From Pseudorhodoplanes sp. (GTDB taxonomy: Bacteria; Pseudomonadota; Alphaproteobacteria; Rhizobiales; Xanthobacteraceae): DNA of 64,000 nt. Below the pieces are notes generated by a model that saw nothing but the letters and a program-made list of their open reading frames with translations, searched no databases and was not told where the DNA came from. How positions within the stretch are numbered: position 1 is the first letter of the stretch; every line of letters begins with the position of its first letter. A program made the position numbers and the translations under genes. This document shows positions 1 through 64,000 of the stretch, one piece after another. Location of the stretch: positions 4,689,730 through 4,753,729 of the forward strand of contig JAVSMS010000001.1 of the NCBI GenBank assembly GCA_032027085.1, given 5' to 3'.

Positions 1-6
1 CGAGCG

Positions 7-270
7 ATGCTGGCGGCTTGGATGGCCTGGCTTGACCATCGCGCGGCCGACGCGATCGCCGCGGATCCGTGCCTGGCCGACATCGAGCAGATCAGAGAGA
101 TGGTCTACCGGCATCGCTACGGCGAAGAGCGCTGGGCTACCAAGCTTGCACGTGCACGCAAACTCGGCGTCGATCCGTTCGCGCAGATCTACAAGGGCAA
201 GCGCGCCAAGCAGCGCGAGAAGCGCGAACAGGAATCCGCTCAACTGTCTGCTGTTATTGTGAATCAGTAG
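7..270 (+). CDS. Small basic protein of unknown function, possibly 5'-partial
   Basis: An 87-residue reading frame begins six bases into the window, so the true start may lie further upstream. The product starts with a tryptophan-rich helix and ends in a strongly basic Lys/Arg/Glu segment (residues about 60-80) typical of a charged helix or nucleic-acid-binding tail. I see no catalytic motif and do not recognise a family. It precedes a non-coding region full of inverted repeats and a run of small accessory genes on the same strand, which suggests it belongs to the same mobile-element cassette. Confidence 0.5.
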   Translation: MLAAWMAWLDHRAADAIAADPCLADIEQIREMVYRHRYGEERWATKLARARKLGVDPFAQIYKGKRAKQREKREQESAQLSAVIVNQ

Positions 271-300
271 TTTTCTGCCAAAATCAGTAATTTTCTGCCA
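262..300 (+). repeat. Two 19-bp direct repeats
   Basis: AATCAGTAGTTTTCTGCCA (262-280) and AATCAGTAATTTTCTGCCA (282-300) differ at one base and lie at a 20-bp period, about two helical turns. They start at the stop codon of the preceding gene and directly precede the nested inverted repeats. Paired protein-binding sites are the simplest reading; no binding protein can be named. Confidence 0.7.
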
Positions 301-306
301 AGAGAT

Positions 307-403
307 GTTGTCGCCTCATGTTTTTAGCATTGTCACTCGCATTTCCCCTCACATGGCGAGTGAAAACATGAGGGGAAATGCTTGCCATCATTTCTGCGAC
401 AAC
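307..403. promoter_or_regulatory. Nested, mutually exclusive inverted repeats ahead of a small-gene operon
   Basis: Four inverted repeats are visible. GTTGTCGC (307-314) pairs with 396-403. CCTCATGTTTT (314-324) pairs with 363-373. ACTCGC (335-340) pairs with 356-361. GCATTTCCCCTCA (339-351) pairs perfectly with 369-381. The second and fourth pairings compete for bases 369-373, so an RNA could adopt two alternative folds. There is no convincing ORF here. Candidates are an antisense/control RNA, an attenuator-like leader or a multi-site operator for the genes starting at 475. Confidence 0.55.
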
Positions 404-474
404 CTGACTCAGTTTGAGCGCTTGCATCTTCGTAAATGATGTCATAATCTCTATTACATCAAACAGGAGGTTTA

Positions 475-693
475 ATGATGGCCAACATGAACAGCCAGCA
501 ACTTGTCGCGCGCATCAAGCGCAGCAGCAAATATGCTTATCAGGCGCCGCCTGGCGGCTGGTTTGATGTCCGCATAGTTCCGGATTTTGGCTACGGACTT
601 CAGGGTAACAACAACAGATACCGCTTCGGTGACGTCACCTTCGGAGTACGCCTGGAATCCGGCGAAATTGTTGAACTGAAAGACCGGAGATAA
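475..693 (+). CDS. Small hypothetical protein, first gene of accessory cassette
   Basis: A 72-residue protein with a strong ribosome binding site (AGGAGG, 465-470) just before tandem ATG codons. The sequence has a basic N-terminus and a Gly/Asn-rich middle likely to form beta strands. No family is recognised. It ends four bases before the next start, whose ribosome binding site lies inside the end of this gene, so the two are probably cotranscribed. A control-like repeat region lies immediately upstream. Confidence 0.65.
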   Translation: MMANMNSQQLVARIKRSSKYAYQAPPGGWFDVRIVPDFGYGLQGNNNRYRFGDVTFGVRLESGEIVELKDRR

Positions 694-697
694 CCAC

Positions 698-1012
698 ATG
701 ACGATTGACAAAAAGGCGGCAATCTCCGCTGAGCTCGAAATCGGCCGGTCGATTGCGCTGCTTAATCGTGTTGCAGCTCTGGATGAAAATGAGCGAAGCG
801 CGCGTGCCGAAATTACGCTCGGCCTGGAGAGGCTCGCAGACATTCTAAAAAGCAGCAGTCCGGCAGTTTACATGACATACGAACACTATGTACGAGAGCA
901 GCTTGCCGACTATTCTGGAACTGGAAAGCGATACGTCGCGCGGTCTCTTGTTAAATCAATTTCCGAAAGACTCGACGCCGCCAGGGGCCACCTCTGCGTA
1001 GAGGCTGCGTGA
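698..1012 (+). CDS. Hypothetical helical protein
   Basis: A 104-residue, mostly helical, mildly acidic protein with regular Leu/Ala heptad-like spacing in residues 10-50. No motif is recognised. GGAG in the tail of the preceding gene serves as its ribosome binding site. Its TGA overlaps the ATG of the next gene by one base, which indicates translational coupling in a tight operon. Function unknown. Confidence 0.6.
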   Translation: MTIDKKAAISAELEIGRSIALLNRVAALDENERSARAEITLGLERLADILKSSSPAVYMTYEHYVREQLADYSGTGKRYVARSLVKSISERLDAARGHLCVEAA

Positions 1013-1365
1013 TGGCCCGCACAACCGTCTACACCTGCAACGCATCAACATGGACCTCGCACGAAATCCCGCGCGGCGCCATCCGACATGGCCGTGTCGT
1101 CAACTCGATCGACGACGCGCAGGCTGTCTTCATCGCGCGCGCAGTCAAGTATCTGGTCGGCCACCGCGGCATGGTCAAGGATCTGCGCGTGACCACCAAT
1201 TTGCAGCGGACAAAGCGCCAGAACGCTCAACGGATTATCGAGATGACCGCGTGTGAGCGCACGCGATATGGCGACACGCCGCTCGAGGGTGGCCGTTCAG
1301 CATCGATCGAATTCTGGTTGATGGAACGCGAGAGATTCCCGTGGGAGCGACACAATGACCAATAG
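1012..1365 (+). CDS. Hypothetical protein of accessory operon
   Basis: A 117-residue basic protein. A GTG lies one codon upstream, but the ATG overlapping the previous stop codon is the simpler start. The middle (about 30-70) contains a helix rich in Val/Ala followed by an Arg/Gln-rich segment, compatible with nucleic-acid binding. No family is recognised. The last 11 bases overlap the next gene, continuing the coupled arrangement. Confidence 0.55.
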   Translation: MARTTVYTCNASTWTSHEIPRGAIRHGRVVNSIDDAQAVFIARAVKYLVGHRGMVKDLRVTTNLQRTKRQNAQRIIEMTACERTRYGDTPLEGGRSASIEFWLMERERFPWERHNDQ

Positions 1366-1621
1366 GCGCCGCGTTCAACATCTCGAGGCAGCCGGCCGCG
1401 CGCTGTACGGCGAGAGGTGGCAATCACCGATGTCGCGCGCGCTCGGCTGCTCGCAGACCTTACTGTCGCGTATCGCGGCCGGCGATAGAGAGATGACAGA
1501 CGATTTAACGGCGGCGTTGATCGCAGCGCTGGAACAAGAGTTGGACCGGCTCGACAGGACACGCACGTATATCGACAACATCCGCGCCGCACTGGCGGCA
1601 GACCTCAGGAGATCCAGATGA
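1355..1621 (+). CDS. Small HTH-like protein
   Basis: An 88-residue protein whose N-terminal half (residues 8-45) reads as a short helix-turn-helix: an Arg-rich start, then YGERWQSPMSRALG, then SQTLLSRIAAGDR as a plausible recognition helix, followed by a coiled-coil-like tail. The product of the minus-strand gene ending at 40555 has the same layout, with YGTRWQMPMAKDM at the same place. They are therefore likely members of one accessory DNA-binding family. It overlaps both neighbours, so it is translationally coupled. A regulator of the cassette is plausible but unproven. Confidence 0.6.
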   Translation: MTNRRRVQHLEAAGRALYGERWQSPMSRALGCSQTLLSRIAAGDREMTDDLTAALIAALEQELDRLDRTRTYIDNIRAALAADLRRSR

Positions 1622-2103
1622 GACTACAGTTGCGGAAGGTGGGTGACATAAAGCCATGGGTCGCGCAGATCGTTGGGCCGGACCGTCGCTATATATTCCA
1701 GCGTCAGTTTTTGCAGGCAAGCTGGGCAGGCGACGTCGCGACCTTCGAATTGGATGAAAACCCGGTATTTGTGTACGAGGTTTGCGAATCGACCGGTGTG
1801 ACGAAGGAAAACCCCAAGGGTAACTGGCGGTACTACGCAGGCATCACATTCGGGACCGGAGAACTCGAAAAATTTGGCATAGAGGAAGCGCAACACAGAA
1901 TGGCCGGCTATTACGCGTTCGTTCGGACCGGCGAGCTTCCGGCTCGCTACCAGCCGGCGGAATGTGTGCGTCCGTCGGCGCAGGAATTGGAGGAGTTGGC
2001 GCAATTGATGCCACGGGCGGCCGAGCCGGCGCCGTTCGCGCCGAGGCCGTTCCTCGAGGACGAGGAAGAAGACGAGGACGTTGATTTGTCGGGTGACGGA
2101 TAA
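1618..2103 (+). CDS. Hypothetical protein with acidic C-terminal tail
   Basis: A 161-residue protein, translationally coupled to the previous gene by an ATGA overlap. Residues 1-115 look like a folded mixed alpha/beta domain rich in aromatic residues. Residues 116-140 are Pro/Ala-rich. The last 20 are almost entirely Asp/Glu, as in DNA-mimic or single-strand-binding-protein-like tails. No family is recognised. It closes the cassette, since the next gene has its own operator region. Confidence 0.55.
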   Translation: MRLQLRKVGDIKPWVAQIVGPDRRYIFQRQFLQASWAGDVATFELDENPVFVYEVCESTGVTKENPKGNWRYYAGITFGTGELEKFGIEEAQHRMAGYYAFVRTGELPARYQPAECVRPSAQELEELAQLMPRAAEPAPFAPRPFLEDEEEDEDVDLSGDG

Positions 2104-2127
2104 GTCTGGATCTTTGAGCCATAAGTC

Positions 2128-2143
2128 TGTGTCAAATGACACA
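2128..2143. promoter_or_regulatory. Perfect 16-bp inverted repeat
   Basis: TGTGTCA (2128-2134) and TGACACA (2137-2143) form a perfect palindrome with a 2-bp centre. It lies in an AT-rich gap in which a TAAGTCTG-like word recurs three times (2101, 2123, about 2145). Probably an operator for the downstream ATPase gene or part of a decayed repeat set. Confidence 0.5.
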
Positions 2144-2202
2144 ATAGTCTGGAGTAGATTTTTGCAATCTTAGGTTGTATCTTAGATCTATTGAAAATAC
2201 TT

Positions 2203-2231
2203 ATAATCCAGATTATTATAATCGTGATTAT
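2203..2231. promoter_or_regulatory. Twin palindromic operator before the ATPase gene
   Basis: Two palindromes, ATAATCCAGATTAT (2203-2216) and ATAATCGTGATTAT (2218-2231), share arms ATAATC/GATTAT and are 15 bp apart. They end one base before the AAGGA ribosome binding site of the ATPase gene. A repressor bound here would block the promoter or ribosome access. The repeats overlap the N-terminal extension of the longest frame, which supports the downstream GTG start. Confidence 0.65.
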
Positions 2232-2244
2232 AAGGAAAACTTCT

Positions 2245-3687
2245 GTGTTTGAATTTATTGGTCGTAGCCAAGATCTGGCCGTCCTGCGAGGGGAGTTTGA
2301 TACGCCTCGAGCATCGTTGGTTGTTTTGTACGGACGACGTCGTGTCGGTAAGTCGACTCTTATCCAAGAAGCCTCGACTGGCCGACCGGCAATCTATTTC
2401 CAGGCAACTCTTGTTGAAGATTCGCTCAACCTTGCCGCCTTCAAGGCCGAAGTCTCTCGAGTGCTCGGCGGCGATCCAGTTCTCGACGGAATTTCCGACT
2501 GGCTCGGCGTGCTGCATTATCTTGCCAAGCAGGCCGAAGAAAAAAGGGGTCTAATTGTTACCTTTGATGAATTTCCCTACCTCGTTGATGGCAATCAAGC
2601 ATTACCGTCAATCATGCAGAAATTCTGGGATTCGAAGTCTGCTGAAAAAGGTGCGTTAAAAATTGTTCTATGCGGATCTCTCATTTCGCAAATGGAAGAA
2701 CTTCTCGCTGAGCGCAATCCGCTTTATGGCCGTAAGACGTTGTCGCGTGAAATTCTTCCGATGCTGCTGCGAGAAGCAGCGGAGTTTGTTCCGACCTGGG
2801 AACCTTCGGATCAGATTATCGTCTACTCAATTTTAGGCGGTATTCCATATTACCTCAGTCTCTGTGCTCCTACGCAGTCTCTTGCCGAGAATATAGAGCG
2901 CTTGTTTCTCGCTCCATCAGCGCCTCTCCAGGAGGAACCGGAATTCCTGCTTAGGTCTGAACTCAATGAACCGCGGCGTTATTCAAGTGTCATTGCCGCA
3001 ATCGCTGATGGAGCAACGAAGCAGGCTGAGATTGTTACACGTGTGCCTGGACTCAGAGATGCCACTCAGGTGTCGCCTTATCTCGCCCGTTTGTTGCAGA
3101 TGCGCATTATTGAGAGATCACGTTCAATAGATACCGACGAGCGAGCGCGGAATTTTCATTATTCGATTCAAGATCCCCTTTTCCGGTTCTGGCATCGGTT
3201 CGTGCGACCCAATCTTAGCGCACTAACTCGTGGCTTCGGTGCCGATGTTTGGAAACGAAACATATTGCCGCGAATAAATGACTATATGGGGGCGTCCTTC
3301 GAAACCATTGCGCGAGACCATATGCGTAATCATGCGCAGGAACGTTTCAGCGTGCCCGCGCATGAGATTGGTCGCATATGGGGAAGGGATTTTGAGATCG
3401 ATATCGCAGGGCGTCTGCTCGATCAGTCGGCCGTTTTCGGAGAATGTAAATGGGAAAATGCCCTTATAGGTGAAGCCACACGAAGGCATTTGGACGAGTA
3501 CATTGCACTGTCTGGATACGCGAAAGATGCGCAGGTAAGGCACTTAGTTTTCTTTGCCCGTAAAGGATTTTCAGAGGAACTCAAGCAGGCGGCTGAGATC
3601 GACAGGAGCATTCAATTAATTGAATTGGAAGAGTTGGTGCGCGCTCCGTTTCCTTATTTGGAAGAAGAGCCCGTACCAACTCCTTGA
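2245..3687 (+). CDS. AAA-type ATPase with DUF234/PD-(D/E)XK-like C-terminus
   Basis: A 480-residue protein starting at GTG 2245, with AAGGA eight bases upstream. It shows a Walker A motif, GRRRVGKST (residues 30-38), and a Walker B segment, LIVTFDEF (about 103-110). A winged-helix-like region follows near residue 270. The C-terminal domain contains FEIDIAG followed by FGECKW, the acid...E-x-K pattern of PD-(D/E)XK nucleases found in DUF234 proteins. This is the ATPase_2 + DUF234 architecture, common in accessory DNA and without a settled function. Codon use is more AT-rich than in neighbours, pointing to transfer. It is preceded by its own twin operator. A defence or element-stability role is possible but is inference. 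Confidence 0.85.
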   Translation: MFEFIGRSQDLAVLRGEFDTPRASLVVLYGRRRVGKSTLIQEASTGRPAIYFQATLVEDSLNLAAFKAEVSRVLGGDPVLDGISDWLGVLHYLAKQAEEKRGLIVTFDEFPYLVDGNQALPSIMQKFWDSKSAEKGALKIVLCGSLISQMEELLAERNPLYGRKTLSREILPMLLREAAEFVPTWEPSDQIIVYSILGGIPYYLSLCAPTQSLAENIERLFLAPSAPLQEEPEFLLRSELNEPRRYSSVIAAIADGATKQAEIVTRVPGLRDATQVSPYLARLLQMRIIERSRSIDTDERARNFHYSIQDPLFRFWHRFVRPNLSALTRGFGADVWKRNILPRINDYMGASFETIARDHMRNHAQERFSVPAHEIGRIWGRDFEIDIAGRLLDQSAVFGECKWENALIGEATRRHLDEYIALSGYAKDAQVRHLVFFARKGFSEELKQAAEIDRSIQLIELEELVRAPFPYLEEEPVPTP

Positions 3688-3831
3688 GGCTTCGCGGCGG
3701 CTGATTGTCAGGCGATTACAATCACAGGACTTGAGGAATAGCGTCCACGCGGTAGCAATTCTGGTATTGACCTTGCCCCGTGGGCTTAATCCAGTTTGAA
3801 GTTCGCTCTGGGCCAAGCTGAGGACCGGAGC

Positions 3832-4098
3832 ATGAAGCGCAGCCGTTTTTCGGAAGAACAGATCATCGGGATATTGAAGGAGAACGAGGCCGGCGTCTCG
3901 GTTGCGGATCTGTGCCGCAAGCACGGGGTCAGCGATGCCAGCATTTACAAATGGAAAGCCAGGTTCGGCGGCATGGACGTGTCGGAGGCCAAGCGGCTGA
4001 AGAGCCTGGAGGACGAGAACAGCCGCCTGAAGCGGTTGCTGGCGGATGCCATGCTGGACAACGTGGCCCTGAAGGATCTTCTGGGAAAGAAGTGGTGA
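3832..4098 (+). CDS. IS3-family transposase OrfA
   Basis: An 88-residue helix-turn-helix protein. It has the classic OrfA N-terminus ([16 protein letters not shown]), an HTH around residues 20-45 ([19 protein letters not shown]) and a C-terminal leucine-zipper-like helix ([17 protein letters not shown]). It binds the IS ends and multimerises. GAGG precedes the ATG. The TGA overlaps the orfB start by GTGA. Confidence 0.92.
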
Positions 4099-5021
4099 CG
4101 CCCGCGGCCAAGCGGACAGCTGTCGCGCATCTCAGGGAGGCCTACGGGATGAGCGAACGGCGGGCGTGTAAAACCATCGGCTCCTGCCGCATGACCATTC
4201 GATACGCTTCAACGCGGCCCGATGACGGCCGTCTGCGCGCGCGCATGAGGGCGATCGCGCAGGAACGCCGGCGCTTCGGCTATCGGCGCCTGCATGTTCT
4301 GCTCAAGCGGGAGGGCTTCGTGGTGAACCACAAAAAGCTGTTCCGGCTCTACCGGGAGGAAAGGCTTGCTGTCCGCCGTCGTGGCGGGCGCAAGCGGGCG
4401 ATCGGGACCAGGGCGCCGATGATGATCCCGGTGGCGCCCAATGCGCGTTGGTCGCTGGACTTCGTGTCTGATCAGCTGACTGACGGCCGCCGCTTCCGCA
4501 TCCTCACCGTCGTTGATGACTGCACGCGCGAATGCCTGGCGCTGGTGGCGGATAGCTCGCTCTCGGGCGCCCGCGTGGCGCGCGAACTCGATCGGCTGAT
4601 AACCGAGCGCAGCAGGCCCGGGATGATCGTCAGTGACAATGGCAGCGAACTCACCAGCAACGCCATCCTCGCATGGGCGGAGCAAACCCAGGTCGAATGG
4701 CACTATATCGCGCCGGGCAAGCCCATGCAGAACGCCTTCATCGAGAGCTTTAATGGCCGCCTGAGGGATGAGCTTTTGAACGAGACGCTGTTCACGTCGC
4801 TCGCGCAGACCCGAATTGCCCTCGCTTGCTGGCGGGCGGATTACAATGGCACGCGCCCGCATTCCCAGCTCGGGTGGAAAACGCCGTCCGAGTTCGCCGC
4901 CATTTTCCACCCGCGCCGGGATCTGGCGCTGCGCTCCGCCAATGGCTCCGCGCCAGCTCCCGTCGCTCACACCGCCCCACAGGGCAATCAAAGTTCCAGA
5001 AGCGAACTCAGTCTTGGATAA
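4095..5021 (+). CDS. IS3-family transposase OrfB (DDE integrase core)
   Basis: About 308 residues from the GTG that overlaps the orfA stop. It may instead be made as an OrfAB fusion by -1 frameshifting, since the same frame is open upstream of that GTG. It has an N-terminal HTH_21 region followed by the rve catalytic domain, with first Asp in [10 protein letters not shown], second Asp in IVSDNGSEL and Glu in [12 protein letters not shown]. All three catalytic acids are present, so the copy looks functional. Confidence 0.92.
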
Positions 5022-5053
5022 AACCTGGGGGCAACGTCACCGTATTTCCGTAT

Positions 5054-5071
5054 AATGTCGCAAATGTCGCA
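5054..5071 (+). repeat. Tandem 9-bp repeat beside the IS right end
   Basis: AATGTCGCA occurs twice head to tail (5054-5062, 5063-5071), 14 bases outside the IS and upstream of the next gene. The first copy overlaps a TATAAT-like hexamer (5051-5056), so the repeat could be an operator over the promoter of the gene at 5114. Confidence 0.45.
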
Positions 5072-5113
5072 TAAGACAACTTAGGGTGACGCACTGTCGT
5101 CTTGGATGACTTA

Positions 5114-5479
5114 ATGACGAGAACTGCACGCACTCTGTACACTGAAGCGCTGGACGCGCTGATCAAGGGCCGCATGGCAGAGGTCCTCGTGGCGAGAGAC
5201 TGGGAGATGTTGCGTGAAATCGCTCGCCTCGCGAAAGAGGATGCGCCACTTTCACTGTCGTCCACCGATCCGGCCCTGTTCATGACCTGGCGCGAGGCTG
5301 TGACCAAGTATCACGTGAAAGGGTGGACTCACATGACCCCAGAGCGCATCGATGCAGTGTGCGCGCGACATGAGATACCGTTGCCGCCCTTTTCACCGGC
5401 CAACTATGCGCTGCAGCGGGATCCTGGCGAGACCGACGAGGAGTACGCAGCGCGCAAGCGGCTATTCGATCCTAATTAA
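5114..5479 (+). CDS. Hypothetical protein
   Basis: A 121-residue protein from ATG 5114; the frame extends to a TTG at 5102. It is helical in its first 60 residues and contains an Arg-Glu pair followed by WTHMTPERIDAVCARH, then a Pro-rich stretch and an acidic TDEEYAARKR tail. No family is recognised. It stands alone between the IS element and a decayed region. Its style (short, charged ends) matches the other accessory genes. Confidence 0.55.
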   Translation: MTRTARTLYTEALDALIKGRMAEVLVARDWEMLREIARLAKEDAPLSLSSTDPALFMTWREAVTKYHVKGWTHMTPERIDAVCARHEIPLPPFSPANYALQRDPGETDEEYAARKRLFDPN

Positions 5480-5813
5480 ACTCACGACACGTCCTCAAAT
5501 CCCAGTCCGATAAACGGGGTTATCGGACAAACCCCATGCTGTCGAATTTGCTGACTGTCATGTGAAGCAATCAGGGCGATCGCTGCCCTTAACAACAGCT
5601 TCTGTGCTAACGGGCATAGTTTGTCCGTTCGGTGAAAATTATGGCCGCAAATGACAGCAAAGGTTGGCTGCAGGACGCGCAAAGTACGTCCCCTACAAGT
5701 ACGTCCCCTAATCGGAGCAAAGTAGGTCCCCTACCTCAGGCCGTCGAACGCCCACAAATGGCTCAATAAGCGAAAGGCCGGTACCTCGACGGTCTTTTCA
5801 TTTTGCATGTTGC
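5480..5813. other. Non-coding stretch with hairpin and short repeats
   Basis: No credible gene. It contains GTCCGATA (5505-5512) inverted at 5521-5528, an 8-bp stem with an 8-base loop just after the previous gene, possibly a weak terminator or operator. TACGTCCCCTA-like words recur near 5685, 5700 and 5722 (the last as TAGGTCCCCTA). GCATGTT is directly repeated near 5810. The repeats probably mark the end of a deleted IS element. Confidence 0.45.
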
Positions 5814-6498
5814 ATGTTGCGAGGACGTACGGAGGCCAAAGGCCCGAGCGCCCGCCGACGCGCGGTCGGAAAGCGCTGTCCGATCTTGGTCGAAGCCAAG
5901 GCGAATGCCCGATGGTCATTGGCCTTCGTGCACGACCAGTTCGCCCATGGACGGCGCTTCCGCACCCTCAACGTGGTGGACGACGTCACCCGTGAGTGCC
6001 TGGCCGCCATCCCGGATACCTCGATCTCGGGTCGGCGGGTCGCGCGGGAGCTGACGTCGATTATCGAAAGGCGAGGCAAGCCCGGGGTCATCGTCTCCGA
6101 TAATGGCGCCGAATTCACGTCCAATGCCGTGCTGGCTTGGGCTGAAGATCGGATAGAATAGTACTACATAGCGCCTGGGAGGCCGATGCAGAACGGCTAG
6201 ATCGAATCCTTCAACGGCGCATGCGCGACGAACTGCTCAACGAGACCCTCTTCTTCGATCTCGTTGAGGCTCGGGGTGGCGATCGAGAATTGGGTCGCCG
6301 ACTACAACACAGCGCGGCCTCACTTCACGCTGGACTATCAAACGCCGCGCGCTTACGCGGTCCAGATCACCGCAACCGGCCTCCGCGCTGCGCTCGCTAA
6401 TGGCTCCGCGCTCCGGTCGGTTGCTCACACCGCGCCGACAGGCGAAACTTCGGCTGAGACTCTAACCGCTGCTGGATGAAAGTTCAGTGGCAGGTCAT
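5814..6498 (+). pseudogene. Decayed IS3-family orfB, 5'-truncated
   Basis: The rve catalytic core is readable in pieces. WSLAFVHDQFAHGRRFRTLN and VIVSDNGAEFTSNAVLAWAE lie in one frame. A stop follows (TAG, near 6161), and after it comes YYIAPGRPMQNG, another stop, ESFNG and a frameshift. The C-terminal part (NWVADYNTARPHFTLDYQTP) resumes from 6264. The N-terminal third is missing. An IS-end-like sequence finishing GGTCA lies near 6498. This is a different, older IS3 relative than the intact copies. Confidence 0.85.
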
Positions 6499-6539
6499 TA
6501 GACGCAAAAAGTAGGATATTCAATCAAGGCGTTCGCGAA

Positions 6540-7004
6540 ATGGCGGTTCTAATTTTGGATGAGTTGCGTAAGCAGATCGAAGCGTTTCTGGCCACCCATC
6601 ATGTGATGTCCCTCGCTACCATTGGACATAATGGCCCGCATGCCGCGAGCTTATTTTACGCTTACGATAGATTGGAATTAATCTGGATTTCCGACCCCGC
6701 GTCGCGACATTCCCGCGACGTCCATACAGAGCCTCGCGTTGCTGCGACCATCGCGCCAGATTATGCGGATTTTGCGCAAATTCGCGGACTGCAAATTTGG
6801 GGAACTGCGCGCAGAGTGGAACAGAATGAACGCGCACGGTATCTGATGCTACTCGAGGCGCGTTATGCTTTTCTCAAACTTTCGGGACCGAAGAAGATGC
6901 ACGATGCTTATGCCAAAAGCGCCATTTATCGTTTGGACCCGAACCGTATTGTTCTGATCGATAACACAAAGGGGTTCGGCCACAAGGAAATCCTGGAGCT
7001 ATAG
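6540..7004 (+). CDS. Pyridoxamine 5'-phosphate oxidase-like (YhbP type) flavin protein
   Basis: A 154-residue single-domain protein with the split-barrel flavin-binding pattern of the pyridoxamine 5'-phosphate oxidase-like superfamily. It has an N-terminal helix, MSLATIGHNGPHAASLFY (first strands), IWISDPASRHSRDVHTEPRVAATI (phosphate-contacting strand-loop) and IRGLQIWGTARRVE. Length and layout resemble the uncharacterised YhbP/UPF0306 group rather than the biosynthetic oxidase. It probably binds FMN, heme or F420; the substrate is unknown. It sits between IS debris and a decayed region, with no partner gene. Confidence 0.8.
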   Translation: MAVLILDELRKQIEAFLATHHVMSLATIGHNGPHAASLFYAYDRLELIWISDPASRHSRDVHTEPRVAATIAPDYADFAQIRGLQIWGTARRVEQNERARYLMLLEARYAFLKLSGPKKMHDAYAKSAIYRLDPNRIVLIDNTKGFGHKEILEL

Positions 7005-7224
7005 AGCATAGCTATCGTGGCGCGATTTATCTTGTTCCTCAAGCAAGTTCAGTTTGATGGTCGCTCCGGGTCACCGATTAAGGCTCTTGCCGGTTCCCGA
7101 CTGGGGCGACATGGGTTGGAAATCGTCGCAATGATCGTCAATAGCTCTATCTTTTTCAGGCGATTTGTCGTGAATGGCAAAGACAGATTGACGTGATGAA
7201 ATATCTGCATAACACCGATACAAC
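7005..7224. other. Non-coding/decayed DNA
   Basis: No intact gene is visible. Short open stretches on both strands have no recognisable motif. This appears to be degraded DNA leading into the hydrolase and transporter remnants that follow. Confidence 0.4.
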
Positions 7225-7293
7225 GACATGGTGGTCGCGGGACTGTCCATGGGAGGAATGCTTACTTGGTTGTGGGGCGAGAGATATCCCGGG
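7225..7293 (+). pseudogene. Alpha/beta-hydrolase nucleophile-elbow remnant
   Basis: One frame reads DMVVAGLSMGGMLTWLWGER, which matches the G-x-S-x-G nucleophile elbow and following helix of alpha/beta hydrolases. No other part of a hydrolase is found. The fragment ends exactly where the duplicated acyl-CoA-synthetase tail begins, so it is a junction scar. Confidence 0.5.
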
Positions 7294-7296
7294 CGA

Positions 7297-7414
7297 AGGA
7301 GCAATTGGCACTCAATGCTCTAATTATAGGACGGGCTTGATGAACAAGCCCCTTCCCACCAGCCTCTTGGAAACGATCAAGACGAGCTTCCTGCCGCAAC
7401 AGCACGGTCTGCGA
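7297..7414 (+). repeat. Diverged copy of the acyl-CoA-synthetase 3' end and its downstream DNA
   Basis: About 110 bp match, in inverted orientation, the segment at roughly 16732-16848. The copy includes the last codons (ALIIGRA, then TGA at 7338-7340) and the following CCACCAGCCTCTTGGA and CAAGACGAGCTTCCTGCCGC words. The rest of the synthetase gene is absent. This is a relic of a second gene cluster or of a rearrangement. Confidence 0.75.
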
Positions 7415-7781
7415 GCGCCAGCGCGGCCACGCGGACCTCGATGATCGGCAGGAAGCTCTTCAACGGATCATACGGAATGGACTTAAGCAGGCTGATATTG
7501 GCGGTGAACGGGTTCGACGTCATCAACAGCGCGTGACCGTCCGGCCCGGCGCGCGCCACCATGCTCGTGCCGATATTGCCGGTGGCGCCCGCACGAAAGG
7601 CCGATTCCAGCGCTTCTGCAACTCCTCGCCACGATAATGCGGACGAGGATGTCGGGGCCCGTACCCGGCGCGAACGGCATCACGACGGTGACCGGGCGAT
7701 CCGACAGGCCTTTCTCGGCGCCGGCCGGCACGGCGGGAAGCAATGTTGCGAGCGCCCCAGGATGAATGTGAATGCTCTCAT
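7377..7781 (-). pseudogene. TctC/Bug-type solute-binding protein remnant
   Basis: The reverse strand carries a signal-peptide-like start (ATG at 7781). A frameshift follows, then RPVTVVMPFAPGTGPDILVR, another frameshift and GPDGHALLMTSNPFTANISL with SIPYDPLKSFLPI, all standard N-terminal segments of tripartite-tricarboxylate (Bug) binding proteins. The C-terminal two thirds are missing. An intact relative lies at 23111. The remnant converges on the acyl-CoA-synthetase tail relic. Confidence 0.85.
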
Positions 7782-7899
7782 GTCCTCTCCATCGGGCCGG
7801 TAGCGCTCCAGCGGAAACGTACTTATCAGTTCATCGACGCTGGGAGCGGCGCGGCCGATTCAAAACCTCACGATCTCCTTTTTTTCTTAATCGGCCGAA

Positions 7900-8499
7900 C
7901 TATAGCGACATGGCGCTCGCCGGTGCCGATCGATGTTGCATCTCGCCCTTCCAGCGCTTTGCGAAAGGTGCCACAATGCCAAATTGATCGAGCGCGCGCG
8001 CCACAATATGATCGACGAGATCATCGATCGACTTCGGATGATTGTAGAAGGCTAACATCGGTGGCAGCATCGTCACGCCCATACGTGACAGCTTCAGCAT
8101 ATTCTCCAGATGAATGTTGGAGAGCGGTGTCTCGCGTGCCACCAACACAAGTTTGCGTCCTTCTTTGAGCACGACGTCTGCCGCGCGATGCACGAGATGC
8201 TCGCCGTAGCCATGCGCTATTCCTGCGAGCGTCCGCATCGAACAGGGAACTACGACCATGCCTTCGGTGAGGAACGAACCGGAGGAAATCGAAGCACCCA
8301 TATTTGCCGAGTGGTGGCAGACCGTAGCAAGCGCGCGCACGTCTTCCATCGAATAGGATGTTTCATGCTCGATCGTGCGCTGCGCCCACTTCGTGACGAC
8401 GAGATGGGATTCGATTTCGCATTGCTTCAATGTCTCAAGCAAGCGGATGCCGAGAATAGCGCCGGTCGCACCTGTCATGCCCACAATAACGCGTCGCAT
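7900..8499 (-). CDS. ubiX: UbiX-type flavin prenyltransferase
   Basis: A 199-residue Rossmann-like flavoprotein of the UbiX/Pad1 family. It attaches a dimethylallyl group to FMN to make prenylated FMN, the cofactor of UbiD decarboxylases. Seen: the FMN-binding start VGMTGATGAILGIRLLE, PCSMRTLAGIAHGYGEHLVH, the RAADVVLKEGRKLVLVARET motif and the C-terminal MLPPMLAFYNHP segment. Full length for the family. The ubiD-type gene lies 250 bases upstream on the same strand, the expected pairing. Given the setting in a catabolic island, it more likely serves that decarboxylase than ubiquinone synthesis. Confidence 0.93.
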   Translation of the reverse strand: MRRVIVGMTGATGAILGIRLLETLKQCEIESHLVVTKWAQRTIEHETSYSMEDVRALATVCHHSANMGASISSGSFLTEGMVVVPCSMRTLAGIAHGYGEHLVHRAADVVLKEGRKLVLVARETPLSNIHLENMLKLSRMGVTMLPPMLAFYNHPKSIDDLVDHIVARALDQFGIVAPFAKRWKGEMQHRSAPASAMSL

Positions 8500-8653
8500 T
8501 CTGTCTGTTCCATAGAAATGGTTGCTATGTTCAGGTCGCAGGCCGCGAGCGACGGTTTAGCAGACCGCTTATACTATCAAGAGTTAGAATACTTCGATCG
8601 ACTTCTCTATTGCGAAGGCAAACACTACCGGGGACGTCGAATGTGTTCTCGTG

Positions 8654-8682
8654 ACCGCACTCGGGTAAATCCCGAGTGCGGT
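8654..8682. other. Perfect 12-bp stem-loop between ubiD and ubiX
   Basis: ACCGCACTCGGG (8654-8665) and its exact complement (8671-8682) flank a 5-base loop. No T-run follows on either strand, so it is not a typical intrinsic terminator. In the ubiD-ubiX transcript it could act as an mRNA-stabilising or processing hairpin that sets different levels of decarboxylase and prenyltransferase. Confidence 0.7.
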
Positions 8683-8749
8683 TAGGAGAGGTAAGTCGGG
8701 TTTGACGCACCCGCTGATAGGGTCTCGAACGAAACGCTCGAACGTCGCG

Positions 8750-10363
8750 CTATTTTTTCTTGCCCTCTTCGCCCGGCTGGTGGCCAGGTTCGAAGCCGCC
8801 AACCTCATGATAGGTCACCTTGTTGTCCGTTTCGAACGCCCGCACCAGCGGGATTTGTCCGGGCAGCCCAAGCGCCTGCCAGCGGCCCGCCACCGTATCA
8901 TAGACCTCCTTGCGCAAGGTGGTGCGCTTGGAAAAGGTCGGCAGGTAACGATGTTCCTTACAGGCATTGATCAGCGCCTTGGATCCATAGGGTCGCTTCT
9001 CCGGCGGGTTCTGCGTCGGATCGAGCCAGGTGCTCCAAGTGTTGCGCAGGATGTCGATGTCGTCGATCGGATTGCAGCGGCTGGCCATCGCCCAGATCAC
9101 CTGATCCATGTCGGTCGGATCGATGTCCTCGTCCACGGCGATGATCCACTTCGTGTAGTAAGCGCCCCCCGGGCATTGTGCGGCCAGCGCCAGCGTCTGC
9201 GCCGCATGACCGGCATAGCGCTGTTCGAGGCTGATGACCGTCATGCCGAAGCCGCCCGCCGCCGCCGGATGCGAATAAACGCCGTGGATGCCGGGAATGC
9301 CGAGCTTGTCCAAATCATCCCAGATCTTGGCCGAGCGAATGACGGAAAAGAAGCCGCTCTGCTCGCAGGACGGATAGTCCGCCATCAGCGCATTGGTCAG
9401 GATCGGCTTTGAACGGAAATGAATGGCGGTGACGTCGACCAGCGGGCAACCGGCCTCGGGGCGTCCGTAATAGCCGGGGAACTCGCCGAACGGGCCTTCC
9501 GCCTTCACCGAATCGGGGCGAATGACGCCTTCGATGACGATCTCGGCATTCGCCGGCAGCAAAAGGTCGGTGGTTGTGCCGCGCACAACCGGAATCGGCT
9601 CGCCCTTGATGCCGCCGGCAAACTCATATTCCGAGACATTTTTCGGGAACGTTTGCGACCCCACCAGCATGAACAGGGGATCGATGCCCCAGGCGGCCGC
9701 CACGTGGATCGGCTTACCCTGCTGCCACGCACGGGTGATATGGAGACGCGCATCCTTGCCGGGCGAAAGATAGAGGCCGACCTGCCTCTTGCCCTGCTGC
9801 ATCATCCGGTAGGTGCCGATATTCAGATAACCGCTGTCGGGATCGCGGGTGATGACCGCGTCGCCGGTGCCCGCATAACGACCGCCGTCGAGGGGCCAGT
9901 GGCGCGGGATTGGCAGGAGATCGAGATTGATCTGGTCGCCGGTCAGCGTGTTCTCACAGACCGGCGCCTCGGCCTTCACCACCTCGCGCGGCGGTATGCG
10001 CCTCTTCAGCTTGTCCTTGGAGCGGCGGATCAGTTCGACCGTGTCGGTGTCGGCCGGCTCCTCCAGCGTCAGCGCGACGCGCTTCAGGCTCGGACCGAGA
10101 ATGTTCCACAGGAGCCGCGCGCCGATCGGGCTTTTGTCAAAACCCTGCGCGTTTTCGAACAGCACGGCGGGCGAGGGTTGCTGCTTCGCGACCAGATAAG
10201 AGATGGCGCTCATCTCCTCGTCGCGGTCGGTCGGCTGGGTGATGCGCTGCAATTCGCCGATCGCCTCGACGCGCCCAAGCCATTCGCGCAGGTCCTGGAT
10301 CGGTTTTCCTTGCGCCGTCCCCGCCACCTGTGCAGCGAGCTTCGCGTCTGCCATCTTGTTCAT
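8750..10363 (-). CDS. UbiD-family prenylated-FMN-dependent decarboxylase
   Basis: A 537-residue protein from ATG 10363, with AGAAGG ten bases upstream; the frame extends to 10393. UbiD-family enzymes (de)carboxylate aromatic or alpha,beta-unsaturated acids using prenyl-FMN. Seen: the N-terminal LREWLGRVEAIGELQRI, the central LLLPANAEIVIEGVI and EGPFGEFPGYYGRPE, carrying the family's conserved acids, and the C-terminal KRTTLRKEVYDTVAGRWQALG. The substrate cannot be read from sequence. Its neighbours (UbiX, IclR regulator, aromatic catabolic genes) favour an aromatic acid over ubiquinone precursor. Annotating it as ubiquinone UbiD would be unsafe. Confidence 0.92.
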   Translation of the reverse strand: MNKMADAKLAAQVAGTAQGKPIQDLREWLGRVEAIGELQRITQPTDRDEEMSAISYLVAKQQPSPAVLFENAQGFDKSPIGARLLWNILGPSLKRVALTLEEPADTDTVELIRRSKDKLKRRIPPREVVKAEAPVCENTLTGDQINLDLLPIPRHWPLDGGRYAGTGDAVITRDPDSGYLNIGTYRMMQQGKRQVGLYLSPGKDARLHITRAWQQGKPIHVAAAWGIDPLFMLVGSQTFPKNVSEYEFAGGIKGEPIPVVRGTTTDLLLPANAEIVIEGVIRPDSVKAEGPFGEFPGYYGRPEAGCPLVDVTAIHFRSKPILTNALMADYPSCEQSGFFSVIRSAKIWDDLDKLGIPGIHGVYSHPAAAGGFGMTVISLEQRYAGHAAQTLALAAQCPGGAYYTKWIIAVDEDIDPTDMDQVIWAMASRCNPIDDIDILRNTWSTWLDPTQNPPEKRPYGSKALINACKEHRYLPTFSKRTTLRKEVYDTVAGRWQALGLPGQIPLVRAFETDNKVTYHEVGGFEPGHQPGEEGKKK

Positions 10364-10457
10364 TTGCAAAAACCTTCTGCCGCGAGAATTCAAACGGACC
10401 TGCTGTGTATCCGACGGTTGAGGCTAGGCGGACAGGTGTCAGCCGGCAAGTAATTTC

Positions 10458-10480
10458 GGAATATCGTTCCACGATACGGA
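10458..10480. promoter_or_regulatory. Candidate IclR-type operator upstream of the ubiD-like gene
   Basis: GGAATATCGTTCC (10458-10470) has GGAA/TTCC arms. It overlaps a TTCC-N7-GGAA element (10467-10481), and TATCG (10462-10466) is inverted at 10472-10476. IclR regulators often bind such GGAA/TTCC palindromes. It lies about 95 bases before the decarboxylase start and downstream of the iclR-like gene on the same strand, so it could control ubiD-ubiX. Confidence 0.5.
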
Positions 10481-10668
10481 ATAGCTCTTTCTGCGCGTTG
10501 GATAAGGCGGTGTAGCGCCGGGCTCGTGTCGTTATGATCGATGACAGCCCAAGTCAGCATCAGCGAGATTTAGCGCAGACGAATGTCACAGGCTCCGATT
10601 CTTCCTTTTGCTCATTGCAGGAGGAAGATCGCAGATGCGTAACAATGTTCCGCTTAGAGCGAGACGCG

Positions 10669-11427
10669 CTAGCGGCGCGGCCCCTGTGACAGCGCGGTGC
10701 TGATCGCCTTCGCTGCGCTGCGCACCGAGGGCAGCAATGTGCGCACCAACTGTTCAAGGCTCATCGCGCTCGGTACTACCATGATGTTGAGGCTCGCCAC
10801 CGGCGCGCCGTTAACCATGATCGGCACCGCGGCGGTGCGGGTAGTGCGCTGGTATTCGCGGTCGCCGGTGGCGTAGCCCTGGCGGCGCACCTGCGCGAGC
10901 AGGCGCCGCACCGATTCTGGATTCTTAGCCGGCGCGTCGAAGGGGTTCGACGACTGCGCCAAGCGCATCAACGTCTCCTCGACGACTTTGGGCGAGGCGA
11001 AAGCGAGGAAGGCGCGGCCGAGGGCGGTTGCCAGCACCGGCAGGCGCGAGCCGACCGTGCGGTTGAGCGATAGCGTGCCCGGATCGCGCCCGGTATCCAT
11101 GATGACCATGGCGTCTTGGTCAAGCACGGCGAGGTCTGTCGGCCAAATTTGGTGCTGGCGCAATCCTTCCAACACCGGCCGCGCCACTTCCAGCAGCATG
11201 TTGCCGGCTTGGTAGCCGCGCGACAACGTTAGTACGCGCGCGGTCGGGTGATAGCCCTTGCGCTCGTTCTGCAGGAGATAGCCGTCGGCCATTAGCGTCT
11301 CGACCATGCGTGCCACTGTCGATTTCGGCAGACGCGTCACGGCCGCGATCTCGCGGATCTGCGCATGGCCATCGTTGATCGCGCGCAGCACGATCAGGCC
11401 GCGATGCAGGGCGTTTATCGAGCTCAT
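10669..11427 (-). CDS. IclR-family transcriptional regulator
   Basis: A 252-residue regulator with an N-terminal winged helix (residues 1-65: ALHRGLIVLRAIN, IREIAAVTRLPKSTVARMVETL) and a C-terminal effector-binding GAF-like domain (RTVGSRLPVLATALGRAFLA; GYATGDREYQRTTRTAAVPI). Family members usually control aromatic or carboxylate catabolism in response to an organic acid. It is transcribed in the same direction as, and upstream of, the ubiD/ubiX pair, which it most likely controls. A palindromic GGAA/TTCC site lies between them. Confidence 0.9.
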   Translation of the reverse strand: MSSINALHRGLIVLRAINDGHAQIREIAAVTRLPKSTVARMVETLMADGYLLQNERKGYHPTARVLTLSRGYQAGNMLLEVARPVLEGLRQHQIWPTDLAVLDQDAMVIMDTGRDPGTLSLNRTVGSRLPVLATALGRAFLAFASPKVVEETLMRLAQSSNPFDAPAKNPESVRRLLAQVRRQGYATGDREYQRTTRTAAVPIMVNGAPVASLNIMVVPSAMSLEQLVRTLLPSVRSAAKAISTALSQGPRR

Positions 11428-11454
11428 GCCAATATCACGATGGGAGGAACCCTT

Positions 11455-11573
11455 GTTCGGATGCCACGCTCACAGGGAATGCCAGCAAAAACGGCGTTCG
11501 ACAATCCTCTGCTCGCGAGCGGCGCGCGCATGAACTCGAAATCGCCATCCGGCAGGCTGGGCCGGCCGATGCA
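11455..11573 (-). pseudogene. Orphan C-terminus of a LysR regulator
   Basis: The frame reads IGRPSLPDGDFEFMRAPLAS and then VFAGIP, closely matching the last 35 residues of the intact LysR protein at 12367-13320 (IGRPGLPSDDLEFMRATLAP). Only this tail remains. It is fused in frame to the start of an IS5-family transposase, marking an IS-mediated truncation of a paralogue. Confidence 0.75.
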
Positions 11574-11711
11574 GTCGCTTTTGAGAACATGCACGATCCC
11601 GCTGAGGACCCGGCGATCGTCGACGCGCGCGACGCCACGGAGATCGGTCGGCAAATGCGGTTTGATCCGCCCCCACTGCTCGTCGCCTAGCCAAAACAAG
11701 TTCCTGCACAT
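11574..11711 (-). pseudogene. IS5-family transposase N-terminal fragment
   Basis: About 45 residues (MCRNLFWLGDEQWGRIKPHL, then RGVARVDDRRVLSGIVHVLK) match the start of IS5/IS427-type transposases. The remainder is missing and the frame runs into LysR-derived sequence. Inactive scar. Confidence 0.8.
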
Positions 11712-11761
11712 GGCCCGATCCTATTCAGAATCGAATCAAGGTTTAATGAAATAAGGATTGC

Positions 11762-11801
11762 GCTGCTGCGGCACCAGAATTGCTGCTGCAGCACCAGAAT
11801 T
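11762..11801 (+). repeat. Tandem 20-bp repeat
   Basis: GCTGCTGCGGCACCAGAATT (11762-11781) is followed at once by a copy differing at one base (11782-11801). It lies between the IS5 and IS630 scars. Slippage or junction duplication is likely; no function is evident. Confidence 0.7.
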
Positions 11802-11885
11802 AATGAGTCCCGACCCTAGTACTCAATTTTCATCGGGAGTGAGTCGTGATTCAGGATCGGGATAATTCCCGAAGCAAGAGGAGTT

Positions 11886-12360
11886 CGGCTGAAGCCGAAG
11901 ATACGCAAGGTGCTTGAGGCTCACTGCCGGGCCTCGACCACGCGGCAGCGTGACGTCAGGCGCGCGCGGATAATACTGCTTGCGGCTGAGGGCCGTAGCA
12001 CGCGTTCGATTGCCAAGGAGGTCGGGGTTCAGACACGCATTGTCAGCAACTGGTACCGGCCCTTTGCCGATCCATGGCCTTGATGGCCTTAACGATCTGC
12101 CGCATTGGAGTAGACTGCCGATCTACGGCAAAGCCACGAACAAGCGCATTTTGGCGCTTCTGGAATCAGCCTGCGCCTCACGGCTATGCCCGGTGGACCG
12201 GTCCGTTTTTGGCCAAGGACCTGGGCGACGTTGATGTTCAGTATGTTTGGCGCTTCCTGCGCGAGCACAAGATCGACCTTGCTGCCCGCAAGTCCTGGAG
12301 CGAGAGCGATGACCCGGGGGTTGCGGCGAAAACCGCCGATGACGGCACCGATCCGCCGAA
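11886..12360 (+). pseudogene. IS630-family transposase remnant
   Basis: Broken frames keep typical segments: RDVRRARIILLAAEGRSTRS, IAKEVGVQTRIVSNWYRPFA and, after frameshifts, GDVDVQYVWRFLREHKIDLA and ARKSWSESDDPG. These are N-terminal helix-turn-helix and linker parts of IS630 transposases. The catalytic half is gone and the remnant abuts the 3' end of the intact LysR gene. Confidence 0.8.
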
Positions 12361-12366
12361 AAACAT

Positions 12367-13320
12367 TCACAACGGATGCCAGCAAAAATGCCCCTCGGCG
12401 ACTTTCTGCGCTACTATCGGTGCGAGGGTTGCGCGCATGAATTCGAGGTCGTCACTTGGCAAACCCGGCCGCCCGATCAGGCTGAGCGTGCGGTTGATCG
12501 ACGGCTCAATGATATGCCGGCCCCGCAACAACCCGGCCGTGATTTCATGCAGGAACAACCCATATGACGCCACAGTACAGCACCGTTTGGCGACCAGTAG
12601 CTCACGCTTGAAATCGGTTGATTCGATCTCGATCATCACATTGAGGTGGACGCCGCGCTCCTCCGCAATACGCTCGATAAGAGCCCGTGTCAGTTGGAAC
12701 CTTGTATCCAGCATCAGCGGAAAGGCCGAAAGCTCCGCGAAAGCAACGCCATCTGCCTTACTCCCGATCAATTCGGGCGGCCCAACCAGAAACATATCCT
12801 CGCGAAACAGCGGAATGACGGGCATGTGCGGATGCGGCGGCGGATTATAGCAGACCCCCATATCCAGATGTCCATCCATGACCTGGTTCACGAGTTCGAC
12901 CGACAACCCCTCCCGAATCGCGATATTCAGTCGGCGATCCCGGTTGCATACGTCGAGCAGGTCCGGAACCAATGCTTTTCCAGATGTCGGAGTAACGCCG
13001 AATGCGTAATTGCGCGTTGACTTGACACGATAAGCGGCCATAGCGGAGCTGGCCTCCTCCAAGCGCTCAAACACCGCCTCGGCATGTGTGAGCAATTCCT
13101 TACCCGCCGGTGTCGGCAGCACGCCTCGTGGTAGCCGCTTCAGCAATTTGACGCCGAGCAACCCTTCGAGGTTTCTCACCTGATATCCGAGCGCCGGCTG
13201 CGACACGTTCAACTGCCGGCTGGCCGCAATGAAACTGCCAGCGCGGACGACGGTGGCAAAATAGGTTAATTGCTTCAAACTCAATTGCAATGCGCACGGC
13301 CTCCGAGTTCGTCCGCCCAT
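12367..13320 (-). CDS. LysR-family transcriptional regulator
   Basis: About 317 residues, with the true start uncertain: ATG 13320, or a TTG near 13290 that better fits the family N-terminus. The HTH reads LTYFATVVRAGSFIAASRQL and NVSQPALGYQVRNLEGLLGV. The C-terminal co-inducer domain follows (GMGVCYN-like strand, FRQDM-like loop, LLVAKRCCTVASYG). It is divergent from the ABC importer at 13632 across 311 bp containing a LysR-type palindrome, so it probably controls that operon. Its tail is duplicated as a relic at 11455-11573. Confidence 0.88.
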   Translation of the reverse strand: MGGRTRRPCALQLSLKQLTYFATVVRAGSFIAASRQLNVSQPALGYQVRNLEGLLGVKLLKRLPRGVLPTPAGKELLTHAEAVFERLEEASSAMAAYRVKSTRNYAFGVTPTSGKALVPDLLDVCNRDRRLNIAIREGLSVELVNQVMDGHLDMGVCYNPPPHPHMPVIPLFREDMFLVGPPELIGSKADGVAFAELSAFPLMLDTRFQLTRALIERIAEERGVHLNVMIEIESTDFKRELLVAKRCCTVASYGLFLHEITAGLLRGRHIIEPSINRTLSLIGRPGLPSDDLEFMRATLAPIVAQKVAEGHFCWHPL

Positions 13321-13631
13321 TTGCTATAAGCTTTTTGTATAGTTTGCCCTCAAATTCTGTATTTGTCTCTAACGAAAAGCTTAGCTAATCGAAATACCTA
13401 CGCAGCCGCTTGGTGTCTCATGCGTTTTTCCAACGCCCTCGCGCATATGGTATCAAGGCCAAGGCTTCTGACACTTGGTCCGCGGAAAGCGTGCTCGCGC
13501 CCGACGGGCCAAGGCCTAGTACACGTCCAGGATAATGACGATCAGACTTCGCTAGGCCACCGCGAGCTGCGACGGCGGGGTTCGCTCGCCGTAACAAATC
13601 AAGAAACAACGAGGAACTCCAGGAGTCGCTA
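13321..13631. promoter_or_regulatory. Divergent control region of lysR and the ABC operon
   Basis: This 311-bp gap holds CTATA (13324-13328) inverted as TATAG (13338-13342), a T-N11-A style LysR site beside the lysR start. At the other end CAGGAG (13619-13624) is the ribosome binding site of the binding-protein gene. No gene is seen in it. Confidence 0.5.
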
Positions 13632-14687
13632 ATGATCTCGGTCATCCCGCGTATAAAGGCAGCTTGCAAATTCGCCGCTGCGTTCGTTGTGACAATCGCC
13701 TCGGCGCTTGGCGCGGAGGCCGCCGATCGCGTATCGGTCGGCGTGGTCAATGCGAGCAGCGACATTGCGCTGTTCATCGCCGATGCCAAGGGCTATTTCA
13801 AAGATGCCGATCTCGAGGTGCAGTTCCATACCTTCGATTCCGCCGCTAAGATGATTGCTCCGCTCGGTGCAGGCCAACTCGATGTCGGCGCGGGTGCCGC
13901 GTCGTCCGGGCTCTACAACGCCGTCGAACGCGGGATCAACCTGCGGGTCGTTGCCGACAAGGCCCGTAATGCTCCTGGCTATGGCTTCCAATCGTTCATG
14001 GTGCGCAAAGCGCTGGTCGACAGCGGCGACATCAAGTCGCTGGCTGACCTGAAAGGGCGCAAGGTCGCGATCGTGGCCGCAGCAAGCAGCGACGCCTCCG
14101 TGCTCAATCAGGCCATGATCAGCGCCGGACTGAGATTTTCCGACGTCGAAAAAGTCTATCTCGGCTTCTCGAAACACATGACCGCGTTCCAGAATGGCGC
14201 CATCGACGCGAGCATCACCACCGAGCCCACCGTCTCCGCACTGATCAAGGCGGGTGTCGCCACGCGGCTCACCGGCAACGATGCCTTCTATCCGAATGCG
14301 CAAACCGCCGTGATTCTCTATGGTGGCGAATTTGCGACCAAGCGTTCGGACGTCGCCAAACGCTTCATGAAAGGTTATATCCGTGCCGTTCGCGACTATA
14401 ACAATGCGCTGAAAGACGGCCATCTAGCCGGAAACGGTGCCGACGAACTGATTGAGATCTTCATTCGCTACGGCAATATCAAGGATAAAGCATTGCTGAA
14501 GACGATGACCACCCACGGCGCAAATCCGGACGGATGGGTTAACGTTATCAGCATGAAGAATGACTGGTTGTTCTTTAAAGACAACGGCCAGATCAAAGGC
14601 ACCGTCGCCGTCGACGACGTGCTGGACCGCAGTTTTGTCGACGCTGCGCTCAAAGAGCTCGGCCCCTATAAGAAATCCGGGCTGTGA
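13632..14687 (+). CDS. ABC transporter substrate-binding protein (NMT1/SsuA-like)
   Basis: A 351-residue periplasmic protein. It has a signal peptide (basic start, hydrophobic AAAFVVTIASALGAEA, cleavage near residue 30) followed by the NMT1/ThiY-like fold. The fold reads DRVSVGVVNASSDIALFIAD, then IAPLGAGQLDVGAGAASSG, LKGRKVAIVAAASSDASV and FQNGAIDASITTEPTVSAL. It would capture a small organic acid, amine or sulfonate and hand it to the permease. Its stop overlaps the ATPase start by GTGA. Substrate unknown; the surrounding genes suggest an aromatic acid. Confidence 0.9.
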   Translation: MISVIPRIKAACKFAAAFVVTIASALGAEAADRVSVGVVNASSDIALFIADAKGYFKDADLEVQFHTFDSAAKMIAPLGAGQLDVGAGAASSGLYNAVERGINLRVVADKARNAPGYGFQSFMVRKALVDSGDIKSLADLKGRKVAIVAAASSDASVLNQAMISAGLRFSDVEKVYLGFSKHMTAFQNGAIDASITTEPTVSALIKAGVATRLTGNDAFYPNAQTAVILYGGEFATKRSDVAKRFMKGYIRAVRDYNNALKDGHLAGNGADELIEIFIRYGNIKDKALLKTMTTHGANPDGWVNVISMKNDWLFFKDNGQIKGTVAVDDVLDRSFVDAALKELGPYKKSGL

Positions 14688-15532
14688 GCGCACGCTATCT
14701 GCGACCGCTGCCGACGAACAGCAGCGGAGCGGCGCCGGCCGAGCGGCCGGCGATCCGCATTTGCGAGCTGACGAAGGCCTACGGCAGCTTCACCGCGATC
14801 GAGAGCGTCTCGCTGGATATTGCTCCGGGTGAGTTCTTCATGATTGTAGGCCCGTCGGGGTGCGGCAAGACCACCTTGTTGCGCATCCTCGCCGGCCTCG
14901 ACACTCCGAGTTCGGGCCAGTTCGAAATATCGACCAATACAGCCTCCGGGCGGCCCGTTAATTCGATGGTGTTCCAGGGGGATTCGATTTTTCCCTGGAT
15001 GACGGTGTGGGAAAACGCCGCCTTCGGGTTGCACATGCGCAATGTTCCGAAGGCACAGATCAGAGAGGCGGTCGGTCACTATCTCGATCGCACCGGCCTC
15101 ACCAAGTTTGCCCAAACCTATCCGCACCAACTTTCTGGCGGTATGCGCCAGCGTGTATCTATTGCTCGCGCTTTCGCCAACGACCCCGAAATCCTACTTA
15201 TGGACGAGCCGTTTTCGGCGCTGGACGCCCAGAACAAGCTGATCCTGCAAGAAGAATTGCTGCACATCTGGGAGGAGCACAAGAAGACCGTCCTGTTCAT
15301 TACCCACAGTGTGGACGAGGCAGTAATCCTCGGCGACCGCATCATGGTGATGACGGCACATCCTGGTCGGCTGAAGACCCTGATCCAAGTACCGCTCGCA
15401 CGGCCTCGCAACGTTCTCGACCTGCAGAGGGAGCCGGAATTCGGCGCTCTAGTATATGAAATCTGGGCGAGCCTGCGCGACGAAGTGCAGCGCGCACGCG
15501 AACAGAGCGAACAGACAGGAGGCAGTACGTGA
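14684..15532 (+). CDS. ABC transporter ATP-binding protein (SsuB/TauB-like)
   Basis: A 282-residue ATPase. Walker A GPSGCGKTT lies near residue 60. The Q-loop is MVFQGDSIFPWMTV, the signature LSGGMRQRVSIARAF, Walker B ILLMDEPFSALD and the H-loop ITHSVDEA. It powers import of the ligand captured by the preceding binding protein. GTGA overlaps at both ends couple it to its neighbours. Intact. Confidence 0.95.
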   Translation: MSARYLRPLPTNSSGAAPAERPAIRICELTKAYGSFTAIESVSLDIAPGEFFMIVGPSGCGKTTLLRILAGLDTPSSGQFEISTNTASGRPVNSMVFQGDSIFPWMTVWENAAFGLHMRNVPKAQIREAVGHYLDRTGLTKFAQTYPHQLSGGMRQRVSIARAFANDPEILLMDEPFSALDAQNKLILQEELLHIWEEHKKTVLFITHSVDEAVILGDRIMVMTAHPGRLKTLIQVPLARPRNVLDLQREPEFGALVYEIWASLRDEVQRAREQSEQTGGST

Positions 15533-16326
15533 GCGTGGTCACGGCTCCGCCGGCTGGACGAAAACTACGGCTGTCATTCGCATTGACCGACCGCCTAATC
15601 AGCTTTGCCTCGCCCATCGCCCTTCTTCTTGTTTGGGAGGTCGCCGCCCGCGCCGGTTTTATCGACGTGCGGTTCTTTCCCGCTCCAAGCAGCATTTTTG
15701 TCACGCTTCTAGCCATGATGGAATCCGGCGAGTTGTGGATTCATCTGTGGATGAGCCTCAAGCGGCTCACGTGGGGCTACCTTCTCGGTGGCGTCCCAGC
15801 GCTCGTGCTGGGCATCGTCATGGGCTTGAGCCGCCCGGTCCGGGCCACATTCGAACCGCTGATCTCGGCGCTTTACCCGATCCCAAAAAGCTCGATCGTG
15901 CCGTTGGCGCTGTTGATTTTCGGATTGGGCGAGGGTTCGAAAGTCTTCATGGTGGCGCTCGGAGTGTTCTTTCCGATCGCGATCAACTCAACCGCCGGCG
16001 TACTTGAGATCAACAAGATCTATCTCGACGTTGGCAAAAACTTTAAAGCCGGCCGCTGGTCGACATTCCGCTATATCGCGTTGCCCGGCGCCTTGCCCGT
16101 CATTCTCACCGGGATTAGACTTGGTGTGGGTATGGGCCTCGTGTTGATCGCGATCGCCGAGATGGTTGGCGCCAAGAGCGGGCTTGGCTACATGATCTGG
16201 AACGCATGGGAGACCTTCGCGGTCGAACAGATGTATGTTGGATTGTTCGTTATCGCCATGATCGGACTCGCCCTCAATCTCCTCCTGAACGAGATTGAGA
16301 AAATACTCGTCCCCTGGCGGCGATGA
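15529..16326 (+). CDS. ABC transporter permease (SsuC/TauC-like)
   Basis: A 265-residue inner-membrane protein with about six transmembrane segments. The first is near residues 22-42 (LISFASPIALLLVWEVAARA). The cytoplasmic EAA-like loop reads KIYLDVGKNFKAGRWSTFRY, then IALPGALPVILTGIRLGVGM. It completes the binding protein-ATPase-permease importer begun at 13632. No further gene follows on this strand; IS debris begins just after the stop. Confidence 0.93.
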   Translation: MSVVTAPPAGRKLRLSFALTDRLISFASPIALLLVWEVAARAGFIDVRFFPAPSSIFVTLLAMMESGELWIHLWMSLKRLTWGYLLGGVPALVLGIVMGLSRPVRATFEPLISALYPIPKSSIVPLALLIFGLGEGSKVFMVALGVFFPIAINSTAGVLEINKIYLDVGKNFKAGRWSTFRYIALPGALPVILTGIRLGVGMGLVLIAIAEMVGAKSGLGYMIWNAWETFAVEQMYVGLFVIAMIGLALNLLLNEIEKILVPWRR

Positions 16327-16465
16327 TGGCAGCGGGCCCGGGTGAAATTCGTCGCGTACCGCACGGACCTGCAGCCGCGCTACAACAGCCACGGCCGATC
16401 CTGAGCCAACAGATACCCGGCAGCACGCCCGAATAAATCAAGGATTATGATTATCGATGGCGGCC

Positions 16466-16535
16466 CGGCCGCGGCATTTACGACAATATGAAGACGGCGG
16501 TGGAGACGATCTTCGCCCGCAAGCAACGGCTCTGC
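16466..16535 (+). pseudogene. IS21-family IstA fragment
   Basis: A short frame reads GRGIYDNMKTAVETIFARKQ, a conserved piece of the IS21 IstA catalytic domain. Nothing else of the element is present. Confidence 0.6.
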
Positions 16536-16620
16536 GGCGCACCCGCCGGAATGAGCGTTAACCCGGAAAATCCAGCACCGGCTGGCCTAAAAACCGGGAG
16601 CGCTTCAAAAAGCTCCTGAA

Positions 16621-16658
16621 GCGAGCTCAGCCTTAGATAAATTCTGGGGGCAAGGTCA
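16621..16658 (+). mobile_element. IS3-type right terminal fragment
   Basis: These 38 bases closely resemble the last 38 bp of the intact IS at 3768-5039 (CTCAG...GATAA...CTGGGGGCAAGGTCA). It is a solitary IS end left after deletion. Confidence 0.65.
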
Positions 16659-16806
16659 CAGCTCCGCGTTCGCCGGTTCACAGATTGGGAACGTCCTGCT
16701 CGGTTTCGCAGAGCACCACCTCCCGCCGATTAACAGACCGTGCTGTTGCGGCAGGAAGCTCGTCTTGATTGTTCCAAGAGGCTGGTGGCAAAGAGCTTGG
16801 TCATCG

Positions 16807-18933
16807 TCAAGCCCGTCCTATAATTAGAGCGTCGAGTGCAATTGCTCCTTCGCCCTCTGGATAGACCACAAGCGGATTGACGTCGATCTCCTCGACCTCC
16901 GGATGTGCAGTAATAAAAGCGCCGAGCCGAGCGACCAGATCAGCGGCGGCGGCTATGTCCGCCGGTCTCATGCCACGGAACCCGGCTAGGAGCTTGGCGC
17001 CGCGCAGTTTCCGCAGTTCCGCAGCGATTCCCGCAGGCTCGAGATCCGCCGGGAAAAGGCGGGTGTCGCGCAGGGCTTCCGCCCAGATGCCGCCAAGACC
17101 GACGATCAGGGCCGGGCCCCAGTCCTTGTCGTTGCGGGCGCCGAGAATGAGCTCAATCCCCTTCGGCGCCATGGCCTCAACGAGAACCCCGTCAAGCTCA
17201 AAGCCTGGCTTGGCTTTGGCAATGTCAGTGCACAACTTCGCCCACCCAGCCGTGAGCGAAGCATTGTCGGCGATGCCGAGGACGACGCCACCGACGTCAC
17301 TCTTGTGTGACAGGGCGGCCGATTGCGCTTTCAGCACGACCGGGAAACCAATTGCCGCGGCGGCCTTGTGGGCGGCATCCAGGTCCTGAACAAAAATACC
17401 CTTAGGCACCGTGAATCCCGCCTCGGCCAGCAGACCCTTGGCGACATGTTCTGGAATTATGCCCGCAGGCAGAAGAGCGCAACCGGTGGGGGCAACCGCG
17501 CGCAGTTCGGGGGTAACCACGCGCGGCCTCGCATCGCTGTTGGCATATTGTACCACCCGCGACAAAGCCCGCAGCGCCCGCTCGGGCGAGCGGAAGAACG
17601 GCACCCCCAGGTCACGGAAGCCGCTGACGATCGCCGACGGCATCTCGGCATCGTCGCCAAGCATTGTGAAGATCACTGGCTTCGAGGGCGGATTGGTCGC
17701 GAACTGGTCAAGGATGGGCTGCATGCGCCGCTGTGTCTGTGCCGCATCCGTGCACATCGCGTTGATGACGAACCAGCCATAGCGGTCGTCGTGGAGCAGC
17801 GTTGTCACTGCTTTAGTGAAAAGCGTGGGCTGTCCCAACGCCTGTGCCGTGAGATCGAGGGGATTGCTTGGCTGGATCAGGCCTGGGGCGAATTCGCCGA
17901 GGGTAACCGAATCTGCCTGGGATAGTGCCGGCAAATCGATATCGAGTTGCTCGCAATAATCGAGGGCAAGTCCTTTGAAGATGCCCGACTCGGTAACGAC
18001 TGCTATTCCACCGCGTGGCGGCCGCGGAAAGCGCAACAGCACCTCGCTGACATCGATAATCTCTTCGATGGTGTCGACGACGATCGCACCCGCATGGGTG
18101 ACGAACGACCTCATCACTTGGTAGTCACCGCTCATCGCCGCCGTGTGCGTCTGCGCCGAGACACGCGCCGCCGCACTGCGGCCAGGATGGAGGACGACGA
18201 TCGGTTTGCCTGCCTCGCGTGCGCGCCGAGCAAGGTCGAGAAAGCGTCGTGGTTGTCGGAACTGCTCGACAATAAGAGTTAGAACCTGGGTCGAACGGCA
18301 GGCAATAAGGAATTCGACATAATCCTCAATACCGGTGACCGCTTCATTGCCGGTAGAGATGGCGTAGGAGAAAGGAACATCGTGAGCGTTCAGGGCAGCA
18401 CGCAATACACTCGCCATGGCGCCGCTCTGCGAAACGATTCCGATCCCGGAACGATCACCAAGTCGAAATGGTTTGGCGACACTGAAGGTCAGCGCCACGC
18501 TGTCGACATTGTTAACAAGGCCGAGACAGTTCGGCCCCTCAATCAACATGCCGTGCGTGCGCGCGATCGCAGCGATCTCGTCTTGAAGAGCGCGGCCTTT
18601 CGCGCCCGCTTCGGCGAAGCCCCCAGTGAAAATGATTGCTCCGCCGACGCCGCGCGCAGCGCAGCCAGCGACGGCTTCGCGCATACCAGACTGTGGAATG
18701 GCAAAGATGGCGCAATCCACACCGTAGGGCAACTCGCTCGTGTTGCGCAGGCACGGACGGCCATCGATCTCGGCGTGATTCGGATTGATGAGGTGAACAT
18801 CGCCCTTGAAGCCGCAACGCTTGAGATTGGCGAGCACTCCTGCGCCGAGCGAACCCGGCGAGGAGGACGCCCCAACGACTGCGACCGACTTTGGTCGCAA
18901 CAATCGCTCCATGGCTGAACGCGCCGTTGACAT
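16807..18933 (-). CDS. ADP-forming acyl-CoA synthetase (acetate--CoA ligase family)
   Basis: A 708-residue fused alpha/beta synthetase that converts an acid, CoA and ATP into acyl-CoA, ADP and phosphate. The N-terminal CoA-binding domain starts RLLRPKSVAVVGASSSPGSL. Two ligase/flavodoxin-like domains follow, with the phosphohistidine region THTAAMSGDYQVMRSF near residue 260. The C-terminal ATP-grasp domain reads GFPVVLKAQSAALSHKSDVG, then LGARNDKDWGPALIVGLGGI. It starts 12 bases after the hydratase gene and is the last gene of the GntR-controlled operon. Likely role: CoA activation of an aromatic or phenylpropanoid acid. Its 3' end is partly duplicated at 7297-7414. Confidence 0.92.
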   Translation of the reverse strand: MSTARSAMERLLRPKSVAVVGASSSPGSLGAGVLANLKRCGFKGDVHLINPNHAEIDGRPCLRNTSELPYGVDCAIFAIPQSGMREAVAGCAARGVGGAIIFTGGFAEAGAKGRALQDEIAAIARTHGMLIEGPNCLGLVNNVDSVALTFSVAKPFRLGDRSGIGIVSQSGAMASVLRAALNAHDVPFSYAISTGNEAVTGIEDYVEFLIACRSTQVLTLIVEQFRQPRRFLDLARRAREAGKPIVVLHPGRSAAARVSAQTHTAAMSGDYQVMRSFVTHAGAIVVDTIEEIIDVSEVLLRFPRPPRGGIAVVTESGIFKGLALDYCEQLDIDLPALSQADSVTLGEFAPGLIQPSNPLDLTAQALGQPTLFTKAVTTLLHDDRYGWFVINAMCTDAAQTQRRMQPILDQFATNPPSKPVIFTMLGDDAEMPSAIVSGFRDLGVPFFRSPERALRALSRVVQYANSDARPRVVTPELRAVAPTGCALLPAGIIPEHVAKGLLAEAGFTVPKGIFVQDLDAAHKAAAAIGFPVVLKAQSAALSHKSDVGGVVLGIADNASLTAGWAKLCTDIAKAKPGFELDGVLVEAMAPKGIELILGARNDKDWGPALIVGLGGIWAEALRDTRLFPADLEPAGIAAELRKLRGAKLLAGFRGMRPADIAAAADLVARLGAFITAHPEVEEIDVNPLVVYPEGEGAIALDALIIGRA

Positions 18934-18945
18934 GGCCCAAACTCG

Positions 18946-19794
18946 CTATTCGGCTTCTCGTCGATAGCCGCCCAATCCAGGTCGAAAGCTCTTGTCGTCG
19001 AGAAATTGCTTTAGACCCTTGGCGCGTCCTTGCTCGCGGTCGTAAAGACGTGTCTGTCCCTGCTTGGCAGCCAGGTACTCGTCCGACATATCCCAAGGCA
19101 TATTCTGGACATGGCGCACCGCGGTTTTACACGCGCGGAGTACGTCCGGATTCTTGCCGAGCAACTCCTTGGCAAGCGCGCGGGTATGCTCGCGCAGCTT
19201 TGCCAGCGGCACCGCCTCATTGACAAGTCCCATCTCTGCCGCCTTGCGGCCGTCGAAGGTCCGGCCGGTCGTCACATACATCATGACGTCGCGCAGGTTC
19301 ATCGTCGCGACGAGGGCGCGCGTAACGTTGCCGGCGGGAATGATGCCCCAATTGATCTCCGATACGCCGAACTGCGCCTCCTCAGCGGCGATGGCGAGGT
19401 CGCAGCTGACAAGCGGCGTGAAGGCGCCACCAAAGCACCAGCCGTTGACCATTGCGATGGTCGGCTTGGGGAAATTCATCAGCATGCGATTCTGCCATTG
19501 CACCGCCTGGCGACGGATCTTTGTCTGGTGGACGTACGGCAGATGGTCGGACTCGCGGAAAAACTCTTTGAGGTCCATGCCGGCAGAAAAGGATTCGCCG
19601 GCGCCAGTGAGAACGAGGACGCCGACTGCATCCTCGCTTTCCAGCGCGTCAAGGATCTCGATCATCTCCTGGTTCAGAGCCGGACTCATGCAGTTGCGCT
19701 TATCCGGACGATTAAGGGTAACCCACGCGATGCCCTCATCGATCTGCACAAGAACATTTTTCCAATCGCCGTATTTCTGCATCTTTTCGATCAT
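18946..19794 (-). CDS. Hydroxycinnamoyl-CoA hydratase/lyase homologue (crotonase fold)
   Basis: A 282-residue protein from ATG 19794, preceded by a purine-rich GGGAGACGACG; the frame extends upstream to 19851. The whole length resembles p-hydroxycinnamoyl-CoA hydratase/lyase (feruloyl-CoA to vanillin): FSAGMDLKEFF, NGWCFGGAFTPLVSCD, FGVSEINWGIIP, KAAEMGLVNEAVPL and GLKQFLDDKSFRPGL. Oxyanion-hole glycines and the catalytic Glu (E146) are kept. Against the P. fluorescens enzyme as I recall it, Tyr75 is Phe78, Ser123 is Thr126 and Tyr239 is Ala242. The phenol-hydroxyl contacts are therefore lost. It is probably a hydratase or hydratase/lyase for a different cinnamoyl-type CoA ester. Operon mates are two acyl-CoA dehydrogenases and a CoA ligase. 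Confidence 0.9.
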   Translation of the reverse strand: MIEKMQKYGDWKNVLVQIDEGIAWVTLNRPDKRNCMSPALNQEMIEILDALESEDAVGVLVLTGAGESFSAGMDLKEFFRESDHLPYVHQTKIRRQAVQWQNRMLMNFPKPTIAMVNGWCFGGAFTPLVSCDLAIAAEEAQFGVSEINWGIIPAGNVTRALVATMNLRDVMMYVTTGRTFDGRKAAEMGLVNEAVPLAKLREHTRALAKELLGKNPDVLRACKTAVRHVQNMPWDMSDEYLAAKQGQTRLYDREQGRAKGLKQFLDDKSFRPGLGGYRREAE

Positions 19795-19854
19795 CGTCGT
19801 CTCCCTGATTTTGCTGAAGTTAATGCGCATGACCTGCGTCATGCGACGCATTGG

Positions 19855-20922
19855 TTAGATCTCCGCACGCTCGTGCGCCTCGGCCCACACTCTTCGTGCG
19901 GCAGCAACACCGCCGTCGGCGGCGACGAGTGCCATGGCGCGGCGATGGTAGAGACCGATGTCATGTTCGTCGGTGAATCCGATGGCACCGTGAAGCTGGA
20001 TTGCCTCGTGCGTGACCCGCATGGCCGCGTTGGATACGTACGCCTTGGCGGCGGCGGCGGCCCTGGTCTGACGTGCGGTGCCCACCGCGCGGACCGCTTC
20101 GCGCACGAGGGAACGGCTCGAGGCGACATCGACATGGGCCGAAGCGGCGCGGTGCTGGACCGCCTGGAACGAGCCGATAGGCACGCCGAACTGCACGCGC
20201 GTCTTCAGATAGTCAACGGTGATCGCCAGGACACGGTCCATCAGGCCGACCAGAATGGCGGCGCGGCACAAGCGCGCGATGTCGGCGGCGTCGCGCAGGA
20301 CCGTTTCCGCGGCCGAGCCCCGTGCGAGCACGCGCAGGGCAGTGATATTGACGTCATCGAAGAGAAGATGGCCAGCGCTGCCGCCGTCGACCGTGCGGAC
20401 CGTCGCGATTGTGAAGCCGGCAACTCCCGGCGCGGCCGCAAGCAGCATCGATTCGTTGTCCAGTTGGGCGCCGATTAGGAAGGTATTGGCGAGATGCAGA
20501 TCTGCATGGGTGCCCGTGCGACCGCTGAGGCGATCGCACTGAACGGAAAGCTCTACCAAGGGCGCAATGAATGGAATGTCGTGGCCGGCCATGATGCGGT
20601 TGCGTAACGCGCGTGCTTCATCGCTGTTGAGAGCCGCAATGGCGGACACGGCGGCAAGAGTAAGCGGCACGGGCTCGGGCGCAAGGGCGGCGCCCATGGC
20701 CTCGAGCAGCTCGATAGTATCGGTCATCGTGAAACCGCAGCCGCCGTCCGCCTCCGGAACGAGCATGCCGAACCAGCCGAGCGCCGCCATCTCGTCCCAC
20801 ACGGCGCGGTCGAGGACCGGATGTTCACGCCGCTGACGCGCGCGACCTATGCCGCCAGCGTTTTCGAACAGCGCGCGCGCGCCATCGCCAACCAGACGCG
20901 CACTTTCATTGTGCTCAAGCAC
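19855..20922 (-). CDS. Acyl-CoA dehydrogenase, shorter subunit
   Basis: A 355-residue protein from GTG 20922, with GGGGAGGA just upstream. The longer frame to 21093 overlaps the preceding gene and is unlikely. It has the dehydrogenase fold: an N-terminal helical domain (WDEMAALGWFGMLVPEADGG), a degenerate middle barrel and a C-terminal domain (RVQFGVPIGSFQAVQHRAAS; EAIQLHGAIGFTDEHDIGLY). It overlaps the larger dehydrogenase gene by 8 bp. Such adjacent pairs often form heterotetrameric flavoenzymes that desaturate bulky acyl-CoA side chains. Confidence 0.9.
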   Translation of the reverse strand: MLEHNESARLVGDGARALFENAGGIGRARQRREHPVLDRAVWDEMAALGWFGMLVPEADGGCGFTMTDTIELLEAMGAALAPEPVPLTLAAVSAIAALNSDEARALRNRIMAGHDIPFIAPLVELSVQCDRLSGRTGTHADLHLANTFLIGAQLDNESMLLAAAPGVAGFTIATVRTVDGGSAGHLLFDDVNITALRVLARGSAAETVLRDAADIARLCRAAILVGLMDRVLAITVDYLKTRVQFGVPIGSFQAVQHRAASAHVDVASSRSLVREAVRAVGTARQTRAAAAAKAYVSNAAMRVTHEAIQLHGAIGFTDEHDIGLYHRRAMALVAADGGVAAARRVWAEAHERAEI

Positions 20923-22078
20923 GGGTTCCTCCCCGCGGCAACTGCAGGACGCGTGAGGCGATGAGCGAGCGCTGGATCTCATTGGTCCCGCCCAAGATCG
21001 ACAGCCGGCGCGCCTGCAGCGGCAGTCCACTGAAATCGACCTGACGTCCGTCGTAGGGGACGGAGTGCTCGACTGCGGCGAGCGGGCCGGCAAGCTCCTG
21101 CATCGCTTCGGTGATACGCTGCGTCACCTCGGTCCCGATGATCTTGATGAACGAGCTGTCGGCGCTCGCGACATTGCTGTCGTCAACGGTCTCCATCAGA
21201 TCTAGATAGGAGGCGGACACCGCCTCGGCCTCGATCTCCAACGCGGCGAGCCTGTCACGCACGCCGAGATCGCGATCGATACCGGTATAGGCGGCGAGCC
21301 GACGCAGGCGCCACAAGGCCTTGAGGGCAAAGCTTGGATTGGAGCCGCGCAGCCGTTCCTCGTTGAGGAGTTCGGTCGCCACCGCCCAGCCCTGGCCGAT
21401 ACCCAAGACGACATTCTCGATCGGTACGCGGACGTTGTCGAAGAAGATTTCGGCGAGCTCGTCTTCGCCCGCAATGGTCTTGATAGGGCGCCGGGTGATG
21501 CCCGGCGATGCCATGTCGATGAGGACGAACGTGATGGCGTTGCGACGCAGCTCAGGCGCACTGGTGCGCACTAGGGCAAACATCCAATGGGCGTAATGGC
21601 CCCAGGTGGTCCAGATCTTGGAGCCGTTGATGACGAGGTGATCGCCGTCGACGACCGCGCGCGTGCGCAAGCCGGCAAGATCGGAGCCAGCACCCGGCTC
21701 GGAATAGCCTTGGCACCAGATCACTTTGCCATCGAGGATCGGCGGCAGATGGCGACGCTTCTGATCCTCGCTGCCAAAGCGAATGAGGATAGGGCCGATA
21801 TGGTTGATGCCCTGCAGCGAGATCTCGGGGACGCCGGCACGGGCCTGTTCCTCATACAGAATCAGCTGCTGCACCGGCGTCAGTTCACTACCGCCATAGG
21901 CACGTGGCCAATGCGGAACGAGCCAGCCCTTTGCGTGCAGCCGACGGCACCAGTTCAGCATTCTTTCCGGATCGGGGCGTCCCGGCAGATCGCGCAGGGA
22001 GGGGTCAAGGTTCTGCGCCAGCCAGACGCGGGCATCCATGCGGAAGGCGTGGTCCGCGCCGGTTTCCTCTCGCAGCAT
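20915..22078 (-). CDS. Acyl-CoA dehydrogenase, longer subunit
   Basis: A 387-residue protein from ATG 22078, with AAAGAGGGA upstream. Typical motifs are all present: GWLVPHWPRAYGGSEL, the FAD/substrate segment GYSEPGAGSDLAGL and INGSKIWTTWGHYAHWM, and the C-terminal RLSILGGTNEIQRSLIASRV. It should oxidise an acyl-CoA to the enoyl-CoA, passing electrons to ETF. It is the first structural gene of the operon and lies 78 bases after gntR. That gap carries a 32-bp palindromic operator. Confidence 0.93.
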   Translation of the reverse strand: MLREETGADHAFRMDARVWLAQNLDPSLRDLPGRPDPERMLNWCRRLHAKGWLVPHWPRAYGGSELTPVQQLILYEEQARAGVPEISLQGINHIGPILIRFGSEDQKRRHLPPILDGKVIWCQGYSEPGAGSDLAGLRTRAVVDGDHLVINGSKIWTTWGHYAHWMFALVRTSAPELRRNAITFVLIDMASPGITRRPIKTIAGEDELAEIFFDNVRVPIENVVLGIGQGWAVATELLNEERLRGSNPSFALKALWRLRRLAAYTGIDRDLGVRDRLAALEIEAEAVSASYLDLMETVDDSNVASADSSFIKIIGTEVTQRITEAMQELAGPLAAVEHSVPYDGRQVDFSGLPLQARRLSILGGTNEIQRSLIASRVLQLPRGGTRA

Positions 22079-22095
22079 TCTTCCCTCTTTACGGA

Positions 22096-22127
22096 GCGAT
22101 ATTGCATCCAATTGGATACAATATCGC
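22096..22127. promoter_or_regulatory. 32-bp near-perfect palindrome, GntR operator for the dehydrogenase operon
   Basis: The arms GCGATATTG (22096-22104) and CAATATCGC (22119-22127) flank ATCCAATTGGAT (22106-22117). Only one base pair of the 32 bp breaks symmetry. The ATCCAATTGGAT core recurs upstream of gntR at 22891-22902. It lies 18 bases before the first dehydrogenase gene. Confidence 0.85.
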
Positions 22128-22155
22128 AACTCTTGCTGTTAATCTTGGACGGCGC

Positions 22156-22869
22156 TCATGCGCACATCAGCCGGACGAGGCGGTCCGGCGGGACCGCCTC
22201 GTTAATCTTTCCAAGGTTCTGGCGCGCCGTATAAGCGTGCTCGCGCATGGCCGCTTCGGCCCGCGCGCCCTCCCCCGCCTCGATCGCCTCCAAGATGGCG
22301 TGATGCTGGAAATGCAGGAAGCTCAGCAGGCGAAAGCCCTTGCCGATGGCTTTGGTGCGATTGAAAACCAACGAATGCGCCGAGGTGAAGGGGACCGCGT
22401 CGTTCAGCGTAAGCGCCCGCTTGAGCGGCTGGTTGTCAGTATTGTCGACGATGAGCGCATGGAACCGCGCGTTCATGTCAACATAGCGCTCGAAATCGGT
22501 CGCCACGTCGAACGTATCCTGGGCGAAAATCTCGTCACCCTCCTCCAGGCAGGCGCGCAGTTGGCGCGCGACGTCGCGCGGCAGGCCCTTCTCCGCGAGC
22601 AGCCGCGCAGCGAAGCCTTCCAGTAGACCGCGCACCTCGAAGGCGTCGCTGATCTGCCTTGGGGTGAACGTGGTGACTGTGTAGCCACCGGCCGGCCAGA
22701 CGGTCAGCAAGCCCTCACGCTCCAAGGCGCCGAACGCAACGCGCACCGGGGTACGCGAGACGCCCAACTTCTCGGCAACGGACAACTCGGTGATCCGTTC
22801 GCCCGCGCCGTATTCGCCGCGCAAAATCATGCGGCGAAGCTCGTGGATGACGCGGGATTGCTCTGACAT
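22156..22869 (-). CDS. GntR-family (FadR/FCD type) transcriptional regulator
   Basis: A 237-residue protein from ATG 22869, with AAGGAGGAG upstream. The N-terminal winged helix reads VIHELRRMILRGEYGAGERI, then LSVAEKLGVSRTPVRVAFGA. The C-terminal FCD helical effector domain (about 85-225) keeps the metal/ligand pattern: D..R at about 148, a central H and a late H in REHAYTAR. It is the first gene of the minus-strand cluster and is divergent from the TctC binding protein. Matching ATCCAATTGGAT palindromes lie before gntR and before the dehydrogenase operon, so autoregulation plus operon repression relieved by an acyl or aromatic ligand is likely. Confidence 0.92.
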   Translation of the reverse strand: MSEQSRVIHELRRMILRGEYGAGERITELSVAEKLGVSRTPVRVAFGALEREGLLTVWPAGGYTVTTFTPRQISDAFEVRGLLEGFAARLLAEKGLPRDVARQLRACLEEGDEIFAQDTFDVATDFERYVDMNARFHALIVDNTDNQPLKRALTLNDAVPFTSAHSLVFNRTKAIGKGFRLLSFLHFQHHAILEAIEAGEGARAEAAMREHAYTARQNLGKINEAVPPDRLVRLMCA

Positions 22870-22885
22870 CGATCTCCTCCTTGAC

Positions 22886-22908
22886 ATTGGATCCAATTGG
22901 ATACCAAA
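22886..22908. promoter_or_regulatory. GntR autoregulatory operator
   Basis: The same 12-bp core ATCCAATTGGAT (22891-22902) sits inside imperfect TTGG/CCAA flanks, 22 bases upstream of the gntR start and over its likely promoter. A half-site-like TATCCATTA lies near 22921, toward the divergent tctC gene. Confidence 0.8.
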
Positions 22909-23110
22909 TAGTGAAGTTAGTATCCATTAGCAAGTGGGATGATCAAGACAGCCATACGACCACGCCGCGGGCGATGCGCGGCCCTGGCGCCGCCCGCCCT
23001 GAATGAATCCGTTCACGAGGGTCGTGCGCGGGCAACGGGGCGACTGCAAAAAGCGGTCTCCCGTCTTTGCCAGGAGCGACACAAAACAAACAACTAGGGA
23101 GGAGGAAGAG

Positions 23111-24094
23111 ATGCTCGGGGATATGTCCAGGCGATCATGCCTTAGCGCGATGGTCGGTTTCGCATTGCTGCCGCGAACTCCGGCTTCGGCCCAGGCCTAT
23201 CCAAAAAAACCTATCCAGATCATCGTCCCATTTCCGGCCGGCGGCCCGACCGACGTGATTGCCCGGCGGGTTGCCGACAAACTGCAGCAGAGCCTGGGTA
23301 AGCCGATTATCGTTGATAATCGGCCGGGCGGTGCCACGATGATCGGTGCCAACGCCGTCATCAAGTCCGAGCCGGACGGCCACACGCTGCTGTGCGGCAC
23401 CACAAGTACCTTTGCAGTGGTGCCGAACCTCTACAAGAAGCGTGATTTCCATCCAAGAGCGACACTCACCCCGGTGATCTTGGCGGCCGAGACACCGACC
23501 GTCTGGGTGGTCAGCGGCAAGATCGAAGTCAATAGCGCTTCCGAATTCCTAGCTTATGCCAAGGCAAACACAGGGCAGCTCGGATTTGCCTCTGTTGGGA
23601 TCGGCACGACCCCCCATCTCCTGGGCGAACTCTTCAAGACGGAAGCCCAAATCGACCTTCAGCACATTCCGTACAAGGGCAGCGCTCCGGCCATGACCGA
23701 CATGATCGCCGGTCGCGTGTCAATGATGTTCGACCAGTTGGGATTCGTAGCGCCGTTCGTCAGGAGCGGGCAGGTGAAGGCGCTCGCCATCGTTGCTCCT
23801 AGGCGCTATGCCGAACTGCCCCATACGCCGACCATTGGAGAGGTTGGCTTCCCGTTGCTGGCAAAAACGATCTGGACTGCGTTCGCCGCGCCTGCCGGAA
23901 CGCCGCCCGAAATTGTCGCATTGCTCAATCGCGAGATCAACAGCGCGCTGCAGGCCGCGGACGTGAGGGCATTGTTGAAGCAGACAGGGACATTCGTGGT
24001 CGGCGGATCGGTCGAGCACTTGCGTGAGGTATGGAACAGCGACGAAAACTTCTGGCGCGACGCGGTAGCAAAGGCCAACGTCCAGCTCGAATGA
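23111..24094 (+). CDS. TctC/Bug-type periplasmic solute-binding protein
   Basis: A 327-residue protein from ATG 23111, with GGGAGGAGGAAGAG just upstream. It has a twin-Arg-like signal (MSRRSCLSAMVGFALLPRTP, cleavage near ASA-QA). The Bug fold reads PIQIIVPFPAGGPTDVIARR, then VDNRPGGATMIGANAVIKSE, PDGHTLLCGTTSTFAV, HIPYKGSAPAMTDMIAGRVS and FAAPAGTPPEIVALLNREIN. It captures an aromatic or aliphatic carboxylate. No TctA/TctB membrane genes are nearby, so it must use a transporter encoded elsewhere, as is common for Bug proteins. It is divergent from gntR and probably under the same control. Confidence 0.93.
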   Translation: MLGDMSRRSCLSAMVGFALLPRTPASAQAYPKKPIQIIVPFPAGGPTDVIARRVADKLQQSLGKPIIVDNRPGGATMIGANAVIKSEPDGHTLLCGTTSTFAVVPNLYKKRDFHPRATLTPVILAAETPTVWVVSGKIEVNSASEFLAYAKANTGQLGFASVGIGTTPHLLGELFKTEAQIDLQHIPYKGSAPAMTDMIAGRVSMMFDQLGFVAPFVRSGQVKALAIVAPRRYAELPHTPTIGEVGFPLLAKTIWTAFAAPAGTPPEIVALLNREINSALQAADVRALLKQTGTFVVGGSVEHLREVWNSDENFWRDAVAKANVQLE

Positions 24095-24189
24095 AACGGC
24101 GCCGCGGTTTCTGCCCGATGCGCCCTCGTCCATTCTGTCCGAACTGGACTGCACCGGGTTTCATTGACACTAAGTTAAGGTGTTTAATG

Positions 24190-24728
24190 GAATAGGAGGC
24201 CGCGCCGATCCGCCGCTATGAGTGCGACAAGCCTGGCGAGATGATCCACATCGACATCAAGAAGCTCGGCCGGTTCAACCGGATCGGCCATCGCATCACT
24301 GGCGACCGACAAGGCGTCGCAATGCCGGTGCGGGTTGGGAGTTCGTCCATGTCGCCATCGACGATCATTCGCGCGTTGCCTTCGCCAGGGTCATGCCGAG
24401 CGAGAAAAAGCGCAGCGCCATCATGTTCTCCAACGCTGCGCTCGCCTACTACGAAAGCCTCGGCATCAAGGTCGAGCGCGTCATGACCGACAACGGTGCC
24501 TGCTACAAGTCCTTCGCCTTCCGCAGAGCCTGCAAGCGGTTCGGGCTACGCCACATCAGAACCCGGCCCTGCACGCCGAAGACCAACGGCAAGGCCGTGC
24601 GCTTCATCCAGAGCAGCTTGCGCGAATGGGCCTACGCACAGGCCTATCGCAACTCACAGCAGCAAAAGGCCGAATTGCCGCGCTCGCTGCATCGATACAA
24701 CTGGGGCCCGGCGACTTCTGGACGGTAA
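24190..24728 (+). pseudogene. IS481-family transposase remnant
   Basis: Segments PGEMIHIDIKKLGRFNRIGH (first frame) and, after a frameshift near 24325, WEFVHVAIDDHSRVAFARVM, YYESLGIKVERVMTDNGACY, LRHIRTRPCTPKTNGKA and LREWAYAQAYRNSQQQKAEL match IS481 transposases. The 5' end is missing and the 3' end stops seven bases before the monooxygenase gene. It may have supplied that gene's promoter. Confidence 0.88.
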
Positions 24729-24735
24729 TGAGATT

Positions 24736-26367
24736 ATGGAACGTCGAATGTCCAATGCCCCACAGGTTATAGTCGTTGGTGCCGGCCCTGTAGGCCTGAC
24801 AATGGCCATTGATCTTGGTCGTAGGGGGATTCGGACACTTTTGATCGAGCAAAAGGCAGCGCCGCAATTCTTGCCAAAGATGGAGCGGTGCAATGCGCGG
24901 ACAATGGAGATGTACCGGCGCATTGGCGTTGCCGACCGCATTCGCGAGGTCGGCTTGCGTTCGGACATTCCGATGGATGTCTATGTGATCCTTTCGATGA
25001 TCGAAAGGCCGCTGCTGCGCCTGCCCTATCCATCGGTCGACGAATCCCGTCGAGAACTCGCAAGCAGTAACAACGGCACCCTTTCTTGCGAACCATATCA
25101 GCTTATCTCACAATATACGCTCGAGCCGCTTCTGAAATCGATTACGGAATCCTTTCCAAGCGTAGACGTCCGGTATGGATGCGAGTTACTTGCTCTGGAG
25201 CAGAACGCGGAAGGAGTCATTGCGACTGTACGATCTGGCCAAGGTCAGACCGAAAATGTTCGCGCTCAATATCTCGTCGGTTGTGACGGCGGTGCCAGCC
25301 GCGTTCGAAAACAACTCGGCATCAAATTGCGTGGCGAAGGCAATCTGTTGGAATTGCGGCAGGCGCTTTACTACTGCGAGGATCTTTTTGATCGCATCCC
25401 GCTTGGACAGGGCCCTGGCCGGGGCCGCCATTATCACGTGGCTGACGACCGAGCGAGCTTCCTGATCATGCAGGATTCGACCAAGCACTTCACGTTGCAC
25501 GCTGTGGTCGACAGTGACGTGGCAATGAAAGCGCAATTCGAAGCGGTTATCGGCGCTCCGGTTAAATATGAAATGTTATCCTGCAATCCATGGCGACAAA
25601 ATCTGCTGCTTGCTGATCGCTACTGCGACGGTCGCGTATTTTTGGCTGGCGATGCCGCGCATCTTGTTATCCCGACCGGTGGCCTCGGGATGAACACCGG
25701 CGTCGGCGACGCCCTCGACTTATCGTGGAAGCTAGCCGCTGCGCTCGACGGTTGGGCCGGCGAAAATATTCTCCGTTCGTACGAAATCGAGCGTCGCCTG
25801 GTCGGTGAGAACAATGTCGGTGCTTCCCGTTATGCATCGCTCGGCCGGCGCAAGTGGCGATCACAGTATCGGCCTAATATTCGCGATAATACCCTGGATG
25901 GTGAGGCGACGCGCAAGTCCCTGGCGGCGGTTGCTGATATCGAGCAGCGCAAGACCAACGAAATGATCGGAGCGGAACTTGGCTATCGATATGTCAGTTC
26001 GCCGATCATCGATGACATTCCCGGAGGTCCAGAACACCGTTTCCGTGAGTACCATCCGACCACTTGGCCGGGTGCGCGCCTGCCGCACGTGTGGCTAAAC
26101 GACGGTGCACCGATTCAGGACCGTATCCCGGACGATGGCTTTACGTTGATCCGCCTCGGCGGCAGCGGAGCCGACACCTCGAAACTCATCGAGGCGTTGC
26201 AGAACTACGGTGCCCCGGCAAGGGCTATCGACATACCCGATCCCGTCGCCCGCGATGTCTATGGTCACGACCTGGTGCTGGTGCGGCCTGACATGCATAT
26301 CGTCTGGCGCGGCAACAAGCTGCATGACGATCCCGCAGCCCTTGCTGCAAGAGCCACGGGGCATTGA
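24736..26367 (+). CDS. FAD-dependent aromatic hydroxylase (PHBH-fold, PheA/TfdB/MhpA type)
   Basis: About 543 residues from ATG 24736; ATG 24748 is an alternative and neither has a strong ribosome binding site. It has the dinucleotide motif VIVVGAGPVGLTMAIDLGRR, the mid-protein YLVGCDGGASRVRKQLGI and the FAD-ribityl motif VFLAGDAAHLVIPTGGLGMN. A C-terminal thioredoxin-like region follows. Such enzymes hydroxylate a phenolic ring using NAD(P)H and O2. Coming after an acid-activation and side-chain shortening operon and before a decarboxylase-type amidohydrolase, it probably acts on the ring product. Sixty-seven bases separate it from the next gene. Confidence 0.9.
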   Translation: MERRMSNAPQVIVVGAGPVGLTMAIDLGRRGIRTLLIEQKAAPQFLPKMERCNARTMEMYRRIGVADRIREVGLRSDIPMDVYVILSMIERPLLRLPYPSVDESRRELASSNNGTLSCEPYQLISQYTLEPLLKSITESFPSVDVRYGCELLALEQNAEGVIATVRSGQGQTENVRAQYLVGCDGGASRVRKQLGIKLRGEGNLLELRQALYYCEDLFDRIPLGQGPGRGRHYHVADDRASFLIMQDSTKHFTLHAVVDSDVAMKAQFEAVIGAPVKYEMLSCNPWRQNLLLADRYCDGRVFLAGDAAHLVIPTGGLGMNTGVGDALDLSWKLAAALDGWAGENILRSYEIERRLVGENNVGASRYASLGRRKWRSQYRPNIRDNTLDGEATRKSLAAVADIEQRKTNEMIGAELGYRYVSSPIIDDIPGGPEHRFREYHPTTWPGARLPHVWLNDGAPIQDRIPDDGFTLIRLGGSGADTSKLIEALQNYGAPARAIDIPDPVARDVYGHDLVLVRPDMHIVWRGNKLHDDPAALAARATGH

Positions 26368-26434
26368 CCAATTGGTGCCAGGCAAATCGACCTTCCGCGA
26401 TCTTCCCAAAACGCCCAGTACAGGAGGCAAACTC

Positions 26435-27448
26435 TTGCGTTACATCGATGCTTTCAATCACTTTTTCCCAGAGGCACTTTGGGAAAAAATGCTTGTTTCC
26501 GACGGAGCCGCGCGCGACATCGGAAAGCGCATGCGCGGAATCCCCGCAATCTACGACCTTGATACCCGCTTCAAGGTCATGGACCAGTTCTCCGACTACA
26601 CGCAGGTTATCTCTCTTGGCATGCCGCCGCTCGAGGCGTTGGGCACACCTGAGCAGGTCGAGGAATTCGCCAGGCTCGGGAACGACGGAATGGCTGAACT
26701 GGTCGCGAAGTATCCGGACCGCTTCGACGGCTTCCTTGCATCGCTCCCGATGAACTCCCCCGGCGCGGCGCGCGAACTCGAGCGTGCGTTCAAGGAGCTC
26801 GGAGCCAATGGCGTTCAACTCCACAGCAACATAAACGGCGCTCCGCTGGATGAGCCGCAATTCCGCCCTGTATTCGAAGTTGCCGCAAAGTACGGCCGGC
26901 CGGTGATGCTGCATCCGTCTCGCGGTGCGTCGATGCCGGACTACGCGACGGAGAAGAAATCGAAATACGAGATCTGGTGGACATTCGGCTGGCCATACGA
27001 AACCAGTGCGGCGTTGGCCCGCCTTGTATTCTCCGGCATCATGGATGAGCTTCCGAATCTCAAGGTGCTTGCTCATCACCTTGGAGCGATGATTCCGTAT
27101 TTCGAGGGCCGGGTCGGCCCCGGCTGGGATCAACTCGGGAACCGGACGTCCGATGAGGACTACAAGCCCGTTCTCCAGCGGCTGAAAAAGCGTCCGTTCG
27201 ACTATTTCAAGGATTTCTACGCCGATACCGCGACCTTTGGCTCGCGCCCTGCGACGGTGTGTGGACTGGAATTCTTCGGCGAAGACAGGGTGTTGTTTGC
27301 ATCGGACAGCCCGTTCGATCCGGAAAAGGGTCCTGGCTATATCCGCGACACAATCAAGGTCCTTGAATCCATCGAAATGTCAAACGAGGTCCGCGAGAAG
27401 ATCTCTTTTCGCAATGCGCAGTTGTTATTCGGTTTGAAGCCGGCCTGA
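26435..27448 (+). CDS. Amidohydrolase-2 (ACMSD/gamma-resorcylate decarboxylase-like)
   Basis: A 337-residue TIM-barrel protein starting at TTG 26435, chosen because AGGAGG lies seven bases before it and upstream sequence is not family-like. Motifs: YIDAFNHFFP at the N-terminus, where the usual first metal H-x-H reads F-N-H; VMLHPSRGA; LKVLAHHLGAMIPYFEGR; and the catalytic-Asp region VLFASDSPFDP. The family carries out non-oxidative decarboxylation or hydrolysis of aromatic-derived acids. It is cotranscribed with the hydroxylase. The missing first His, which I believe also occurs in a subfamily, could alter metal binding. Confidence 0.88.
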   Translation: MRYIDAFNHFFPEALWEKMLVSDGAARDIGKRMRGIPAIYDLDTRFKVMDQFSDYTQVISLGMPPLEALGTPEQVEEFARLGNDGMAELVAKYPDRFDGFLASLPMNSPGAARELERAFKELGANGVQLHSNINGAPLDEPQFRPVFEVAAKYGRPVMLHPSRGASMPDYATEKKSKYEIWWTFGWPYETSAALARLVFSGIMDELPNLKVLAHHLGAMIPYFEGRVGPGWDQLGNRTSDEDYKPVLQRLKKRPFDYFKDFYADTATFGSRPATVCGLEFFGEDRVLFASDSPFDPEKGPGYIRDTIKVLESIEMSNEVREKISFRNAQLLFGLKPA

Positions 27449-27477
27449 GCAGTGGCCGGCAGCGAAGGAGAGGACAA

Positions 27478-27630
27478 TGAGCGCCCCGATCCGATTGCAC
27501 TGTTACTCTCGGGGGGCATCTCTGATGCCGACCGACGCAGCACGTGCAGCCGGCAAATCAGATAGCCGGATCAATCTCGACGACATCGGGACAATCAGGG
27601 GTTTCGCCAATGGCGTGGGGCATTCATAGT
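27478..27630 (+). CDS. Short ORF (50 aa) with strong ribosome binding site, possibly truncated
   Basis: ATG 27478 follows AAGGAGAGGACA and opens 50 codons ending in TAG. It has no recognisable family. The good initiation signal after the amidohydrolase gene suggests the start of a former third operon gene that was cut off by the rearranged DNA downstream. Confidence 0.4.
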
Positions 27631-27767
27631 CAACCATGTCTGTCATCGCAGCATCCTGAACATCGCGCCGAAAGCGATTGGCCGATCCAAGCCCGATCGC
27701 TGAGAAAGAACGCAATGATGTCAAATCCAGCGGACGCGGCAGGCGGACGTAGCCGCCTGCCAGACAT

Positions 27768-27900
27768 TCGGATCTCGAATCTCTCCAAGCGCTTCTGGAG
27801 CTACGATTTTGTCGAAGCGCAGACCAATGATGGTGGCCGGGTCAGACTGCTGACCCTGATCGACGAGTTCCCCCCCCGCGGCGCCGCCAAGCTTCGCAGG
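27768..27900 (+). pseudogene. IS3-family transposase scrap
   Basis: KRFWSYDFVEAQTNDGGRVR and LLTLIDEF match the first catalytic strand of IS3 OrfB (WSYDFVxDRTHDGRxxRxLxxxDEF in other IS3 elements). No other parts are present. Confidence 0.65.
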
Positions 27901-27975
27901 ATGCTCGACGCCATTACAATCGATAAGCCGGCGCTGAGTGAAAAAATCAGGAAGCCGGGCACAATATGAGTGCAG

Positions 27976-28059
27976 CCGAAGTTAAAGGCGACGATTCAGT
28001 TCACCGAAATTACGCCGGCCGGCCTGTTGCGACATGCCAGCTTCAAGGGGTTGGCTTAG
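27976..28059 (+). pseudogene. LigD-like ATP-dependent DNA ligase C-terminal remnant
   Basis: The frame reads PKLKATIQFTEITPAGLLRH then ASFKGLA and stop, resembling the last strand of the OB domain of bacterial LigD-type ligases (RHxSFxGLRED). The rest is absent. Low-confidence scar at the boundary of the catabolic island and the plasmid-like module. Confidence 0.45.
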
Positions 28060-28618
28060 TGTTAACAACAAAATCCTGCTGAAACCCGAGCGCCTCCTCG
28101 CCCGGGTATCCGAGCGCGTTGCGGACAAGCCGGCGGTCACCGACCTTTAAGTCGGCGTGCCCATGCTCATGGCCACAAATTCAAAGCGACGCTTGCACGC
28201 GCGCGAAAACCTCTGGTGACGGCGGGAAATGCGTCACCACGACATCAGCATGCGACTTCTCCAGAAAAGAGACAGTTTCCGGGGCTGGCGGCTCATCCCG
28301 CAGCGTCGCGCCAGCGAATGTCACACCGCCGATCACCACCGTGTCTCGCTCTAAGAAATGTACACCGGTTCGCGCTGCAGCGGCGCGGGCGGCATCGATT
28401 GCAGCGGCGGCTGTACCGAGGTGCCAGTATTCATGATTACCGGACACGAAGACAGCCGGTCGGTCACCAGCAAACGATCGGACGACGTTCATCGAATAAG
28501 CCGGGTTGCCATCGAATATGTCGCCGGCGCAGACCAATACATCGAAGTCAGGACTCTTCTGCACCGGCAGAAGGCTGCGTTTCTCCATATGGAGATCTGA
28601 CAGGATCCATAGTTTCAA
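28043..28618 (-). pseudogene. Metallophosphoesterase with one in-frame TGA
   Basis: Translation from TTG 28618, which overlaps the previous stop as TTGA, gives LWILSDLHMEK, DVLVCAGDIFDG, FVSGNHEYWHLG and VVVTHFPPSPEVFARVQASL. It then meets TGA at 28183-28181. Beyond it the same frame continues ICGHEHGHADLKVGDRRLV and on to TGA at 28043. The relative at 46250 has Trp at the stop position (ASLWICG), so TGG became TGA. The last metal-binding motif, GHEHGHA, lies after the stop, so the 145-residue product should be inactive unless read through. Confidence 0.8.
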
Positions 28619-28890
28619 GACCGCTCCGCCTCCTGCGCCGCCCAGTGCGCAACCTTCGCAACCAGCGACCAGACGCTGGTCCGGCGATCGTGCGCAAAGA
28701 TCTTGCCTTCGCAAGACCAAGCTTCAGTGCCGGCCACGGAGTTACGACCTTCGGAGACGCGGACCGCGTAGTCCGACATGTCGGCTAGGTTGCTGATGTT
28801 GCCGATCTCAGCGCGCGCGATCTCGCGCGAACCGCCCTCCCAGCCACCCGGCACCAACTCAACTTTGACCCGCAGCATCGCCAACTCCAC
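28615..28890 (-). CDS. Small hypothetical protein
   Basis: 91 residues from GTG 28890, or 87 from ATG 28878. It has a beta-rich N-terminal half (VKVELVPGGWEGGSREIARA) and a C-terminal helix (SLVAKVAHWAAQEAERS). Family unknown. It overlaps its neighbours at both ends, the downstream one through TTGA, so it is translationally coupled to the metallophosphoesterase. Confidence 0.6.
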   Translation of the reverse strand: MELAMLRVKVELVPGGWEGGSREIARAEIGNISNLADMSDYAVRVSEGRNSVAGTEAWSCEGKIFAHDRRTSVWSLVAKVAHWAAQEAERS

Positions 28891-29239
28891 TTGTCACATC
28901 GATTACTTGATCATTGTCGTCTACGCGCTTGAACGGTGCCCGTTCACCGAGCCGATAAAACCGGCCCGCTGTGCGCGCCCAGCCGTTAGCTAAATCGATC
29001 GCGGCCAACGGACTTGTGGTAACCCAGCCGTCCGGCAGACGCGGGTGACCTGTGACGACGCCGACGAGATTCAAAAGGTCGCTGCCGGGATAAAAATCGA
29101 ACATCCAGCCGGAAAGCACTGGCGCCTGCGCGAGATCGTCCGCGGACGGCGTCCAGCCGGACGCGAACTTCTGTAGATCGTTCAACAGACGCTCGCGACG
29201 GGCGACGACTTCGGCGGGGGTGTACGGAACTGCGATCAT
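28859..29239 (-). CDS. Hypothetical protein, tandem paralogue A
   Basis: 126 residues from ATG 29239, which overlaps the preceding stop as ATGA. The core pattern W-x-P-S-x-(D/E)-D-L, LSGWMFDFYPGSDLLNLVG, GHP and a C-terminal AxDxANGWARTAGRFYRLGE recurs in the next upstream gene. The pair therefore arose by tandem duplication. Function unknown; the family seems confined to accessory DNA of this kind. Confidence 0.65.
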   Translation of the reverse strand: MIAVPYTPAEVVARRERLLNDLQKFASGWTPSADDLAQAPVLSGWMFDFYPGSDLLNLVGVVTGHPRLPDGWVTTSPLAAIDLANGWARTAGRFYRLGERAPFKRVDDNDQVIDVTSGVGDAAGQS

Positions 29240-29520
29240 GACGTCACACTTTCGATCAGGCGGTAGTATCGGTTCACTGTGCGCGCCCATCCGGCCGCCT
29301 CGTCGATTGCGACCAGCGCGCTGGTGTAAATTGCTCTGTCGCCAAAGGTCGGATGACCTCGCACGTCGCCCCACAGGCACAGGGCGGCGCGGCTGCCCGG
29401 TCGGAAACCAAACGACCACCCGCGGATCACCGGCACGTCGACGAGATCCTCCGTGCTTGGCCGCCACCCGCGCCGGAGTCGCGCGATCTCCTTTTCAAGG
29501 TCGCCAGGGGCGCCAGTCAT
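29236..29520 (-). CDS. Hypothetical protein, tandem paralogue B
   Basis: 94 residues from ATG 29520, which overlaps the previous stop as ATGA. It shares with its neighbour the motifs PSTEDLVDVPVIRGWSFGF, a central GHP and the C-terminal AIDEAAGWARTVNRYYRLIE. No catalytic motif. The chain of 4-bp overlaps across four genes implies stoichiometric production. Confidence 0.65.
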   Translation of the reverse strand: MTGAPGDLEKEIARLRRGWRPSTEDLVDVPVIRGWSFGFRPGSRAALCLWGDVRGHPTFGDRAIYTSALVAIDEAAGWARTVNRYYRLIESVTS

Positions 29521-29771
29521 GATTCCGTCTCCGGATCCCGCACCTCGAGCGGCACCGGCGCGCACTCGAGCCTGTCCTCGGCCAGCGTGTCGAGGACCCA
29601 TTCCAGCTGCAGTGCCCGCAGCCGGGCTCGATTATGCGGCTCCTCAAGCGCCCGCAGGTCGGCCGCCTGAGCCGGCCCGCTGAACGGAGCCGTCCGGGTA
29701 CCGCACCGGCGGATCCAAGCTGGACGCAGGGCGGCGAATCTGGTGGGGTGGCATTTGTTGGACATTGTCAT
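29517..29771 (-). CDS. Small hypothetical protein, first gene of the minus-strand accessory operon
   Basis: 84 residues from ATG 29771; an ATG at 29765 is also possible. It is Arg/Pro-rich, with a short helix (LRALEEPHNRARLRALQLEW) and an acidic C-terminus. Family unknown. Its start overlaps the inverted repeat at 29761-29786 shared with the divergent ribbon-helix-helix gene. Confidence 0.5.
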   Translation of the reverse strand: MTMSNKCHPTRFAALRPAWIRRCGTRTAPFSGPAQAADLRALEEPHNRARLRALQLEWVLDTLAEDRLECAPVPLEVRDPETES

Positions 29772-29786
29772 AATGGGCACAATGTC
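29761..29786. promoter_or_regulatory. Inverted repeat between divergent genes
   Basis: GACATTGT (29761-29768) and ACAATGTC (29779-29786) form perfect 8-bp arms with a 10-bp spacer. It lies over the divergent starts of the accessory operon and the ribbon-helix-helix gene. Such spacing suits two dimers of an autoregulating ribbon-helix-helix protein. Confidence 0.65.
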
Positions 29787-29823
29787 AGACAACGGGACCA
29801 CATACAAGCAAGGCCTGGTTAGA

Positions 29824-30165
29824 ATGGTTAAAAAACGAAAAGGGCCAATGCTGCGGAATGTGCCGCGTCAATTTAACGAGAACGAGGAGAACGACGACCG
29901 CATGGCCTACCTGCGCGGCGAGATCGGTCCGCCGCGTCAAAAGGCCGGGGACCAGAAAACCGAGCGGATCGGGCTGCGGCTCCATAGAGATCTGGATTTT
30001 GAAGCACGAATGGCCGCCAGAAACGAGGGCGTCAGCTTTTCAAGCTGGATCGTCAAAGCCATGGCGCGAGCGGTTAATGAGCGCGCGGACCAAGATCTGC
30101 TCGACAATTTCGGTCGATACAAAGACTGGGTTGTCAACCCACCGATGCCTCCACGCAAACGATAG
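29824..30165 (+). CDS. Ribbon-helix-helix domain protein
   Basis: 113 residues from ATG 29824; upstream ATGs at 29782 and 29773 are in frame but overlap the operator. After a basic, disordered N-terminus comes ERIGLRLHRDLDFEARMAAR and SFSSWIVKAMARAVNE, the strand-helix-helix pattern of MetJ/Arc-type DNA-binding proteins with the S-x-S-x-W-I helix start. Likely roles are autorepressor, copy-control or partition-type DNA-binding protein. The phased palindrome array starts 141 bp downstream and is a possible target. Confidence 0.7.
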   Translation: MVKKRKGPMLRNVPRQFNENEENDDRMAYLRGEIGPPRQKAGDQKTERIGLRLHRDLDFEARMAARNEGVSFSSWIVKAMARAVNERADQDLLDNFGRYKDWVVNPPMPPRKR

Positions 30166-30521
30166 GGGGAAGGGCAGTTAACTCGCCGTCACTTCCACGC
30201 GCAGGTTGAGATAGGTTGCGGGCAACCTGATTTAATTTGCACGCGCGCCACGTCACGGCGCGGCGCGTGCAAACTGGCGATCAACTCCAAAATTGTTTCA
30301 CGCAGAATGCTTCGAATCTCGAAGCATTATCGCGCGTCCGCGGGCGAAAAATGTTTCGAATCTCGAATCATTTATGCCGTGATGCGCAACAAAATTACTT
30401 TGAATCTCGAAGCATTTTCGTGCGCGAAGCGCTGGGATAAAGGCTTTTTAAAACGGCTGGGAGAAAATGTTTCGAATCTCGAATCATTTTGCTCTGGGGT
30501 GAGTGACGTTGCCCCCAGGTT

Positions 30522-31448
30522 TTATCCAAGACTGAGTTCGCTTCTGGAACTTTGATTGCCCTGTGGGGCGGTGTGAGCGACGGGAGCTGGCGCGGAGCCA
30601 TTGGCGGAGCGCAGCGCCAGATCCCGGCGCGGGTGGAAAATGGCGGCGAACTCGGACGGCGTTTTCCACCCGAGCTGGGAATGCGGGCGCGTGCCATTGT
30701 AATCCGCCCGCCAGCAAGCGAGGGCAATTCGGGTCTGCGCGAGCGACGTGAACAGCGTCTCGTTCAAAAGCTCATCCCTCAGGCGGCCATTAAAGCTCTC
30801 GATGAAGGCGTTCTGCATGGGCTTGCCCGGCGCGATATAGTGCCATTCGACCTGGGTTTGCTCCGCCCATGCGAGGATGGCGTTGCTGGTGAGTTCGCTG
30901 CCATTGTCACTGACGATCATCCCGGGCCTGCTGCGCTCGGTTATCAGCCGATCGAGTTCGCGCGCCACGCGGGCGCCCGAGAGCGAGCTATCCGCCACCA
31001 GCGCCAGGCATTCGCGCGTGCAGTCATCAACGACGGTGAGGATGCGGAAGCGGCGGCCGTCAGTCAGCTGATCAGACACGAAGTCCAGCGACCAACGCGC
31101 ATTGGGCGCCACCGGGATCATCATCGGCGCCCTGGTCCCGATCGCCCGCTTGCGCCCGCCACGACGGCGGACAGCAAGCCTTTCCTCCCGGTAGAGCCGG
31201 AACAGCTTTTTGTGGTTCACCACGAAGCCCTCCCGCTTGAGCAGAACATGCAGGCGCCGATAGCCGAAGCGCCGGCGTTCCTGCGCGATCGCCCTCATGC
31301 GCGCGCGCAGACGGCCGTCATCGGGCCGCGTTGAAGCGTATCGAATGGTCATGCGGCAGGAGCCGATGGTTTTACACGCCCGCCGTTCGCTCATCCCGTA
31401 GGCCTCCCTGAGATGCGCGACAGCTGTCCGCTTGGCCGCGGGCGTCAC
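30522..31448 (-). CDS. IS3-family transposase OrfB (copy 2)
   Basis: 308 residues from GTG 31448, with a product identical to the OrfB encoded at 4095-5021. All three DDE residues are present ([23 protein letters not shown]). It overlaps orfA by GTGA. Confidence 0.93.
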
Positions 31449-31711
31449 CACTTCTTTCCCAGAAGATCCTTCAGGGCCACGTTGTCCAGCATGGCATCCG
31501 CCAGCAACCGCTTCAGGCGGCTGTTCTCGTCCTCCAGGCTCTTCAGCCGCTTGGCCTCCGACACGTCCATGCCGCCGAACCTGGCTTTCCATTTGTAAAT
31601 GCTGGCATCGCTGACCCCGTGCTTGCGGCACAGATCCGCAACCGAGACGCCGGCCTCGTTCTCCTTCAATATCCCGATGATCTGTTCTTCCGAAAAACGG
31701 CTGCGCTTCAT
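31445..31711 (-). CDS. IS3-family transposase OrfA (copy 2)
   Basis: 88 residues from ATG 31711, identical to the OrfA encoded at 3832-4098, with the same HTH and leucine-zipper-like helix. Intact, so this IS copy should be mobile. Confidence 0.93.
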
Positions 31712-32060
31712 GCTCCGGTCCTCAGCTTGGCCCAGAGCGAACTTCAAACTGGATTAAGCCCACGGGGCAAGGTCATGAGCAACAAAATTACTTCGAATCT
31801 CGAATCATTTTTCTCGCCGCGCATCACCGAAATGATTCGAGATTCGAAGCATCGCACGCTCTAACGCTCAACAAAAATGCTTCGAGCTTCGAAACATCTT
31901 GGTGCTGTTTGGTGCTGTTACTGTTGGCGATCACAAACACCCGATCCACAAAAAATTTCGACCACACGACTTGACAGTTGCATGACCGCACCGAATTTTA
32001 GTCGGTAAGAATAAGAAGAAGAGCGCGATCAGCGTCGGATCGAAATCAGGACAGGATCAA

Positions 32061-32384
32061 GTGGGTTCAGCCGCCACGAAATCGGTAATCGTTGACGCGC
32101 ATGCACAGCCCGAGCACGCGCGCATGGGCGATTTCGATGCAAAATACGAGGCGGCGCGCAAGAAAAAGCAGATCAATCGGCGGAAGGCGAAGGCACAGCG
32201 CGAGGAACACAAGCGTATCGCGCGATACGAGCCGGTCGATCAGGCTAAGTGGAATGCGCTGGCGTGGCGCCACGTCAAAGGCGACCTTCTGTCGAAGGAT
32301 GAACGCGCGTATTTCGACGGCGGCACCGAGCGAACGCGATCCTGGCTTGGCGCCAGAATGGCACTGCATCGCACCGGGTATACC
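32061..32384 (+). CDS. Basic hypothetical protein, 3' end replaced by IS debris
   Basis: The GTG 32061 frame follows AGGACAGGATCAA and encodes a highly charged protein: residues 20-60 are a Lys/Arg/Glu-rich helix (KYEAARKKKQINRRKAKAQR). Around base 32385 the sequence changes to an IS3 remnant in another frame, so the open frame to 32543 is a chimera. The original C-terminus is lost. The helix resembles nucleic-acid-binding coiled coils; function unknown. Confidence 0.45.
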
Positions 32385-32600
32385 GATACAGAATGGGCTT
32401 CGTCGAGAGATTCAATGGCCGCCCGCGCGACGAATGCCCGAACGAGCATTTCACCAAACTCAACGAGGTGCGCCAGATCTCGAAAGCATGGAGGATCGAC
32501 ACCAACCAACCGCACACGAGCTCAACAGGCTCTCGCCAACTAAGTTCGCAGCACGCCCCCAAGGGGGCAAAACTGGAACAACTTCTCCTTTTATGAACCA
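32385..32600 (+). pseudogene. IS3-family OrfB C-terminal scrap
   Basis: MGFVERFNGRPRDECPNEHF, then LNEVRQISKAWRID and, in a second frame, LNRLSPTKFAARPQ match the catalytic-Glu region and C-terminus of IS3 transposases. It lies between two blocks of the palindrome array and interrupts their phasing. Confidence 0.75.
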
Positions 32601-33249
32601 GGTGCAAGGGAGCAAACCACACGGGGTCACTGGTTATCGGAGCTGTCTGCCTGGCAAAAATGCTTCGAATTTCGAATCATCTTCAGGTGACTACGAAACT
32701 AAAATTACTTCAGATCTCGAAACAATTGTTTCTAGTCTCGAAGCATTTCCTAAACAGGCGCAATAAAATTAGCGCGAGTTTACGACCTGCTCCTGATCGA
32801 AAACGCGACATTAAAGGCTTTTCACCAGTCGGCAGGATGAATTGTTTCGAAACTCGAATCATTTCGTCGGAGACTGCGAAATAAACTTACTTTGAAATTT
32901 GAAACAAATGGTTCGAAACTCGAATCATTTTCGCGGACGGCCAAACACAAATTACTTCTAGATTCGAAGCAATTTAGGTGTGCAAGGCGCGACCGGCGAC
33001 TCGGTCGCTGTTGCTCACGCCTGAGCTCGTTGCAAAATTTTTTTGTGTGCTCACCCGTTCACGTGGTGACCGCTTACCCACAAGAGCTTGTGGCCATCGC
33101 CCTTCGTCTCGTTATTCACGGTGTTCAGAACTATTCAAAACGCCAATCATTTTTTCTGAATGCGCGATCACTAAATGCGTTGATTTCTGGTTCCTACGAT
33201 GGTGAATTGGCTTGAAACTCAAAACAATTATCCCTCGAATTTCAAAGAT

Positions 33250-33277
33250 GTCGTCAAACAAGATCTAGTTTGACGAC
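33250..33277. promoter_or_regulatory. Perfect inverted repeat upstream of the replicase gene
   Basis: GTCGTCAAAC (33250-33259) and GTTTGACGAC (33268-33277) are exact complements around an 8-bp centre that includes AGATCT. It ends 62 bases before the replicase ATG. Candidate repressor operator, or a stem in the rep leader RNA. Confidence 0.7.
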
Positions 33278-33339
33278 GCACCGATCGCGCTCACGCGCAC
33301 GGTATTGACGCTTGCGACGCGTCGCACAATCTTCGTCGC

Positions 33340-34980
33340 ATGACTGACATTTTTTTTGCGCGCGACATAACGACCGAGCAGCTTGCAGAGACCCACTGCA
33401 TTGCGAAGACGAGGGCCGCAGATGCAATCTGGTTCGCGCCGGGCCAGGACGACATTGATTTTTCTCGCGCGCCGGCGTGCGAGCGTGATTTTGCGTCGAT
33501 ATGGGACCTGTTCAAGAATTATCTACCGAGTGAATGTCCGGACTACGCGAAATCACGCGCAAATGCGCAGCGCCAGCTCCGACGGCGCTCGCGCAAATCG
33601 CTTCAGCGCTCTCACGCAGAGCGCCTCGCCGCTGGCGACGAAGAGGGCGCAGCGAAAATCAGAGACGAGATTGAGCGTGTGCAACCGTACATCGATAGCG
33701 CCAACTATGCGCGCAATGTGCAGCTACAGGTGGACCGACGCCGACGCAACGAGGGCTACATTTGGCTCGGAGGTGATTTTGGCGGACTGGGTTTTGTTCC
33801 AAAGTTTTGGGAGTTCGGCGACAGGTCTCGCGTCAACGGCGCCCACGTGCTTGCCCGATTCGAGGTGCTGATCCCCGCGGCTGGCCGTGGAATTTTTATC
33901 GGTCAAGGTAAGGCGGGTGTAGTAAAAGCTTTGACCAAACGGCAAGCGCTCTACTCGGCATACATCACCACGTCGCAGAAAGTCATCGGCTATATCAGGA
34001 TTGATATCGACCGGACATTCCCATCCTGGTCATTTCTTAATAGCAGCCTCATCGATCTGTATGATCGCGGTGAAATCCCTCTTCGTCCACATCTCGGCGT
34101 CGCGAAACGAACCGAGGATGGCAAGGTGGTCCATCCGCAGCTGATTTTTCTGCTCCCTTATCACGACCAGGTACGTCGTGATGGCCGCTGCAGGCCTGGC
34201 GCAATGCAACTTCTCTCGGCGTGCGAGAATGGACTGATCCGCGCGCTTGAGCCGCTGGGTAGTGATCCTGGCGGCCGCCACAATAAGTCGAAAGTGAAGA
34301 ACCCGTTCTGCCCGTTCATGATTGTTGGGATTTTCAACCAAAATGAATTCCTCGGCCTGCGCGATATCGCCGGGGGACTTGCTGATTGTTCGCCGCTGGA
34401 TCGCGGGTTCGAGCAAGCCTGGAACGCCCGCAAACACGGCGTGGAGCAGCATGAATCGAATCAGGTGTTCGTGGTCACCCGTCGACTCGCATGGGCCGCT
34501 TTGGGCGAATTGGCGTCGCTTGGCGCCCCGCTTTATGCAGAGCTCGTCGATGACCGCGGTAAGATGGCGGCTTGGGTGGTCGAGCGGTTCAGTGCCTATA
34601 TCGAGACATTGTTTGACCAAGAAAAAGCCGGCCGCATCCGCGCGATTGTTAAAGCGGTCGCCGCTGGCATTGCCCGACACTGGAAGCCGGATCAAACCAA
34701 AACGCCGCCGAACCGCGGTGCAATGAGCGACGTCATTGATCAGCGGTGGCCGTTGAGCAGGCGCCAGCATGAATCCGCGAAGTGGACGAATAGCAAACGG
34801 TCCGGCAAGGTCGAGGAGCGGATGCTCGACGCGATGGCGCGCTTGGCCGATGCTGGCCGCGACATTACGCCAAGCGCCGTTGTCAAGGCTGGGGGCGGCC
34901 CGAAAAGCACGGTGCACAAACATTTTTGCCGGGTCTTGCTGATCCGGCAGCGCATAGTTTCAGGCTGCGACCAAGGCTGA
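33340..34980 (+). CDS. Plasmid replication initiator (ColE2-type replicase family)
   Basis: A 546-residue protein. The central region, VVHPQLIFLLPYHDQVRRDG, then QLLSACENGLIRALEPLGSD and VKNPFCPFMIVG, follows the replicase-domain pattern of ColE2-type Rep proteins (H-P-x-L-x-x-x-L..., E-x-G-L, K-N-P). A C-terminal helix-turn-helix (ITPSAVVKAGGGPKSTVHKH) fits origin binding. The first 180 residues are extra, with a basic coiled segment near 75-110. No ribosome binding site is obvious before ATG 33340; the start is chosen for its position after the inverted repeat. Together with the palindrome array it makes a plasmid-like replication module now inside the accessory region. Confidence 0.72.
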   Translation: MTDIFFARDITTEQLAETHCIAKTRAADAIWFAPGQDDIDFSRAPACERDFASIWDLFKNYLPSECPDYAKSRANAQRQLRRRSRKSLQRSHAERLAAGDEEGAAKIRDEIERVQPYIDSANYARNVQLQVDRRRRNEGYIWLGGDFGGLGFVPKFWEFGDRSRVNGAHVLARFEVLIPAAGRGIFIGQGKAGVVKALTKRQALYSAYITTSQKVIGYIRIDIDRTFPSWSFLNSSLIDLYDRGEIPLRPHLGVAKRTEDGKVVHPQLIFLLPYHDQVRRDGRCRPGAMQLLSACENGLIRALEPLGSDPGGRHNKSKVKNPFCPFMIVGIFNQNEFLGLRDIAGGLADCSPLDRGFEQAWNARKHGVEQHESNQVFVVTRRLAWAALGELASLGAPLYAELVDDRGKMAAWVVERFSAYIETLFDQEKAGRIRAIVKAVAAGIARHWKPDQTKTPPNRGAMSDVIDQRWPLSRRQHESAKWTNSKRSGKVEERMLDAMARLADAGRDITPSAVVKAGGGPKSTVHKHFCRVLLIRQRIVSGCDQG

Positions 34981-35048
34981 GACCATAGGCCTCTCCCACT
35001 CGTTATCTTGCAGAATCGCGCGAGCTCCGTCGGCGCTCATCATCAACC

Positions 35049-35640
35049 ATGGGTCTAATCCGGCCGGAAACGGTGCAATCAGCCGTCATCATTTGTCAGG
35101 CAAGACATTGCGCAGGATTTGCCGTTAGACCTCTCTATGGCCCGTTTCCGGCCGCCTTGATCGTACATCCGGAAAAATACAATCATCTCTCAGGCCGAAC
35201 TTCGCGGCAGGGCTGTAAAGCAGCTATTCAGCTATTCGGGCTCATCATCGACGAGACTTAGTCTACAACGGTGGTAGGAAAAAATGTTATCCTCTTAATC
35301 ATGACCGGAGTGAATTGGGTCTGCTCCATAAACCGGTATTTTGCAGAGCCTCCCTCATCGATGACGTGGACCGGATAGGCGAGACATTGCGCGGGATTGC
35401 CGTTAGTGTCATCCGGAAAATACAATCATCTTTCAAGCCGAACTTCGCGGCAGAGCTGCAAAGCGGCTATTCGGGCATCTCATCGATGACGGGACTCAGG
35501 CTACGACGGTGGTAGGAAAAAATGTTATCCTCTTAATCATGACCGGAGTGAATTGGGTCTGCTCCATAAACCGGCATTTTGTAGAGCCTTCCTCATCGAT
35601 GACGTGGACCGGAAATCGGAAACACTATCATGGCCTAGCT
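35049..35640 (+). repeat. Tandem repeat, about 237-bp unit, 2.5 decaying copies
   Basis: 35284-35520 is followed by a partial copy (35521 to about 35617) that is almost identical from AATGTTATCCTCTTAATCAT to GATGACGTGGACCGGA. A more diverged copy precedes it (35049-35283, with an insertion of about 40 bp). Each copy contains TCATCGATGACG-type and CCGGAAAATACAATCATC words. It has no coding continuity. Possibly a replication- or partition-associated repeat. Confidence 0.75.
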
Positions 35641-36042
35641 CAGCTCTTCGGTATCACCGGTGACAAAGCCAGTTGCGGATCGTCCTCCTCAATGACGGTG
35701 CCCAACGCCGTCCAGGGCGGTGGATCATGGGGCGGGAGGAAATTGGTCCCCGCTCCATGCGCCGGTAACCCCTGTAAATCGGCTCGATCGTAGAAACAAT
35801 GGACAGCGACACCACCCGTGTCAGACCGGTCAACTGCTTGACGGGTTCAGTCCCTGCTCCCTGGCGGCTATCCAGTAGTCTTAATTCTAATCGTATGCTG
35901 CTGATCCGATTCGGCCGCCTGGGGCGTTGTCGGTGCTGATGTTGCCGGGGTGAGAGCTGATCTACTAGATCACTCACCGAGCATTTGTCGCAGCCCGTAA
36001 TGCAAGTTGCGACTTGCAGGCCGGTCAACGACATTGACTGCC
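35641..36042. other. Non-coding stretch with two palindromes
   Basis: No gene is seen. GGTGAG..TGATCTA / TAGATCA..CTCACC forms an interrupted palindrome (35949-35978), and TGCAAGT (36001-36007) is inverted at 36012-36018. The block CCCGTAAT...ACTTGCAGGCC (35997-36022) resembles the DNA upstream of the gene at 41065 (40984-41008), suggesting a shared promoter or operator. Confidence 0.5.
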
Positions 36043-36393
36043 ATGACAACCGGAAGCTACAGGACGCGCGGTGCTAACGCGTCAGCATTGCTGGCGCCTT
36101 GTCCGTTACCGTTGACGCGTGATGAGCGCCGTGCGCGGACGCGTGAGCGCACGCGGGCGTGGCGGGAGGCAAACAACCAGCTTGGCCGGCCGGAAACCGC
36201 TATCGTCGGAAAGGCCCTCCTCGTTGCCGTTGTCACCTCGCGATTTGATGAGCTCGGCACACAAACCGTACTGATCGTTGACCGTGCCATAAACCTGCTT
36301 TTAGCGGCCGGCTACGATCGTGTGCATATTGAGCAGGTCTTCCGCCGAGCGCGACGGAATTATTGTAGACCGGACACCGAAGGCAAGCTTTAA
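36043..36393 (+). CDS. Hypothetical basic protein
   Basis: 116 residues from ATG 36043. An Arg-rich helix (RDERRARTRERTRAWREANN) is followed by a helical domain (VGKALLVAVVTSRFDELGTQ, then RAINLLLAAGYDRVHIEQVF). It is probably DNA- or RNA-associated; no family is recognised. It is preceded by the palindromes described at 35949-36018. Integrase debris begins downstream. Confidence 0.5.
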   Translation: MTTGSYRTRGANASALLAPCPLPLTRDERRARTRERTRAWREANNQLGRPETAIVGKALLVAVVTSRFDELGTQTVLIVDRAINLLLAAGYDRVHIEQVFRRARRNYCRPDTEGKL

Positions 36394-36489
36394 AACAGTT
36401 GCTGATGGTGCAGCCAGGCTGTTGTCAGTCATCAGGCTCGTTGTCGACGCGTACCGGCACCTGCCCGGTAATCTGCTCAACGATTATTG

Positions 36490-36760
36490 TGACATTACTC
36501 GCCCGCGCGCGAGATGCAGGCCTTTTGGGAGGGCCTGCAGGCGAAGGCCACACGCACATCCACGATTTCCGGCACACCCTCGCTTCGCTGCTTGGTATTG
36601 GGCGGCATAAGGCTGCCGATGGTCGTCCCCTGCATGGCCACACGCAAAACGCAGACGACGCTTCGCTATGCCCACCTTTATAATGATCCACCCCGCGCAG
36701 GTCCGGGTCGAATCGGCAAGGGTCTGGCCGAATCTCGCACTGATGACCGATACGGCCAAG
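36490..36760 (+). pseudogene. Tyrosine recombinase (integrase) C-terminal remnant
   Basis: HIHDFRHTLASLLGIGRHKA carries the conserved H-x-x-R box. After a frameshift, KTQTTLRYAHLYNDPPRAG carries the catalytic Tyr with its usual context (T-x-x-R-Y-A-H-L). The N-terminal and central domains are absent. This is likely the dead integrase of an element that entered the tRNA-Lys region. Confidence 0.75.
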
Positions 36761-36787
36761 GCGACTCAGCAACCCAAGGCCGTGCGG

Positions 36788-37320
36788 TTACGAACCGGGA
36801 GCTAGATGGCATTGTGACTCCATCGCCCGGGAGTGGCCGGCAAATGTTTCGCGCAATGTTGCAGTCAACTGCCCCTTGCGTTCTTCCCCGATGTCGCCGG
36901 CAAGGCGGATGATCTCCCCAACCGGGACGAGCGCCATCGCGAACTCGAGCGCATCCTCAAGGGTTCGGCCGATGCAGATATCGGTATCGAAGCGATCGAA
37001 CGAGATGCGGTTGAAACCCGTTGCACGGACCATATCACTCACCAGGTCGGCTGGTCATCGAGAATGGCCCCCCGGCCCGCAGTGACCTCATCGGCCTGCT
37101 CATGCGACACGACTGGCACGATCTGTTTGCCGCGTGGTATGCGTGTCCCAGCGGCGAAAGGTTGTCTTCCAAGCTATCGCCCGCAACGGATCGACAATGT
37201 GCAGGGTGCCGTTAGGCTCAAGAGTTGCACGGATATGCCGGCACGCTACGTCTGGGTAACCCATGTAGTCGAGACGGTCTAAGAGAAGAACGAAATCGTA
37301 GGCCAAAAAAGATCTGTCGC
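36788..37320 (-). pseudogene. SAM-dependent methyltransferase remnant
   Basis: Reverse-strand pieces AYDFVLLLDRLDYMGYPDVA, CRHIRATLEPNGTLHIVDPL and, in another frame, CIGRTLEDALEFAMALVPVG and EIIRLAGDIGEERKGQL resemble class I methyltransferases of the type whose C-terminus reads GPAGEIIR. Frameshifts and missing segments make it a pseudogene. Confidence 0.65.
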
Positions 37321-37720
37321 GCTCGCTACTTCGAAACGGACCCGATCAGTCAAAGCCCGCGGCGCAGGCCCGTTCCCATGCTCGCTGATCGAGCCGGCGT
37401 GTGGTCGAAACCGACGACCTCGCAGGCCGGGTGGATCTGGACGAGAAGCCCTATTCACGCTTGAGCGACGCGATCATTCGAAAGCCCTGGAACGGCGTCG
37501 AGGTGTCGGAGTGCATAGCGGTTCACGCCATCACGGCCGTCCGAAATGCGATGGACGGTTACATACACCCCCTTGAGATAATCGGATCCTCTGTCGCGCA
37601 GTTGTGCTGCGTCGCGGTACCATATTGCCTCTTGAATCTTACGTGTCATCTGACATCCTGCTTGGCGCGTTTTGCGGGTGGCCCGTGGAGGAAAGAAACA
37701 GCCGACGCCGGGAGCCGCCG

Positions 37721-39805
37721 ATGATGGATTGCGGACAACCTTCGATCGCTTACCGTTCGTACGCGCGGCGGTGGCTCGGTCGCCTATCGGCGCTGTTTGC
37801 AGCAACAGCCTTTTCAGTCGGATTCGCCAGCGTTGCACCCGCGTCGTCTGCCGAGGAACGGCTGGTCGGCCTTTGGTTGGGGCTCCACGACAAAATCAGG
37901 TTTCCATCGGGCTGCGACAGCGGCGAAGCGATGCGCTACTCGTCCGACGGTAGCTTTGCCGGACCGGGCGTGAGCGGGACATGGCACCTTCGCGATGACC
38001 GGCTAACCGAGACGGCAAGGGAGGTCTACGAAGAAATTGGTGGCGACCCGGCTGCAATCGGCAAGCCTGATATCAGCGGAATTACGTGGGAGGGACCTGA
38101 TAAATTTGTAAAGACGTTCTCGGACGGCTCGCGCATGACCTTCCGCCGCTGCCCGGAAGCGCCAACTCTCAACGCGGCGTCTGAAAAGGACACGGAGTCA
38201 CAGCGATGCATCCGGCAATGTTTGGCCGATTCAAAGGGCAATGACGATCCGCGTTATCGTGCATGCATTGAGCGAAGCTGTGTCACGAAGGCCCCTGCCC
38301 CCGCCCACTCCAAAGATGCAGATGCGCGCGTCCGCAAGCAGATAGCGGAGGCCTGCGAAAACAAGCCGGGAAAGATCGCGCCAGCCTCGGTTATTGAGCG
38401 TGACCTGACCGGTGACGACAAGGCCGACCTGATCGTCCACCATCACGGCATTGAGTGCAAGGACGGCGGGCGCAGCATTTTCTGCGGAGCGCAGATGTGC
38501 TCGGCCAAGCTCTATGTTCGACGCGGCGCGCAGTTGCATGCCGCCGGGGAGTTCGGTGCCGTCGAATGGATCAGAATCGAGGACGGGAAAATCCCGACCA
38601 TTCACACGATTGCGCATGGCGGCAAACCGATCGCTCTGCGTTGGAACGGACGTGAATTCCGCGTTGTCTCCGCGCGGCTTCCTTCTTCACCCGCCGCGCG
38701 CTCGAAAGCTGCCGACTACCTCATTCGCCAACAGGTCGACGAAGCTTGCGGCGGCAAGGCGGGTACGATCGACGAGACTGCCGCAATCGAGCGCGATCTG
38801 ACCGGCGACGGCAAGGCCGACCTCGTTGTCAGCCATGAAGGCATCAGCTGCGCCGATGGCCGGCGCAGTAACGCTTGCGGCGCGCAGCTCTGCTCGGTGA
38901 TGATTTATGTGCGACGCGGCAAGTTGCTAAAGCTTGAGCGCGAAATGCTCGGCGCCCAGGTTTCTGTCGGGGACGGCGTCATCCACATGCACTCACTCGG
39001 CGGAAAGCAGGCCACAATCCGATGGAGCGGGCGTGAATTCCGGGGCATCTCCAGCCGGGGTCCTGGACCTAAGAGCCACAATAACAGCCCCGGGACCGCA
39101 CCCCATAACCCTGTCCAACAAACGCGGCAAGGGAAGCTGGTGGGAACATGGGCGCCTGTGGCGGTCAACGTCGACGATTCCAGCATCTGCTCCGGCGATA
39201 CGGGCATCCAGTATTTTCCCGATGGGACGTACGAAACGCTCTATCAGCTCGGAACCTGGCGCCTTGACGGCGACAAGCTAACGGAGACCGCGACAGAGGC
39301 GACAGACGCGGCGGAGCCTGACAGCATCAAAATTGGCCACCCCATCGCCACACGGGTCAGGTGGCAGGGACCGGACACGATCGTGATAACGGGGGCGGAC
39401 GGGCAACAAATGAAGCTGCGGCGATGTCCACAGATGTTAGCGCCGGTCCGGCCTGTGCCAGAATCGTTGTCCGGGTACGGCCGCATCGAGGGGAAACTCT
39501 CCTATCCAAGCGATTACATACCGAAGGACATGGTCGTTTGCGCTGAAGACATCGAGACCAAGCACAATCATTGCGATTCAAAGAGACAACGAGAAGATAA
39601 CGGGGAGTTCTACACGTTGATCGTGCCTCCAGGGAAATATCACGTTTATGCAAAAACAAACGATCTGCCCAACGTCCGTGCCTATTACTCAGAATTCGTC
39701 ACATGCGGCCTTGACGCGAAATGCCCTTCGCACAAGCCCCTTGTCGTTGAAGTGAGCCCGGGTGCCACGGTGACATCCGTTCACCCCCAGGATTGGTACA
39801 ACTAG
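37721..39805 (+). CDS. Large secreted protein with mirrored A-B-B'-A'-C domain order
   Basis: About 694 residues from ATG 37721, with GGGAG upstream. The signal peptide is LSALFAATAFSVGFASVAPA. Domain A (about 47-145; LVGLWLGL...GTWHLRDDRLTETA...MTFRRCP) recurs as A' (about 475-570; LVGTWAPV...GTWRLDGDKLTETA...MKLRRCP). A Cys-rich link (SQRCIRQCLADSKGNDDPRY) follows A. Domain B (IERDLTGDDKADLIV...GAQMCSAKLYVRRG) recurs as B' (IERDLTGDGKADLVV...GAQLCSVMIYVRRG); the DxTGDxxxD loop looks calcium-binding. The C-terminal carboxypeptidase-regulatory-like beta domain ends VSPGATVTSVHPQDWY. Function unknown; probably periplasmic or surface. No operon partner. Confidence 0.8.
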   Translation: MMDCGQPSIAYRSYARRWLGRLSALFAATAFSVGFASVAPASSAEERLVGLWLGLHDKIRFPSGCDSGEAMRYSSDGSFAGPGVSGTWHLRDDRLTETAREVYEEIGGDPAAIGKPDISGITWEGPDKFVKTFSDGSRMTFRRCPEAPTLNAASEKDTESQRCIRQCLADSKGNDDPRYRACIERSCVTKAPAPAHSKDADARVRKQIAEACENKPGKIAPASVIERDLTGDDKADLIVHHHGIECKDGGRSIFCGAQMCSAKLYVRRGAQLHAAGEFGAVEWIRIEDGKIPTIHTIAHGGKPIALRWNGREFRVVSARLPSSPAARSKAADYLIRQQVDEACGGKAGTIDETAAIERDLTGDGKADLVVSHEGISCADGRRSNACGAQLCSVMIYVRRGKLLKLEREMLGAQVSVGDGVIHMHSLGGKQATIRWSGREFRGISSRGPGPKSHNNSPGTAPHNPVQQTRQGKLVGTWAPVAVNVDDSSICSGDTGIQYFPDGTYETLYQLGTWRLDGDKLTETATEATDAAEPDSIKIGHPIATRVRWQGPDTIVITGADGQQMKLRRCPQMLAPVRPVPESLSGYGRIEGKLSYPSDYIPKDMVVCAEDIETKHNHCDSKRQREDNGEFYTLIVPPGKYHVYAKTNDLPNVRAYYSEFVTCGLDAKCPSHKPLVVEVSPGATVTSVHPQDWYN

Positions 39806-40234
39806 AGGAAGGAAGGCTCAACGCGAGGGCTTTGCTTGCTTCGCGCTTCCGGCCCGCTCGCTGCTTGCGCGCCTGCTTCCGTGCTGCCTTAGGCCTGTTT
39901 CTTCGACCAGCAAGTACGATGGTGACGTCCTGCTATCATTGAGGACCTGATACGCCTTGCCATCATTGGTTCTGAATCGGGCGCCTTCGACGGAGGCCTA
40001 CCCAGCCAGACGCGTCAGGTCTGACGCCTGATCAGGTGGGAAGCTATCTCCTCGTTACTTCCCGCCAAAGGTTATCTTAACCTGCCGGCAACGTGTTTTA
40101 ACCTGTGCTCGATCAGAGCGAAGCGCGCAGCCGATGTCACATGTGCGCTGTCACAAGTGACGCGCTCTCTTGGTTGTCCCCCCGTTACATCCCCGCAAAA
40201 GCAACACAAGTCACGACGATTTGGAGACATTCCG
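39806..40234. other. 429-bp stretch without an assignable gene
   Basis: On the reverse strand an open stretch (about 39990-39815) reads GARFRTNDGKAYQVLNDSRT and then a basic tail, with no start codon or family. It may be the end of a lost gene. Nothing else is recognisable. Confidence 0.35.
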
Positions 40235-40558
40235 TCAGCCGCCGCAGCCACCGCCACCACGCCTGGGCATGAAGCCGGTCACGCGGCCAAACCCGGTCGG
40301 CCTCGGCCCCGTCGGGCGCTGGGGCACATAATCCGGCTCAGGCGGCGGCGGCGGATCGAAATAGACAGGCGGCCGCTGCACAGACACCGGCGGCTGGAAA
40401 TTCTCCGCGCGCTCGTCGTCATCGAGCTCATCGGCCGCCGTTTCGTCCACGATCTCTTCCGCGTTGGCGCGGGCCGCGAGCTCGGCCTTGAGCAGTTCCT
40501 CTTCTTGCAACCACTCTTCGAGATTGTCCTGCACCCACTGTTCAAGATCGTCGATCAT
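40235..40558 (-). CDS. Acidic/proline-rich protein with Gly-Cys tail
   Basis: 107 residues starting at an ATGA overlap with the upstream gene. Residues 1-50 are acidic and helical. Residues 55-85 are Pro-rich (PPVYFDPPPPPEPDYVPQRP). The tail is TGPRPTGFGRVTGFMPRR followed by GGGGCGG. The motif P-R-P-T-G-F-G is shared with the C-terminus of the protein at 46421-46759 (P-R-P-I-G-F-G). Function unknown; the tail could be a binding or lipidation-like signal. Confidence 0.55.
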   Translation of the reverse strand: MIDDLEQWVQDNLEEWLQEEELLKAELAARANAEEIVDETAADELDDDERAENFQPPVSVQRPPVYFDPPPPPEPDYVPQRPTGPRPTGFGRVTGFMPRRGGGGCGG

Positions 40559-40806
40559 ATCCGTTTCCTTCGTTTTGAAATGTCGATCGCAAGGACTTGC
40601 AGCTTTTGATTCTCTTGTTGGCGACGCCGAATATTCAACTGCAACAAATCAATCAGTCTATCCTCGAGATCATCTGGCACACCGACTCCGACAACCCATC
40701 GTTTCAGCGTCGCCAATCCAATTTTCATGTCCTTGGCCATCGGCATCTGCCACCTTGTCCCATACGCGGCCTGGCCAACGGCCTTAATTAGAGCCCGTCG
40801 CTGCAT
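40555..40806 (-). CDS. Small HTH-like protein, relative of the one at 1355-1621
   Basis: About 83 residues from ATG 40806; upstream starts at 40821 and 40863 are possible. AVGQAAYGTRWQMPMAKDMK, then IGLATLKRWVVGVGVPDDLE, fits a short helix-turn-helix, followed by a charged C-terminal helix. The YGxRW-Q-x-PM pattern is shared with the protein encoded at 1355. It probably controls its own operon. Its stop overlaps the next gene by ATGA. Confidence 0.6.
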   Translation of the reverse strand: MQRRALIKAVGQAAYGTRWQMPMAKDMKIGLATLKRWVVGVGVPDDLEDRLIDLLQLNIRRRQQENQKLQVLAIDISKRRKRI

Positions 40807-41064
40807 CTCACCTGTCCACATCTTTAGTGAGCTATAAACTAGCTCATATTTGTCGAGTGTCAATTACCAATTGGAGACTATGGCACTCAGCCGGATGTTC
40901 CAAATAGATTCACGTTGATGTGATCTTTGCGTCGTTAACCCTGAATTGCGTGGACAGCGCCCCGACATGACATCTCCCGCACCCGTAATCATTTTGCACT
41001 TGCAGGCCTGCCCTGTAATTGAATTGAGACGCAAATAATCGATTTCAGACAGGAGTCCTCGATA

Positions 41065-41619
41065 ATGTTGCGACTTATATTTCAGGCAATCGGCCGCGCT
41101 CTGCGAGAGATGACCAGAATATTAGGCAAAGTCGCCGCCCTGCCGTTTGAGGCTCTCGGCAGCCTCTTTGCCGGCAGCGTCGCGCCGCCGGCCTACGCGG
41201 ACCACGTTGAGGTCGCGAGCGACGAGGCGGCGGCAGACATCTACGCCTGGGCGGTAGCCAGCGCAGCTAATGGCCTGCAGCCAGCGAGCGGATTTGAACC
41301 CGTAATTGCTGGATTTATCGGGGGTCTGGATTACCGAGAAGCTGTCCTGCTGGCAGACGCAGGCGAGGATCGGATCGCGGCCCATATGCGCGGCGATCCG
41401 ATCAGTGGCGTGCCGCTCATCGGTCAGGACGCGTCGGCGTGGCGCGAAACGCGCGCGCGCGAGCAGTACCGCGCGCTGCAGCGGTGCGGTTTGTGGCAAG
41501 ACCTGACGTCAGCGCCCGAGGTGCGCACGCAGACGCAGCCGCGCAACGGCCGCACGGCTGCGCGCATTGCGGAGCCGGACGTTGAGCCGGCGTTCGTCGA
41601 GCTCGTTCCAGGCATTTAG
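41065..41619 (+). CDS. Hypothetical protein with amphipathic N-terminal helix
   Basis: 184 residues. GGAG (41051-41054) lies ten bases before the ATG. The first 40 residues form a long amphipathic or membrane-associating helix (FQAIGRALREMTRILGKVAA). The middle is acidic and Ala-rich (DEAAADIYAWAVASAANGLQ). The C-terminal region holds Arg-rich helices. No family is recognised. Its upstream DNA shares a CCCGTAAT...CACTTGCAGGCC block with the gene at 36043. Confidence 0.6.
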   Translation: MLRLIFQAIGRALREMTRILGKVAALPFEALGSLFAGSVAPPAYADHVEVASDEAAADIYAWAVASAANGLQPASGFEPVIAGFIGGLDYREAVLLADAGEDRIAAHMRGDPISGVPLIGQDASAWRETRAREQYRALQRCGLWQDLTSAPEVRTQTQPRNGRTAARIAEPDVEPAFVELVPGI

Positions 41620-41739
41620 CGCGCGCTGGTCAGAGTCCTGCCGCGCTTGTGCCAGCGCGCTGAGAGCAACGGACAGGACAACGGATGCAACGGCGCCAGC
41701 GGACTGGGTGCTGAATGAGTGAGGAGAAAACTTGCTCAT
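41509..41739 (-). CDS. Possible small exported protein, antisense to the preceding gene's end
   Basis: 76 residues with a signal-like hydrophobic segment (SAGAVASVVLSVALSALAQA) followed by a charged helix. It overlaps the 3' end of the plus-strand gene by 111 bp and lacks a strong ribosome binding site, so it may be spurious. Confidence 0.35.
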   Translation of the reverse strand: MSKFSPHSFSTQSAGAVASVVLSVALSALAQARQDSDQRALNAWNELDERRLNVRLRNARSRAAVARLRLRAHLGR

Positions 41740-41771
41740 TTGGGTCTCAAAAGATTATTGTTTGACTTTGA

Positions 41772-41800
41772 TTGACATAGTACATGTCGCAGATTAAGTT
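41772..41800 (+). promoter_or_regulatory. Candidate sigma-70 type promoter
   Basis: TTGACA (41772-41777), a 17-bp spacer and TAAGTT (41795-41800). Transcription would start near 41807 and run into the strong hairpin at 41855-41920. Confidence 0.4.
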
Positions 41801-41806
41801 ACAGTT

Positions 41807-41920
41807 ACCGTCAGACGATCAACTCGATCTATCTGACCTGATCCGTCTCCCACTGCCCGTGCGCGGATGTGAGATCTGAGCTGCTACTGATTTCGTATCG
41901 CGCACGGGCGTTTTATTTTT
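41807..41920 (+). ncRNA. Candidate small RNA or leader ending in a strong terminator hairpin
   Basis: GCCCGTGCGCG (41855-41865) pairs perfectly with 41899-41909 (11 bp), enclosing a 33-base loop, followed by a GTTTTATTTTT run. With the promoter at 41772 this gives a transcript of about 110 nt that stops just before the Myb-like repeat gene. It may be an independent sRNA or an attenuating leader. Confidence 0.45.
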
Positions 41921-41925
41921 GAGAG

Positions 41926-42258
41926 TTGCGTCCCGTGCTTACACGCTGGTCAAAGACTGAAGACAAGATACTCGCGGCGATGTATCCAGATGGCGGCGCA
42001 GCCGCCGTCGCGGCTGAGCTTAAATCCAGAAAGCTGCCACCGCGGACGATTGATGCGATCCGACGCCGCGCAAACAGCCGCCGGATTTTCAATTCGCCGG
42101 CGCCGCAAGCTTGGTCTCAAGAGGAAGACAACCTGATCTGTTCGAAGTATCCGCAGGGCGGCGTCGACGCCTGCACGCCGCGTCTGCCTAACCGCTCTAA
42201 GCTTGCGATCTACCAGCGCGCCTGCAGGCTCCAGGTTTCTCGGGAGCAGCCCGAATGA
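41926..42258 (+). CDS. Myb/SANT-like repeat protein, repeats 1-2
   Basis: About 110 residues from TTG 41926 (GTG 41935 is an alternative). Two repeats of about 48 residues follow the pattern W-S-x-x-E-D-x-x-(I/L)-x-x-x-Y-P-x-G-G-x-x-A...L-P-x-R-(T/S)-x-x-A-I-x-x-R-A, as in Myb/SANT-like tri-helical DNA-binding modules. The stop overlaps the next ORF by ATGA. That ORF and the one after it continue the same repeats, so the locus encodes six repeats over three frames. Confidence 0.65.
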   Translation: MRPVLTRWSKTEDKILAAMYPDGGAAAVAAELKSRKLPPRTIDAIRRRANSRRIFNSPAPQAWSQEEDNLICSKYPQGGVDACTPRLPNRSKLAIYQRACRLQVSREQPE

Positions 42259-42425
42259 CTGCGCAGCCCGCATCGATGATCTGCCGCCCGCCGCACAAGC
42301 CTTGGGCCGCGGCCGAAGAACAGGTGATACGACGGCTATACCCGTCGGGTGGTGTTGACGCCTGCGCTCCGCATCTACCGGGTCGGACGAAATCGGCAAT
42401 CCACGCGCGCGCGCGCAAAACATAG
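42255..42425 (+). CDS. Myb/SANT-like repeat protein, repeat 3 (56 aa)
   Basis: A short ORF coupled by ATGA to the preceding one. It carries one repeat: KPWAAAEEQVIRRLYPSGG, then LPGRTKSAIHARARK, and the stop TAG at 42423-42425. Directly after AIHARARK the repeat series continues in the -1 frame (IGVKRESQWTPREDRII), with no start codon before 42560. Either a small indel broke one long gene or ribosomes shift frame at the CGCAAAACATAG sequence. Confidence 0.6.
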   Translation: MTAQPASMICRPPHKPWAAAEEQVIRRLYPSGGVDACAPHLPGRTKSAIHARARKT

Positions 42426-42886
42426 GTGTCAAGCGTGAGTCCCAATGGACTCCCCGCGAGGATCGAATTATCCGCCGCCAATATCCTCAAGGTGGCGCCG
42501 CCGAGTGCGCGAAGCGACTGCCGGCGCGTACACGGCGCGCAATTTTCGAACGCGCGCGCGTGCTTGGCGTCAAGCGGACGCAGCGCTGGTCAGCCGGACA
42601 TCGTCGGCTGATCGAAAGACATTGCCCACAAAAAGGGGCGGCCGGCGTAGGCCGGTACGTAAATCGCGGACCGCACGCAATTCGCGCTGCGGCGTGCCGC
42701 CTTGGTGTCCGAAATGTTCGCCGCCGACCTTATACGGCGTCGGATCGCGAGTTGCTGCGGCGTCTATACACCCGTGGTGGTACCGAGGCGGTGGTGCGTC
42801 ACCGCCGATTCAAGTCGCGCTCCAAATGCGCGATCCGCCAGATCGCAAGGGTAATCGGTGCGAAATTTCGCAAGGAGATCGTGTAG
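42422..42886 (+). CDS. Myb/SANT-like repeat protein, repeats 4-6
   Basis: The open frame from 42359 to 42886 encodes three further repeats: QWTPREDRIIRRQYPQGGAA, QRWSAGHRRLIERHCPQKGA and RPYTASDRELLRRLYTRGG. The first normal start (GTG 42560) lies inside repeat 4, so full expression needs frameshifting from the previous ORF. The stop TAG overlaps the next start (TAGTG). AT/GC-diverse linkers of 5-8 residues separate repeats. Confidence 0.55.
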   Translation: MGVKRESQWTPREDRIIRRQYPQGGAAECAKRLPARTRRAIFERARVLGVKRTQRWSAGHRRLIERHCPQKGAAGVGRYVNRGPHAIRAAACRLGVRNVRRRPYTASDRELLRRLYTRGGTEAVVRHRRFKSRSKCAIRQIARVIGAKFRKEIV

Positions 42887-43803
42887 TGCGTTACCTTTAC
42901 CTAGACATCGAAACCATCCCCTCCCTCAACCCTGCTGTCCGTGCCGAGATCGACGCCAAGCACGCGGTCGACGACGACATCGGCGAGATCGTCGCCTCGC
43001 GCTCGATCAAGGATCCCGACAAAATCGCGGCTGATATCGCGGCGCGGACTGAACGCGCGAAGGCCGATCTCGCCGATAGAAAGGTCAAGGCGGCCGCGGC
43101 CGCGGAGGAGGAATACCGGCGGCTGGCGCTGAACGGCGGCACCTGTCATATCGTCTCGATCGCGTGGGCCGTCGACAACGACCCGGTCCAGTGTATCACG
43201 CTCGGCGAAGGGCCGACGGAAGTCGATTGGTCAATACCAATCGCTAAATGGAAGCGGCCGGTCCACGAGATCATCGAGGATCTCGAGGCCGAGTTGTTGA
43301 TTAAGTTCATCTGCACATGGGACCAGCCGACCACGTTCGAAGCTGCGAAGGCCCGGGACCGACTGCTGGAAAACCCGCCACCGCCAGAGGCGGCCATACC
43401 TATTCGGCGGCACCCGCCGATCGTTGTGTCTCACCATGCCGAATTTGATGTCAGGACCATCTGGCAGCGCTGCGTGCTGACTAGCGTCACTGCTATTCAG
43501 CAACTCCGCTGGTGGCCGGTCGACGCGCGGCCATGGGAGAGCAACCGCATTCAGGACACGCAGACAATGTGGGCCGGTCCACGCGGCAATATTAAGTTTG
43601 ACGCGCTCTGCAAAATCTTCGGGCTCGACGGGAAGCCCGACGATATCGACGGCAGCAAGGTTTATGACTTCTTCATGCAGGGCCGCATCGACGACATTGG
43701 CGACTACAACGTCGATGACGTTGAGCAACTGCGTTTTTGCCACCAGTTGATGACACTCTCGATACCGCAAGTGACACCGGCTCTCTCAAAGGGAGCCGCC
43801 TGA
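42886..43803 (+). CDS. DEDD-type 3'-5' exonuclease (PolB exonuclease-like)
   Basis: 305 residues from GTG 42886, with AAGGAG (42872-42877) upstream. Exonuclease motif I is YLYLDIETIPS near the start. Motif II is VVSHHAEFDVRTIWQR (about 180-195). Motif III, Y-N-V-D-D-V-E, lies near residue 280. A long insertion with a charged coiled segment (residues 28-75) separates motif I from the rest. It would trim DNA (or RNA) 3' ends using two metal ions. Neighbours are metallophosphoesterases, suggesting a nucleic-acid processing module. Its stop overlaps the next ATG (TGATG). Confidence 0.85.
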   Translation: MRYLYLDIETIPSLNPAVRAEIDAKHAVDDDIGEIVASRSIKDPDKIAADIAARTERAKADLADRKVKAAAAAEEEYRRLALNGGTCHIVSIAWAVDNDPVQCITLGEGPTEVDWSIPIAKWKRPVHEIIEDLEAELLIKFICTWDQPTTFEAAKARDRLLENPPPPEAAIPIRRHPPIVVSHHAEFDVRTIWQRCVLTSVTAIQQLRWWPVDARPWESNRIQDTQTMWAGPRGNIKFDALCKIFGLDGKPDDIDGSKVYDFFMQGRIDDIGDYNVDDVEQLRFCHQLMTLSIPQVTPALSKGAA

Positions 43804-44090
43804 TGTACGCCTACGCCTATAACCGCGTCCGCGAAACGGACGAATTGCTCGAGCGATTGAAGCGCGCGATTTACGCCGCGGCGGGCGGCGCCGAGATCAT
43901 TGCGGCTGTGGTCGTCGCAACGGATGAAATGCGCAAGGCGTGGGGCGTTAAAATCGACGAGGATCCTAAGCCGTGGTCCGAGGCGCTGACGTTGCTCGAA
44001 AATCTCTACACAGTCGACGACGTGCACATACTCGCACAGTGTGTCTGCTGGACCGAAACGCACGTGCTGGTGCCGATCCCCCAGCAGTGA
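43803..44090 (+). CDS. Small hypothetical protein
   Basis: 95 residues from ATG 43803, overlapping the exonuclease stop. An N-terminal helical segment (DELLERLKRAIYAAAGGAEI) is followed by a mixed C-terminus rich in hydrophobics. No family is recognised. Coupling to the exonuclease suggests a functional link. Confidence 0.55.
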   Translation: MYAYAYNRVRETDELLERLKRAIYAAAGGAEIIAAVVVATDEMRKAWGVKIDEDPKPWSEALTLLENLYTVDDVHILAQCVCWTETHVLVPIPQQ

Positions 44091-44097
44091 AGTTGTG

Positions 44098-44205
44098 ATG
44101 TGGTCGCCGCGGCATGTCGCCATCCCGCGGAACCCGGGTCTGGTCGATCAGGTAGCGGACTTTGGCTGGCTGCCATCGGCAAAAACGGAAAGCATGGAGG
44201 GTTGA
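44098..44205 (+). CDS. Very small ORF (35 aa) in the operon
   Basis: ATG 44098 to TGA 44205, filling the gap between two coupled genes and ending right before the next ATG. No family; support is positional only. Confidence 0.35.
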   Translation: MWSPRHVAIPRNPGLVDQVADFGWLPSAKTESMEG

Positions 44206-44673
44206 ATGGATTCTGATCTTACACGACGGGTCGCAGCTATAAGGTGCGCGATTCCGACAGATATGAACGTCGACATCCAGCATCATCCTGCATACGCGAG
44301 CCTCGTTGACGAGATCGTGGCAGTCACGGCGGAGGCCAGAAAGGCGCTCGGAGATCGTTTCGAGTATATCGGAGACCACATCTTCATCGACGGATTCAAG
44401 GTTTGCGGTAACGAAATGCAAGTCATTAATCTGATCCCGCTGATGGCAGGTCTAACGAAAGCGCTGAAGCGCAGTCCTGATGCCGAGCGCTCCGCAATTG
44501 CAGGCTACGAGAGGCCCTGGCGGATCCTGGACGGCGCAGTCGTCGACCGCAACGGACGCGGTGTCATCGCGTTTGACGCCACCGATGACGTCGAATCCGA
44601 ACTATGGCTCGGCATTGTTGCGGCAGTGAACGGACAGCAATGTGAACCGGACCTTCCCGCCGCCTGTCCGTGA
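44206..44673 (+). CDS. Hypothetical protein
   Basis: 155 residues, with TGGAGGGTTGA before the ATG. It appears to be a mixed alpha/beta fold with an Asp/Glu-rich C-terminal third (GVIAFDATDDVESELWLGIV). No family is recognised. It is the same strand and tightly spaced with the exonuclease and metallophosphoesterase genes. Confidence 0.6.
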   Translation: MDSDLTRRVAAIRCAIPTDMNVDIQHHPAYASLVDEIVAVTAEARKALGDRFEYIGDHIFIDGFKVCGNEMQVINLIPLMAGLTKALKRSPDAERSAIAGYERPWRILDGAVVDRNGRGVIAFDATDDVESELWLGIVAAVNGQQCEPDLPAACP

Positions 44674-44694
44674 ATCGTGCAAAGAGTCCGCGTA

Positions 44695-45687
44695 GTGAAG
44701 CTCCTCGTTTTCAGCGACCTGCACCTCGAGCACCAGCCACGCTGGTCGCTGCCGGAATCGTTCCCCGATTACGACGTCTGCGTTGCGGCCGGCGACATCG
44801 ACGGCTCGCCGACACAAAGCATCCGCCGCCTGGCGGCGCACCCTGCACTGAGCGCGAAGCCGATAATCTTCGCGCCGGGCAACCACGAATTTTACGGCAG
44901 CGTCTACGAGGACGCGATCGAAAAAGGATTGCAGGCCGCGGCTGAGACTGGCGTCCACTATCTCAATGCGAGCGCTGTCGTGATCGACGGCGTCCGATTT
45001 GTCGGAGCGACCTTGTGGTCGAGTTTTTCTCTGCACGGCAACCGCGAAGTTGCAATGATCGTCGCCGACGGCCGGGAGGGCATGGAAGATTTCAAAGGCA
45101 CCATCAAGCGACGTGCGATCACGCCAGGTGTAAAGGGCAAATATAGGTTTCAGGCACAACATGCTGCCTGGCACCATACGCGCCATCGGACCGCGATCCA
45201 GCAAGAGCTTGCGAAGCCGTTCGACGGCGCGACGGTCGTCGTGACGCATCACGCGCCGTCGCCGAAGTCGTTATCAGAGCGCTACTCGCAGCACCGCGCA
45301 CTGGATCCCGCCTACGCGAGCGACCTTGAGGAGTTGATGCAGGGCCCGGGCGCGCCGGAGCTATGGCTGCACGGTCACATCCACGCCAGCCAGGACTACG
45401 TGGTCGGTGGCACCCGTGTGCTCTCGAATCCGAAGGGCTACGGGCCCTCGCTGCCGCGCATGCCAACGATCGAGAATCCGGATTTTAATCCGGCGCTCGT
45501 GATCGAGGTGCAACCGCGGCCGAAGCCAAAGCTAGATGCTTTGGGCTACGATACGTCGGGCCCTTATAAGACGAAACTGCAGATGGCGGATGCGCAGTCC
45601 GGCGTCACCAAAGATGCCGTGCAGGAGTCGGATGCGGATCCGGCGGTTGAAGGCACTGATGACGAGCATCCGAAGATGACGCCATGA
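44695..45687 (+). CDS. Metallophosphoesterase (calcineurin-like), intact
   Basis: 330 residues from GTG 44695; GTG 44677 is possible. All metal motifs are present: LVFSDLHLEH, VAAGDIDG, FAPGNHEFYG, VVVTHHAPS and LWLHGHIHAS. The C-terminal 60 residues are acidic and disordered. It is a phosphodiesterase or nuclease-like hydrolase; the substrate is unknown. Its end overlaps the next gene, a second and broken metallophosphoesterase, by ATGA. Together with the exonuclease at 42886 it suggests a DNA-processing operon. Confidence 0.85.
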   Translation: MKLLVFSDLHLEHQPRWSLPESFPDYDVCVAAGDIDGSPTQSIRRLAAHPALSAKPIIFAPGNHEFYGSVYEDAIEKGLQAAAETGVHYLNASAVVIDGVRFVGATLWSSFSLHGNREVAMIVADGREGMEDFKGTIKRRAITPGVKGKYRFQAQHAAWHHTRHRTAIQQELAKPFDGATVVVTHHAPSPKSLSERYSQHRALDPAYASDLEELMQGPGAPELWLHGHIHASQDYVVGGTRVLSNPKGYGPSLPRMPTIENPDFNPALVIEVQPRPKPKLDALGYDTSGPYKTKLQMADAQSGVTKDAVQESDADPAVEGTDDEHPKMTP

Positions 45688-46424
45688 AAATCCTTATCGC
45701 GTCCGATCTTCATATGGAGAAGCGCCGCCTGCTGCCGACTGAAGGTGTCTATCCTGATTTCGATGCGCTTGTGTGCGCCGGCGATATCTTCGATGGTGAC
45801 GTGCGCAAATCCTGGGAATTATTGCTAGGGATTGTCGGTGACCGCGACTGCGTTTCTGTCGCCGGCAATCACGAGTTTTGAGGGCATGCGGTCGAGGACG
45901 TGATCGAAAATGGGCGCGCGATCGCACGGGAATACACGAATTTTCACTTCCTTGAGAACGATTGCGTAATGATCGACGGGGTACATTCGCCGGCGCCACG
46001 TTGTGGGAATCGATGCCTATCGCGCGCGATGGCGATCAGCCGGACCTGTCAAAAATCCTGACAGGTGAGCAGGCGCATCCCGCCCCGCATTCGGCCGGGG
46101 CAAGGCATTGATATGCGCGGGCCCGATTTCGATCGCCCGGCGAAATGGCGCGACATCCACCGTTTGCACGAGACCTCGGTGGAATATCTGCGCGGGTGCC
46201 AGGCGGATGTGATCGTGACGCACTTCCCGCCCTCGCCCGCTGTTTTTGCGAAGGTGAAGGCGTCTCTGTGGATCTGTGGACTACGAGCATGGGCATGCGG
46301 ATCTGTCGATCGGCAACCGTCGGCTGGTGCGGAAGCGCTGGGATATCCCAGCCAGGAGACGTGGGGATTTATCGACAATTTCATTGTCGAGTTACCCACC
46401 CCGAACTTGAGGTTAAAACCATGA
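45684..46424 (+). pseudogene. Second metallophosphoesterase, broken by TGA and frameshifts
   Basis: It starts with ATGA overlap: LIASDLHMEKRRLL, ALVCAGDIFDG, then VSVAGNHEF and TGA (45879-45881), where relatives have Trp (NHEYW). The reading then continues GHAVEDVIENGRAIAREY, shifts frame near 45985 (FAGATLWESMPIARDGDQPD), stops at 46112 and resumes with VIVTHFPPSPAVFAKVKASL and WICG. It shifts again inside the final GHEHGHA motif. Closest relative in the window: the broken copy at 28043-28618. Confidence 0.82.
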
Positions 46425-46759
46425 GCGTTCGTGGAAATCCAGCCAAGAAGACCGCGTGGTCGTCACCGGAAGGTCTCGCGGACATGCGGCGACAGATCGC
46501 GGATCTGCGTTCGATGCCGTCCGAGATCAATGTCGAGGTTGCGATCGATTTCATGGAAGAGGCGCTGTCCGCCGGTTATCACGCTGTGGACTACTTTCCG
46601 TCCATCTTCCGGGATCCCGGACTGCCGCCATGGGCGACGAACGCGCCGGCTGAAGTGGTGCCGGAGCCCGCTAACGCGGCACCCGCCGGGCTGGTACCAA
46701 CGAGACCAAGACCGATCGGATTCGGACATATAGTTCGGCGTCAGCCGGCCCGTACCTGA
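46421..46759 (+). CDS. Hypothetical protein, last gene before the tRNA
   Basis: 112 residues from ATG 46421, which overlaps the end of the broken metallophosphoesterase frame (ATGA); GAGG lies ten bases upstream. A helical N-terminal half (GLADMRRQIADLRSMPSEIN) is followed by Pro-rich sequence and a C-terminal PTRPRPIGFGHIVRRQP tail. The tail shares P-R-P-x-G-F-G with the protein at 40235. Family unknown. Confidence 0.55.
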   Translation: MSVRGNPAKKTAWSSPEGLADMRRQIADLRSMPSEINVEVAIDFMEEALSAGYHAVDYFPSIFRDPGLPPWATNAPAEVVPEPANAAPAGLVPTRPRPIGFGHIVRRQPART

Positions 46760-46799
46760 CCCTATGGCCGGGCGGCCCGGGCCAGACTTTTCCGACAAA

Positions 46800-46858
46800 A
46801 ACCGCCCGCGAACCGCCCGCGAATGGCAAATTCACGATCACCAAAAATCGGTGATTTT
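46800..46858. other. Direct repeat and hairpin between the island and the tRNA gene
   Basis: AACCGCCCGCG is tandemly repeated (46800-46821). ATCACC (46837-46842) is inverted at 46850-46855 and followed by TTTT, a weak terminator. Given the position next to the tRNA 3' end, these could also be recombinase arm sites. Confidence 0.45.
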
Positions 46859-46889
46859 CAGGTCAAATTCGTTAGGTTTTTCAGATATT

Positions 46890-46965
46890 TGGTGGGCGCA
46901 CTAGGGCTCGAACCTAGGACCTACTGATTAAGAGTCAGCTGCTCTACCAACTGAGCTATGCGCCC
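46890..46965 (-). tRNA. tRNA-Lys (CTT)
   Basis: A complete cloverleaf on the reverse strand: acceptor GGGCGCA/TGCGCCC, D-arm GCTC...GAGC, anticodon loop CTCTTAA (anticodon CTT) and T-arm CTAGG TTCGAGC CCTAG. The discriminator A and CCA are encoded at 46893-46890. The 3' end faces the accessory region, the usual geometry for an element integrated at a tRNA 3' end. Confidence 0.96.
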
Positions 46966-47056
46966 GGTCCGCCACCGGGGACCGGCGGGGCGCGGGTCGT
47001 TTAGCAAAGCGGGCGCAGGCTGTCCAGCGAACCAAAGGGGCTTTTCTCAAGGACCC

Positions 47057-47266
47057 TTATTTGGAGCCGCGATTGAACGTCGCTTCCCGACTTTCCGGGT
47101 CGGGCTTGTGGTAGAGGCGATCTGTGGCCTCGTCGCGCATTCGGTCGGCCGCCGGGCTCCGCCGCTTGCGCCAGACCAGCACGCCATAGGCCAGCGCCGC
47201 CGCCAGAATGGCGACAAGCGCCACATCGATCAGCAGCCACATCCAGCCGCCTGCTTCTCCGCTCAT
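47057..47266 (-). CDS. Small single-pass membrane protein
   Basis: 69 residues from ATG 47266, with GAGGAGCAAGAT upstream. One transmembrane helix (WMWLLIDVALVAILAAALAY) is followed by a basic cytoplasmic tail. No family is assigned. It lies between the tRNA and the LTXXQ gene on the same strand. Confidence 0.7.
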   Translation of the reverse strand: MSGEAGGWMWLLIDVALVAILAAALAYGVLVWRKRRSPAADRMRDEATDRLYHKPDPESREATFNRGSK

Positions 47267-47335
47267 ATCTTGCTCCTCGGTCTTGCGACCAAGGTCAACG
47301 TATCTACCGCACCCGATGATCCCGCCTTCTGCGCA

Positions 47336-47364
47336 TGAAAAAGCCGCCGGGCGAACCCGGCGGC
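47336..47364 (-). terminator. Intrinsic terminator of the LTXXQ gene
   Basis: GCCGCCGGG (47343-47351) pairs with CCCGGCGGC (47356-47364) around a 4-base loop. On the reverse strand it is followed by five T. It lies 66 bases past the stop of the gene at 47430. Confidence 0.88.
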
Positions 47365-47429
47365 TTCCAGCGTGAGGACGGTCGCGGGGGATTGGGGGGC
47401 ATCTCCGACCGCCGCTCTGCTGCAAAATG

Positions 47430-47948
47430 TCAGAGCCTGTGGTGGCCTCCGCGCGGGCCATGTTCGCCACGCCAATGGCCGCCGCGCATCGCTTGCCGAG
47501 TCAGCACCATCAGACGGCGCTTCTGGGCGTCATCCAGGCTCTTGTAGAGTGGCTCGCTGGCATCTGCGAGGTTCTTCAGATCGGCGGCGCTTTCGGCCAT
47601 CCGGTCGGCGCGCTGGCGCAGACGCTGGATCGGATCGCGCTGGTCGCCGTCACGCCGCGCTTCGCGACGTGCATTCATCCGGTCGAACCGGGCCTTGGCG
47701 AGATCGCGGATGGCGGTCTCGACCGCGGGCCAGTTCTTTTCCTGTTCCGGTGTCAACTTGAGCCCGGCTTTCAGCGCAGCAACGCGCGCATCGGTGAAGG
47801 CCTGCATGTCCTCGGCTGACAGCCGCGTGCGCGTGGCTTGCTCGCGCGCCCCCGTCGTTTCCGGCGCGGCCGTACCCTGTTGCGCATAAACTAGTGAAGA
47901 ACCCGCGATCACGATCGCCGTCGCGCCGGCCAGCAAGGGTTTCAACAT
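47430..47948 (-). CDS. LTXXQ-motif (Spy/CpxP-like) periplasmic protein
   Basis: 172 residues from ATG 47948, with GGAGG upstream. It has a signal peptide ending near YAQQ, LKLTPEQEKNWPAVETAI (the LTxxQ motif) near residue 65, a long charged helix (residues 90-115) and a His/Gly-rich C-terminus (RGGHWRGEHGPRGGHHRL) that could bind metal. Spy/CpxP proteins act as periplasmic chaperones or stress sensors. A paralogue lies at 51508, on the other side of the TRAP transporter. Confidence 0.85.
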   Translation of the reverse strand: MLKPLLAGATAIVIAGSSLVYAQQGTAAPETTGAREQATRTRLSAEDMQAFTDARVAALKAGLKLTPEQEKNWPAVETAIRDLAKARFDRMNARREARRDGDQRDPIQRLRQRADRMAESAADLKNLADASEPLYKSLDDAQKRRLMVLTRQAMRGGHWRGEHGPRGGHHRL

Positions 47949-48201
47949 GAAGACCTCCAAAGGAAACTGCTTATGGAGGCAGCTAAGAACTCCCAGTATT
48001 CAATCGCAACTTAAATATTGGACAGGTTACAGCCAAGTAATGTTCCAATATTAAATCCGTCAAATGAGCGGCTTTTTGCCACCCTGCAGCCACGCTTTAC
48101 AGGATGCACGGGCGGCTGGATCGGCTAAACTTGCCGCGGAACCAACGGCCCGGAAGACGGCCGATGTGGTGACGCTGTAAAAAGTCCTTAGGGAGAACGA
48201 C

Positions 48202-49248
48202 ATGGTAGTTGTGAAACGAGGTCATCTTCTGGCCGCCTCCGCGATCGTACTTACGGCCGTATTTGCCGTATCCGCATGGCAGCCTGCACAATCTCAGGAT
48301 CGCAAATCGATCCGATGGGCGACGTCAAGTGTCGACTCCTACGGTTACAAGGTGGCGGCGGCGATGACCAAGATCGCCGAGGAGGCACTCGGCGGCGAAT
48401 ATACGATCACCGTCAACCCCTATCCGGCGACGACCGCAGCGATGAAGGCAGCAATGGATGGCAATGCCGAGATCGGTTACACCGCCGACGTCGGCATGAC
48501 ACAGGTCTATGGAGGAGAAGGCGGCTTCAAGAACTACACGCCCGCCAAGGGCAAGCTGGTTCATACCTGGTACGCCTATCCCATGGAATCCTTCATGGCG
48601 GTGCCGGCCGACAAGGCCTCGCAATTCAAATGCCTGAAGGATCTGAGCGGAAAGCCAACCTTCTTCACGCCCGCCGGCTTCATGAACTGGCTGAATTTCC
48701 AGCGCATGTACAAGGCGCTCGGCTACGACTTCAAGCATGTGCAGATTGACCCGAAGACCCAGGCCGACGCGCTGAAGGCCGGCACAATCGCAGGCTCCGT
48801 CGCCTATACGACAGCCGGCCGCTCGCTGGCGCCGTACTGGAAGGAAACCGACGTCCGCATGGACGTGAAGGTCGTCAATCCCTGCCCGGATGAGGTCACC
48901 AAACTGAAATCGGCCGGTCTTGCGATCAGCGATGTCAGCCCGAGCGTCTTCAGCAAGGATGTCGGCGTCAAGGAAATCCAGGGCGTGCCGATCCTGTTCG
49001 CCTACAACATGCGGCCCGACATGCCTGAGGACGTTGTCTACAAGCTGCTCAACGCCTTCTATAAAAACCGCGACGCGCTCGCAAAAGCCGATGCCGGCTT
49101 TGCGCCGATGGCGAAGGATTTCGTCGGCATGCAAGTCAACGGCATCAAGGCCAATCCGGAAATCCCGGTCCATCCCGGACTTGCCAAGTTCCTGAAGGAA
49201 CACAAGGCCTGGGATGACAAGTGGAAAATTGCCAGCACAAAAAGCTGA
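48202..49248 (+). CDS. TAXI-type TRAP transporter solute-binding protein
   Basis: 348 residues with a signal peptide (HLLAASAIVLTAVFAVSAWQ, cleavage near QSQ). The mature protein follows the TAXI pattern: IRWATSSVDSYGYKVAAAMT, GNAEIGYTADVGMTQVYGG and GTIAGSVAYTTAGRSLAPYW. It delivers an organic acid to the fused permease encoded 186 bases downstream. GGGAG precedes the ATG. Confidence 0.92.
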   Translation: MVVVKRGHLLAASAIVLTAVFAVSAWQPAQSQDRKSIRWATSSVDSYGYKVAAAMTKIAEEALGGEYTITVNPYPATTAAMKAAMDGNAEIGYTADVGMTQVYGGEGGFKNYTPAKGKLVHTWYAYPMESFMAVPADKASQFKCLKDLSGKPTFFTPAGFMNWLNFQRMYKALGYDFKHVQIDPKTQADALKAGTIAGSVAYTTAGRSLAPYWKETDVRMDVKVVNPCPDEVTKLKSAGLAISDVSPSVFSKDVGVKEIQGVPILFAYNMRPDMPEDVVYKLLNAFYKNRDALAKADAGFAPMAKDFVGMQVNGIKANPEIPVHPGLAKFLKEHKAWDDKWKIASTKS

Positions 49249-49434
49249 CGCACCACTCATATGACATGTTGGGGCGGACGCTTGCAGCAAAAGCAGGCGT
49301 TTCGCCCCACATGCCTGCTGGCTACACGGCTCGCAAGAGCCTTGGCCACTCAGTCGTCGTGCCGGCGCGAGACTGGCGGACAACAAAAATGAATAATCAA
49401 TAATGTCAGCTGAGAGGACTTCGGGGGAAGGCCA

Positions 49435-51450
49435 ATGACAAGCGATCAGATCAAGAAGCAATTCAACCTGGGAAATCTGATCCTTATCTTTGCGATAATT
49501 CAGTTCGTCTGGCTATCCTGGTATTTCTACACGGGATATGGCGGACCGCAGGAACTCGTCTCCCGGGTCATGTCGATCGCATTGGCCCTGCAAATCCTGT
49601 TCATGTACCGCGACAAATATCTCTATCCGTGGCTGCCGCCGCGGGTGAACGATCTTATCGTTTTCCTTTATCTCGCAATCTGCGCTTACGCCTTTTGGCA
49701 TTTCTGGTGGGAATACGAAGAGATCGCGATCTACCGGCAGGGCTCCTACACAACGCAGGACTACCTCGTCGGGCTGCTGATCTTTCTGCTGGTGATGGAA
49801 CTGTCCCGCCTCGCCCACCCGGTCCTGTTCTGGATCAACCTGTTCCTGGTTTTTTACACGCTGTGGGGCTACCTCAGTCCAATCGACTTTTTTTGGCATC
49901 CCGGCACATCCTTCTACCGCATCGTCACATCCAGCACCGTCGAATTATCGACCGGCATCTACGGCATCTATGGCCAGATCGCGCTGACGCTGATTGCGGC
50001 CTTTCTTCTGCTGGCAGCGGCCGCGCAAGGCTTTGGCGCACAGAGCGCGATGATCAATGTGATGCGGCGTCTCGCCGGCCGCTCACGTCAGATGGTGCCG
50101 CAAACCGCCGTCCTTGGTTCACTGTCGATCGGCATGATCAGCGGCAGCGGATCGGCGAACGCCGTCGTCGTCGGCACCATCACCATTCCGCTGATGAAAC
50201 GCTACGGTGTGCCGGCTGCTTTTGCCGGCGCCGTGGAATCGGCGGCCTCAATGGGCGGGCTGATCATGCCGCCGATGATGGGGATCGGCGCCTTTCTGAT
50301 GTCGGAATTTCTCGGCGTGCCTTATTGGGACGTGGTCGTGCGCGGATTCTCGCTCGCCATCGTCTATTATGTGTCGCTGGCGCTTGCCGTCTATCTGATC
50401 TGCGTGCGGCTTCTGCCGCGTGACACCGTCGCAGCGCCCAGCGTTCCTCTCTACGACCGCACCAAAACCTCGATCTTCTTCTTTTCGGTCCTGTTTCTCA
50501 TCTATCACCTCGGCTATCTCGGCACCGGTGAATTGCTGGCGGCGATCTACACTGCAGGCCTGATGTTTGTGCTGCTGCTGATCGCCTTTCTTTATTTCAA
50601 GTACGTGCTGAAAGATCCCGATGTCGTGCCGCAATCGCTGATTGGCAACATCCGCCTGTGCCTCGAGACGCACGCCGACATGACGTCCTACCTGACGCTG
50701 CTCCTGGCGACCCTCGGAATCATGATCGGCCTGTTCACCGTCACCGGCTTCATCAACCGCATGGGCGGGATGCTACTCGACCTCGGGGCGTGGAATATCC
50801 TGGCCATGATCTTCATGGCGTATATCTTCGGCTGGCTGGTCGGCGCCGGTCTGCCGCCGACGGCGACCTATATTATCGGCGCCGTGGTGATCGTGCAGCC
50901 GCTGACCAGCCTCGGCGTGAACCCGTGGGTGGCCCATTTCTTCGTATTCCTGCTCTCGGTGTGGGGAGAACTCTCGCCACCAACGTCCCTCACCGCGGCC
51001 ATCTCCGCACGCATCGCAGAGGCCTCCTTCATGCGCACCATGTGGGAAGCGCTCAAACTTTGCCTGCCGATCACCTTGATGACATTCGCCATCTTCACCC
51101 GCTCGGAGATGGTGGTGACGCCGGGCTGGACTCAGGTTCTCAACACCATTTCGGTTTTGATCGGCACCTGCGGCGTCGCCTTTGCAATGTTTGGCCGCTA
51201 CACCACAAAAGCGGCGCTGGATATCGGATTGCGGTTGCTGCTGACCGCCCTCGCCGGCGTCGTTCTCTTCCATCCGAACGACACCATCGCCCTGTCGATC
51301 AGCCCGCTGGTCTTCGTCGGGCTCGTCGCCGGAATCTGGCGCCACCGGATCGTCTCTCCACCGGCCGCACTGACCGACGACACTGGCGCGGCGGTCAAGG
51401 ATGATGAGAAACTGTCGGAGCTTCTGCAGGAGGCAAAGCGCGAATACTGA
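49435..51450 (+). CDS. Fused TRAP transporter permease (DctQM type)
   Basis: 671 residues with about 16 transmembrane segments. The small-subunit-like N-terminus (about 1-130) is followed by the DctM-like domain with MISGSGSANAVVVGTITIPL, AASMGGLIMPPMMGIGAFLM and GLPPTATYIIGAVVIVQPL. It couples solute import to an ion gradient. GGGGGAAGG lies upstream of ATG 49435. A bidirectional terminator follows the stop. The ligand is unknown; TAXI systems commonly carry dicarboxylates or amino acids. Confidence 0.93.
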   Translation: MTSDQIKKQFNLGNLILIFAIIQFVWLSWYFYTGYGGPQELVSRVMSIALALQILFMYRDKYLYPWLPPRVNDLIVFLYLAICAYAFWHFWWEYEEIAIYRQGSYTTQDYLVGLLIFLLVMELSRLAHPVLFWINLFLVFYTLWGYLSPIDFFWHPGTSFYRIVTSSTVELSTGIYGIYGQIALTLIAAFLLLAAAAQGFGAQSAMINVMRRLAGRSRQMVPQTAVLGSLSIGMISGSGSANAVVVGTITIPLMKRYGVPAAFAGAVESAASMGGLIMPPMMGIGAFLMSEFLGVPYWDVVVRGFSLAIVYYVSLALAVYLICVRLLPRDTVAAPSVPLYDRTKTSIFFFSVLFLIYHLGYLGTGELLAAIYTAGLMFVLLLIAFLYFKYVLKDPDVVPQSLIGNIRLCLETHADMTSYLTLLLATLGIMIGLFTVTGFINRMGGMLLDLGAWNILAMIFMAYIFGWLVGAGLPPTATYIIGAVVIVQPLTSLGVNPWVAHFFVFLLSVWGELSPPTSLTAAISARIAEASFMRTMWEALKLCLPITLMTFAIFTRSEMVVTPGWTQVLNTISVLIGTCGVAFAMFGRYTTKAALDIGLRLLLTALAGVVLFHPNDTIALSISPLVFVGLVAGIWRHRIVSPPAALTDDTGAAVKDDEKLSELLQEAKREY

Positions 51451-51456
51451 AAATAA

Positions 51457-51482
51457 AAGGGCCGCTCAAACGAGCGGCCCTT
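51457..51482. terminator. Bidirectional intrinsic terminator
   Basis: AAGGGCCGCTC (51457-51467) pairs with GAGCGGCCCTT (51472-51482). It sits between the convergent TRAP permease and LTXXQ genes and is T-rich on the reverse strand. Confidence 0.85.
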
Positions 51483-51507
51483 CCCCTTCTCCCCCGACGC
51501 AGACGCG

Positions 51508-51939
51508 TCATTCAAACCGGGCTGCTACGCTGCCGAATCCCATGGCGCGGGCAAGCTGGATCGCCTTGCTCTTCTGTTCGACATCGAGCGTTTTCATCAA
51601 CGGCTGCGCAGCGCTTATCAGGCGCTTCATGGCGGCTGCCGACAGCACCATCTCGGTGGCGCGGCTGCCGATCCGGCGCAGCATTCCGCGCTGGTCGTTG
51701 TCGGGCTGATCGGAATTGCGGGCGATTTCGCGCAATGCCGACGCGACGCGCGGCCAGTGCTTTTCCTGATCCGGGGTCAGACGCAGCGCCGACTTGAACC
51801 GGGCAATGCCGGATTCCAGCTCACCGGACGCCTGCGATGCGACGCGATAATTGGCCTGAATGGCGGGCGTCTCCGCGAACGCGCCAGTCGACGCCGTGAT
51901 CACGAGGGCCACCGCACCCGCGAAGGCTGCCTTCCACAT
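51508..51939 (-). CDS. LTXXQ-motif (Spy-like) periplasmic protein
   Basis: 143 residues with a signal peptide (AFAGAVALVITASTGAFA) and LRLTPDQEKHWPRVASALRE near residue 54, the LTxxQ core. A helical C-terminus follows. It is related to the protein at 47430 but lacks the His-rich tail. It may monitor the periplasm near the transporter; this is inferred only from position and family. Confidence 0.83.
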   Translation of the reverse strand: MWKAAFAGAVALVITASTGAFAETPAIQANYRVASQASGELESGIARFKSALRLTPDQEKHWPRVASALREIARNSDQPDNDQRGMLRRIGSRATEMVLSAAAMKRLISAAQPLMKTLDVEQKSKAIQLARAMGFGSVAARFE

Positions 51940-52143
51940 GCAGTCTCTCCAATAGGTTTGGGGAATTGCTGCAATGCGAAATACTGGATAAAGGCAATCG
52001 CTACAACCGGAATCGTGTTTGGTTCACCGCGTAGGGATCAATTAATCTTACAAAATCCACGGTTTACTTGGCGTCGAGGCGGCCAAATCTTGGCGATTCC
52101 GGGGCCCGCGCCGCTGCTGAAATTGGCGCTGCACAAATCAGGG

Positions 52144-52746
52144 TTAATCGGCGCCTTCGATGGTCTGCACCATGCCTTCGACCGCCTCGGCCTGAGTAAG
52201 ACCTCCGTCGCGCACCAGCGCGCGCCATGTGTAGAAGCTGAGCGCCAGACCAAGCATCACGCGCTGCTTCGCAGTCAGTGTCGCGCCCAGCACGTCGTGA
52301 TACGCGGCCATGAATGGCCCCATGGTCGCTTCGGTGGTTTCTCTCGTCAGTGAATGGAACTCGGCATCGCGCAGTACACAGGCCGCGAGCTGCGCGTTGC
52401 GCCCATACCATGCGTAGATCGCAGTGAGTCCTGTGCGCAGCCTTTCACGTCGGTCCGCAATTGCCCGCCAGGGCTCGGCACCAGGCAACGCATCACGTTC
52501 CATCGCCAGCCCTGAACAGGCAAGAAAGATATCCCGTTCATGGGGAAAGTGCGCATAGAGCGTATGCCGCTGAACGCCGGCCCGCTCGGCAATCATGCTG
52601 AAGGTCGTGGCTGCGGGACCAACGCTGCTGTGCAGTTCCAGCGCCGCATCCGCGATACGCTGGCGCGTTTGTGCCTGGCTCTCGGCTCGTTTCTTCAGGG
52701 TGTAGGTCCGAGGCTTTAATTTTAAAGCACGTACACGTGCAGTCAT
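52144..52746 (-). CDS. TetR-family regulator
   Basis: 200 residues from ATG 52746, with GGAG about 11 bases upstream; ATG 52770 is the alternative. A basic N-terminal extension is followed by the TetR HTH: RIADAALELHSSVGPAATTF, then IAERAGVQRHTLYAHFPHER. A helical ligand domain follows. The upstream gap to the NTF2-like gene contains a perfect TGAGAC/GTCTCA palindrome, a likely operator. Confidence 0.88.
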   Translation of the reverse strand: MTARVRALKLKPRTYTLKKRAESQAQTRQRIADAALELHSSVGPAATTFSMIAERAGVQRHTLYAHFPHERDIFLACSGLAMERDALPGAEPWRAIADRRERLRTGLTAIYAWYGRNAQLAACVLRDAEFHSLTRETTEATMGPFMAAYHDVLGATLTAKQRVMLGLALSFYTWRALVRDGGLTQAEAVEGMVQTIEGAD

Positions 52747-52881
52747 ATTGACCGATTCTCCAACTTTCATTACACAGCTATGTACTCTTAAAAATGCCTC
52801 CTGTCCAGATGTCGGCAGATGGCCCGGCGCCTCACCCGCGACCGGCGGCCCGCCTCAGCATGGTTAGACGACAGTGTTGAC

Positions 52882-52899
52882 ATGAGACGATTGTCTCAT
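52882..52899. promoter_or_regulatory. TetR-type operator
   Basis: ATGAGAC (52882-52888) and GTCTCAT (52893-52899) are perfect inverted repeats around GATT. They lie in the divergent gap between the TetR gene at 52144 and the NTF2-like gene at 52941. Confidence 0.7.
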
Positions 52900-52940
52900 T
52901 AAAGGATATCTGTCTTACCCAACTTGAAGGAGCCTGTGTG

Positions 52941-53363
52941 ATGGCGCTGACCCCGCAGCAGATGGACAAGAAGATGGACGAGCATTTCAGTTTCGAGGCG
53001 CGCGACGACATTGAAGGCGTACTGGCAACCCTCACAGAGGACGTTGAACACGACATTGTGGGCTGGCCCTTCGGCCCCTCGCATGGGCGTGAGGGTGCAC
53101 GCAAATTCTACGAGGCCACGTTCCACGATCTCTCCGAGAGCAAGGTCCGATGCGTGAAACGCCTTTACGGCCACAACTTCATGGTTGACGAGTCAATCTG
53201 GACGGGGAAAGCGCCTGGCAAGCCCTTCGGATTGGATGGTCGCAATCGCCCCCTCGAATTCCGGCTGCTTCACGTCGTGGAATTCGCAGACAGCGGCGAC
53301 ATCAAGCGCGAGAACGTATGGCTCGATCTCGCATCCATCGTTCGACAATTGCCGCAGGACTGA
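52941..53363 (+). CDS. SnoaL/NTF2-like fold protein
   Basis: 140 residues. ATG 52941 is chosen over the GTG one codon upstream. The pattern fits the SnoaL/ketosteroid-isomerase-like cone fold: MDEHFSFEARDDIEGVLATL, GWPFGPSHGREGARKFYEAT, then paired beta strands (RLLHVVEFADSGDIKRENVW). Such proteins bind or isomerise small hydrophobic molecules. It is followed after one base by a TetR gene on the same strand, so the two form an operon. Confidence 0.8.
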   Translation: MALTPQQMDKKMDEHFSFEARDDIEGVLATLTEDVEHDIVGWPFGPSHGREGARKFYEATFHDLSESKVRCVKRLYGHNFMVDESIWTGKAPGKPFGLDGRNRPLEFRLLHVVEFADSGDIKRENVWLDLASIVRQLPQD

Positions 53364-53364
53364 C

Positions 53365-53985
53365 GTGACAACGCTAGAACGAAACGGTCGCCCGAACCAG
53401 CGATCGCGCACCCGGAAAGACCTTCTCCAGGCGGCATCGCGGCTCATGAAGCAAGGCCGCACACCCACCTTGGAGGAGGTCGCGGAAGAGGCGCTGGTTT
53501 CGCGTGCGACGGCATATCGCTACTTCCCGAGCGTCGAGGCGCTCCTGGTGGAAGCTGCGGTGGATGTCACCATGCCCGAGCCTGGAGAATTCTTCAGCGG
53601 TGATGCTTCGCGCGACCCCGTCATGCGGGTGCAGCGCATCGAAACTGCCGTCCATGACGTGATTCTGGCGAACGAGCCTCTGCTGCGGACCATGCTCGCG
53701 CACGCCATTCAACAGGATCTGCAATCTGACGAAGCCGGCAAGCCGCCCCGCCGACAAAATCGACGCACGCCGCTTATCGAAGCAGCGCTCGAGCCGACGC
53801 GCGATCAATTCAGGCGTGGGGCAATGGAAATGCTGACGAAGGCACTGGCGCTGATCATGGGACCGGAAGCCATGATCGTCACCAAGGATGTCTTGCAACT
53901 CGACGATGCCGACGCGCGAAAAGTGAAGCGTTGGGCCATTCGGGCGTTGGTGGAGGCAGCGAGAAAGCCGGAAGCCCCCGACTGA
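53365..53985 (+). CDS. TetR-family regulator
   Basis: 206 residues from GTG 53365, one base after the preceding stop. HTH: LLQAASRLMKQGRTPTLEEV, then AEEALVSRATAYRYFPSVEA. The helical C-terminal domain has an amphipathic linker rich in Arg. It probably regulates its own operon or the metallo-beta-lactamase gene downstream, whose leader contains a palindrome at 54011-54032. Confidence 0.85.
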   Translation: MTTLERNGRPNQRSRTRKDLLQAASRLMKQGRTPTLEEVAEEALVSRATAYRYFPSVEALLVEAAVDVTMPEPGEFFSGDASRDPVMRVQRIETAVHDVILANEPLLRTMLAHAIQQDLQSDEAGKPPRRQNRRTPLIEAALEPTRDQFRRGAMEMLTKALALIMGPEAMIVTKDVLQLDDADARKVKRWAIRALVEAARKPEAPD

Positions 53986-54010
53986 CGCCGCCAGAATGGG
54001 TATAAACTTT

Positions 54011-54032
54011 CGATGCACATACTTGTGTATCG
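54011..54032. promoter_or_regulatory. Palindrome upstream of the metallo-beta-lactamase-fold gene
   Basis: CGATGCACA (54011-54019) and TGTGTATCG (54024-54032) form 9-bp arms with one mismatch around TACT. A CACATACCAGTG half-like site follows near 54062. A plausible TetR operator. Confidence 0.55.
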
Positions 54033-54112
54033 ATGTTGACAGAGGCCCGAAAATTGAATACACATACCAGTGCAATGAAATTGGACATGCATTCAGCCCC
54101 CTGGAGACCGCC

Positions 54113-54853
54113 ATGGACACCAAGATTTCCGAAATCGCCGACGGCATCTACCGTCTCTCGACCTACGTGCTGGACATCGCCCCGCCCGCCGGTTTCACCT
54201 TCAACCAGTTTCTCGTCCTGGGCGATGAGCCGCTGATGTTTCACACCGGCCTGCGCAAGATGTTTCCGCTCAACCGCGACGCCCTGAGCCGCATCATTGC
54301 GCCGGAAAAGTTGCGCTGGATCGCCTTCGGTCATTACGAGGCCGATGAATGCGGCGCCATGAACGAATGGCTCGCCGTCGCCCCGAATGCGGAGGTCGCG
54401 CATGGCCAGACCGGCTGCCTGGTCTCTCTCAATGACATGGCGGATCGCGCGCCGCGCGTCCTGCAGGACGGCGAGGTGATCGATCTCGGCGGCGGCAAGC
54501 GCGTACGATACATCGACACGCCGCACACGCCGCACGGCTGGGACGCCGGTGTGATGTACGAGGAATCGACGGGCACTCTCCTGTGCGGCGATCTTTTCAC
54601 TCAGCTTGGCGATGGCCCGGCTCTAACCCAGGGCGACATCGTCGGCCCGGCCATCACGGCGGAGGAGCTGTTCCAGTATTCCGCACTCGCACCCGGGATG
54701 GGTGCGGCCATCCGCGGGCTCGCCAAATATTCTCCACGCACGCTCGCGCTCATGCACGGGCCGTCCTTTACCGGTGATGGAGCGGCGGCATTGCACGCGC
54801 TCGCGGACGACTATGACCGGCGGCTGCGCGGCCGGCTGAGTCTGGCCGCATAG
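54113..54853 (+). CDS. Metallo-beta-lactamase-fold protein (flavodiiron/ODP-like)
   Basis: 246 residues from ATG 54113 (GGAG upstream). The first metal motif is HYEADECGAMNEW, the H-x-E-x-D form found in flavodiiron-type oxygen-binding domains rather than the H-x-H-x-D of hydrolases. The later ligands fit TPHTPHGWDAGVMYE, LLCGDLFTQLG and LMHGPSF. No flavodoxin domain is attached. It is likely a stand-alone di-iron O2/NO-sensing or reducing protein. It lies downstream of a TetR gene with its own leader palindrome. Confidence 0.85.
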   Translation: MDTKISEIADGIYRLSTYVLDIAPPAGFTFNQFLVLGDEPLMFHTGLRKMFPLNRDALSRIIAPEKLRWIAFGHYEADECGAMNEWLAVAPNAEVAHGQTGCLVSLNDMADRAPRVLQDGEVIDLGGGKRVRYIDTPHTPHGWDAGVMYEESTGTLLCGDLFTQLGDGPALTQGDIVGPAITAEELFQYSALAPGMGAAIRGLAKYSPRTLALMHGPSFTGDGAAALHALADDYDRRLRGRLSLAA

Positions 54854-54951
54854 CCTCGCGCCTAAATCCACCACACTGAGTCCCGGATCTCGCGTCCGGA
54901 CAAACAATCACGCTCAAGGCGCATCGGGATGCGCCACGGATGGAGCCTGCC

Positions 54952-55785
54952 ATGACCGACAATACTGCCACCTCGTTTTCCAGCGCGGCAATGCGCTGCT
55001 GCCGCCTCGCCGCCGAGGTCGGCTGTCTGTTTCACCGCGCTCTGAAGGCGCACGAAACACGCCGCGCACTCACCGACCTGCCTGACAATCTGCTGCGGGA
55101 TGTCGGACTGCACCGGAGCGAGATCGATTTCGTTGCGGATTCCATCGCATCAGCGAAAGGTGACCCGACGCGCGATCCTCGGGATCATCTCAACCGCAGC
55201 GTCGCGCATCTGCGCGCGGCAAGACGCCGGGCGGACAACCTTTTGCCGCAGGCTGCAGTGCGGATTTTTGCGCTGCTCGCGATCGCCGGGTCCATGCTCG
55301 CCGGATTTTCCGATGTCAGCCAGGCGCAGACCGCACAGGTCAAGCGCGGCGAATATCTTGTAACGCTCGGCGGCTGCAACGATTGTCACACCCCGGGGTA
55401 TTTTTTTGGCAAGCCAGACAAGACGCGCTTCCTGGGCGGCTCGGAAGTCGGATTTGAAATCCCCGGTCTCGGCGTCTTTCACGGGCCGAACCTGACGCCG
55501 GATCAGGACACGGGTCTTGGCGCCTGGTCGCCCGATGAAATCGTCGCTGCCATCACAGGGGGCCAGCGGCCCGACGGGCGTATTCTTGCGCCGGTCATGC
55601 CCTGGCACGCCTTTGCCAAGCTGACACGAGAGGACGCCTACGCCATAGCCGCGTTCCTGAAGAGCCTGCCCCCGGTCAAAAACAAGGTGCCCGGCCCGTT
55701 CGGCCCGCACGAGGCCTCGACGTCATTCGTGCTGAAGATCGTGCCGCCGGCCGCTGCAACCACAGGCGGACCCTCATCGAACTAG
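54952..55785 (+). CDS. DUF1127-cytochrome c fusion protein, copy 1
   Basis: 277 residues from ATG 54952 (GGAG upstream). Residues about 30-60 (TRRALTDLPDNLLRDVGLHR) are a DUF1127/YjiS motif, normally a separate small protein. A hydrophobic segment (FALLAIAGSMLAGFSDVSQA) follows, resembling a signal or anchor, and then a class I cytochrome c domain: GGCNDCHTPGYFFGK heme site, VGFEIPGLGVFHGPNLTPD and the distal Met in LAPVMPWHAFAKL. The DUF1127 part would stay cytoplasmic and the heme domain periplasmic. The paralogue at 59785 has the same architecture, so the fusion is not a sequencing artefact. Confidence 0.88.
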   Translation: MTDNTATSFSSAAMRCCRLAAEVGCLFHRALKAHETRRALTDLPDNLLRDVGLHRSEIDFVADSIASAKGDPTRDPRDHLNRSVAHLRAARRRADNLLPQAAVRIFALLAIAGSMLAGFSDVSQAQTAQVKRGEYLVTLGGCNDCHTPGYFFGKPDKTRFLGGSEVGFEIPGLGVFHGPNLTPDQDTGLGAWSPDEIVAAITGGQRPDGRILAPVMPWHAFAKLTREDAYAIAAFLKSLPPVKNKVPGPFGPHEASTSFVLKIVPPAAATTGGPSSN

Positions 55786-55863
55786 GCGCGGCTGTTCCAA
55801 ACGCATTCGCGCAAAGGCGCAATTATCCGATCAGGACATCACTCTTTTTTGCAAGAGCCATCC

Positions 55864-56946
55864 ATGCCGCCGCATCCTGCCACACAAGAAATCGACACGC
55901 ATGGCTCAAAGCCTCGGCAATGCGCAGCTGCACCGCTTGCATGGATCGCGCTCGTCGTCATTCTGGGCATTCTGCTGCTGGGCGATAGTACCGCCGCGCG
56001 GTCCGGCGGACTGATCTCTTTCCTTCCGCATCCTGCAAAGGATGCACAGGCGTTGCAGAAACAAACGGTGCCGAGCCGCAATGCTGCTGCGCTGACCACC
56101 AACCGGTTCGATATTGAATATGTTGAACCGACAGACCCTGCGCATCGCCCACTTTACGCCCTTCTGCAGCAGGAACATGTTCTGGAGAAGGTTCAGGCGC
56201 TGCTCGCGCCGGTCAAGCTGCCAATCCGGATCACGTTGAAGCTGGGCAGCTGCGATGGCGTTGCAAACGCAACCTTCTGGGATGACGTCATCAAGGTCTG
56301 CTACGAATACATAGACTATGTGCTGAAACACGCCTCCAAGGTGGCAACCGACGCTTTGCCGCTCCGGGACGTAATGATTGGACCGACGATCGAGGTTTTC
56401 CTGCATGAGGCGGGACATGCCGTCGTCGAGGTTCTGGATATTCCGTTCTTCGGGCGTGAAGAGGACGTTGCCGATTATTTTGCGACCTACATTCTGCTGC
56501 AATTGTGCAAGGACGACGCGCGGCGGCTGATCCTCGGAACATCCTTTGTCGGCGGCGCAGAAGCGATCGACGAACAAGGAAAGAGGCCGGATTTGCACCT
56601 TCTGGCCGATACACATTCGCTTCCCGCGCAACGCTATTTCAACCGCTGGTGCATGGCCTACGGCGCAAACCCCGTGCTTTTCGCCGATGCAGTCGACAAC
56701 GGTCTGCTGCCGCAAAGCCGGGCCAAGCATTGCCGCTATGAATACCAGACAAACGCTTTCGCCTTCAGGACGCTGATCTCGCCCTACATCGACGAGAAGC
56801 TGAAGCAAAAGGTTTTCGCCAAAAACTGGTTCGCATCGCCGGCGATGGATCGGCCGATGTGCGCCACGACGATTTCAATGGCGATCTCGCAAGAGATCAA
56901 TTGCAAGACGCTGTTGGATGAAGGGCTCTGCACCAAGCAGAGGTGA
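55864..56946 (+). CDS. DUF4344-type metallopeptidase
   Basis: About 360 residues; ATG 55864 is preferred over ATG 55849. An N-terminal transmembrane anchor (PLAWIALVVILGILLLGDST) is followed by a periplasmic zincin-like domain. VFLHEAGHAVVEVLD gives H-E-x-x-H, and GREEDVADYFATYILLQ carries the third acidic ligand, as in gluzincins. Cys pairs (CDG, CYEY, CKDD, WCMAY, CRYE, MCATT, NCKTL) suggest disulfides. A proline-rich secreted protein follows 24 bases later, perhaps in the same operon. Confidence 0.85.
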   Translation: MPPHPATQEIDTHGSKPRQCAAAPLAWIALVVILGILLLGDSTAARSGGLISFLPHPAKDAQALQKQTVPSRNAAALTTNRFDIEYVEPTDPAHRPLYALLQQEHVLEKVQALLAPVKLPIRITLKLGSCDGVANATFWDDVIKVCYEYIDYVLKHASKVATDALPLRDVMIGPTIEVFLHEAGHAVVEVLDIPFFGREEDVADYFATYILLQLCKDDARRLILGTSFVGGAEAIDEQGKRPDLHLLADTHSLPAQRYFNRWCMAYGANPVLFADAVDNGLLPQSRAKHCRYEYQTNAFAFRTLISPYIDEKLKQKVFAKNWFASPAMDRPMCATTISMAISQEINCKTLLDEGLCTKQR

Positions 56947-56970
56947 ACCAACCACGACAAGGAGACCAGC

Positions 56971-57231
56971 ATGAAGATAAGGCTTATCGGCTTGGCCATG
57001 CTTGCCATCGCCACGGTCACGCCGGCTTTCGGACAAGCAACCGGCAATTCCCCGGGCCGCCCGGAAAATCCCCCTGGTGCGCGGCCGGAAAATCCCCCTG
57101 GTGCGCGCCCGGAAAATCCTCCAGGAGCTCGCCCGGAAAGCCCTCCTGGAATGCGCCCGGAAAATCCGCCGGGAGCGCGGGCGGAGAATCCCCCGGGAGC
57201 GCGGCCGGAAAACCCGCCCGGAAAGAAGTGA
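56971..57231 (+). CDS. Secreted proline-rich protein with octapeptide repeats
   Basis: 86 residues: a signal peptide (MKIRLIGLAMLAIATVTPAF), then seven tandem copies of an R-P-E-N-P-P-G-A unit ending in KK. The DNA is a 24-bp minisatellite (about 57058-57228), so copy number may vary between strains. Other frames stay open across the repeat and are shadows. It is probably a disordered cell-envelope protein; function unknown. AAGGAGA precedes the ATG. Confidence 0.8.
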   Translation: MKIRLIGLAMLAIATVTPAFGQATGNSPGRPENPPGARPENPPGARPENPPGARPESPPGMRPENPPGARAENPPGARPENPPGKK

Positions 57232-57365
57232 TGCAATGGGGCAGCTCTGTTTCCCAGAAAATGGAGCCGGGCTCACAGCCCGGCCCCAGGATCGTGGCGG
57301 AGTGCATTCAGACCGCGAGCGGATCAATTCCGGCTGCTGCGAGACGACCGCGTGACCACCGGGTC

Positions 57366-58364
57366 CTACAGCCACAACGAAATAACAGTTTCGCCAAGAT
57401 GGCCGATATCCATCGAAGCGGTCGAAATCAGCGCTGCAAGGACAGCAGGGCTTTCGATCTTCGTTGGCTTTCGTCCCGAGTGCGGTCCCCGCAGTCCGTT
57501 CATATGCGCAGACAGACAATCGACAAACGCTCGAATATGCGTGGCCTGCTTGACGTCCTCGCGAACGATCAGCCAGACCTCACCATCCAGTTCGGCAACA
57601 GGGGGCAGGCAACGAATGAGGTCCGGCTCCCTGTCCCCGACGAAGCACGGCAGCACCGAAATGCTCAGGCCTGCCTTGATGGCAGACAGCACGTTCGTGA
57701 GACTGTTGCTGCGCGTATTGACCGTTGCATTCATGGCGACCTTGCTGAGCCAGCAGAATGGCGGCAGTCCCGCCATGGGACCCTCGACCAACGCGACGAA
57801 ATGCCCGGAAAATGCGGCAGCGCTGGATGGCACGCCGTGCTCTTCGGCATAGGCCGCGCTGCAATAAGCGGTCCAGCCGGCGTCCGGAAGCCGTTGTGCG
57901 ACAATGCCGCTGCCCTCGGGTCGAGAACTTGCACGCAAAGCCACATCCGCTTCACCACGAGCGACATCGAGCCGCCGATCGTCCGTGATCAGTTCGACAG
58001 TTACGCCCGGATATTGCTGGCGAAAGTTGCGCAGGAATGGCGCAATCACATAATTCGCATAGACCTCGCTCGAGGTGAAACGTACCGACCCTGACAGCAT
58101 CCGCTGACTTGCATCGATGGCGCTGCGCAAAGCGAGGACTTCAGCTTCTATCCTTTCTGCGCTGTCTGCAACGAGCCGGCCGAGCGGCGTCGGCAGATAT
58201 CCACTCTGTCGCGCCTCGAAAAGATCGGCGCCAACGATGCTCTCGATCTGGGCGATGCGGCGGGTGACGGTCGTCTGATTGACGTTAAGAGCCCGGGCGG
58301 CGCGCAGTGCCGAACCGGTGCGGGCCACGGCCAGCACGAAACGCAGATCGTCCCAGTCAATCAT
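57366..58364 (-). CDS. LysR-family regulator
   Basis: 332 residues from ATG 58364. HTH: LRFVLAVARTGSALRAARAL and NVNQTTVTRRIAQIESIVGA. The effector domain runs from about 90 to 300. It is divergent from the O-methyltransferase gene across 246 bp, so regulation of that gene is likely. The C-terminus has an unusual extra 30 residues past the normal LysR end. Confidence 0.87.
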   Translation of the reverse strand: MIDWDDLRFVLAVARTGSALRAARALNVNQTTVTRRIAQIESIVGADLFEARQSGYLPTPLGRLVADSAERIEAEVLALRSAIDASQRMLSGSVRFTSSEVYANYVIAPFLRNFRQQYPGVTVELITDDRRLDVARGEADVALRASSRPEGSGIVAQRLPDAGWTAYCSAAYAEEHGVPSSAAAFSGHFVALVEGPMAGLPPFCWLSKVAMNATVNTRSNSLTNVLSAIKAGLSISVLPCFVGDREPDLIRCLPPVAELDGEVWLIVREDVKQATHIRAFVDCLSAHMNGLRGPHSGRKPTKIESPAVLAALISTASMDIGHLGETVISLWL

Positions 58365-58610
58365 GGCGGCATTCTGCAAAAATGCAGAACAGTCTGGCAA
58401 TAGTCCTGATTGCGCGAATTAGGGCCGCCGAATAATCAGGCGCGCGTCCGCGCTGGTGAAGCGGACAAGCAAAGACGCCGCGGCGCGGCCGGACTCGGTC
58501 CTGGCGCGCCTCGATAAACGTCCAACTGAAAAGCTGACCGCGTAACGGCGCCCGGTTGCCCGGACGACGGACAATGTCGCACGCCCAAACGCCAACCCGA
58601 GGAGACCACG

Positions 58611-59723
58611 ATGCGCTCGCATGCCACTGCAACTGCCACCGTCATTCCCCAAGGGCCGTCTGCCACGCGCGCCCCGGAAATGCGGCTGGTTAGCCCTGCG
58701 GCCGTTCCGGCAGCCCTTCCCTCGCCCCTGCGGCTGATGGAGCTATCGAGCGGCTTCTGGGCCTTCAAGACACTTGCCGCCGCGCATGAACTCGGCCTGT
58801 TCGGCCTTCTCTCCGGCGGGCGAAGTATCACCGCCGGCGACTTGTCGCAAACCTTGAAAATCCATCCTCGTCCTGCCGAAATGCTGCTGACAGGCTGCGC
58901 TGCGCTTGGGCTTCTCGCCGGCGAAGACGGACGCTATCGCAACACCGCCCTGAGCGAAGCCTATCTCGTACCCGGTCAGCCGTATTATTTCGGCGGATGG
59001 GTCGAGATGGCGGACAAGCGCCTCTATGCCGGCTGGGGCAAGCTCGCCGAAGCGCTGCGCACCAATCGTCCAACCACATGGAATCCGGACACGCAGTCGT
59101 CTCTGTTCGACGGCGAAGACGCCAAGATGTTGGCGCTGTTTTGGGAGGCCATGCATTCACTGTCGATCATGACTGCTGGCGCACTCGGCCGCGCATATGA
59201 CTTTGGCCGCTATCGCCGGCTGCTCGACATCGGCGGCGGTTCCGGCGCATTCGACATCGCGCTGTGCACGCAATACCCCGCTCTTCACGCCGCAGTATTC
59301 GATCTCCCGCATGTCGTTGCGATCGCCGAACGCAATGTCGCAAAAGCCGGACTTTCAGCGCGCATAGAAGGAATCGGAGGCTCGTTCTTCGGCGCATTCC
59401 CCGACGGCTACGATCTGCACCTCTTCTCGATGATCATGCACGACTGGGACGTCGATAAGAACAGGACGCTGCTGCGCCGCTCCTACGAGACCCTCGCGCC
59501 CGGCGGCGCGGTGGTCATCAGCGAATTGCTGGTGAATGACGAGAAAACCGGACCGGCATCAGCTGCCCTCATGAGTCTCAACATGCTCATCGAAACCGAG
59601 GGGCGAAACTATACCGCCTCTGAATACACCGCCTGGCTCGCTGAAGCCGGATTCCGCGACATCGAAACCGTGCGGTTCGATGCGCCGGGAGCGAACGGAG
59701 CCGTCATCGGCCACAAGCGCTGA
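58611..59723 (+). CDS. O-methyltransferase (class II, acetylserotonin/hydroxyindole type)
   Basis: 370 residues. An N-terminal dimerisation/winged-helix domain (LMELSSGFWAFKTLAAAHEL; ITAGDLSQTLKIHPRPAEML) precedes the SAM-binding fold, with the glycine motif LLDIGGGSGAFDIAL, AVFDLPHVVAIAERNVAKAG and the catalytic-His region LFSMIMHDWDVDKNRTLL. It methylates a hydroxyl or carbon of an aromatic or polyketide-like compound; the substrate is unknown. GGAG lies upstream of ATG 58611. Confidence 0.9.
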   Translation: MRSHATATATVIPQGPSATRAPEMRLVSPAAVPAALPSPLRLMELSSGFWAFKTLAAAHELGLFGLLSGGRSITAGDLSQTLKIHPRPAEMLLTGCAALGLLAGEDGRYRNTALSEAYLVPGQPYYFGGWVEMADKRLYAGWGKLAEALRTNRPTTWNPDTQSSLFDGEDAKMLALFWEAMHSLSIMTAGALGRAYDFGRYRRLLDIGGGSGAFDIALCTQYPALHAAVFDLPHVVAIAERNVAKAGLSARIEGIGGSFFGAFPDGYDLHLFSMIMHDWDVDKNRTLLRRSYETLAPGGAVVISELLVNDEKTGPASAALMSLNMLIETEGRNYTASEYTAWLAEAGFRDIETVRFDAPGANGAVIGHKR

Positions 59724-59784
59724 CCCTCCAACAACTTGATGGTGGCTGCAGAACCACATCCGCCGTTCTGAAAGGACATTTATC

Positions 59785-60603
59785 ATGACCGACATTGTCG
59801 CCTACGTCTCTCAAAGCCCCTCGCGCTCGTGCTGGATCGCTGGCTTTCTGAAAGACGCAGTTCGACGCTTGATCGTGGCTCATCAGACGCGCCGCGCCTT
59901 AAGCGATCAGCCCGACGACCTCCTTCGAGACGTCGGACTGAACCGGAGCGAGATCGACTTCGTCGCCGACTCGCTGGCCTCCGGAGCTGGTGATCCCACA
60001 CGCGATCCGCAGGATCATCTCAACCGAAGCGCGGCCAGGCTCAGAGCAAAGCCACTCATTTTGGCCCGATCGGTTCGTCGTCTCGCACTAGTGGCGGCGC
60101 TCACCATCTCAGCTCTCGCTGCTGCTCCGTACGCCGCGTTTGCACAGAACGCGCAGATCAAGCGCGGCGAATACCTCGTGACGCTGGGCGGGTGCAACGA
60201 CTGCCATACGCCGGGATATTTCTTCGGCAAACCGGAAATGGCGCGTTTTCTCGGCGGCTCGGAAGTCGGATTTGAAATCCCCGGTCTCGGTGTCTTTTAC
60301 GGCCCGAACCTGACGCCGGACCCGGACACGGGGCTCGGCAAGTGGTCGGCGGATGAGATCGTCACTGCGATCACCAAGGGCCGCAGACCTGATGGCCGCA
60401 CGCTCTCGCCGGTCATGCCCTGGCACGCCTTCGCCAAGCTGTCGCGTCAGGACGCTTACGCCATCGTTGCCTTTCTTAAGAGCCTGCCGCCAGTCACGAA
60501 CAAGGTTCCCGGTCCCTTTGGGCCGAACGAATCGCCAACGTCATTCGTCATGAAAATCGTGCCGCCGCAGTCTGCGACAACGGGCCAATCAGACCAAAAA
60601 TAA
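59785..60603 (+). CDS. DUF1127-cytochrome c fusion protein, copy 2
   Basis: 272 residues, paralogous over its whole length to the protein at 54952. DUF1127 motif: TRRALSDQPDDLLRDVGLNR. Signal/anchor: LALVAALTISALAAAPYAAF. Heme site: GGCNDCHTPGYFFGK. Then VGFEIPGLGVFYGPNLTPD and LSPVMPWHAFAKL. Both paralogues end in a similar Pro-rich VPGPFGP-E-x-x-TSFVxKIVPP segment, perhaps a docking tail. A terminator follows the stop. Confidence 0.88.
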   Translation: MTDIVAYVSQSPSRSCWIAGFLKDAVRRLIVAHQTRRALSDQPDDLLRDVGLNRSEIDFVADSLASGAGDPTRDPQDHLNRSAARLRAKPLILARSVRRLALVAALTISALAAAPYAAFAQNAQIKRGEYLVTLGGCNDCHTPGYFFGKPEMARFLGGSEVGFEIPGLGVFYGPNLTPDPDTGLGKWSADEIVTAITKGRRPDGRTLSPVMPWHAFAKLSRQDAYAIVAFLKSLPPVTNKVPGPFGPNESPTSFVMKIVPPQSATTGQSDQK

Positions 60604-60618
60604 TCGCGAACAAAGACA

Positions 60619-60643
60619 AAGGGCCGCACAATGTGCGGCCCTT
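60619..60643. terminator. Bidirectional terminator between cytochrome c and leuA
   Basis: AAGGGCCGCAC (60619-60629) pairs with GTGCGGCCCTT (60633-60643) around a 3-base loop. It sits between convergent genes. Confidence 0.85.
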
Positions 60644-60664
60644 CCTTGTTTTGGTTCACTCAGA

Positions 60665-62224
60665 CTACTGCGCTGAGTGCTGCGCGTGGGTGCGCGCACC
60701 CCGCGCCATCAGCTTGTTGAGAGCGCCGAGATAGGCCTTTGCGGATGCAACCAGTGTATCCGGATCGGCGCCGCGTGAGGTGACTGCATAATCATTCTGC
60801 GCGAGCCGCACGGAGACTTCCGCCTGCGCGTCGGTGCCCTCGGTCACGGCGTGCACCTGATAGAGCTCGAGTTTTGCCTCATGCGGAATGATCGCTTTGA
60901 TCGCGTTGAACGTCGCATCGACCGGACCATTGCCGGTGGCCTGGATGGTCTGATGCCGGCCATCGATGTCGAGCTCGAGCGTCGCCGATTGCGGGCCGCG
61001 CGTGCCGGCGATCACCGTCAGCGATACGAGCTTGATGCGGTCCTGCGCCGTCGCGATTTCCTCGTCGACTAGCGCCTCGATGTCCTCGTCGTAGATGTGC
61101 TTCTTGCGGTCGGCCAGTGCCTTGAAGCGCACGAAGGCATCTTCCAACTGGTTGGAGCCCAATTTGTAGCCGAGCTCTTCCAGCTTATGCACAAAGGCGT
61201 GGCGTCCGGAATGCTTGCCCATCACCAGAGAGGTCTGTTTCACGCCGACGCTTTCCGGCGTCATGATCTCGTAAGTCTGGGTGTTCTTCAGCATGCCGTC
61301 CTGGTGGATGCCGGATTCATGCGCGAAGGCGTTCCGGCCAACAATCGCCTTGTTGTATTGCACCGGGAACGACGTCGCCGCCGACACGAGCTTGGAGGCG
61401 CGCGTCAGCATGGTCGCGTCGATATTGGTCCAGTAGGGCAAGACGTCGTTGCGCGTCTGGATCGCCATCACGACTTCTTCCAGCGACGCATTGCCGGCCC
61501 GCTCGCCGATGCCGTTGATGGTGCATTCGATCTGGCGCGCGCCGCCGGAAAGGCCGGCCAGCGAATTCGCAACCGCCATGCCGAGATCGTCATGGCAGTG
61601 CACCGAGAACACCGCCTTGTCGGAATTCGGCACGCGCTCGCGCACCATGCGGAACAACGCGGCGTATTCCTCCGGGGTGGTGTAGCCGACGGTATCGGGT
61701 ATGTTGATCGTCGTGGCGCCGGCCTTGATCGCGGCTTCCACACAGCGGCAGAGGAAGTCGTGTTCGGTGCGGGTGCCGTCTTCCGAGGACCATTCCACGT
61801 CGTCCGTGTGCATCCGCGCACGCGTCACCTGCGCGATCACCATCTCATAGACTTCGTGCGGCTCCTTCTGGAGCTTGTACTTCATGTGCACCGGCGAGGT
61901 GGAGAGGAAGGTGTGGATGCGTCTGCGCGCGGCCGGCTTGATCGCTTCGGCACAGCGATCGATGTCCTTGGGCGCCGCGCGCGAGAGGCCGCAGACCACG
62001 GCGTTCTTGGTGCGCTTGGCGATCTCGTTGACCGCGGCGAAATCGCCCTCCGAGGCGATCGGAAAACCAGCCTCGATGATGTCGACGCCCATCTGGTCGA
62101 GCAACTCCGCAACCTCGAGTTTCTCCTCGTGGGTCATGGTCGCGCCCGGGCATTGCTCGCCGTCGCGCAAGGTGGTGTCAAAGATGTAGACGCGGTCCCG
62201 GTTGGACTTGGTCTGCGCGGTCAT
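60665..62224 (-). CDS. leuA: 2-isopropylmalate synthase
   Basis: 519 residues from ATG 62224 (AAGGA upstream); the frame extends to 62371 but the family starts here. It condenses acetyl-CoA with 2-ketoisovalerate, the first step of leucine synthesis. [12 protein letters not shown] (about 16-27), the metal motif [18 protein letters not shown] and HESGIHQDG are present. The C-terminal LeuA dimer/regulatory domain (residues about 390-510) that binds leucine is complete. Core chromosomal gene, typical of the right-hand side of the window. Confidence 0.96.
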
Positions 62225-62291
62225 TGAAAAGGTCCTTCTTCTCTCATGCGCCCTGTCGGGTTCCGGGCGCTCATTGGGGTTCAGATCCGGC

Positions 62292-62334
62292 CCCCTGAGT
62301 GCCCAGGCGCGCACGCCCAGCCGGCCCTCAGGGG
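62292..62334. promoter_or_regulatory. GC-rich inverted repeat in the leuA leader
   Basis: CCCCTGAG (62292-62299) pairs with CTCAGGGG (62327-62334), about 70-110 bases upstream of the leuA start. The leader is open in the leuA frame. An attenuator-like structure is possible, but no leucine-codon run is seen. Confidence 0.3.
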
Positions 62335-62577
62335 CTGATAAGAAGCAGACCGCCAAGAATGGTGAGGGCATGGCCCGGCAGAGGCTGAAAAGCCTCGACA
62401 GCCGTCGCGCGAAAAGTCAAAGGCGCACACATGCCCGAATATCCCTCGGAATTCTGACTCTAGCGTCGAGCAGAATGCCTAACGACGCGTAAAAGCCGGA
62501 AGTCACGTGATTTCCTTCTAGCGGAGGACGGGGCCGCCGGGCAAGGCCAAATCGCGCGCCCGGCCGGCGAGTCCCTG

Positions 62578-63492
62578 TTACCTCTTGTTCGGCTTGTTAT
62601 TTTTGCCTTTCGGCAACTCGGCGGCGAGGGCATCGCGAGCTTTCTGCATGTCCTCAAGCGCGCCCGCCGCCACCTTGGGAAAATGTAGGTCCAAGGCATC
62701 CATGGCCTCAACAATGGCGGAGGAAATTACGAGGCGGGTGAACCACTTATTGTCGGCCGGCACGACGAACCAGGGCGCGTACGGGCGGCTCGTTTCGCGG
62801 ATGCAATCCTCATAGAAACGCATGTACTCGCCCCAGAGCTTGCGTTCCTCGACATCTCCCAGCGAGAACTTCCAGTTCTTCGCGGGGTCGTCGAGCCGCG
62901 CCAGAAACCGCCGGGCCTGCTCCTCCTTTGAGACATGCAGCATGAATTTCAGGATGAGCGTGCCGTTGCGGGCGACATAGCGCTCGAAGGCGCGGATATC
63001 CTCGAAACGCTGCTCCCAGATATCCTTGGTGACGAGCTTTTCCGGCAGCTTCTGCTTCGCCAGAATTTCCGGGTGCGCGCGGACGACCAGCACCTCCTCG
63101 TAATAGGAGCGGTTGAACACGCCGATGCGGCCGCGCTCCGGCAGGCACATCGTGGTGCGCCACATGAAGTCGTGATCGAGTTCCTGCGAACTCGGCGCCT
63201 TGAAGGAGAAGACCTGGCATCCCTGCGGGTTGATGCCCGACATCACATGCTCGATGGCGCCGTCCTTGCCGGCGGCGTCCATCGCCTGAAAGATCAGCAG
63301 CACCGCCCAGCGGTCCTGCGCGTACAGCTTTTCCTGCAGCTTCGACATGCGCTGCACGCTGTCAGCCAGCATCTCCTTGGCTTCGTCCTTGTCCATAGAC
63401 AGACCGCAGCAATCAGCCGGGTCGATTTCCTTGAGACGAAACCTGTCGGGATTGTCGACGCGAAAGCGATCGGCGAGGTTTTCGAGCTTCAT
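62578..63492 (-). CDS. Polyphosphate kinase 2 family phosphotransferase
   Basis: 304 residues. PPK2 enzymes transfer phosphate between polyphosphate and nucleotides. The P-loop-like FQAMDAAGKDGAIEHV (Walker A at about 70-78), the SGINPQGC region, the lid motif RGRIGVFNRSYYEEVLVVR (about 119-137) and the C-terminal VPADNKWFTRLVISSAIVEA are all present. Single-domain length fits the PPK2 class that acts on nucleoside mono- or diphosphates; the class cannot be fixed by eye. Confidence 0.93.
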   Translation of the reverse strand: MKLENLADRFRVDNPDRFRLKEIDPADCCGLSMDKDEAKEMLADSVQRMSKLQEKLYAQDRWAVLLIFQAMDAAGKDGAIEHVMSGINPQGCQVFSFKAPSSQELDHDFMWRTTMCLPERGRIGVFNRSYYEEVLVVRAHPEILAKQKLPEKLVTKDIWEQRFEDIRAFERYVARNGTLILKFMLHVSKEEQARRFLARLDDPAKNWKFSLGDVEERKLWGEYMRFYEDCIRETSRPYAPWFVVPADNKWFTRLVISSAIVEAMDALDLHFPKVAAGALEDMQKARDALAAELPKGKNNKPNKR

Positions 63493-63501
63493 GAATGCAG
63501 T

Positions 63502-64000
63502 TCAGCCCGTGCCGGGCCGGTTGGCAAGTGCGTTCCGGCGATCCGAGAGAGCAGCCGTCACAAAAGGCGCCATGCCCGGAACGTAATCAGCCGGGCTGCG
63601 CACAATGTGCGCGTCGACCAATTCAGGCTTGCTCTCCCGAGCGATGTGATCGCGAATCCGCTGGCGCAAGATCTCAGCCGGTTGCCGCGCCCGCATCGGC
63701 TTCATCATGGCGATACGAGGACCGGCAAACACCGCAAGCCAGTGCGCATCGATTTCGAGTTCGTCTGTCGAAATACCCGTCTCCTCCAACAATTCACGAC
63801 ATGCGCTGTTCTTCAGATCAACTCGTCCATCCTTGACGTCATCCGGGTCCGGCGTCCCGCATGGAAAATAGATCTGTCCGGCATTGGCGGTCTGGCTGCC
63901 CATGACGCCCAAGACGTAACCGCCATCCGATCCCTGAAGCATCGCCGGCGCGAAACAATTACGGATGTCTTTGTCCGGAAATCCCCAGTCGCGCCAGGCG
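63502..64000 (-). CDS. NUDIX hydrolase, 5' end beyond the window
   Basis: The frame stays open to the window edge, and an internal ATG at 63942 is probably not the start. The NUDIX box is recognisable as G-x5-E-type spacing followed by ACRELLEETGI. The upstream part reads DWGFPDKDIRNCFAPAMLQG. It hydrolyses a nucleoside diphosphate-linked substrate, identity unknown. It ends nine bases before the PPK2 start and may form an operon with it. Confidence 0.82.
   Translation of the reverse strand, partial: AWRDWGFPDKDIRNCFAPAMLQGSDGGYVLGVMGSQTANAGQIYFPCGTPDPDDVKDGRVDLKNSACRELLEETGISTDELEIDAHWLAVFAGPRIAMMKPMRARQPAEILRQRIRDHIARESKPELVDAHIVRSPADYVPGMAPFVTAALSDRRNALANRPGTG

Follow-up and report, generated by a model that had tools for sequence, protein, structure and literature searches.

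A stretch of 64,000 nucleotides from Pseudorhodoplanes sp., referred to here as the window, carries a long series of copies of one palindrome between a ribbon-helix-helix (RHH) gene, rhh, and a gene for a replication initiator, rep. Which of the two proteins reads this site, and what could so many copies of it be for? The array resembles the control region of a replicon that has integrated and partly decayed more than a chance pattern, since related bacteria carry the arrangement in shorter form.

The palindrome array and its spacing

The interval between rhh and rep contains 14 strong and two weak copies of a 23-bp imperfect palindrome (30306-33230) with the core TTCGA-N3-TCGAA. The strong copies, which score 18-45 bits in a leave-one-out matrix analysis, are arranged in three blocks: four palindromes in block 1 (30306..30488; starts 30306, 30350, 30394, 30466), three in block 2 (31787..31898; starts 31787, 31831, 31876) and seven in block 3 (32659..32973; starts 32659, 32704, 32725, 32841, 32886, 32907, 32951). 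The weak, degenerate copies occupy 33127..33230, where a 27-base matrix matches at 33127 and 33204 with 14.5 and 21.6 bits, respectively. Each base of TTCGA and TCGAA is conserved in 11-14 of the 14 strong copies, and the centre is looser. An earlier note on this DNA had described an array of 14-16 palindromes reaching from rhh to the replicase, which the recount confirmed: the core TTCGANNNTCGAA with at most one mismatch is satisfied by 12 of the 14 strong copies, and it was found 12 times in 29500-34000, whereas 500 dinucleotide shuffles gave 0.36 on average and never more than three.

Genome-wide dispersal of the palindrome was ruled out, as all 24 strand-matches to the 23-base pattern with up to three mismatches in the organism's own genome (one contig, 4,968,360 bases) fall within the array, and a reversed control pattern gave no match in the same search of the 4.97-Mb genome. 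Seven other genomes of the genus yielded scattered three-mismatch matches only. A search of genome_contigs with the full window consensus revealed no array, four contigs having a single match each (about chance by a hand estimate); viral_contigs gave two single matches.

The same note had attributed the larger distances between copies, including those of 72 and 116 bp, to inserted DNA. This holds for the first large gap, which is filled by an IS3-family insertion sequence of 1272 bp (30504..31775, minus strand) with the ends TGAC[G/C]TTGCCCC and a 4-bp TGAG target duplication. Since the element is present in three identical copies in the genome, its insertion into the array was probably recent, and once it is subtracted, the distance from 30466 to 31787 becomes 45 bp, as for other spacings. 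The second, 783-bp gap contains a stretch that is inserted-looking only (31900..32655), with a degenerate IS3-type relic at about 32345-32620, seen as inverted matches (I1, I2) to the insertion sequence, and an ORF at 32061-32543 for which no known family was found. For the 72- and 116-bp spacings, an insertion is conjectural.

The distances themselves had been given correctly, with centre spacings of 44, 44, 72, (IS), 44, 45, (insert), 45, 21, 116, 45, 21 and 44 bp. The helical phasing and the cooperative binding on one face of the DNA that had been read from them did not hold up. At 10.5 bp per turn, spacings of 44-45 bp correspond to 4.2-4.3 turns (4.19 for 44 bp and 4.29 for 45 bp), and the longest block with its seven copies (32659-32951) has no common face, with a resultant length of 0.17; the other two blocks (1 and 2) gave 0.68 and 0.38. 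The phases of single spacings are clustered, with a resultant of 0.69 and a mean offset of 55 degrees, but they are not independent because one 44/45 step recurs. Hence, with no common face and one step repeated, cooperative one-face binding is not implied. Similar 32-39-nt stretches that include the spacer recur in the array (families D2, D3 and D6), and duplication of a longer unit together with its spacer would explain the spacing equally well.

Directly upstream of rep, a separate 28-bp inverted repeat with 10-bp perfect arms and an 8-bp centre (33250..33277) is a possible operator or hairpin. A weak DnaA-box-like sequence, TTACCCACA (one mismatch), was seen at 33074.

The rhh-site-rep module in related loci

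In the window, rhh lies at 29743..30165 on the plus strand, with a possible alternative start at ATG 29824, and its product matches known profiles faintly (HicB 0.03, below the cut-off; an Arc-like phrog 0.0015). Ten relative loci (L020-L025, L067-L069 and L071) have a homologue directly in front of rep and on its strand, with hmmsearch scores of 3e-82 to 4e-16; four of these ten are among the five sequences from which the model was built, and the other six score 7e-32 to 4e-16. Pfam RHH_1 is above its cut-off in two of the seven homologues scanned (L020 and L068). L018 gave a faint hit (8e-4) some 5 kb from rep, which was not scored as an rhh homologue, and tblastn with the RHH protein against plasmids gave no matches.

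Across the 11 loci formed by the window and these ten relatives, the intervals between rhh and rep hold 21 core sites at no more than one mismatch, 12 of them in the window and nine in six of the relatives (L020, L021, L022, L023, L024 and L069; one to three each); rhh itself and the sequence before it (up to 600 bp) gave none. Together with the two genes, the palindromes form an rhh-site-rep module that is conserved among related loci. At the same threshold, the remaining four loci with rhh (L025, L067, L068 and L071) have no core. Visual inspection of L068 and L067 showed diverged palindromes of this layout, two in the former and one in the latter.

A broader set of 26 relative loci contains ten sites of TTCGANNNTCGAA (at most one mismatch) within 500 bp upstream of rep, distributed over seven loci, compared with an expectation of 0.57 derived from their own far flanks (Poisson 6e-10), and the TTCGA arm ranks first among 60 permuted-arm palindromes (seven loci; next best three; mean of the others 0.22). 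As the motif stems from the window and was already known from relatives, and as the loci are related to one another, these probabilities are only indicative. This set leaves out the weak matches L009-L013 and L025, the viral loci L061-L062, the duplicates L066 and L073 (of L020 and L068), as well as the short copies L001-L008 and L036-L042, whose loci were refetched at greater length; two genomes contribute two loci each (L052/L053 and L069/L072). Sites occur in six of the nine loci with an rhh homologue versus one of the 17 without (L072). When all ten loci with rhh are compared with 16 lacking it, L064 being left out as a near copy of L063, the core is found upstream of rep in 6/10 and 1/16, respectively (Fisher 0.005, likewise only indicative). 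In addition, a matrix was built from seven distinct sites of five relatives and none from the window, the sites being hand-picked and those of L024 (cut at the interval's end) and L072 left out. With this matrix, array copies make up the top 11 hits, and 12 of the top 14, in the 64 kb.

The earlier proposal had been made to depend on whether any other replicon carries the motif near rep, and the core is indeed present in relatives, in one to three copies and in seven in the case of L055. Some of these sites occur apart from the rhh gene considered here. In L072, a site and the module's small ORF are present, and the 1.4 kb upstream gave no rhh. L014, which also lacks this rhh, carries a single site shortly after the annotated start of rep (26.6 bits). 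In L055, the seven core sites separate rep from a NikA-like RHH gene, which precedes a relaxase gene; the array begins about 175 bp after rep with spacings of 26, 26, 97, 21, 21 and 21, and an eighth core site is located inside the NikA-like gene, which is not matched by the rhh model.

The initiator and the reader of the site

The 546-aa replication initiator Rep (33340..34980, plus strand) finds no informative family in Pfam (no match at E<=1), PHROGs or NCBIfam. Among 11 Reps of relatives that were scanned, PF03090 is above its curated cut-off in L016 (7e-9) and L015 (2.7e-6), just below it in L021 (1.2e-5) and weak in L023, with no match in the other seven. A D-x-D motif (residues 222-224) and a KNP motif (320-322) are kept in the Rep family alignment, and IRIDID, with D222 and D224 aligned with the relatives, conforms to the AEP motif I hhhDhD/E. 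This motif is defined, and ColE2-type Rep placed among the archaeo-eukaryotic primases, in an excerpt of PMC5862659. Judged from these sequence signatures, Rep is a diverged relative of the PF03090/ColE2-type initiators. A profile of 14 Rep family sequences, the window included, matched TetR-family DNA-binding domains in the PDB (2rek, 1.1e-6); from this family profile, a TetR-like helix-turn-helix is predicted at the C-terminus of Rep; searched on its own, the window Rep gave no match to a helix-turn-helix family. An AlphaFold model (mean pLDDT 47, from a 3-sequence alignment) was too poor to use.

Relatives of the window Rep, at about 23-33% identity, are present in 12 of 391 genomes of the family and seven of 397 of the order, the organism's own genome being counted in both, and in three of 72,556 plasmid records (six with the L055 or L021 Rep as query). 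A class-level search returned the own genome only (1/385), and neither a close-relative search of genome_contigs nor the phage records contained a relative; in viral_contigs, the single protein had no match and the family alignment found two loci. Judging from the named plasmid relatives, such elements are probably alphaproteobacterial. By identity, the nearest Reps are those of the rhh-less L014 and L050, and by the tree, weakly (0.80), those of the L021-L025 clade; as the two disagree, nothing was drawn from this placement.

For the reader of the site, two pairs of loci are informative. L020 and L024 have RHH proteins that are 86% and Reps that are 20% identical, and their sites agree at 20 of 21 positions; a DNA block of 75.7% identity shared by the two spans rhh and the site and ends about 160 bp into rep. 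In L021 and L069, the RHH proteins are 45% and the Reps 19% identical and the site is the same at 21/21 positions, although the DNA of the two shows no similarity at 1e-5. In the Rep tree, the two loci of either pair are placed in different clades. Because the site is thus nearly unchanged in two pairs with Reps of 19-20% identity, the RHH protein is favoured as the binder. This reading is weakened by the site/rhh correlation over nine loci, which is weak (partial Mantel -0.24, p 0.15; versus Rep 0.02, p 0.53) and was obtained with hand-picked sites, including variants of L067 and L068 chosen by eye, and by the four of ten rhh-bearing loci without the core. It is further weakened by the sites of L072, L055 and L014, which lack this rhh, and by the position of the sites, since for a repressor of the CopG type one would look for binding sites ahead of the repressor gene itself, where none was found. 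Loci that combine a similar rhh and site with different Reps offer a natural contrast by which it could be settled which protein reads the site.

Role of the array and the integrated element

A plausible proposal, with about as much speaking for it as against it, is that the palindromes are bound by the RHH protein and that the array represents an amplified copy-control or incompatibility site of an integrated replicon. The replicon module would then have the order rhh, palindromic sites, rep and small ORF, with the palindromes as predicted binding sites of the neighbouring RHH protein. The one to three sites between rhh and rep of the relatives would occupy an operator-like position before rep, which suggests control of rep, and in the window the site together with its spacer may have been amplified to about 14-16 copies. 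With RHH protein bound, these sites could serve to repress rep or to prevent initiation, and in such numbers they might act as an incompatibility and copy-control locus by titrating and pairing. A comparable gene order is found in pMV158, where, according to an excerpt of PMC5703833, the RHH copy-number repressor CopG is encoded upstream of repB and acts at the copG promoter. As in copG-repB of this plasmid, which represents the Rep_2 plasmids, the RHH gene of the window and the ten relatives precedes rep on the same strand. Unlike copG-repB, the sites of the window lie between rhh and rep with none found upstream of rhh, there are 14-16 copies of them, and Rep is of a different family. On these grounds, and with the nearest PF13614 ParA match lying far off, copy control or incompatibility through RHH was placed first, followed by repeats bound by Rep, a ParA-less centromere and a relic.

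It is possible, if rather doubtful, that the array is instead an origin of an iteron-like kind, in which the TetR-like C-terminal helix-turn-helix of a Rep dimer would bind the palindromes, nucleate initiation and handcuff origins. TetR-family DNA-binding domains bind palindromes, and the family profile of Rep matches such domains. The location of sites upstream of rep would also fit, as would the sites without this rhh in L055, L072 and L014, three TTCGTGACTCACGAA-like palindromes upstream of rep in L050, and the weak DnaA-box-like sequence. Like the window, iteron-type origins have many copies of one site beside rep, yet iterons are direct repeats bound by Rep, whereas the copies in the window are palindromes and seem to track rhh. 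The near constancy of the site across loci with Reps of 19-20% identity argues against Rep as the binder, and so do L085-L087, which have no such array although their Reps are about 50% identical to that of L055, the Reps closest by raw identity (L014, L050, L051 and L017-L019), which have no core in 500 bp upstream of the ORF start, and the window Rep itself with its lack of a helix-turn-helix match when searched alone. The replicases of the ColE2-type/PF03090 group share with the window D-x-D, KNP and the C-terminal helix-turn-helix of the family; in contrast to them, the window Rep is without a Pfam match and is accompanied by a multi-copy palindrome array.

A partition centromere, which the RHH protein would coat to segregate the replicon either without a dedicated ParA, in the manner of StbA, or with an AAA+ ATPase, is unlikely. 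By layout, the nearest known array is F sopC (parS_F), described in an excerpt of PMC9178275 as twelve repeats of 43 bp that each contain a 16-bp inverted repeat, so that palindrome-bearing repeats at a 43-bp spacing come close to the 44-45 bp of the window. Unlike sopC, the window array has an RHH gene as its neighbour and is without a nearby ParA-type gene, the nearest PF13614 ParA match being at 4.282 Mb and the array at 4.720 Mb, about 440 kb apart; a ParABS system was therefore set aside. StbA of R388 is, according to PMC3098194, a stability protein that binds repeats in cis, with StbB not needed for stability; its stbDRs, two sets of five 9-bp direct repeats, contrast with the palindromes of the window. 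An AAA+ (PF00004) gene does adjoin rhh divergently in all six relatives examined (L020-L025), but it is not of ParA type, similar genes are also found near the rhh-less reps of the plasmids L014 and L065, and it has no match in the window. Moreover, the six core-bearing relatives have one to three sites only. Very improbable is a relic or selfish expansion, i.e. a duplicated single operator whose function has been lost since integration. Two foreign-looking stretches split the array, the module is found in a single 4.97-Mb contig and the six site-bearing relatives have few copies, as a relic would have it; against this, the palindrome arms are well conserved in 14 copies and both rhh and rep are open frames. 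In broad terms, the conserved module and a Rep related to PF03090-type initiators bear out the earlier interpretation, which saw in the array a candidate origin/incompatibility region or partition centromere belonging to a replicon not yet described.

To return to the RHH protein as the binder, the proposal may be extended, tentatively and with considerable reserve, to an undescribed control system of (probably alphaproteobacterial) integrative elements consisting of an RHH protein and an amplifiable palindrome (TTCGA-N3-TCGAA), in which this unit would be kept and the initiator exchanged, a single site serving as an operator and an amplified one as an incompatibility or segregation array. Among the papers listed in literature searches on such replicons, palindromic repeats or this replicase type, none describes the motif or the module in its title or opening abstract. 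The order rhh, palindromes and rep provides a testable definition of a replication-control module that is barely seen by profile libraries, and if the array is an incompatibility or partition locus, it would show a one-site operator becoming a multi-site locus by duplication.

The surroundings of the module look like an integrated element with lost parts. Because an insertion sequence lies in the array and this copy of the module resides within a 4.97-Mb contig, the region may no longer be working. An integrase remnant assigned by eye at 36399-36683 was unsupported by Pfam and by tblastn with the integrases of four relatives, and no repeat of the tRNA-Lys 3' end (at least 15 nt) was found elsewhere in the window. 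Downstream of rep, a small ORF (36007..36393, plus strand) has similar coding sequences in the same position in L021, L022, L025 and L072 (8e-9 to 6e-7) and a weak likeness in L069 and L071. Beyond rhh, a DUF6634 gene is encoded on the opposite strand (28859..29467, minus strand), and DUF6634-like sequences lie beyond the AAA+ gene in L021 (8e-13) and L025 (2e-7). The rep module is situated 3' of a tRNA-Lys(CTT) gene (46890..46965, minus strand) in the window and near and 3' of the same tRNA-Lys(CTT) in L020 and L024, with opposite orientation in the window. The gene neighbouring this tRNA (window 47430-47960) is likewise the same in both relatives (3e-39 and 4e-41), which also have a counterpart of the metallophosphoesterase gene at 44677-45687. 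In L017-L019, an integrase gene stands beside rep and a tRNA gene beside the integrase gene.

Core sites and further palindromes at other loci

At locus L055 (genome G736), seven TTCGA-N3-TCGAA sites, the core of the array palindrome, occupy positions 8334-8558 with a spacing that is partly 21 bp. This stretch is bordered by a related rep on one side and by a gene pair encoding a NikA-like ribbon-helix-helix protein and a relaxase on the other. Another palindrome, TTCGTGACTCACGAA-like, occurs three times (8423, 8831 and 8914) upstream of the related rep at locus L050, with a tRNA-Gln and an ORF that by eye resembles an integrase nearby. In addition, the viral contig L035 carries several TTCGAA-type palindromes (8468, 10164 and 12670) with good scores against the position matrix built on the array, and a scan with this matrix yielded eight matches above 11 bits. 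Possibly, these palindromes represent an operator set unrelated to the array.

Repeats flanking rep

Between the array and rep, the window contains a 28-bp inverted repeat (33250-33277) with perfect 10-bp arms, whose sequence differs from that of the array. Downstream of rep, at 35174-35624, a stretch of about 200 bases is present as two direct copies that lie about 240 bp apart and are 90-91% identical over their aligned parts.

Repeat arrays downstream of a related rep are found on three Acidiphilium plasmids. In L016 (13670-15030), the repeat unit measures about 35 bp, and in L063 (9194-11258) and L064 (8039-10800) about 125 bp. The latter two plasmids harbor an additional CRISPR-like array with 61-bp spacing, which adjoins annotated type I-E cas genes.

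Gene neighbourhood of the module and a second IS copy

The metallophosphoesterase encoded at 44677-45687 shares about 39% identity with its counterpart on the Microvirga terrae plasmid pR24_2 (L014), which also bears a related rep and on which the metallophosphoesterase gene adjoins an AAA+ gene. Counterparts near tRNA-Lys at loci L020 and L024 are 34-38% identical to the window protein. To the left of the module, family matches to UbiD, a flavoprotein, an amidohydrolase, IclR and LysR at 7900-27450 suggest a catabolic region. Further left, at 3768-5040, lies a second copy of the IS3-family element, with 100% identity to the one that splits the array (30504-31775).
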